Of a stretch of DNA of 20,560 nt, positions 1-20,560 are shown one piece after another. Origin of the DNA: a virus; the IMG/VR virus record IMGVR_UViG_3300006734_000340, positions 1 to 20,560 of that record. One strand, 5' to 3'. Made by a program: the position numbers and the translations under genes. Under the pieces are notes generated by a model, which was not told the DNA's origin, did not search any database, and saw only the letters and a list, made by a program, of their open reading frames with translations. Each line of letters opens with the position of its first letter. Positions within the stretch are counted from its first letter, which is position 1.

Positions 1-1
1 A

Positions 2-1078
2 AGGGACAAAAGACAGGCAGAATTTGCTGATACATGGTGGAACCATGGTAAGTTTGGAATCCTCAATCTATGTCCTAGGTTTGGTAAAATAAGAACTACA
101 ATTAACATCCTTAAGAAGATGAATAAGGATTGTAGTGTTCTTATTGCCTATCCTGATAACAAGATTAAGCAGTCTTGGATAGAGGACTTTGAGGAGATGA
201 AGTATGAGAATGATAACATCACATACACGACACACCTGTCTATACACAAACACACAGGTACAGAGTTTGACATAGTTGTTATTGATGAGATACATCTACT
301 GAGTGAAGCACAAATAGGTGCATGTGTAGACTTATTCTCTATCAATGATAACATACTTGGTCTCACTGGTACACTATCTAAGTGGACAAAGCGTACACTT
401 AGAGACGATCTATCACTATCTGTAATTGCAGAATATCCCATTGAAAAAGCAATTGAAGAGGGTGTTATAGTGGACTACCAGATAACTGTAGTGAATGTAC
501 CACTGGACAATGTTGTTCGCAATGAGTATGGAAAGAAGAAAATCAAGAAGACAGAGTTGCAACAGTTTAAATATCTAACAGGTACTATAAACAGAATGAT
601 GTACAGTGGTGGTAACACTATGTTTATGAGACTAGCAAGGATGCGTCTCATCCAGAGTAGCTTGGCTAAGCTAAACAAAACCAAACAGCTGCTACAGCAG
701 TATAAGGATGAGCGTGTTCTTGTATTTTGTGGAACTACAAAGATAGCAGATAGTCTAGGTATACCATCTCACCACAGTAAGTCTAAAGACAAAGAAGCTT
801 TTAAGAAGTTTGCTGAGGGTGAGGGTACACACATGGCTGTTGTGAAGATTGGTAATACAGGAATCACATACAAACCATTGAACAAAGTGATTATAAACTA
901 CTTTGATAGTAATGCAGAGAACTTAGCACAGAAGATAAACAGATGTATGGCTATGGAATACAACACTCCTAACAAGAAAGCAGACATCTATATCATCTGT
1001 TCTAACGAGAGTGTTGAAGAAAAATGGCTTAATAAAGCACTAGAATTCTTTGACAAAAAGAAGATAAATTACGCATAA
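2..1078 (+). CDS. SF2 DNA/RNA helicase, 5'-truncated by the window edge
   Basis: The reading frame is open from base 2, so the N-terminus lies outside the window; the ATG at base 119 is internal. About 358 residues are visible. Superfamily 2 helicase motifs appear in order: a Walker A-like CPRFGKIRT (bases 71-97), Walker B VVIDEIHLL (a DEAH-box variant, DEIH), motif III GLTGT, motif IV VLVFCGTT, and motifs V/VI ending in QKINRCMAM, which corresponds to QxxGRxxR of the family. These enzymes use ATP to move along or unwind nucleic acid. Next to primase and SSB-like genes, a role in phage DNA replication or recombination is the natural inference. The P-loop is unusual: Ile follows the invariant Lys where Thr/Ser is expected. 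The C-terminus is complete and is followed by a promoter. The helicase call is firm; the exact subfamily is not. Confidence 0.85.
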   Translation, partial: RDKRQAEFADTWWNHGKFGILNLCPRFGKIRTTINILKKMNKDCSVLIAYPDNKIKQSWIEDFEEMKYENDNITYTTHLSIHKHTGTEFDIVVIDEIHLLSEAQIGACVDLFSINDNILGLTGTLSKWTKRTLRDDLSLSVIAEYPIEKAIEEGVIVDYQITVVNVPLDNVVRNEYGKKKIKKTELQQFKYLTGTINRMMYSGGNTMFMRLARMRLIQSSLAKLNKTKQLLQQYKDERVLVFCGTTKIADSLGIPSHHSKSKDKEAFKKFAEGEGTHMAVVKIGNTGITYKPLNKVIINYFDSNAENLAQKINRCMAMEYNTPNKKADIYIICSNESVEEKWLNKALEFFDKKKINYA

Positions 1079-1083
1079 TTTCG

Positions 1084-1091
1084 TATATTTG
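1084..1091 (+). promoter_or_regulatory. Bacteroidota-type promoter -7 element (TATATTTG)
   Basis: TATATTTG sits in the 46-nt gap between the helicase and the AAA ATPase and matches the Bacteroidota -7 consensus TAnnTTTG. It is preceded by TTTCG, a context repeated at 9361-9371 (TTTCGTATATT). No TTG lies 19-20 nt upstream, so the -33 element is weak or absent. An A/T-only leader (AATAAATAAATAAAA) follows up to the ATG at 1125. Confidence 0.6.
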
Positions 1092-1124
1092 TAAATATAA
1101 TAACTACATAATAAATAAATAAAA

Positions 1125-1793
1125 ATGAGTTCAAAATTGATTGGAGTTGTTGGTGAAACTGGGACAGGTAAATCAACAGCAATTAAACACTTAGATCCAA
1201 AAGAGAGCTACATTATCAACGTTGCAAAGAAGGAATTGCCTTTCAAAGGATCAGGCAAGCTTTACAATGAAGATAATAGAAACTACAAAGAGATCGATGA
1301 CCCAACAGAAATCACAAGACTTTTAAAGACTATTTCAGAAAAGGCCCCTCACATTAAAAACATAGTTATTGAGGACAGCAATTACCTCATGGGTTTTAGA
1401 ATGGTAGAGAAAGCTATGGAAACAGGCTTTACTAAGTTTAGTGTGATGGCTAAAGACATGGTTGACATGTTCAGAACTGCACGCTCACTACGAGATGATT
1501 TGTGTATATTCTACTTCTCTCATCCAGAGACTATTGAAGATGCTGGTGAGATAGTGGGATACAAAATCAAAACTGCAGGGAAGCTTATTGATAACCAAGT
1601 CTTACTTGAAGGCTTACTAACTGTTTGTTTGTACACAGATGTTGAAGAAACCAAAGATGGTGTAAAATACAGCTTCCTTACAAACAGATATAGAAAGAAG
1701 CCTGCTAAGAGTCCTGATGGTATGTTTCACGAAACAAAAATACCTAACGATTTGCAATACGTAAAAGATCATGTAATAGAATACTATAATTAA
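1125..1793 (+). CDS. Sak4/AAA_24-like RecA-fold ATPase
   Basis: This 222-residue protein opens with a textbook P-loop, GETGTGKS (residues 10-17). It has a Walker B-like strand NIVIEDSN at about 99-106 and a later hydrophobic strand ending in SHPE, typical of the small RecA-fold ATPases found in phages (AAA_24, the group containing Sak4 annealing proteins). Those proteins work with a single-strand-binding protein in strand annealing or exchange, and the next gene here encodes an SSB-like protein, which supports the reading. It starts at the only ATG after a promoter and an A-rich leader. No C-terminal extra domain is visible. The ATPase fold is clear; the Sak4 assignment is inferred from size, motifs and neighbourhood. 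A replication-helper ATPase is the main alternative. Confidence 0.7.
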   Translation: MSSKLIGVVGETGTGKSTAIKHLDPKESYIINVAKKELPFKGSGKLYNEDNRNYKEIDDPTEITRLLKTISEKAPHIKNIVIEDSNYLMGFRMVEKAMETGFTKFSVMAKDMVDMFRTARSLRDDLCIFYFSHPETIEDAGEIVGYKIKTAGKLIDNQVLLEGLLTVCLYTDVEETKDGVKYSFLTNRYRKKPAKSPDGMFHETKIPNDLQYVKDHVIEYYN

Positions 1794-1811
1794 TAATTAA
1801 AATTTAAATTT

Positions 1812-2693
1812 ATGAGTACAATTGGAGGAGTAAAAAGAGAATCCGCAATTAACAGTGAAAACACAGCTTACCCAAAGAAGGTGGGCTTATTTGAGGCTAA
1901 CGTAATAGCCATTAACCCAACTATAGAAGAATACAATACAGTGCTTGGTATGGAGCTTAATCCAGAAAGTAAAGTTACAGAGTATCTTGGAACAACAAAA
2001 GATGGCAATACATATCTTCGTGTAGATGTATGGTTGCAGGACATCAAAAGTCAAGATAACTTCAAGGTGAGCTTCTTCTTGGAAGACAGAGAAAGAGAGA
2101 ACCGTGATGGGACTAAAAAACAATATATTAATAGTGTAGGTGTAACAGCTTGGGCTGCTGATGAGAATGACTTATGGGATTGGTTTACTAATGGACGTGA
2201 CTATCGTGTTGCATACATTGGTGAAGAAGACTTATATGAGTTTATTCGTACGTGGTTAGGAAAGCTAGACTATCGTCATGCAGATACAGTTCTACAGCTA
2301 GACTGGAAGAAACTTATGCGTGGTAACATCAATGATCTTAAAGGTGAGGTTGATGGTGAATGGTGTAACTCTGTCGTAGCTCTAGCAACTGTTGTTGTTA
2401 AAGAGCGTGATGGTGAGACTAAAGAATACCAAGGTATTTACAATAAAGGATTCTTGTCTGGATACACTATGAAACAATTTAGACTTGTTGACTATACAGA
2501 TCAACGTACGCTAAACAGTCTTAGATCTAGAAAGCCACGTGAACTTAAACCACATGAGAAGTTTGTTGTTAGAGTGACAGGAGAATATGGATGTAAAGAT
2601 TATTACATTCTTAAAGAGCTTGAGGAATATAATCCTGGAGACAACCTAGTTGCATCTGATAACTATATATCTGATGATGGTTCAGACTACTAA
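1812..2693 (+). CDS. Probable single-stranded-DNA-binding protein with acidic tail
   Basis: I do not recognise a signature motif, but several features suggest a phage ssDNA-binding protein. It lies between a Sak4-like ATPase and a primase. It is 293 residues long with many aromatic and basic residues in a beta-rich body. It ends in a short acidic tail (YISDDGSDY), the hallmark by which SSB and gp32-type proteins recruit partners. The N-terminus, MSTIGGVKR, shares IGGVKR with the start of the primase encoded downstream. It follows the ATPase gene by 18 nt of A/T-rich sequence and is closed by a hairpin terminator at 2713-2746, so the two genes probably form a short operon. Function is inferred from context and tail. 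Confidence 0.5.
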   Translation: MSTIGGVKRESAINSENTAYPKKVGLFEANVIAINPTIEEYNTVLGMELNPESKVTEYLGTTKDGNTYLRVDVWLQDIKSQDNFKVSFFLEDRERENRDGTKKQYINSVGVTAWAADENDLWDWFTNGRDYRVAYIGEEDLYEFIRTWLGKLDYRHADTVLQLDWKKLMRGNINDLKGEVDGEWCNSVVALATVVVKERDGETKEYQGIYNKGFLSGYTMKQFRLVDYTDQRTLNSLRSRKPRELKPHEKFVVRVTGEYGCKDYYILKELEEYNPGDNLVASDNYISDDGSDY

Positions 2694-2712
2694 AAAATAA
2701 ATGTTTAATCAT

Positions 2713-2746
2713 AAAAGGTCCCTTTCTTAATTGATGGGGGCCTTTT
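2713..2746 (+). terminator. Intrinsic terminator hairpin (bidirectional)
   Basis: AAAAGGTCCC (2713-2722) pairs with GGGGCCTTTT (2737-2746) through a 10-bp stem with one G.T wobble and a 14-nt loop. The 3' arm ends in TTTT followed by CTATTATAT. The flanking A- and T-runs make it symmetric. It lies 20 nt after the SSB-like gene and only 15 nt before the primase ATG. Confidence 0.75.
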
Positions 2747-2761
2747 CTATTATATAAAACT

Positions 2762-3775
2762 ATGATAGGAGGAGTAAAGAGACAGAATAATAATGTAACA
2801 GCAGAAGCTATTCTATCAAAAATATCAGAGTATGATATCTTCAGGTTTTATATGCCTAACAAGGATTGGAAGCTAGGACAAGCAACCTATTCTCCATTCA
2901 GAGATGAGAGAAACCCATCATTCCTAATTGGTGTTAGAGGAGACTCTATAAATTTTATTGACTTTGGTGACACCAGTATGAAAGGTGATTGTTTTGAGTT
3001 TGTAAAGAAACTATACAACGTACGTACATTCAATGAGGTGCTGCGAAAGATTGATTATGATTTCAGTCTTGGTATTGGTTCAGGATCTAATTCACAAGAG
3101 TACAAAACTATAGTGAAGAAATATTCTCAACCAGATGTAGTCTCTAAAGACTACTCTTTTATTCAGGTGAAGACTAGAAACTTTACACATGAAGAGTTAG
3201 CCTATTGGAATGATTACTATCAGGATATAGATGATCTCAAAGCTAACAACATATATTCTATTGCTGAGGTGTATCTAAACAAGAAGCGTATTGTTATACC
3301 AGACAATGAGCTTAGGTTTGGTTACCTGTATGATGGCCACTGGAAGATATATAGACCATTCTCTGATAGAAGATGGAAGTGGATGCCTAACAATGTACCA
3401 ATCACTGCTATGGATGGTAAAGATGACATCAAAGATTGTGATGTTGCGTTTATCAATAAGAGCAAGAAGGACTACATGGTTATGAAGAAACTATATCCGT
3501 GTTGTTGTGCTGTTCAAAATGAGGGTATGGGATGTTTTTCTGATGAGAATGTACAGTTCTTGAAAGACAACTCAAACAGACAGATACTATCGTTTGACAG
3601 TGATGATACAGGCGTATCAAACAGTAAGAAGGTCACTGAGATGTTTGGTTTTGACTATTGTAATGTTCCCAGAAAGTTCCTTAAAGAAGGAATCAAAGAT
3701 TGGGCAGATCTTGCAAAGGTTCATGGACTAAAAGTGATAGAAGAATACTTAATAAATAAAAACATAATACAATAA
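2762..3775 (+). CDS. DnaG-type primase with Toprim domain and cysteine-free zinc-ribbon remnant
   Basis: This 337-residue protein is built like a short DnaG primase, which makes RNA primers for lagging-strand synthesis. Residues 44-54, SPFRDERNPSF, align with the CPFHxExxPSF half of the CHC2 zinc domain, and residues 65-81 (including FIDFGD and KGDCFEFV) align with its CFGC...GGD half. All four metal ligands are replaced (Cys44 by Ser, His47 by Arg, the CFGC cysteines by Asp). The Toprim domain has the DxD element in DSDDTG (279-284) and a following KDWADL (312-317). The first Toprim strand reads INKSKKD (231-237), lacking the usual EG. The N-terminus MIGGVKR repeats a motif from the preceding gene. 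It starts 15 nt after a terminator-like hairpin with no promoter between. Confidence 0.8.
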   Translation: MIGGVKRQNNNVTAEAILSKISEYDIFRFYMPNKDWKLGQATYSPFRDERNPSFLIGVRGDSINFIDFGDTSMKGDCFEFVKKLYNVRTFNEVLRKIDYDFSLGIGSGSNSQEYKTIVKKYSQPDVVSKDYSFIQVKTRNFTHEELAYWNDYYQDIDDLKANNIYSIAEVYLNKKRIVIPDNELRFGYLYDGHWKIYRPFSDRRWKWMPNNVPITAMDGKDDIKDCDVAFINKSKKDYMVMKKLYPCCCAVQNEGMGCFSDENVQFLKDNSNRQILSFDSDDTGVSNSKKVTEMFGFDYCNVPRKFLKEGIKDWADLAKVHGLKVIEEYLINKNIIQ

Positions 3776-3777
3776 AA

Positions 3778-4572
3778 ATGGAAGCAAGAATCAAAAACAG
3801 TGCACAAGCTAAAAATCTATTGTTAAGTGCACCAGTACCCAAAGAAACAAAAACCTACAAACCTGTAAGCCACAGAGAGCTTATAGACTTAACTCTTGAG
3901 AGTATATACCAGTCAGGATATACATTAGAGAGTCAAAGTTATTCTACAGCAAGAAATGGTGATGTTGCTAATGGTAGATATACAATAGCTAATGTTGCTG
4001 ATAGTGAAATGAAATTACAAATAGGTTGGCAGAACAGCTATGATAAGAGTTTAGCTCTTAAGTTTGCTCTTGGTACATCAATCATCATTTGTTCTAATGG
4101 TATGGTGAAAGGTGATCACGGAGCTTTTAGAAAGAAGCACCAAGGAGATATACAAACCTTTACACCAGCAGCTATATCAGAATACATAAAAGGTGGTGGT
4201 GATGCTTTTCAAGACTTACAGAAAGATCGTGATGCATTAAAGCAATACGAAGCTACAGAACAAACTCAAGCAGAGCTGTTAGGTAGATTGTTTCTTCAGG
4301 AAGAAATCATTACATCTACACAGCTAAATATAGTTAAGAGAGAACTTAGAAATCCAACTCATGACTATGGTGCACAGGGAAGCATGTGGGAACTTTACAA
4401 TCATGTTACATTTGCATTGAAAGAAGCACATCCATCAGATTGGATGCAAGATCATATAGATGTTCATAACTTCTTTATTAATCACACCAATAATATTACA
4501 CAAGAGATGCAAGCAGATGCAGACATGTTTGCAGCTGTACTTAGTAATCAATTAGATATGTTTCAATCATGA
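3778..4572 (+). CDS. DUF932-like phage protein with C-terminal clamp-binding-like peptide
   Basis: The 264-residue protein has a central segment around residues 80-115 (WQNSYDKSLALKFALG, then ICSNGMV) resembling the N-S-Y-D/C-x-N-G-M pattern of DUF932/DUF945 phage and plasmid proteins, whose biochemical role is not established. A central helical stretch follows. The last residues contain QLDMF (258-262), which matches the QLxLF/QADMF pentapeptide used to bind the bacterial beta sliding clamp. It begins 2 nt after the primase stop and overlaps the next gene by ATGA, so it is translationally coupled to both. A replication-associated role is an inference from the position and the C-terminal peptide. 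Confidence 0.55.
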   Translation: MEARIKNSAQAKNLLLSAPVPKETKTYKPVSHRELIDLTLESIYQSGYTLESQSYSTARNGDVANGRYTIANVADSEMKLQIGWQNSYDKSLALKFALGTSIIICSNGMVKGDHGAFRKKHQGDIQTFTPAAISEYIKGGGDAFQDLQKDRDALKQYEATEQTQAELLGRLFLQEEIITSTQLNIVKRELRNPTHDYGAQGSMWELYNHVTFALKEAHPSDWMQDHIDVHNFFINHTNNITQEMQADADMFAAVLSNQLDMFQS

Positions 4573-4802
4573 CAGTTAATGAATATGTAAACAACCTTGT
4601 ACAGTTGTTAAAAAAAGATCCTGAGATAGGTGAATTAGAAGTAATCTATTCTCAGGACGCAGAGGGTAACTCTTACCAGAAGGTATTCTACACTCCATCA
4701 ATTATGAAGACAGAGGGATTGGAGAATGCATATGTCACAGGAGTGATGAATATAGACCCAGATGAGATAGATGTAGAAACAAGTGCATTATGTATTAACT
4801 GA
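4569..4802 (+). CDS. Small acidic hypothetical protein
   Basis: A 77-residue acidic protein that I cannot assign. The N-terminal helix (about residues 3-16) is followed by an alternating strand pattern (LEVIYSQDAEGNSYQKVFY), a layout seen in many short phage proteins of unknown function. Its ATG overlaps the stop of the upstream gene (ATGA) and its TGA overlaps the ATG of the epimerase (TGATG), which strongly supports real translation in a coupled operon. No transmembrane segment, signal peptide or cysteine pair is present. Confidence 0.65.
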   Translation: MTVNEYVNNLVQLLKKDPEIGELEVIYSQDAEGNSYQKVFYTPSIMKTEGLENAYVTGVMNIDPDEIDVETSALCIN

Positions 4803-5683
4803 TGAGACGTACATTAGTAACAGGAGGTGTGGGATTCATAGGATCTCATGTAGTTGAAAGACTAACTGAGTTAGGTGAAGAAGTGATCATACTAGATAAC
4901 TTCAGCACTGGTAAGATGCAAAACTTACCAAAGCTAGAACCTGCACCTCTCATCACAATATATGAATTGGGAAGCAATCAGTGGGGTGGATTACCTGATA
5001 TGGACTTTGACACTCTTATTCATCTAGCTGCACCTGTATCAGTTGAAGAGAGTTTGTCAAACCCAGATAAATATCATCGTCAAATTGTAGAGGGTAGTGC
5101 TCAGTTGTTTGATTGGGCAATAAGGAATGGCTGTAAGAACATAGTGGTAGCATCAACAGCTGCTGTATATGGAGATACAGAAACATTTCCTACAACAGAA
5201 GATAGTAAGTTATCTCCTGGATCACCTTATGCATCATCTAAACTAGCAATGGAAGAGCTTTGTATGCAATATGATGCAAACTTTTCAGTGTTAAGATTCT
5301 TCAATGTGTTTGGAGAAAGACAGAAAGATAGGGGAGGATATGTATCAGCTATACCTATATTCTATAAACAATATGGAAACCGTGATAGCTTAACAGTTAC
5401 AGGAGATGGTCAACAGACCAGAGACTTTGTATATGTTAAAGATGTTGTTGATGCTATTATAGCTTCGATAGGTTACAATGGTATTTGGAATGTAGGATCT
5501 GGTGAAGAGGTTAAGATTATAGATGTAGCTAAAGCATTTAGTGACAATATAGAGTTTATACCTGCTAGAAAGGAAGCTAGGAGATCTCTCAGTGACATCT
5601 CTAAGATAAAAGAAGACTTGGGATGGTCTCCACAAGTAAGTTTAATTAATTGGATAAAATCAATAAAGAATGAAATGGGATAA
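4802..5683 (+). CDS. NAD-dependent sugar-nucleotide epimerase/dehydratase (GalE-like)
   Basis: A 293-residue extended short-chain dehydrogenase. The Rossmann signature TGGVGFIGS (residues 7-15) binds NAD, Asp32 after the second strand fits NAD ribose binding, HLAAPVS (74-80) matches the family HxAA element, and the catalytic set Ser118/Thr119, Tyr143 and Lys147 (YASSK) is intact. Family members interconvert UDP-sugars at C4 or start dehydration; the substrate cannot be read from sequence. It is slightly shorter than cellular GalE (about 330). It sits inside a DNA-metabolism operon, overlapping its neighbours by 1 and 14 nt, and may supply a sugar nucleotide to the glycosyltransferases at 19428-20560. 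UDP-glucose 4-epimerase is likely but not certain. Confidence 0.88.
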   Translation: MRRTLVTGGVGFIGSHVVERLTELGEEVIILDNFSTGKMQNLPKLEPAPLITIYELGSNQWGGLPDMDFDTLIHLAAPVSVEESLSNPDKYHRQIVEGSAQLFDWAIRNGCKNIVVASTAAVYGDTETFPTTEDSKLSPGSPYASSKLAMEELCMQYDANFSVLRFFNVFGERQKDRGGYVSAIPIFYKQYGNRDSLTVTGDGQQTRDFVYVKDVVDAIIASIGYNGIWNVGSGEEVKIIDVAKAFSDNIEFIPARKEARRSLSDISKIKEDLGWSPQVSLINWIKSIKNEMG

Positions 5684-6392
5684 TTTTAAAGAACACTTTC
5701 ACCCATCGTGGCATAATAAAATGAAACCATTTATAGAGAGCAATGAATGTGATGAGATATATGCATTCTTGAAGAAAGAGAGTAAGAGGGGCAAGCAAAT
5801 TGCTCCTCTGTCATCTCAGGTCTATAGATGTTTTAAGGAAACACCACTGGATGAAGTGAAAGCAGTGATTGTGGGCATGTGTCCCTATCACACATTTAAG
5901 AACGGATTACCTGTAGCAGATGGTTTGCTTATGGGATGTTCAATAACAGGCTATGTACAACCTTCTTTGAAGAACTTCTACAAAGCACTAGAGACTGAGT
6001 TCCACAGAGGACTTAATCTAAGTTATGATCCATCTCCTGATGTAGCATATCTAGCAGAACAGGGAATACTAATGCTTAACGTAGCACTCACCACTGAGAA
6101 GAACAAAGCTGGTAGTCACATAGATGTATGGGAACCATTCACAAAGTATTTATTTGAAGAGGTTCTTAATCCACTAGGTGTACCATATGTCTTTCTTGGT
6201 AAAGATGCTGGTAGGTATACGAGATATACAGGAATCTTTGCTCACACATTTGTTGTGAGTCATCCAGCCAGTGCTTCTTACAAGGGTGTTGATTGGGACA
6301 GTGAGGGTGTGTTTACAAAGGTGGATACACTAATTTATGAAAACAACGGATTTAGCATCAACTGGTTAAAAGATGCAGAAGATCCATTTTAA
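5670..6392 (+). CDS. Uracil-DNA glycosylase family 1 fold with altered catalytic motif
   Basis: This 240-residue protein follows the family 1 uracil-DNA glycosylase (Ung) plan closely. Motif A, normally GQDPYH, reads GMCPYH (69-74), so the water-activating Asp is Cys71 and the Gln is Met70. The uracil-stacking Phe of GLAFS is Met88 (in GLLMGCS). QPSLKN (97-102), AEQGILMLN (129-137, with the uracil-reading Asn137), the AGSH loop (147-150) and VSHPASAS (196-203, catalytic His198) are kept. Ung removes uracil from DNA; here catalysis may be weak, altered or lost. It starts inside the epimerase gene (14-nt overlap) at the ATG that gives the normal N-terminal region. Alternatives are a different base specificity, or a DNA-binding or processivity role as in poxvirus D4. 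Confidence 0.85.
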   Translation: MKWDNFKEHFHPSWHNKMKPFIESNECDEIYAFLKKESKRGKQIAPLSSQVYRCFKETPLDEVKAVIVGMCPYHTFKNGLPVADGLLMGCSITGYVQPSLKNFYKALETEFHRGLNLSYDPSPDVAYLAEQGILMLNVALTTEKNKAGSHIDVWEPFTKYLFEEVLNPLGVPYVFLGKDAGRYTRYTGIFAHTFVVSHPASASYKGVDWDSEGVFTKVDTLIYENNGFSINWLKDAEDPF

Positions 6393-6403
6393 AAACAGAA
6401 ACA

Positions 6404-6745
6404 ATGATAAGAGGAACATTAACAGAAGATCCTAGTGTATTAGCACCAGGAGATGAAATTATTACTAACCAAGGCTCAGAGATGAGATGTTATGTAGTGG
6501 AAGAAATTCCACGAGTTAGTAAAAAGAAAGTATGGTGGAACGGTAAAACAAGATATATAGCTGTAAAGTGTAGAGCTGCTATGACACAAAAAACCACGTC
6601 ACATGTAAATTCGTGGAATGGTAAGACTTACACTAACACTTACAAAACGTACGAGTTCAGAGTGCCTAATGAGAATGATCCAATAATTAAGGTGGATCTA
6701 AACTTTAAACAAATGTATATAATTAATAAATTTAACAATGGATAA
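6404..6745 (+). CDS. Small beta-rich hypothetical protein, paralogue 1
   Basis: A 113-residue protein without a recognised family. It begins with a short helix-free region leading to PGDEIITNQG (residues 15-24), then alternating strands with a W-N-G-K turn and a C-terminal VDLNFKQMYII. The next gene shows the same order: GDEVIV near the start, a W-x-G turn in the middle, and an F-x-x-x-x-IWLV strand at the end. The pair therefore looks like an old tandem duplication of a small beta-barrel domain. It lies 11 nt after the glycosylase gene and overlaps its paralogue by 8 nt. The fold resembles SH3-like barrels by pattern only. Confidence 0.65.
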   Translation: MIRGTLTEDPSVLAPGDEIITNQGSEMRCYVVEEIPRVSKKKVWWNGKTRYIAVKCRAAMTQKTTSHVNSWNGKTYTNTYKTYEFRVPNENDPIIKVDLNFKQMYIINKFNNG

Positions 6746-7022
6746 CACAGTAAACAGACCGATTAAGAAAGAAGATCTCCAAGTGGGAGATGAAGTGATT
6801 GTACGAGGTGTAGACCTCAACTACATGCAAATTGTAAGACCTCCAAAACAAAAACAATCTAAAGATTGGCAGGGAAATCCTTGTACAGTGTGGACATCAG
6901 CTGTATGTAATAGAATCAACAGTAAGTTTGATAAGAAATGGGATACAGATGATAAGGATAATGTAAGATTTGACTTTGAATATAAGTCTATCTGGTTAGT
7001 AAAACGAGGAGATAATAATTAA
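6738..7022 (+). CDS. Small beta-rich hypothetical protein, paralogue 2
   Basis: A 94-residue protein of unknown function. It carries VGDEVIV (residues 16-22), a proline/basic loop PPKQKQ followed by a W-x-G-N turn, two cysteines, and a closing strand FDFEYKSIWLVKR. The arrangement mirrors the preceding 113-residue gene, so it is read as a diverged tandem paralogue. Its ATG lies within the end of that gene (8-nt overlap) and 15 nt of A-rich leader separates it from the rIIA-like gene. A nucleic-acid-binding barrel is possible because of the basic loop, but nothing proves it. Confidence 0.62.
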   Translation: MDNTVNRPIKKEDLQVGDEVIVRGVDLNYMQIVRPPKQKQSKDWQGNPCTVWTSAVCNRINSKFDKKWDTDDKDNVRFDFEYKSIWLVKRGDNN

Positions 7023-7037
7023 TAAATAAGAACAGAA

Positions 7038-9326
7038 ATGAGATTAGAAAATCAAAAACAATCAAACGTCCTAGCAACAGGACCAGCTAACAAGAGCATA
7101 GGAATGTCCTTAGACTTAGATTCTGCACAGGTATTGATGCAGATGTTAAGTAAGAATCTGTATTCAGATGCAATAGGCTCTACAGTTAGAGAGTGTGCCA
7201 GTAATGCACTGGACAGTCATAGAAGAGCAGGAGTGAATAAACCTATAGTGGTGTCTCTTGTAAGAAATGACAGTAATAATTATGAATTCTCTGTTGAGGA
7301 TTTTGGTATTGGTTTAGATGCTAATGATGTGGAGAAGATTATCAGTAAGTATGGTAAGTCTACAAAGCGTGACAGTGATACAGAACTTGGTATGATGGGT
7401 CTTGGTTTCAAGGCCCCTCTAGCTTATGCTAGCAGCTTCTATTTTACATGTAGAAAAGATGGTGTAGAGCGTAAGTATATGATGTACGAAGGTGAAGACA
7501 CTAACACTATTGACTTGATATATGAAAAACCAACAACAGAAGGTAACGGTGTAAAAGTGATTATACCTATTAAGTGGGGAGATAGATATGACTTTGTAAA
7601 TAAGATTAAAGAGCAGCTTGCTTATTTTGAGCATGTGTATTTCAATGTGGATGACATAGATAATAACTTTGTGATTCACAGATCTAATTTGTTTCAGTTC
7701 TCTGAACTATCTTCTGATAGCTATCTACATGTATGTCTTGATGATGTTTATTATCCACTAGACTTCAAGAAGCTTGGCATGGGTAAGATAGAAATACCTG
7801 TAGGTTTGAGACTTAGTTTGACAGATGGTGTGTTTCCTACACCAAACCGTGAGGCTCTTAGATATACACCTGAAGCAAAAGCAGCTATTCTAGAAAAGAT
7901 ACAGCGCTTTGCTAATGTAATGACACAACGGTATAATCAATCAGTCACTGTAAATAGTGATGTGTATGCTGTACTGAAGTATTACACAAGCAACAGTAGA
8001 TATATCAATATGTTTGGTAAGCAGTTTGACTATAATCAACTTGCTCCATTTGCTACAGCTAGAATTGCTACACCTAAGATACCTGGTGTAGATACATTGG
8101 AATTACATACGTTACAAGGATATGCATTTGGTGCATTACTTAACAATTACAGACGTTCTTACAAGTATGAGAATGGTAGAATGTATGAGATAAAAGCTGA
8201 TAATACTTGGTCTTCACGTGTTGATTGGGATGCAAAAGATAGAAGACACTATATTCTTAATGGTGACATGCGAGGACATAAGAAAGCCTATCTTAGAGAA
8301 CTTGCAGAAGATCATGAAGATAGATGTGTATATTTTATTAAGGAGAAAACTAAGCAATTGGCCAGAATGCAACTTAAAGGAAGCAAGGGCTATAAAGAGC
8401 TTCTAAAGCTTAACAACTATCCTAAAGATCAATGGAGAACTGTAATCAAAGAGTGGCAGCACATTGAGAGTCTTCTACTTGCTGATGTTATTGATGCTGA
8501 TGCTATTGAGGTACCTCAAGATTGGATAGATGCTAGAAAGCAGACCAAAGTGGCTAAGATGAAAGCAACTAAAGCTGCTAAAGGTGCAAAGTTAGCAGGT
8601 GATTTCAATTGTAAGAGAGCTGAAAATCTTCTTAGATACAATGATGGTAGAAACTGTAAGTTTGTTGCTGGTCGTCTTAATGTTCAAACAATAGAAGAGG
8701 GTAACACTCTTTATGTTTATACACATCACGATGACTTTATGAAGCTTGATAAGATGTATGAGGATACCAAAAAGATGGGTATTGAATACATTACACTATC
8801 TCAACGTGAGCTTGATGTTATAGAAGATTCAGGAGAGACAGTGGACAATCTAGTATCTTATGATGATTTTGTTAAAGGTCATGAGAAGTTTGTTCAGATA
8901 GTTACAGCTGTACGCATTCACAGATTCTGTAATAACTATAGTAATGTGTTTGATAAGAGAAGTTATATTAAAGAAGTTAATTTAGAACTTGCAACTGATC
9001 TAAAGAATCTTACAGATTACCGAGCACTCTACCTATATCCTACTAAGTATAGTAGTTTTGGAGATCTTGATGATTTGATGAAGATAGCTGAAGAGAACAA
9101 CTTGTTTGATGATACATATTATCAACTACAAGAGAAGGTTCATCAACTATTAAAGACTCACTATTATTTCAATACACTTGCAAACGTGATGAATTATTCT
9201 CACACCTCTAGCGGACTTCTAGATTGTATGGCACAACTAATGACTTGTAATGGGTTAGAGGTGAATCCAAACTATGAGTATAACTATCTAAAGAAAGCGC
9301 TGAAGGACAGCGAAGAAACAGAGTAA
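7038..9326 (+). CDS. rIIA-like: rIIA-like GHKL ATPase
   Basis: A 762-residue protein whose N-terminal 180 residues form a GHKL (Hsp90/gyrase B/MutL-type) ATPase. The N-box E52-xxx-N56-xx-D59 lies in ECASNALDSH, G1 is DFGIG (88-92), and G2 is GMMGLGFK (118-125). This arrangement, the size, and the rIIB-like gene directly downstream match the T4 rIIA family. T4 rIIA acts at the membrane in lysis and in resistance to the Rex exclusion system, though its molecular reaction is unresolved. Residues beyond about 260 are mostly helical with a Lys/Ala-rich stretch near 500-520, and no transmembrane segment is obvious. It follows the paralogue pair by 15 nt and ends 6 nt before a strong terminator. The ATPase domain is certain; the rIIA label is well supported by context. 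Confidence 0.85.
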   Translation: MRLENQKQSNVLATGPANKSIGMSLDLDSAQVLMQMLSKNLYSDAIGSTVRECASNALDSHRRAGVNKPIVVSLVRNDSNNYEFSVEDFGIGLDANDVEKIISKYGKSTKRDSDTELGMMGLGFKAPLAYASSFYFTCRKDGVERKYMMYEGEDTNTIDLIYEKPTTEGNGVKVIIPIKWGDRYDFVNKIKEQLAYFEHVYFNVDDIDNNFVIHRSNLFQFSELSSDSYLHVCLDDVYYPLDFKKLGMGKIEIPVGLRLSLTDGVFPTPNREALRYTPEAKAAILEKIQRFANVMTQRYNQSVTVNSDVYAVLKYYTSNSRYINMFGKQFDYNQLAPFATARIATPKIPGVDTLELHTLQGYAFGALLNNYRRSYKYENGRMYEIKADNTWSSRVDWDAKDRRHYILNGDMRGHKKAYLRELAEDHEDRCVYFIKEKTKQLARMQLKGSKGYKELLKLNNYPKDQWRTVIKEWQHIESLLLADVIDADAIEVPQDWIDARKQTKVAKMKATKAAKGAKLAGDFNCKRAENLLRYNDGRNCKFVAGRLNVQTIEEGNTLYVYTHHDDFMKLDKMYEDTKKMGIEYITLSQRELDVIEDSGETVDNLVSYDDFVKGHEKFVQIVTAVRIHRFCNNYSNVFDKRSYIKEVNLELATDLKNLTDYRALYLYPTKYSSFGDLDDLMKIAEENNLFDDTYYQLQEKVHQLLKTHYYFNTLANVMNYSHTSSGLLDCMAQLMTCNGLEVNPNYEYNYLKKALKDSEETE

Positions 9327-9332
9327 TCATGT

Positions 9333-9363
9333 GGGAGATTGTTTGACAGTCTCCCATATTTTT
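9333..9363 (+). terminator. Intrinsic terminator after the rIIA-like gene
   Basis: GGGAGATTGT (9333-9342) pairs with ACAGTCTCCC (9346-9355): ten pairs with one wobble and a 3-nt TTG loop, followed by ATATTTTT. It begins 6 nt after the rIIA-like stop codon. The TTG in the loop is also positioned as the -33 element of the next promoter. Confidence 0.85.
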
Positions 9364-9373
9364 CGTATATTAA
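9343..9373 (+). promoter_or_regulatory. Promoter for the rIIB-like gene, overlapping the terminator
   Basis: TTG (9343-9345) is followed after 20 nt by TATATTAA (9366-9373), a 6/8 match to TAnnTTTG. The preceding TTTCG is identical to the context at 1079-1083. Transcription would start around 9377-9381, leaving a short A-rich leader ending AACAATTAAAAAC before the ATG at 9396. The -33 element lies in the loop of the terminator hairpin. Confidence 0.5.
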
Positions 9374-9395
9374 TAAATAAATAACAATTAAAAAC

Positions 9396-10910
9396 ATGAG
9401 TAAATTTCTAAGTTTGGAATGGTTCAAAAACAAAGTGGACCATTCAGTAGAGAAGGTAATTGAGAAGAAACTTGATGCCTTAATGAACCAGCAAGATGAA
9501 GAAGCTGGACAACCATTCAGCAGCGCTAAGCTTGTAAATGATGTACTAACTGTTGTAATGAACGATGGTTCTGTAATTACCAAGATGGATGCTACAGAGG
9601 ATCACTATGCAGCTGTACAGGTAGCAAAGAATGTAGCAGAGCTGTATTCTATTGTTAGTGACCCTAGTGTTGTTAGTGAGAAGATTGAAGAAGAGAAGAA
9701 GTTGGCAAGACTTAAAGCTCTTCGTGAGGGACTCTCTGTTCTGAAAGAGAGTGGTGAGTTCACAGTGGATGGAGATAGTGTATACTTCAAAGGTATATCT
9801 AGATCTCTACCACAACTACTAGTTGAAGAACTTATCGATGAGGTGAGTCGTGCTAAAGAGTTGGGTATTCCACTAAATGATTCTGATGGATATCAGTCTC
9901 TCAAGCGATTCTTTATGTGGTGTGCACTTAATCCAAGAGCTGAGGTGGCACATGAGCTATACAGATTCTTGAAAGAGAACAGCTTCCGTATCACTAAGCA
10001 AGGATTCTTTGTAGCACTACGTAATGTTGTTACACTACATGGAAGCCCAGAGCTTGTACACTTTATCTCTAATACTTACAACAAGGTGAAAGCTGTCTGG
10101 AAGAAGAGCCCAGATGACTACACTGTGTTCCTAGAAAATGGTGAATACAAGCTTGTACATGATGATAAGCTATATCGTGAAGAAACACACACTAGTACAA
10201 GTTGTCAAGAGTGCTTGGGAGAAGGTGGTTACTATGATGATGGTGATTATTATGAAGATGAAGATGAATGGAATGAAGGTGAGTGGATAGAATGTGATAC
10301 ATGTGGTGGTACAGGTGAAGTGGAACCTTATGAAGTAACAAACACTGTACGAGTAGATCATGGAGAAGAGATAGGTAAACTTACAGAGCTCTATCTAGAC
10401 CTACCTAACAGACATGAGAATCGTTTCACAGATGATTGGACTAAAACATTTGATATTCGTGTAGGTAAGGTGGTTAACATGCCTAAGGAAAGTTGTAACT
10501 GGTCAACACAAGATTGTGCTGCAGCTGGTTTACACTTCACTTCTGACCAGATACACTATGTAGGATGTGGTGATCAGTCTGTACTTGTTCTTATCAATCC
10601 TATGAAGGTAGTTGGTATTGGTGCACACAAGGGTAGATGCTATGAGTATTTACCAATCATGACTGTACCAAGAGATGAGGCTACAGAGATTCTTCATGAC
10701 AATCAGTTTGACACTCTACAGCTTGATGAAGAGTATGCAATCCGTGAGCTTGAAAACCTTGAGATTAAGGTGCAAGAAGGATTTGTAGCTGAGACCAGTA
10801 AGTATGAATTCAACTTACCAAATGTTAGCAGTTCTGACATACGTAATATTGTAGGAAGCTTAGAGGATATGAAGGCTGAGATACGAGATAGAATCGTATC
10901 TTTAGATTAA
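9396..10910 (+). CDS. rIIB-like: rIIB-like protein carrying a DnaJ-type zinc module
   Basis: A 504-residue protein directly after rIIA. The C-terminal half has the rIIB landmarks: FFVALRNV (204-211), then VGKVVNMP, a Cys-rich segment leading to AAGLHF (376-381), and a strand pattern with VLINPMKVVGI. T4 rIIB is only about 310 residues and works with rIIA. The extra length here is an N-terminal helical region (1-200) and an insert at 270-307 with two CxxCxGxG motifs (C270/C273 and C300/C303) separated by a strongly acidic loop rich in Asp, Glu and Tyr. That is half of a DnaJ-type zinc-binding domain and should hold one zinc. It has its own promoter, and its start-codon region is complementary to the candidate small RNA at 17165-17267. 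The rIIB label is an inference from motif order and neighbourhood. Confidence 0.72.
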   Translation: MSKFLSLEWFKNKVDHSVEKVIEKKLDALMNQQDEEAGQPFSSAKLVNDVLTVVMNDGSVITKMDATEDHYAAVQVAKNVAELYSIVSDPSVVSEKIEEEKKLARLKALREGLSVLKESGEFTVDGDSVYFKGISRSLPQLLVEELIDEVSRAKELGIPLNDSDGYQSLKRFFMWCALNPRAEVAHELYRFLKENSFRITKQGFFVALRNVVTLHGSPELVHFISNTYNKVKAVWKKSPDDYTVFLENGEYKLVHDDKLYREETHTSTSCQECLGEGGYYDDGDYYEDEDEWNEGEWIECDTCGGTGEVEPYEVTNTVRVDHGEEIGKLTELYLDLPNRHENRFTDDWTKTFDIRVGKVVNMPKESCNWSTQDCAAAGLHFTSDQIHYVGCGDQSVLVLINPMKVVGIGAHKGRCYEYLPIMTVPRDEATEILHDNQFDTLQLDEEYAIRELENLEIKVQEGFVAETSKYEFNLPNVSSSDIRNIVGSLEDMKAEIRDRIVSLD

Positions 10911-10960
10911 TTAATTGGGGGATAGCATTTATTTTGTATATTTGTTATTCCCCATTAATT
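10909..10960. repeat. Imperfect inverted repeat flanking a promoter -7 element
   Basis: Bases 10909-10925 (AATTAATTGGGGGATAG) and 10945-10960 (TTATTCCCCATTAATT) pair over 16 positions with one bulged T and two wobbles. The 19-nt interval contains TATATTTG (10937-10944). It may be an operator for the downstream operon, or a weak terminator for the rIIB-like gene; no T-run follows the second arm. Confidence 0.6.
10915..10944 (+). promoter_or_regulatory. Bacteroidota promoter for the HNH-to-NrdA operon
   Basis: TTG (10915-10917), a 19-nt spacer and TATATTTG (10937-10944) give a full match to the Bacteroidota TTG/TAnnTTTG promoter. The first ATG is at 10968. The whole promoter lies within an inverted repeat. 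Confidence 0.75.
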
Positions 10961-10967
10961 TAAACTT

Positions 10968-11369
10968 ATGGCAAAGAAATCAACAAGAAAGCCTAGAGTT
11001 CCTAGGACTAGAAATGCTGGCACAATGACAGAAGCAGCATTCTGGTCTATGATTAGAAGCGCTCTAAGGCAGAAAAGCAGATGGTGGAAGCCAATTGCTG
11101 AATGTAAGAAGCTTGCAAGGCGAGCGTACAAAGGAAAGAATAAAAGACAGAGGTGGGAATACAAATGCAACAAATGTAAGGAGTGGTTCAAAAGTGATCA
11201 AGTTAATGTTGATCATATAGAACCTGCAGGAAGTTTGAATTGTTCACAGGATTTACCATCTTTTGTGGAAACACTCTTTTGTGAACAAGAGAACTTACAA
11301 GTGTTATGTAAAACTTGCCATGACCAGAAAACAAAACTGGAAAAACAATTAAAACAATTTAAGAAATAA
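10968..11369 (+). CDS. HNH endonuclease
   Basis: A 133-residue basic protein with a C-terminal HNH/beta-beta-alpha-metal domain: zinc knuckle C67-xx-C70, core VDH (Asp82-His83), N109 in ENLQVLC, and C114-xx-C117-H118. The N-terminal 65 residues are Lys/Arg-rich with a conserved-looking FWSMIRSALRQKSRWW helix, likely DNA-contacting. HNH enzymes cut DNA with a single metal ion. In phages they serve as homing nucleases, packaging nucleases or recombination/repair enzymes. It is first in a long operon right after a promoter, and its stop overlaps the next ATG (TAATG). A free-standing homing nuclease is possible, but the tight operon integration argues for a fixed phage function. Confidence 0.82.
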   Translation: MAKKSTRKPRVPRTRNAGTMTEAAFWSMIRSALRQKSRWWKPIAECKKLARRAYKGKNKRQRWEYKCNKCKEWFKSDQVNVDHIEPAGSLNCSQDLPSFVETLFCEQENLQVLCKTCHDQKTKLEKQLKQFKK

Positions 11370-11596
11370 TGAACAGAGAATTATTGAGATCGCTCACAAA
11401 GCCTGAGCACTATGATTCACAGACTAATATAGATGTAATAGACATATGTCATATGTACAACATATCTTTCTCTCGTGGTAACATAATCAAATATGTTATC
11501 AGGGCAGGTAAGAAGAACGATGAGTTGAAAGATCTATATAAGGCTTTGGATTATTTACAAAGGGAAATACAATACATTAAAAACCAATCACAATGA
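11369..11596 (+). CDS. DUF3310 family protein (nucleotide-kinase-like)
   Basis: A 75-residue protein matching the DUF3310 pattern: HY (residues 14-15) near the start, a NIIKYVIRAGKKN core (about 38-50), then DLYKALDYLQREI (54-66). DUF3310 contains phage T7 gp1.7, reported as a nucleotide kinase acting on dTMP and dGMP. The His-Tyr and K-Y-x-x-R-A-G-K-K residues are those preserved in the family. Start and stop each overlap neighbouring genes (TAATG and ATGA). Placement in the same operon as ribonucleotide reductase fits a role in nucleotide supply. Confidence 0.8.
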   Translation: MNRELLRSLTKPEHYDSQTNIDVIDICHMYNISFSRGNIIKYVIRAGKKNDELKDLYKALDYLQREIQYIKNQSQ

Positions 11597-12648
11597 TAAA
11601 GGGACAAACAAATACAGAAGCAAACTATAGGGCTGTCATGTTGGACAGCTCTAGTTCTTTAAAGGATTTTTCACTTGATAGAAAGAAATACTATAGAAAA
11701 TATATCCTTAATGAACCAATTAATGAGAAAGAAACAGCAGCTGCTAACATGGGTAGACTAGTGGAGACACTATTGTGGGAACCAGATCTTTTCGAAGAGA
11801 AGTTCTTTCTATCTTCTTGTGCAACACAACCAACAGGACTTATGTTGGAGTTCGTTGAAGCGTTGTACAGAGTGACTAGAGATTCTACAGATGAGTCTGG
11901 AGAGGTGACTAGAGACTTTGAAAGCTTATCAAGAGAAGCATATGATCTATCTTCCTTCAAGATAAAGTATGAGGCTGTCATCAAGAAGTTTGTAGGTAGT
12001 GATGCAGAGCTATACTATCATGAAATCAGAAAGGTGAGAGCAAACAATCTAACTGTAGTGAACAGCTTAGATGTAACTATGGCTGAAAAGATCGTAGAAA
12101 CACTTAAGCAAAGCACTGTCACATCAAAACTTGTCACTCTTGTCAATAGTTCAAGATACAGTGTGTTTTGTCAAATGCAAGTTGAAGACTATGTTATAGA
12201 TGGACATGCTTTTAAGTCTATGATGGACTGGGTAGTGGTAGATCATGATGCTAAAACTATTCAGGTGTATGATTTGAAGTGCACATGGAATGTAGAGAAC
12301 TTCTTTGAGGAATACTATTTGTATAGAAGAGCATACATCCAGGCATTCTTGTATAAGAAAGCTGCACAACACATGGCTAATGATGACATGCTTGAATACT
12401 ATGGGTATGAAGTACTCAATCCTAGATTTATTGTTTGTGATAGTGCAAACTTCTATAGTCCAATAATATATACATTGTCTGAGGAAGACATGAATGATGC
12501 TAAGAATGGCTTTGAGTACAAGGGTAGAACCTATCCTGGTGTTAAAAGCTTGATTAGTGATTTGAAATGGGCAACAGAGAATAACATGTGGGATGTTAGC
12601 CAAGGAACATTCGAGGCTGATGGAGTAGTTAACATACGAAATAGATAA
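11593..12648 (+). CDS. PD-(D/E)XK exonuclease (RecE/Cas4-like)
   Basis: A 351-residue protein with the RecB/RecE-type nuclease layout. An N-terminal SSSLKDFSLDRKKYYRKY resembles the substrate-entry motif of phage RecE-like exonucleases. GRLVE (residues 54-58, Glu58) comes next. The metal-binding core is Asp212 in SMMDWVVVD and D227-L-K229 in VYDLKCT, followed by the Q-x-x-x-Y element YIQAFLY (248-254). All catalytic positions are present. Such enzymes resect double-stranded ends to give single strands for annealing or RecA loading, and a Sak4-like ATPase and a RecA are both encoded nearby. It overlaps DUF3310 by ATGA and is 2 nt from the next gene. No iron-sulfur cysteine cluster is seen, so a RecE-type enzyme is preferred over Cas4. 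Confidence 0.78.
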   Translation: MIKGQTNTEANYRAVMLDSSSSLKDFSLDRKKYYRKYILNEPINEKETAAANMGRLVETLLWEPDLFEEKFFLSSCATQPTGLMLEFVEALYRVTRDSTDESGEVTRDFESLSREAYDLSSFKIKYEAVIKKFVGSDAELYYHEIRKVRANNLTVVNSLDVTMAEKIVETLKQSTVTSKLVTLVNSSRYSVFCQMQVEDYVIDGHAFKSMMDWVVVDHDAKTIQVYDLKCTWNVENFFEEYYLYRRAYIQAFLYKKAAQHMANDDMLEYYGYEVLNPRFIVCDSANFYSPIIYTLSEEDMNDAKNGFEYKGRTYPGVKSLISDLKWATENNMWDVSQGTFEADGVVNIRNR

Positions 12649-12650
12649 TA

Positions 12651-13214
12651 ATGACAATTAAGAAAACGATAACCAGTATATTTATGGTTCCAACTCTAAG
12701 GATTCCAAAAAACGCATTGAAAAATAATGGGTTTATAAATGGTTATGTTGAAGATGCAGAGAGAGATTTTCAGTATCCTGATGCTGTTTATCTCTTGTTT
12801 CTGCCTAAAGACATACCAAAGTTTAGAGAGTTCCTTGATGATGAGTATGAACGTACAGAAAACATTATTGAGGATTATGATTATGAAGGAGGATTTGTAG
12901 TTGTTGTATACAAACTTGACAGTAGATGGAGAAAAGACTATACTCTTATCAAACAGGGTAAGTATTCTAAAACCTCTGACAGCTTTCAGAAGCTGTTTCC
13001 AAAGGTTATAAAAATTATGAAGAATGGCTTACATAGAGATGAGGTGTCCCTGCAGTATCGAGTGTTCAATAAGACAGAAGATATGATTGACTACTGGGAG
13101 AACAAGATAGGTATTGAATGGGATGATGAGTTTGAAGTGTGGGAAGGATATGACAAGAACAAAGAAATACTTCATATAAACAAGTTAAAAGATAGTGTAA
13201 CAGATAAAGTATAA
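12651..13214 (+). CDS. Hypothetical phage protein (187 aa)
   Basis: I do not recognise a family. The protein opens with a strand TITSIFMVPTLRI, followed by a loop and the phrase YLLFLPKD. Residues 85-95 contain an acidic run (ENIIEDYDYEG) and then FVVVVYKLD, giving an alternating strand pattern consistent with a compact alpha/beta domain. The C-terminal third is charged (WENKIGIEWDDEFEVWEG), with many Trp and acidic residues. It sits 2 nt after the nuclease gene and 2 nt before the next, so it is surely part of the operon. No membrane segment, signal peptide or metal site is visible. Confidence 0.65.
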   Translation: MTIKKTITSIFMVPTLRIPKNALKNNGFINGYVEDAERDFQYPDAVYLLFLPKDIPKFREFLDDEYERTENIIEDYDYEGGFVVVVYKLDSRWRKDYTLIKQGKYSKTSDSFQKLFPKVIKIMKNGLHRDEVSLQYRVFNKTEDMIDYWENKIGIEWDDEFEVWEGYDKNKEILHINKLKDSVTDKV

Positions 13215-13216
13215 TT

Positions 13217-13615
13217 ATGAATGCAAAACAATTATTAGAAGAAAACCCTTTATCAAAAGATAAGTTGAAACTGTGGTTCACAAACCAACTAACAGCTCAG
13301 CTTGAAAACTTTGAGGAGGATGATAACTTCAAAGAGTTTATGGTAAAGTCAGGAATCACTGATGACCAGATAGAAACTATATTCACCAAAGGAGGTAGAG
13401 GTTGCCTTGATTTCTTTGATGAAGAAGGTTTGATTATATCAGTGGTACATAATTGGAAAGACAAAACCTTTTCATATTATGTTAATGATGATAAGCCCCA
13501 AGGATCATTCAGTAAGAGAACAGATGCAGAAACTGCTGTTCTTCAGGAATGTATCAAGACCCTTGAACAAACATTAACTGAAAAAGAGGAGACAGATGAC
13601 AACTCAGAGAATTAA
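13217..13615 (+). CDS. Acidic hypothetical protein (132 aa)
   Basis: An acidic protein of unknown function. The first 45 residues are helical and charged, followed by a strand pair around GLIISVVHNWKDKTFSYYV (residues 76-94). The C-terminal helix (about 107-125) ends in an acidic tail EKEETDDNSEN. Its end overlaps the start of the DnaA-like gene by 20 nt, so the two are likely co-translated and may act together. The acidic tail could mimic DNA or bind the basic DnaA-like neighbour; this is speculation from charge alone. Confidence 0.62.
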   Translation: MNAKQLLEENPLSKDKLKLWFTNQLTAQLENFEEDDNFKEFMVKSGITDDQIETIFTKGGRGCLDFFDEEGLIISVVHNWKDKTFSYYVNDDKPQGSFSKRTDAETAVLQECIKTLEQTLTEKEETDDNSEN

Positions 13616-13982
13616 AGAACTAGTAGAAGATTATTTCAATGTAGATCTATCAGAGAAAACCAGGAAGAGAGAGCTAGTTCATATCAGATTTTTATATTAT
13701 AACTTAGCATATCACCACGCATCAGATGGTTTAAGTCTAACTGCTGTAGGTAACACTATTGGTGGTTTTGATCATGCCACTGTGTTGTATGGTCTTAGAC
13801 AGTATAAGAATCTGTATGAATTTGACAAGCCTTTTAGACGCAGAGTTAATCCTTTTCTAAACGAAATAGAAGAAGAGATTAACAAGAGTACTGTCAACAG
13901 TAGGAGAACTATACACAGACAGATAAGGCGATTGAAGGAGAGAATTCTTCAGATGGAGAAACAATTGGAAGATATAGAATAA
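13596..13982 (+). CDS. Stand-alone DnaA domain IV DNA-binding protein
   Basis: Residues 1-95 of this 128-residue protein line up with DnaA domain IV, the helix-turn-helix part that reads DnaA boxes. An N-terminal helix (IKELVEDYFNV) is followed by a basic KTRKR stretch, a helix leading to LSLTAVGNTI, and the signature GGFDHATVLYGLR (56-68), corresponding to GGRDHTTV in DnaA. The base-contacting Arg of that motif is Phe58, so the recognised site may differ. The AAA+ ATPase domain is absent. Residues 99-128 are a basic heptad-like helix (RQIRRLKERILQMEKQL) likely to form a coiled coil, so the protein may dimerise. It could mark the phage origin, recruit the host helicase, or compete with host DnaA. 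Confidence 0.85.
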   Translation: MTTQRIKELVEDYFNVDLSEKTRKRELVHIRFLYYNLAYHHASDGLSLTAVGNTIGGFDHATVLYGLRQYKNLYEFDKPFRRRVNPFLNEIEEEINKSTVNSRRTIHRQIRRLKERILQMEKQLEDIE

Positions 13983-13997
13983 ATTTTACAAATAATT

Positions 13998-14177
13998 ATG
14001 AGAACAATTGGAAAAATTATAGTAGATTTGCTTTCTAGCAATCACATTTCAGCTGACGAAGCTGAGTTAATGATCAATAAACTTTCTAGGGATGGTAAGT
14101 CATTAGGTTTTCAACCTAAGAGGACTGCTAGTCCCTATTGGTATCAAACAAATACAATGAACGATGAGAACAGCTGA
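13998..14177 (+). CDS. Short hypothetical protein (59 aa)
   Basis: An ATG at 13998 opens a 59-codon frame filling the space between the DnaA-like gene (15 nt gap) and the next gene (14-nt overlap). The protein begins MRTIGKIIVDLLSSNHIS, an amphipathic helix, followed by DEAELMINKLSRDG and a basic GFQPKRTASPYW segment. It has the charge balance and Leu/Ile spacing of a real small helical protein, and the overlap matches the style of the operon. The same bases hold nested hairpins (TAGGGA/TCCCTA enclosing TTAGGTT/AACCTAA), so a structured mRNA element is an alternative or an additional function. No family recognised. Confidence 0.6.
   Translation: MRTIGKIIVDLLSSNHISADEAELMINKLSRDGKSLGFQPKRTASPYWYQTNTMNDENS
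14087..14137 (+). other. Nested hairpins inside the 59-aa gene
   Basis: An outer stem TAGGGA (14087-14092)/TCCCTA (14132-14137) encloses TTAGGTT-TTC-AACCTAA (14103-14119). An alternative small stem GGACT/AGTCC (14122-14134) shares bases with the outer arm. The element lies just before the start of the next gene (14164) and may shape translation of the nrd genes downstream. Confidence 0.4.
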
Positions 14178-14496
14178 AGAATTCAATCTAACATATGAGC
14201 TAGTTATGGATGGTCCAGGGCTAGTTATAGAAGTTCCTGCAGTGGTTCAATATTTGAATCAAGTATTTGATGATCTACTAAAGATAGAGGGATTTAAGTG
14301 TAAAGAGATATCTACTATCCGTGGTATACCACGTGTAGAAACTAACCTCAATGAGATTTTACCATTCGTTGGTAGAATAATCAATGAGCAGTTAGAGGAG
14401 AATCTTAGTCTTATGTTGAAAGTGGAATTCGAAGTAGAGCAACGATTGCTATCGTTGAATTTAGACAAACACGGTAAACCTATAAATCATGAATAA
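14164..14496 (+). CDS. Hypothetical protein upstream of nrdB (110 aa)
   Basis: An acidic 110-residue protein with no recognised domain. Residues 12-40 contain LVMDGPGLVIEVPAVVQYL, a strand-turn-helix pattern; the middle has a basic KCKEISTIRGIPRV stretch; the C-terminal half is a long helix (RIINEQLEENLSLMLKVEFEVEQRL). It overlaps the 59-aa gene by 14 nt and nrdB by 8 nt, so it is translated with the reductase genes. A helper in nucleotide metabolism would fit but nothing in the sequence shows it. Confidence 0.62.
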   Translation: MRTAEEFNLTYELVMDGPGLVIEVPAVVQYLNQVFDDLLKIEGFKCKEISTIRGIPRVETNLNEILPFVGRIINEQLEENLSLMLKVEFEVEQRLLSLNLDKHGKPINHE

Positions 14497-15469
14497 GAAC
14501 ATTTTTATGCCAAGGGTCAATATTCTCCCTTATGAATATCCACAATTACTAGACTACAAAGATGCAATCAGACACTCGTATTGGATTGATACAGAGTTTA
14601 ACTTCACTGAAGACATACAAGACTTCAAGGTGACAATTACAGATGAAGAACGTGATGTTATCAAGAAGACTATGCTTGCTATAGCTCAGATTGAGGTGAA
14701 TGTAAAAACCTTTTGGGGTGATTTGTACAAACGTATGCCTATTACAGAAATAGGTGATGTGGGATTCACATTTGCTGAATCAGAAGTGAGACATAAAGAT
14801 GCATATGCCAGACTGTTAAGAATTCTTGGGCTAGAAAAAGAGTTTCAGAATGTAGTTGAGGTGCCTGCTATAGAAGGGCGCATCAAATATTTGAAGAAAT
14901 ACTTAGATGGTACAAGATCTAGAGACAACAAGATGTACACTAAGTCTGTGCTGTTGTTTTCTTTATTCATAGAGCACGTTAGTTTGTTTAGTCAATTCCT
15001 CATTATGATGAGCTTTAACAAAGAGAAGAATGTCCTGAAGGGGATATCTAATGTTGTTGAGGCTACAAGTAAAGAGGAAGAGATACATGGTAACTTTGGA
15101 GCAGAGCTCATCAATATTATTAAGAAAGAGAACCCTGAGTGGTTTGATGAAGAGTTTGAAAACCTTATATACTCAGCATGTAAGAAAGCTTACGCAGCTG
15201 AGTGTGGTATATTAGATTGGATCTTTGAAAAAGGAGAACTTGAGTTTCTACCAAAGGAAACAATCCAGCACTTCATCATGAACCGTTTCAACAACTCACT
15301 TAAAAAGATTGGAATGAAGCCAATGTTTGGTGTGGACAATGAGTTATTAGCATCAACTAAATGGTTTGACATAGAAATCACTGCTACTAAAGAAGGAGAC
15401 TTCTTCTATAAGAAGCAAGTGGATTATAATAAAAAGAGTAAGAGTATAACTGTAGACGATTTATTTTAA
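14489..15469 (+). CDS. nrdB: Class I ribonucleotide reductase, beta (radical-generating) subunit
   Basis: A 326-residue NrdB. The diiron/dimanganese ligands are recognisable: E99-xx-H102 in ESEVRH, Glu162 in LFIEHV, and E197-xx-H200 in EEEIHG. The remaining N-terminal carboxylate is either Glu69 or Asp78. Tyr106, four residues after the first His, corresponds to the radical tyrosine. The protein ends in ITVDDLF, the flexible tail that docks on the alpha subunit. Together with the alpha gene 1 nt downstream it makes deoxyribonucleotides for phage DNA. Length is slightly below E. coli NrdB (376). An ATG 8 nt inside the previous gene gives a full-length N-terminus. A tyrosyl-radical subclass is likely, though metal type cannot be read. 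Confidence 0.93.
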   Translation: MNKNIFMPRVNILPYEYPQLLDYKDAIRHSYWIDTEFNFTEDIQDFKVTITDEERDVIKKTMLAIAQIEVNVKTFWGDLYKRMPITEIGDVGFTFAESEVRHKDAYARLLRILGLEKEFQNVVEVPAIEGRIKYLKKYLDGTRSRDNKMYTKSVLLFSLFIEHVSLFSQFLIMMSFNKEKNVLKGISNVVEATSKEEEIHGNFGAELINIIKKENPEWFDEEFENLIYSACKKAYAAECGILDWIFEKGELEFLPKETIQHFIMNRFNNSLKKIGMKPMFGVDNELLASTKWFDIEITATKEGDFFYKKQVDYNKKSKSITVDDLF

Positions 15470-15470
15470 A

Positions 15471-17099
15471 ATGGAATATAAAAGATATTACTGGCTTAAT
15501 GAAGACAGTAGAATGTTCTTGTCCAGGGGATATCTAGATGAGTCCCCTGAGCAAAGAATACGAGATATAGCAAACGTAGCTGAGAAGTATCTAAACATGC
15601 GTGACTTTGCACACAAGTTTGAAGACTACATGTCTAGAGGTTTCTATAGCTTATCAACACCTGTATGGATAAACTTTGGTAAAAGAAAGGGTTTACCTAT
15701 CAGTTGTTATGGATCTAATGTAGATGATACACTAGATAGTATACTAAATGCAGGACGTGAGATAGGTATGATGTCAAAGAATGGTGGTGGTACAAGCGCC
15801 TATCTAGGAAACATTAGACCAAGAGGAACTAGCATTAGTACAGGAGGTAAGGCTGATGGACCAGTGCATTATGCAAGAATCTATGACACTGTTGTAGATG
15901 TTTGTAAACAATCTGCAGCTAGACGTGGAGCATGTGCTGTCTATCTACCTGTGGAACATGCAGACATAGAAGAGTTTCTAGACATTGGTACAGAGGGTAA
16001 TCCTATTCAGAATCTTCAGTATGGTGTTACAGTTAGTGATGCCTGGTTGAAGAGTATGAAAGCTGGTAGTAAAGAGAAACGTAAGATATGGGCTAAGATT
16101 ATTCAAAGGCGTAATGAATTTGGATTCCCATATATTATGTTTAAGGACAACTCAAACAATGAGACATCTCCTTATAAAGAACTAGGGTATGAAATTACAG
16201 CTAGTAATTTATGTAGTGAAATACAGCTTCCTACAGACAGCTTCCATAGTTTTGTGTGCTGTTTAGGATCTATCAACTTGTTACACTGGGATGAGATAAA
16301 AGAAACAGACGCAGTGGAAACATATGTGTTGTTCTTAAATGCAGTGATCAATGAGTTTATACAAAAGGCAGAACACCTTCCAGGTATGAAGCGAGCTTGG
16401 AGATTTGCCAGAGAACACAGAGCTATTGGTGTAGGTGTACTAGGATATCATTCCTACTTCCAGTCTAAGCTTATAGAGTTTGAATCACTAGAAGCTAAAC
16501 AACTTAACCATCAGATCTTCAAGACATTGAAAGAACGTACAGAAGATGCTTCTAGATGGTTACATGATGCTAAGGGGTATAAGTCTATTAGAGAAGGCTT
16601 TGCTAACACTACACTTATGGCCATAGCACCAACTAAATCTAGTTCGTTCATCCATGGTCAGGTGAGTATGGGTATTGAACCTATCAAGTCTAACTACTTC
16701 ATCAAGGATCTTGCTAAGAGTAAGACAGTGTATAAGAATCCGTTCTTAGAAGCTGAGCTTGAGAAGTATGATATGAATAACGATGAAACATGGGAGTCTA
16801 TTCTTAAGAAGGATGGATCTGTACAGCATCTAAAGTTTCCAACTAAGGCTGTATTCAAATCCTTCATAGAGATAAGTCCTAAAGAACTAGTTCTGCAGGC
16901 TGCTCAAAGACAGAAGTTTATTGATCAGTCACAGAGTCTAAACTTAATGATACACCCAACTGTATCTGCTAAGGATATCAATCAATTATATCTTTATGCA
17001 CATGAAGAAGGGGTAAAAACACTCTATTATCAGTTCAGCCAGAGCTCAGCTCAAGCATTTGCAAGAAACATTCTTGACTGTGCAAGCTGTGAAGGCTAA
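15471..17099 (+). CDS. nrdA: Class I ribonucleotide reductase, alpha (catalytic) subunit, lacking ATP-cone
   Basis: A compact 542-residue NrdA-type enzyme; cellular NrdA is about 700-760. Active-site residues are all present: Cys79 (SCYGSN) and Cys263 (FVCCLGSINL) form the redox pair, the radical Cys248 lies in NLCSE with Asn246 and Glu250, and the Y519-Y520 pair carries the radical. The C-terminal CASC (537-540) relays reducing equivalents. The N-terminal ATP-cone that turns cellular class Ia enzymes off with dATP is missing, since the protein starts nearly at the ten-stranded barrel. It converts ribonucleoside diphosphates to deoxy forms together with NrdB, encoded 1 nt upstream. No glutaredoxin or thioredoxin gene is seen nearby, so a host reductant is implied. 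Confidence 0.93.
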   Translation: MEYKRYYWLNEDSRMFLSRGYLDESPEQRIRDIANVAEKYLNMRDFAHKFEDYMSRGFYSLSTPVWINFGKRKGLPISCYGSNVDDTLDSILNAGREIGMMSKNGGGTSAYLGNIRPRGTSISTGGKADGPVHYARIYDTVVDVCKQSAARRGACAVYLPVEHADIEEFLDIGTEGNPIQNLQYGVTVSDAWLKSMKAGSKEKRKIWAKIIQRRNEFGFPYIMFKDNSNNETSPYKELGYEITASNLCSEIQLPTDSFHSFVCCLGSINLLHWDEIKETDAVETYVLFLNAVINEFIQKAEHLPGMKRAWRFAREHRAIGVGVLGYHSYFQSKLIEFESLEAKQLNHQIFKTLKERTEDASRWLHDAKGYKSIREGFANTTLMAIAPTKSSSFIHGQVSMGIEPIKSNYFIKDLAKSKTVYKNPFLEAELEKYDMNNDETWESILKKDGSVQHLKFPTKAVFKSFIEISPKELVLQAAQRQKFIDQSQSLNLMIHPTVSAKDINQLYLYAHEEGVKTLYYQFSQSSAQAFARNILDCASCEG

Positions 17100-17130
17100 T
17101 CAAATTAAGTAAAAAATGTGTAGTTAAGGG

Positions 17131-17161
17131 TTGTATATACCATATACATTTTATACATTTG
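17131..17161 (+). promoter_or_regulatory. Bacteroidota promoter of a short transcription unit
   Basis: TTG (17131-17133), a 20-nt spacer and TACATTTG (17154-17161) match the Bacteroidota promoter. It lies 31 nt after nrdA. The expected transcription start, a few nt after 17161, falls at or next to an ATG at 17166, so any translation would be leaderless. The spacer is nearly filled by a palindrome. Confidence 0.7.
17132..17148. promoter_or_regulatory. Palindromic operator candidate in the promoter spacer
   Basis: TGTATAT-ACC-ATATACA is a perfect 7-bp inverted repeat with a 3-nt centre, placed between the -33 and -7 elements. This position and symmetry are typical of a site for a dimeric repressor that would block RNA polymerase. 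No second copy was noticed elsewhere in the window. Confidence 0.5.
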
Positions 17162-17164
17162 AAC

Positions 17165-17267
17165 AATGAAAGATATTACTATCTTGAATTCTGATAATTT
17201 GGATTAAATATTTCTGTTCTGTTTTTAATTGTGAAAGGGGCCTTGGAGAAATCTAAGGCCTTTTTTT
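17165..17267 (+). ncRNA. Candidate phage small RNA (about 100 nt)
   Basis: The interval starts just after a good promoter and ends at a strong intrinsic terminator, so it should be transcribed as its own RNA of about 100 nt. It has a 5' hairpin AAGATA-TTAC-TATCTT (17170-17185), a single-stranded AT-rich middle, and the terminator hairpin with a GAAA tetraloop (17239-17260) plus seven T. Bases 17219-17232 can pair with the recA start region (17314-17327; 11 Watson-Crick pairs, two G.U wobbles, one further C-G). Bases 17220-17232 pair with 9384-9396 at the rIIB-like start over 13 Watson-Crick pairs. A 13-codon frame from the ATG at 17166 (MKDITILNSDNLD) is possible, so a leader peptide is the alternative. 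Confidence 0.55.
17239..17267 (+). terminator. Strong intrinsic terminator with GAAA tetraloop
   Basis: GGCCTTGGA (17239-17247) pairs with TCTAAGGCC (17252-17260): nine pairs with one G.T wobble, capped by GAAA, followed by seven T (17261-17267). It separates the short transcription unit from the recA promoter and rules out the GTG/TTG-extended reading of recA that would run through it. Confidence 0.9.
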
Positions 17268-17269
17268 GC

Positions 17270-17300
17270 TTGGAAAATAGACTAGAATTAACTATATTTG
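17270..17300 (+). promoter_or_regulatory. recA promoter
   Basis: TTG (17270-17272), a 20-nt spacer and TATATTTG (17293-17300) fully match the Bacteroidota pattern. It lies just after the terminator T-run. The leader is about 20 nt (ending AACAATTAAAA) before the ATG at 17324. Confidence 0.8.
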
Positions 17301-17323
17301 TATGTAATAATAAACAATTAAAA

Positions 17324-18424
17324 ATGGCAAAAAAGCAAGAATCAACCGTAGACAAGTTCCAGGAAGCACTGGAAAAACTAAACAAACAGTATGGAAAGGG
17401 AACCGTACTAGCACTAGACAGCAAAACAGAAGGCACTTATGATGCAATCAGTACAGGGTCAATTGGATTTGACTGGATTACATTAGGTGTTGGAGGTTTT
17501 GTAAAAGGTAAAATGTATGAACTTATGGGCTGGGAGGGCACAGGTAAATCTACAATATGTGGACATGCTGTAGCTAGCTGCCAGACTAAAGGAGGAAAGG
17601 TAGTTTATATTGATGGCGAACATGCTGTTGATAAAAACTATTTTGAAGCACTAGGTGTAAATACATCAGAGATGTTAATTGCTCAACCATCATCAGGTGA
17701 AGAAGGTTTTAACATTGCTGTAGAGATGATGCAGTCAGGAGAAGTAGATTTAGTAATCATTGACTCAGATAGTTCACTTATTCCTAAAGCTGTGTTAGAT
17801 GGTGATGTTGGAGATCATGCAATTGGTAAGAAGGCAAGACTAAACAGTGGTGCCTATCCAAAGATTAAAAGCATTGCTCATAGTACAAACACATGTGTTA
17901 TTGTAATCTCTCAGTATCGTGAGAAGATTGGTGTTATGTTTGGTAACCCAACTACTACACAAGGAGGACATGCTCTTAAGTTTTATTCTGATTGTAGAAT
18001 AGAAGTGGGCAGATCTCTAGCAAAAGAAGGACAAGAAGTGTATGGTAACATCACAAGAGTGAAAGCTACCAAGAACAAGATGAGTCCTCCATACAAGAAA
18101 TCAGAGTTTGAGATTGTGTATGGTGTAGGTATTGATAAGGTGGGTGAAACTTTACAGCTGCTGCATGAGTTTGGATTAGGTCGTAAGTATGGTAAGACAT
18201 ATACATTTGATGATGTAAAATATGACCTAGAGGAGTTCAAGCAGATGATACTAGAAGATGTTGAGTTCTTTGATAAACTAAAGACTACAATTGTAAACGC
18301 TATTCGTGGTGTAGAAGAGGAAGAAAAAAAAAGTGAAGTTGTGAACTATGAGCAGGCTAAAACTATTGAAGTGGTAGCGCCTGAAGAGCTTACACCAGAT
18401 CTATTTGATATACCTGAGTTATGA
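17324..18424 (+). CDS. recA: RecA recombinase
   Basis: A 366-residue RecA. The P-loop is GWEGTGKST (69-77), YIDGEH with catalytic Glu99 follows, Walker B is VIIDSDSS (144-151), the GDVGDHAIG stretch (160-168) leads into loop L1, ISQYREKIGV has the sensor Gln197, and loop L2 reaches GGHALKF (214-220). These define an ATP-driven strand-exchange protein. The C-terminus is acidic (EEEEKK and onward), as in bacterial RecA. It is clearly closer to bacterial RecA than to T4 UvsX in motif spelling, so it was probably acquired from a bacterium. The ATG at 17324 is chosen because it follows a promoter and A-rich leader; the upstream in-frame GTG at 17231 would translate through a terminator. It overlaps the next gene by ATGA. 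Confidence 0.95.
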   Translation: MAKKQESTVDKFQEALEKLNKQYGKGTVLALDSKTEGTYDAISTGSIGFDWITLGVGGFVKGKMYELMGWEGTGKSTICGHAVASCQTKGGKVVYIDGEHAVDKNYFEALGVNTSEMLIAQPSSGEEGFNIAVEMMQSGEVDLVIIDSDSSLIPKAVLDGDVGDHAIGKKARLNSGAYPKIKSIAHSTNTCVIVISQYREKIGVMFGNPTTTQGGHALKFYSDCRIEVGRSLAKEGQEVYGNITRVKATKNKMSPPYKKSEFEIVYGVGIDKVGETLQLLHEFGLGRKYGKTYTFDDVKYDLEEFKQMILEDVEFFDKLKTTIVNAIRGVEEEEKKSEVVNYEQAKTIEVVAPEELTPDLFDIPEL

Positions 18425-18834
18425 AATGTATAGTGTGTGGAGCAAATTCAGAGTCTGAATACTGCTTCAAACATAAGCCTAGAAAACAACTGTCTGGCAA
18501 CAGGGGATTTAAAAAGCCAACACTAGCTACCAAACCTACAGTTAGTGTTGGTAAATCCCAACCAAACACAGACCATATAATATTCAAAGAGGTTTGGAAA
18601 GAAAGACCTCACAAGTCTGAAGTTAGTGGTGCATATCTAGGTAAGGAGGCGCTAAGTTTGTATTTTCATCACATACTTCCTAAAAGTAAGTACCCACAAT
18701 TTAGGAATCTTAAAGAAAATATCATACTTTTGACAGCTGATGAGCACGCTAATGTAGAAAGTGACATCTATAGATATGAAAAAATAAATGAGATACGAGA
18801 GTATCTAATTGATAAATATAAACTAAACATATGA
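18421..18834 (+). CDS. Zinc-knuckle HNH-like nuclease, possible NinG-type recombination protein
   Basis: A 137-residue basic protein. An N-terminal zinc knuckle C3-xx-C6 ... C15-xx-H18 is followed by a basic linker and a degenerate HNH core: YFHHILPKSKY (81-91, His83/His84), NLKENIILL (with Asn100) and ADEHANVE (His109). This order, zinc site then HNH-like fold, resembles lambda NinG/Rap, a Holliday-junction endonuclease. The ATGA overlap with recA makes a recombination role likely. A generic HNH nuclease is the alternative. Confidence 0.68.
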   Translation: MKCIVCGANSESEYCFKHKPRKQLSGNRGFKKPTLATKPTVSVGKSQPNTDHIIFKEVWKERPHKSEVSGAYLGKEALSLYFHHILPKSKYPQFRNLKENIILLTADEHANVESDIYRYEKINEIREYLIDKYKLNI

Positions 18835-19139
18835 AAAACCAATTCTTTTACACTCGTAAAGAAGCTGTACAGGGAACAGATCCTGTAGAGTACAAAGAGT
18901 ACACGGACAGCATCAATCTTAACAAAGTAATTCGTAGCGTTCAGATGAATGATGACTCAATTGTTGTGTTATTAGATGACATGCATGAGCGTATTACAGA
19001 AGTACCTAACATCAATCCTAAGAACAACAAGGTGATTGGTACAAAGAAGAAGGTAGATGTATACCAGACAGAAGCCTATCTATATGGAGAAGATATAGAA
19101 CGATTTAGAAAACTAACAAATATTGAGAACAATGGCTAA
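18831..19139 (+). CDS. Hypothetical protein (102 aa)
   Basis: A charged 102-residue protein that I cannot assign. It has an N-terminal FFYTRKEAV, a central strand pair (VIRSVQMNDDSIVVLLDDMHERI, residues 33-55 or so), a basic Asn/Lys-rich loop (NPKNNKVIGTKKK) and a C-terminal helix. It overlaps the zinc/HNH gene by ATGA and the GroES-like gene by 8 nt, so it is co-translated with both. No metal site or membrane segment is present. Confidence 0.65.
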   Translation: MKNQFFYTRKEAVQGTDPVEYKEYTDSINLNKVIRSVQMNDDSIVVLLDDMHERITEVPNINPKNNKVIGTKKKVDVYQTEAYLYGEDIERFRKLTNIENNG

Positions 19140-19428
19140 AAAACCATACAAAAAACTTCTTGGAAACCGCATCTATGTAGAGATTCCTAAGAAGGAAGAG
19201 ACTAAATTAATTGTTGATGAAAACACCAAAGAAGCTCTGCAGCGTGAAATGCTAAAGAGAATGTCTAAGCTCACTGTATTTGATGTAGGAGACCTAGTAA
19301 CTAACATTAAAGCAGGTGATGTTATACTTGCAGATCCAGGCAAACTAAAAGATGCTATGGTGATTCCTTTATCTGATGATAAAGATGTACTACTTGTGTC
19401 CCCATTTGACGTAATACACGTTTGGTAA
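19132..19428 (+). CDS. GroES-like co-chaperonin
   Basis: A 98-residue protein matching the GroES fold by size and pattern. LLGNRIYVEIPKKEETK (9-25) corresponds to the PLxDRVxVK strand. It is followed by a short mobile-loop-like stretch with the hydrophobic tripeptide LIV (26-28), where GroES has IVL. VGD (52-54) and AGDVILADPG (61-70) correspond to the VGD-IVIF region, and VLLVSPFDVIHVW matches the closing VLIMSESDILAIV. A phage co-chaperonin such as T4 gp31 redirects host GroEL to fold capsid protein. The ATG at 19132 is preferred over a TTG at 19123 because it gives the normal GroES start. Its stop overlaps the glycosyltransferase ATG (TAATG). The mobile loop is shorter than in GroES, so function is probable, not certain. 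Confidence 0.62.
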   Translation: MAKKPYKKLLGNRIYVEIPKKEETKLIVDENTKEALQREMLKRMSKLTVFDVGDLVTNIKAGDVILADPGKLKDAMVIPLSDDKDVLLVSPFDVIHVW

Positions 19429-20192
19429 TGAGCTCCCTCCCTTTTATATCGTGTAAGTGTATCACATACGGACGAGTGGATACACTAGAAGAAGCACTGT
19501 ATAGCTTTCTCATACAGGACTATCCTAAAGATAAGTGTGAATTAGTTATAGTGAATGATTATCCTGAGCAAGAATTAGTCTATGATCATCCTCAGGTGAC
19601 CATTTACAATCTGGATAGTACATTTCCTTTGATAGGAGAGAAAGAGAACTATGCTATTGAGCGATGTAAAGGGGAGCTTATTGCTGTTTGGGACGATGAT
19701 GATGTAGCTATGTCTAATCATCTTCAGAACATAGCTAAACACTGGCAGCCAGACACTAACATTATACACTGGGAAACAGGTGTGTTCTATAATGAACCAT
19801 CCATTACGTCTATAAGTGGTGTAGGTAACTCAGGTATAGTGTATAGTAAAGATGTATGGGAAAGAATAGGTAGAAGTCCACTAGAAAATGCTGGTGGAGA
19901 TATGACACTTACAAATAGAATACATGCACTAGGAGGTAAACTTAATGTAAAGATGCCACCAGATCAAGCTTCTTGGTTTTATATGTGGGGTGGTAGAGGA
20001 TATCACCAGTCAGGTATGGGCACAGATGATGGTAGCAGACCTAACATTATAGAAAGACACTCAGCACATATAGAGAAGCTTAGAAGACAAGGTGTGATTC
20101 CTACAGGACGTGTACATCTTAGTCCTAAGTGGAAGAAAGACTACGCACAAATGTTAAAAGATTATGTCTCAAATTCATTTACTTCTAGTTAA
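19428..20192 (+). CDS. Family 2 (GT-A) glycosyltransferase
   Basis: A 254-residue GT-A fold transferase. The N-terminus has PFISCKCITYGR and LEEALYSFLIQDYP, typical of family 2, then ELVIVNDY with Asp44 for the nucleotide base. WDDDD (88-92) is the metal-binding DxD motif at the end of the N-terminal half, and an acceptor region with ENAGGDMTLTNRI follows, where an Asp is a candidate base. Such enzymes transfer a sugar from a nucleotide sugar to an acceptor, here unknown (virion protein, DNA or host surface). No membrane anchor is seen. The ATG at 19428 is used instead of a TTG two codons earlier. It overlaps the next transferase gene by 29 nt. Confidence 0.85.
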   Translation: MSSLPFISCKCITYGRVDTLEEALYSFLIQDYPKDKCELVIVNDYPEQELVYDHPQVTIYNLDSTFPLIGEKENYAIERCKGELIAVWDDDDVAMSNHLQNIAKHWQPDTNIIHWETGVFYNEPSITSISGVGNSGIVYSKDVWERIGRSPLENAGGDMTLTNRIHALGGKLNVKMPPDQASWFYMWGGRGYHQSGMGTDDGSRPNIIERHSAHIEKLRRQGVIPTGRVHLSPKWKKDYAQMLKDYVSNSFTSS

Positions 20193-20560
20193 TAGAAATC
20201 TTCTAGAGACAACCAAGAACACTGTAGAATTCCTACGTAAAGAACAAAGAGTCAAGATACATATACTTGATCAAGGATCTACATACCCTCCCTTATTAGA
20301 ATGGTATAAAACTATACCAGAAGATATTATCTACTGTGGTAATGAAGGGCCATATTCATGTTGGCACCCAAAATACAAACATTTTAGAAAAAACTACTTC
20401 ATTGTAGCAGATAGTGACTGTATATATAATGGAGTTCCTGATGACTGGTTAGACGTTATGCTTAATGCACTAGACCACTCAGGAGCATTCAAGGTGGGAT
20501 TCTCTCTAGAGATAGATGATTTACCTAACAGTGAGCTTGGTAGGGAAGCACATGCACATG
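20164..20560 (+). CDS. Second glycosyltransferase-like protein, 3'-truncated by the window edge
   Basis: The frame opens at the ATG at 20164, inside the end of the preceding gene, and runs without a stop to the window edge (132 codons visible). MSQIHLLLVNRNLL and HILDQGSTYPPLLEWY (33-48) have the family 2 pattern of a first strand followed by Asp-containing D-Q-G-S-T. YFIVADSDC (78-86) supplies the DxD metal site. The two transferases are probably co-translated. The acceptor domain lies outside the window, so specificity cannot be judged. Confidence 0.78.
   Translation, partial: MSQIHLLLVNRNLLETTKNTVEFLRKEQRVKIHILDQGSTYPPLLEWYKTIPEDIIYCGNEGPYSCWHPKYKHFRKNYFIVADSDCIYNGVPDDWLDVMLNALDHSGAFKVGFSLEIDDLPNSELGREAHAH

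Follow-up and report, generated by a model that had tools for sequence, protein, structure and literature searches.

A candidate antisense RNA encoded before recA in uncultured crAss-like phages appears to pair with the start regions of the phage's own DNA-handling genes

Introduction

What is encoded between nrdA and recA in the phage DNA analysed here, and on which genes might it act? An earlier note on this DNA had proposed that part of this region is a small RNA complementary to the start codons of recA and of an rIIB-like gene, and that by blocking initiation of both in trans it would link recombination with the rII system. Our analyses point to a wider set of partners: uncultured crAss-like phages appear to encode, before recA, a short RNA with a seed that pairs with the starts of their own DNA-handling genes. 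On the basis of the sequence comparisons described here, we consider it probable that the element is a trans-acting antisense sRNA, which blocks translation initiation of replication, recombination and rII genes.

The window, i.e. the whole stretch of DNA that was analysed, is a 20,560-base IMG/VR fragment of a phage genome, with genes for recA/UvsX, NrdA, NrdB, rIIA, rIIB, DNA primase, an exonuclease VIII-like protein, uracil-DNA-glycosylase (UDG) and a Sak4-like protein. A 128-aa protein (window 13596-13982) has a C-terminal DNA-binding domain of bacterial DnaA, and is possibly a replication-origin binder. Matches to the terminase of a 112-kb relative (G001, which holds locus L012) occur in 84 annotated phage records. 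Of the 15 matches listed, the top one is Leptolyngbya phage Lbo-JY46 (39%), followed by Cellulophaga phages phi4:1 and phi17:2 (31.5%) and csAssE-Sib (30%), with the gut phages cr118_1 and cr10_1 at ~27%. We take these names to denote the crAss-like group and, because of these matches, regard the phage group as crAss-like in its terminase gene, without a close named member. TTTG/TAnnTTTG is the Bacteroidota promoter form, and boxes of the TAnnTTTG form, together with A-rich leaders, suggest a Bacteroidota host.

The element between nrdA and recA

The order between nrdA and recA is a promoter-like box, the seed, a hairpin with a T-run, a second promoter-like box and the recA leader, as follows (all on the + strand).

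17130-17161, +, promoter-like sequence of the candidate sRNA: GTTG (17130-17133), a 20-nt spacer and TACATTTG (17154-17161), recognised from sequence
17166-17267, +, candidate sRNA of ~100 nt, its 5' end placed from the promoter-like box and its 3' end from the terminator
17212-17232, +, seed TTCTGTTCTGTTTTTAATTGT, 21 nt, unpaired in the predicted fold of 17212-17274
17233-17267, +, predicted intrinsic terminator: 15-pair hairpin (17233-17247/17252-17266), GAAA loop (17248-17251) and T-run (17261-17267)
17270-17300, +, recA promoter-like sequence, directly 3' of the sRNA terminator: TTGG (17270-17273), a 19-nt spacer and TATATTTG (17293-17300)
17324-18424, +, recA/UvsX-like recombinase gene (phrog_97)

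Both ends of the putative transcript, i.e. the terminator hairpin and the promoter-like box, are predicted from sequence. The fold of 17212-17274 has a z value of -3.7 and is better than 200 of 200 shuffles, and a model (R1) matches 17205-17266 of the candidate with 83.6 bits. The layout of the recA promoter-like sequence is similar in relatives, as judged by eye. A 13-aa open frame (17166-17207, MKDITILNSDNLD) was considered as a leader peptide and set aside; by eye, it is absent from relatives such as L007-L014.

Conservation of the element

Loci were collected by protein similarity to recA, 582 relatives being found and 80 kept (L004-L083), and a core pattern, CTGTTTTT followed by zero to three T, A or G, and then ATTGT, was sought up to 450 nt upstream of recA. 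The core is present in all 41 closer loci (L004-L044, recA 71-100% identical) and in 4 of the 39 remoter ones (L045-L083, recA 69-76%); one of the 39, L047, has almost no sequence upstream of recA. Intergenic flanks and the upstream gene, inspected by eye, vary among the loci keeping the core. In an alignment of 32 distinct elements, 7 of the 14 modelled hairpin pairs have at least one relative in which both sides have changed with the pair kept; these elements were gathered by the core pattern, such that the invariance of the core among them is partly by construction. The model makes one strong match in the window and one in each of nine other records with this seed form.

The sequence in front of the element is of more than one kind. 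A TAnnTTTG box stands 40-65 nt upstream of CTGTTTTT in 18/32 elements and at 107-109 nt in 3/32; 10/32 have no box and lie 11-19 nt after a small ORF with a CxxCP-type end, and one (L038) has an unrelated open frame but neither of these features. Since some elements have the box and others follow a small ORF, the RNA could have its own promoter or arise at the 3' end of an mRNA; it is as if the sRNA had begun as the 3' UTR of a small gene, with a promoter acquired later, or as if the opposite had happened. The one such ORF that was tested, at L019:7710-7874, where a small gene precedes the RNA and the box is absent, belongs to DUF5522, and similar loci exist.

An Rfam search of window 9200-20560, with E values up to 5, gave five matches, none reaching its gathering score; that at the sRNA locus was BjrC68, with 18.3 bits versus a gathering score of 39. 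Among annotated phage records, none of the 46 matches to the element covers 80% of the query, and the best 8 of the 46 listed cover at most 36%, so no cultured phage can be named as a carrier. The exact 21-nt seed occurs once in bacterial genomes (L249), without a hairpin and, by eye, apparently within coding sequence, and for these reasons we regard that match as chance. A search of viral contigs with the 20-nt seed of the relative G009 gave six stretches, of which L253 is the G009 record itself and the other five, by eye, have no hairpin. Weaker model matches elsewhere were also followed up: most of the 14 inspected are ordinary terminators without a seed, several of them between orthologues of genes 1812 and 2762, and they include a diverged element in G008, a diverged G013 element before recA, and L249. 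As the 14 comprise mostly terminators, together with known diverged elements and L249, no second sRNA was found among them. A CAGAAAT-like loop recurs among distant relatives in the terminator hairpins that separate the 1812 orthologue from the 2762 orthologue, these hairpins lying at L234:11451-11510, L214:8270-8326, L174:4981-5031 and L172:1027-1081.

Predicted partners in the window

The complementarity first proposed is present. Positions 17219-17232 (CTGTTTTTAATTGT) and 17314-17327 (ACAATTAAAAATGG) form 11 Watson-Crick pairs (17222-17232 with 17314-17324), two G.U pairs and one C-G pair, which cover the recA ATG (17324-17326), and 17220-17232 is a perfect 13-nt complement of 9384-9396 (ACAATTAAAAACA), ending at the A of the rIIB ATG. 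ACAATTAAAAA is found exactly three times in the window, in the recA leader, in the rIIB leader and, as its complement, in the candidate RNA. The caution that accompanied the proposal was well placed: both leaders share a ACAATTAAA block, so the two matches are not independent, and because this block is about equally frequent in the leaders of differently seeded relatives, the recA/rIIB pair alone is weak evidence.

A wider scan gives more. When a 27-nt seed was compared with 500 dinucleotide-shuffled seeds over 70 candidate start regions of the window, four regions had a perfect complement of at least 11 nt; the shuffle mean was 0.08, and none of the 500 shuffles reached four. Perfect non-self complements of at least 10 nt to the seed region number six in the window, and five of these abut gene starts, with runs of 13 (rIIB), 12 (gene 6404), 11 (rIIA), 11 (recA) and 10 nt (DUF3310 gene 11369). 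All five are on the sense strand; a DNA-level operator motif was also considered as an explanation. The predicted partner sites are as follows.

6389-6400, +, start region of gene 6404 (113 aa, follows UDG), TTAAAAACAGAA, 12-nt perfect complement
7013-7039, +, rIIA start region, with AGAACAGAAAT (7029-7039, 11-nt perfect) and interrupted pairing upstream along the seed
9384-9396, +, rIIB start region, 13-nt perfect complement; cofold -14.9 kcal/mol, 0/60 shuffles as good
11345-11354, +, start region of DUF3310 gene 11369, ACAATTAAAA, 10-nt perfect complement, 14 nt before the ATG
11576-11584, +, start region of the exonuclease VIII-like gene (11593), ATTAAAAAC, 9-nt complement, weak in the window
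17314-17327, +, recA start region, pairing with 17219-17232; weak in cofold

By RNAduplex, the minimum falls on rIIA in the window (-19.9, of 23 genes), in G001 (-21.8, of 22) and in G016 (-21.8, of 23). On cofolding with the whole RNA, only rIIA (-20.2), the DUF3310 gene (-15.7) and rIIB, of 25 genes, beat all 60 shuffled seeds. Gene 6404 (-17.4) is matched by 8/60 shuffles, its main support being co-variation, and the exonuclease gene (-13.8) by 10/60, which is not significant; the exonuclease leader match is stronger in G006, G016 and G009. Genes lacking a long complement score comparably in cofold, e.g. 13217 (-17.2, 5/60) and 13998 (-15.0, 1/60).

The idea of a trans-acting RNA at recA and the rII genes is thus upheld in one part, there being a conserved candidate RNA with an unpaired seed that fits several starts, including those of recA, rIIA and rIIB. 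The role given to recA is not: interaction prediction favours rIIB but places recA among the weaker partners, with a cofold energy of -12.2 kcal/mol that 4/60 shuffled seeds equal. The partners predicted with better support than recA are rIIA, rIIB and DUF3310 gene 11369 (by cofold) and gene 6404 (by co-variation). The earlier note had overlooked both gene 6404 and rIIA (7038), the best predicted partner; recA was rejected as the main target, given its weak cofold and the first place of rIIA in both duplex energy and cofold. The rIIA and rIIB genes are themselves separated by an intrinsic-terminator-like hairpin followed by TATTTTTCG (window 9329-9380), an arrangement kept in many relatives, so that rIIB may be transcribed from a promoter of its own.

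Hairpins in T4 early transcripts hide start sites, and the seed could act similarly in cis only, a read-through transcript pairing with the recA leader ~90 nt downstream and hiding its start, with the other matches incidental. The core does lie close upstream of recA in 45/80 loci, and the complement in the recA leader extends to 13 nt in G009 and 15 nt in G035. We nevertheless consider this reading very unlikely, since in the window rIIB and 6404 have longer runs than recA and rIIA has the lowest energy, since the recA start is ~730 nt from the element in G018, and since a co-varying site after UDG (see below) is ~11 kb from it. A cis-antisense RNA acts on targets encoded opposite to it or within its own transcript; rIIA, 6404 and rIIB are ~8-11 kb away and co-oriented with the element. 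Rather, an unpaired seed is complementary to targets encoded elsewhere, as in trans-acting antisense sRNAs; a cis contribution at recA may exist alongside the trans targets.

Matches in other genomes

In 22 records (window included), start regions that match the seed of the respective record over 10 nt or more were counted and compared with counts for 500 shuffled seeds; six of the 22 were added after the method was fixed and were not blind, some G017 leaders and the G035 recA region being known beforehand. At most 25/500 shuffles reach the observed count in 15 of the 22 records, i.e. the window (0), G001 (1), G016 (0), G003 (7), G005 (4), G006 (0), G007 (3), G011 (1), G012 (18), G009 (0), G014 (1), G017 (1), G018 (2), G035 (0) and G037 (10). 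The other seven have no significant excess at 10 nt: G002 (86, with 12 at 11 nt), G004 (72), G008 (140), G010 (500), G013 (161), G015 (500) and G040 (58). Over whole genomes, 16 records, which are related and not independent, contain 100 complements of at least 11 nt, and 48 of these end in start regions, which make up ~4.5% of the strands (4.5 expected).

This shuffle null is liberal, because ACAATTAAA, a leader motif common to the whole group, is matched by the AATTGT half of the seed, the half behind the recA and rIIB matches; comparison with records bearing another seed was therefore used to supplement it. Per 300 candidate leaders, the AATTGT half has 5.46 matches of at least 10 nt in the 13 records with this seed form versus 4.49 in nine with another seed, and 2.35 versus 2.14 at 11 nt or more. 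The two halves differ in this respect, the 5' half (TTCTGTTCTGTTTTT) being the more lineage-specific in its leader matches, with 1.85 per 300 leaders with this seed versus 0.51 without it at 10 nt or more, and 0.76 versus 0.10 at 11 nt or more; there is little difference at 9 nt. Clade seeds also match genomes that do not carry them, e.g. the G003 seed has eight 10-nt matches in G014.

The earlier note had named, as a result that would count against its proposal, a leader block standing before most genes. This is not what was found: ACAATTAAAA occurs 1 to 9 times per record in 20 records, counts which include the RNA's own complement and non-leader sites, and matches of at least 10 nt to the AATTGT half occur in ~2% of candidate leaders, the motif still being group-wide.

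These comparisons bear on whether there is a regulatory RNA at all. The element might be only the terminator region of an upstream transcript, with A-rich leaders containing ACAATTAAA bound to meet any U-rich sequence. Such a coincidence would account for the near-equal frequency of the AATTGT half in the nine differently seeded records and for the seven records without significant excess, and leaders in Flavobacterium are A-enriched, according to an excerpt of a study of that genus (PMC6847099). It accounts less well for retention of the core in 41/41 closer loci amid changing intergenic sequence and upstream genes, or for the lineage specificity of the 5' seed half, and it is further weakened by co-variation of seed and leaders, both at one homologous site and in G009/G035; overall, we regard it as unlikely.

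Co-variation of seed and leaders

If a trans-acting RNA pairs with the leaders, seed and leaders should change together. On balance they do across lineages, as seen in swap tests and run lengths, but not in every lineage. With 23 orthologous genes (12 to 23 per record) in 14 records, leaders fit their own seed better than swapped ones (p = 2.5e-4 by energy, 5e-5 by run); with 10 records, one per lineage, p is ~0.0017. Using all candidate leaders of 13 records, p is 4e-5 at 10 nt and 0.0018 at 11 nt, weakening to 0.0065 and 0.12, respectively, without G009 and G035. Co-variation of seed and targets, as in trans-acting antisense sRNAs, is thus present in part of the lineages and weaker without these two.

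G009 and G035 are sister lineages with other seeds; with its own seed, G009 has 10 matches of at least 11 nt and G035 has 4. Those in G009 include DUF932, recA, the exonuclease, rIIB and a 119-aa gene. In G035, where genes are named by similarity to window genes, own-seed matches are found at recA (15 nt), the 1812 orthologue (13), a 120-aa gene (13), and Sak4, DUF932 and the exonuclease (10 each). Matches of at least 11 nt to the G009 seed number 10 in G009 and 6 in G035, versus 0.67 per 300 leaders in 20 other records.

One such site is the gap that separates the UDG gene from the start of the next gene; it fits the lineage's own seed better than swapped seeds. With 16 records, p is 2e-5 by run and 1e-5 by energy, and with 13 it is 1e-5 and 7e-5; the site was picked post hoc, and p multiplied by 23 genes is still < 0.002. 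In this comparison G001, G016, G035 and G040 were collapsed with their lineages, G007 has no long ORF and G018 no UDG match, and the 13-record version additionally omits G002, G011 and G017. The own seed is first or tied in 8/16 and 9/13 records by run and in 6/16 and 6/13 by energy. The own-seed fit fails in G002, G010, G013 and G015, and the leaders of G011, G012 and G008 do not discriminate.

The gap sequences illustrate the changes: TTAAAAACAGAA in the window, TTAAAAAACAGAA in G003 (the seed of which has one more T), a 16-nt match in G017, TTAAACAAAAACA in G009 and G035, and GACACAATTA in G014 and G040. Single bases are exchanged between G005 (CTACAATTA with TAATTGTAG) and G004 (CAACAATTA with TAATTGTTG), where the seeds differ at the facing base. 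The A-run of the gap equals the T-run of the seed in 23 of 25 contigs (T5/A5 in 16, T6/A6 in 7), the remaining two being T6/A7; 11 further leaders had no seed on their own contig, and G004, G005 and G006, the leaders of which pair differently, are absent from this table. When 23 of the 25 contigs are placed on an rIIB tree (for two, no rIIB was available), T-run and A-run both change three times, such that this co-variation rests on about three events; a tree-based independent-pairs test gave two well-supported pairs, both of which agree, too few for significance.

In contigs 3300017708_000561 and 3300025809_000014 the rII region falls in the T6-seed clade, but the seed is T5 and the 6404 leader has a T5-type complement of 16 nt, which suggests recombination with subsequent co-adaptation.

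Proposed mechanism

We propose that ~17166-17267 encode a small regulatory RNA in which a U-rich, unpaired seed precedes an intrinsic-terminator hairpin. In the lineage of the window this RNA would have its own promoter; in some relatives it would be the 3' end of the mRNA of a small gene upstream. Its seed would pair in trans with the A-rich starts of replication, recombination and rII genes, extending to the start codon itself in rIIB, rIIA and recA. Most likely, such pairing would stop 30S binding and lower translation of the targets as the RNA accumulates. To judge from their functions, the listed targets are probably early genes, and the RNA may serve as a shut-off or timer for early proteins; we infer its production, its pairing in the cell, repression and timing from the comparisons above. 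More tentatively, and at somewhat under an even chance, one RNA of ~100 nt may run the early replication/recombination programme, with a seed that complements the phage's start-region motif and forms a private code in each lineage.

The same pairing might have the opposite outcome, the RNA being real and binding the leaders but activating or protecting mRNAs, by shielding 5' ends from nuclease or by opening structure. Some targets (recA, rIIB) have starts near predicted promoters, and the direction of an effect cannot be read from sequence. Pairing enters the ATG in rIIB, rIIA and recA, however, where initiation should be blocked. In addition, an excerpted account of Flavobacterium describes initiation as favoured by A at several leader positions and by low structure (PMC6847099), such that covering these positions should reduce initiation; we therefore consider activation very unlikely and prefer a block of initiation.

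Relationship to known regulators

In its proposed effect, the candidate resembles T4 RegA, which, according to an excerpt on that protein (PMC3014915), represses ~30 mRNAs, e.g. those of rIIB, gene 44 and dexA, at A+U-rich sites that carry a 5' poly(A) tract and either overlap the AUG or lie just 5' of it. RegA blocks initiation there, as is proposed for the candidate, and rIIB is a target named for both. RegA is a 122-aa protein, the sites of which are described there as lacking clear sequence conservation, whereas the candidate is a base-pairing RNA with a seed that co-varies with its sites; it would work like RegA but is not of that family, and no descent is claimed. Comparison of 19 window proteins with PHROGs and/or Pfam gave no match named RegA.

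Phage-encoded RNAs offer other parallels, as outlined in excerpts of one survey (PMC12197685). P22 sar, P1/P7 c4 and lambda OOP are, like the candidate, encoded by the phage, and sar and c4 block translation initiation of a phage gene by base pairing; each of the three has a single phage gene as its target, in the control of a repressor, immunity or lysogeny, whereas the candidate would act on several genes across the replication block. VpdS of VP882 and PreS of lambda are likewise short phage RNAs acting in trans during infection, and both bind Hfq. PreS acts on host dnaN, and VpdS influences phage and host mRNA levels and also represses host sRNAs; both thus reach host RNAs, whereas the predicted targets of the candidate are the phage's own genes. 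In these excerpts the target of most phage RNAs is either a single phage gene or host RNA; VpdS, which affects both phage and host, is an exception (PMC12197685). Our search of open-access literature on phage sRNAs gave, among the entries listed, no description of an RNA such as the candidate, an absence that is weakly supported as part of the results were unrelated. Base-pairing control is known, but these searches gave no precedent for a co-evolving multi-gene start-region regulon governed by a phage's own RNA.

If the proposal is correct, regulator and regulon evolve together, and an RNA counterpart of RegA, encoded beside recA and reaching both rII genes, would give the crAss-like group a new level of infection control, with one co-evolving seed setting many early genes. 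It would also represent antisense control at A-rich leaders in hosts (as suggested above) that are thought not to rely on Shine-Dalgarno pairing. The seed/leader code provides a computational test that is applicable to any newly sequenced relative. Long leader complements also occur at small genes without a PHROG match, of 19 nt at L243:5288-5638 (G011), 13 nt at L162:14606-14992 (G001) and 13 nt at L341:2819-3226 (G017), and these are possibly further regulated genes.
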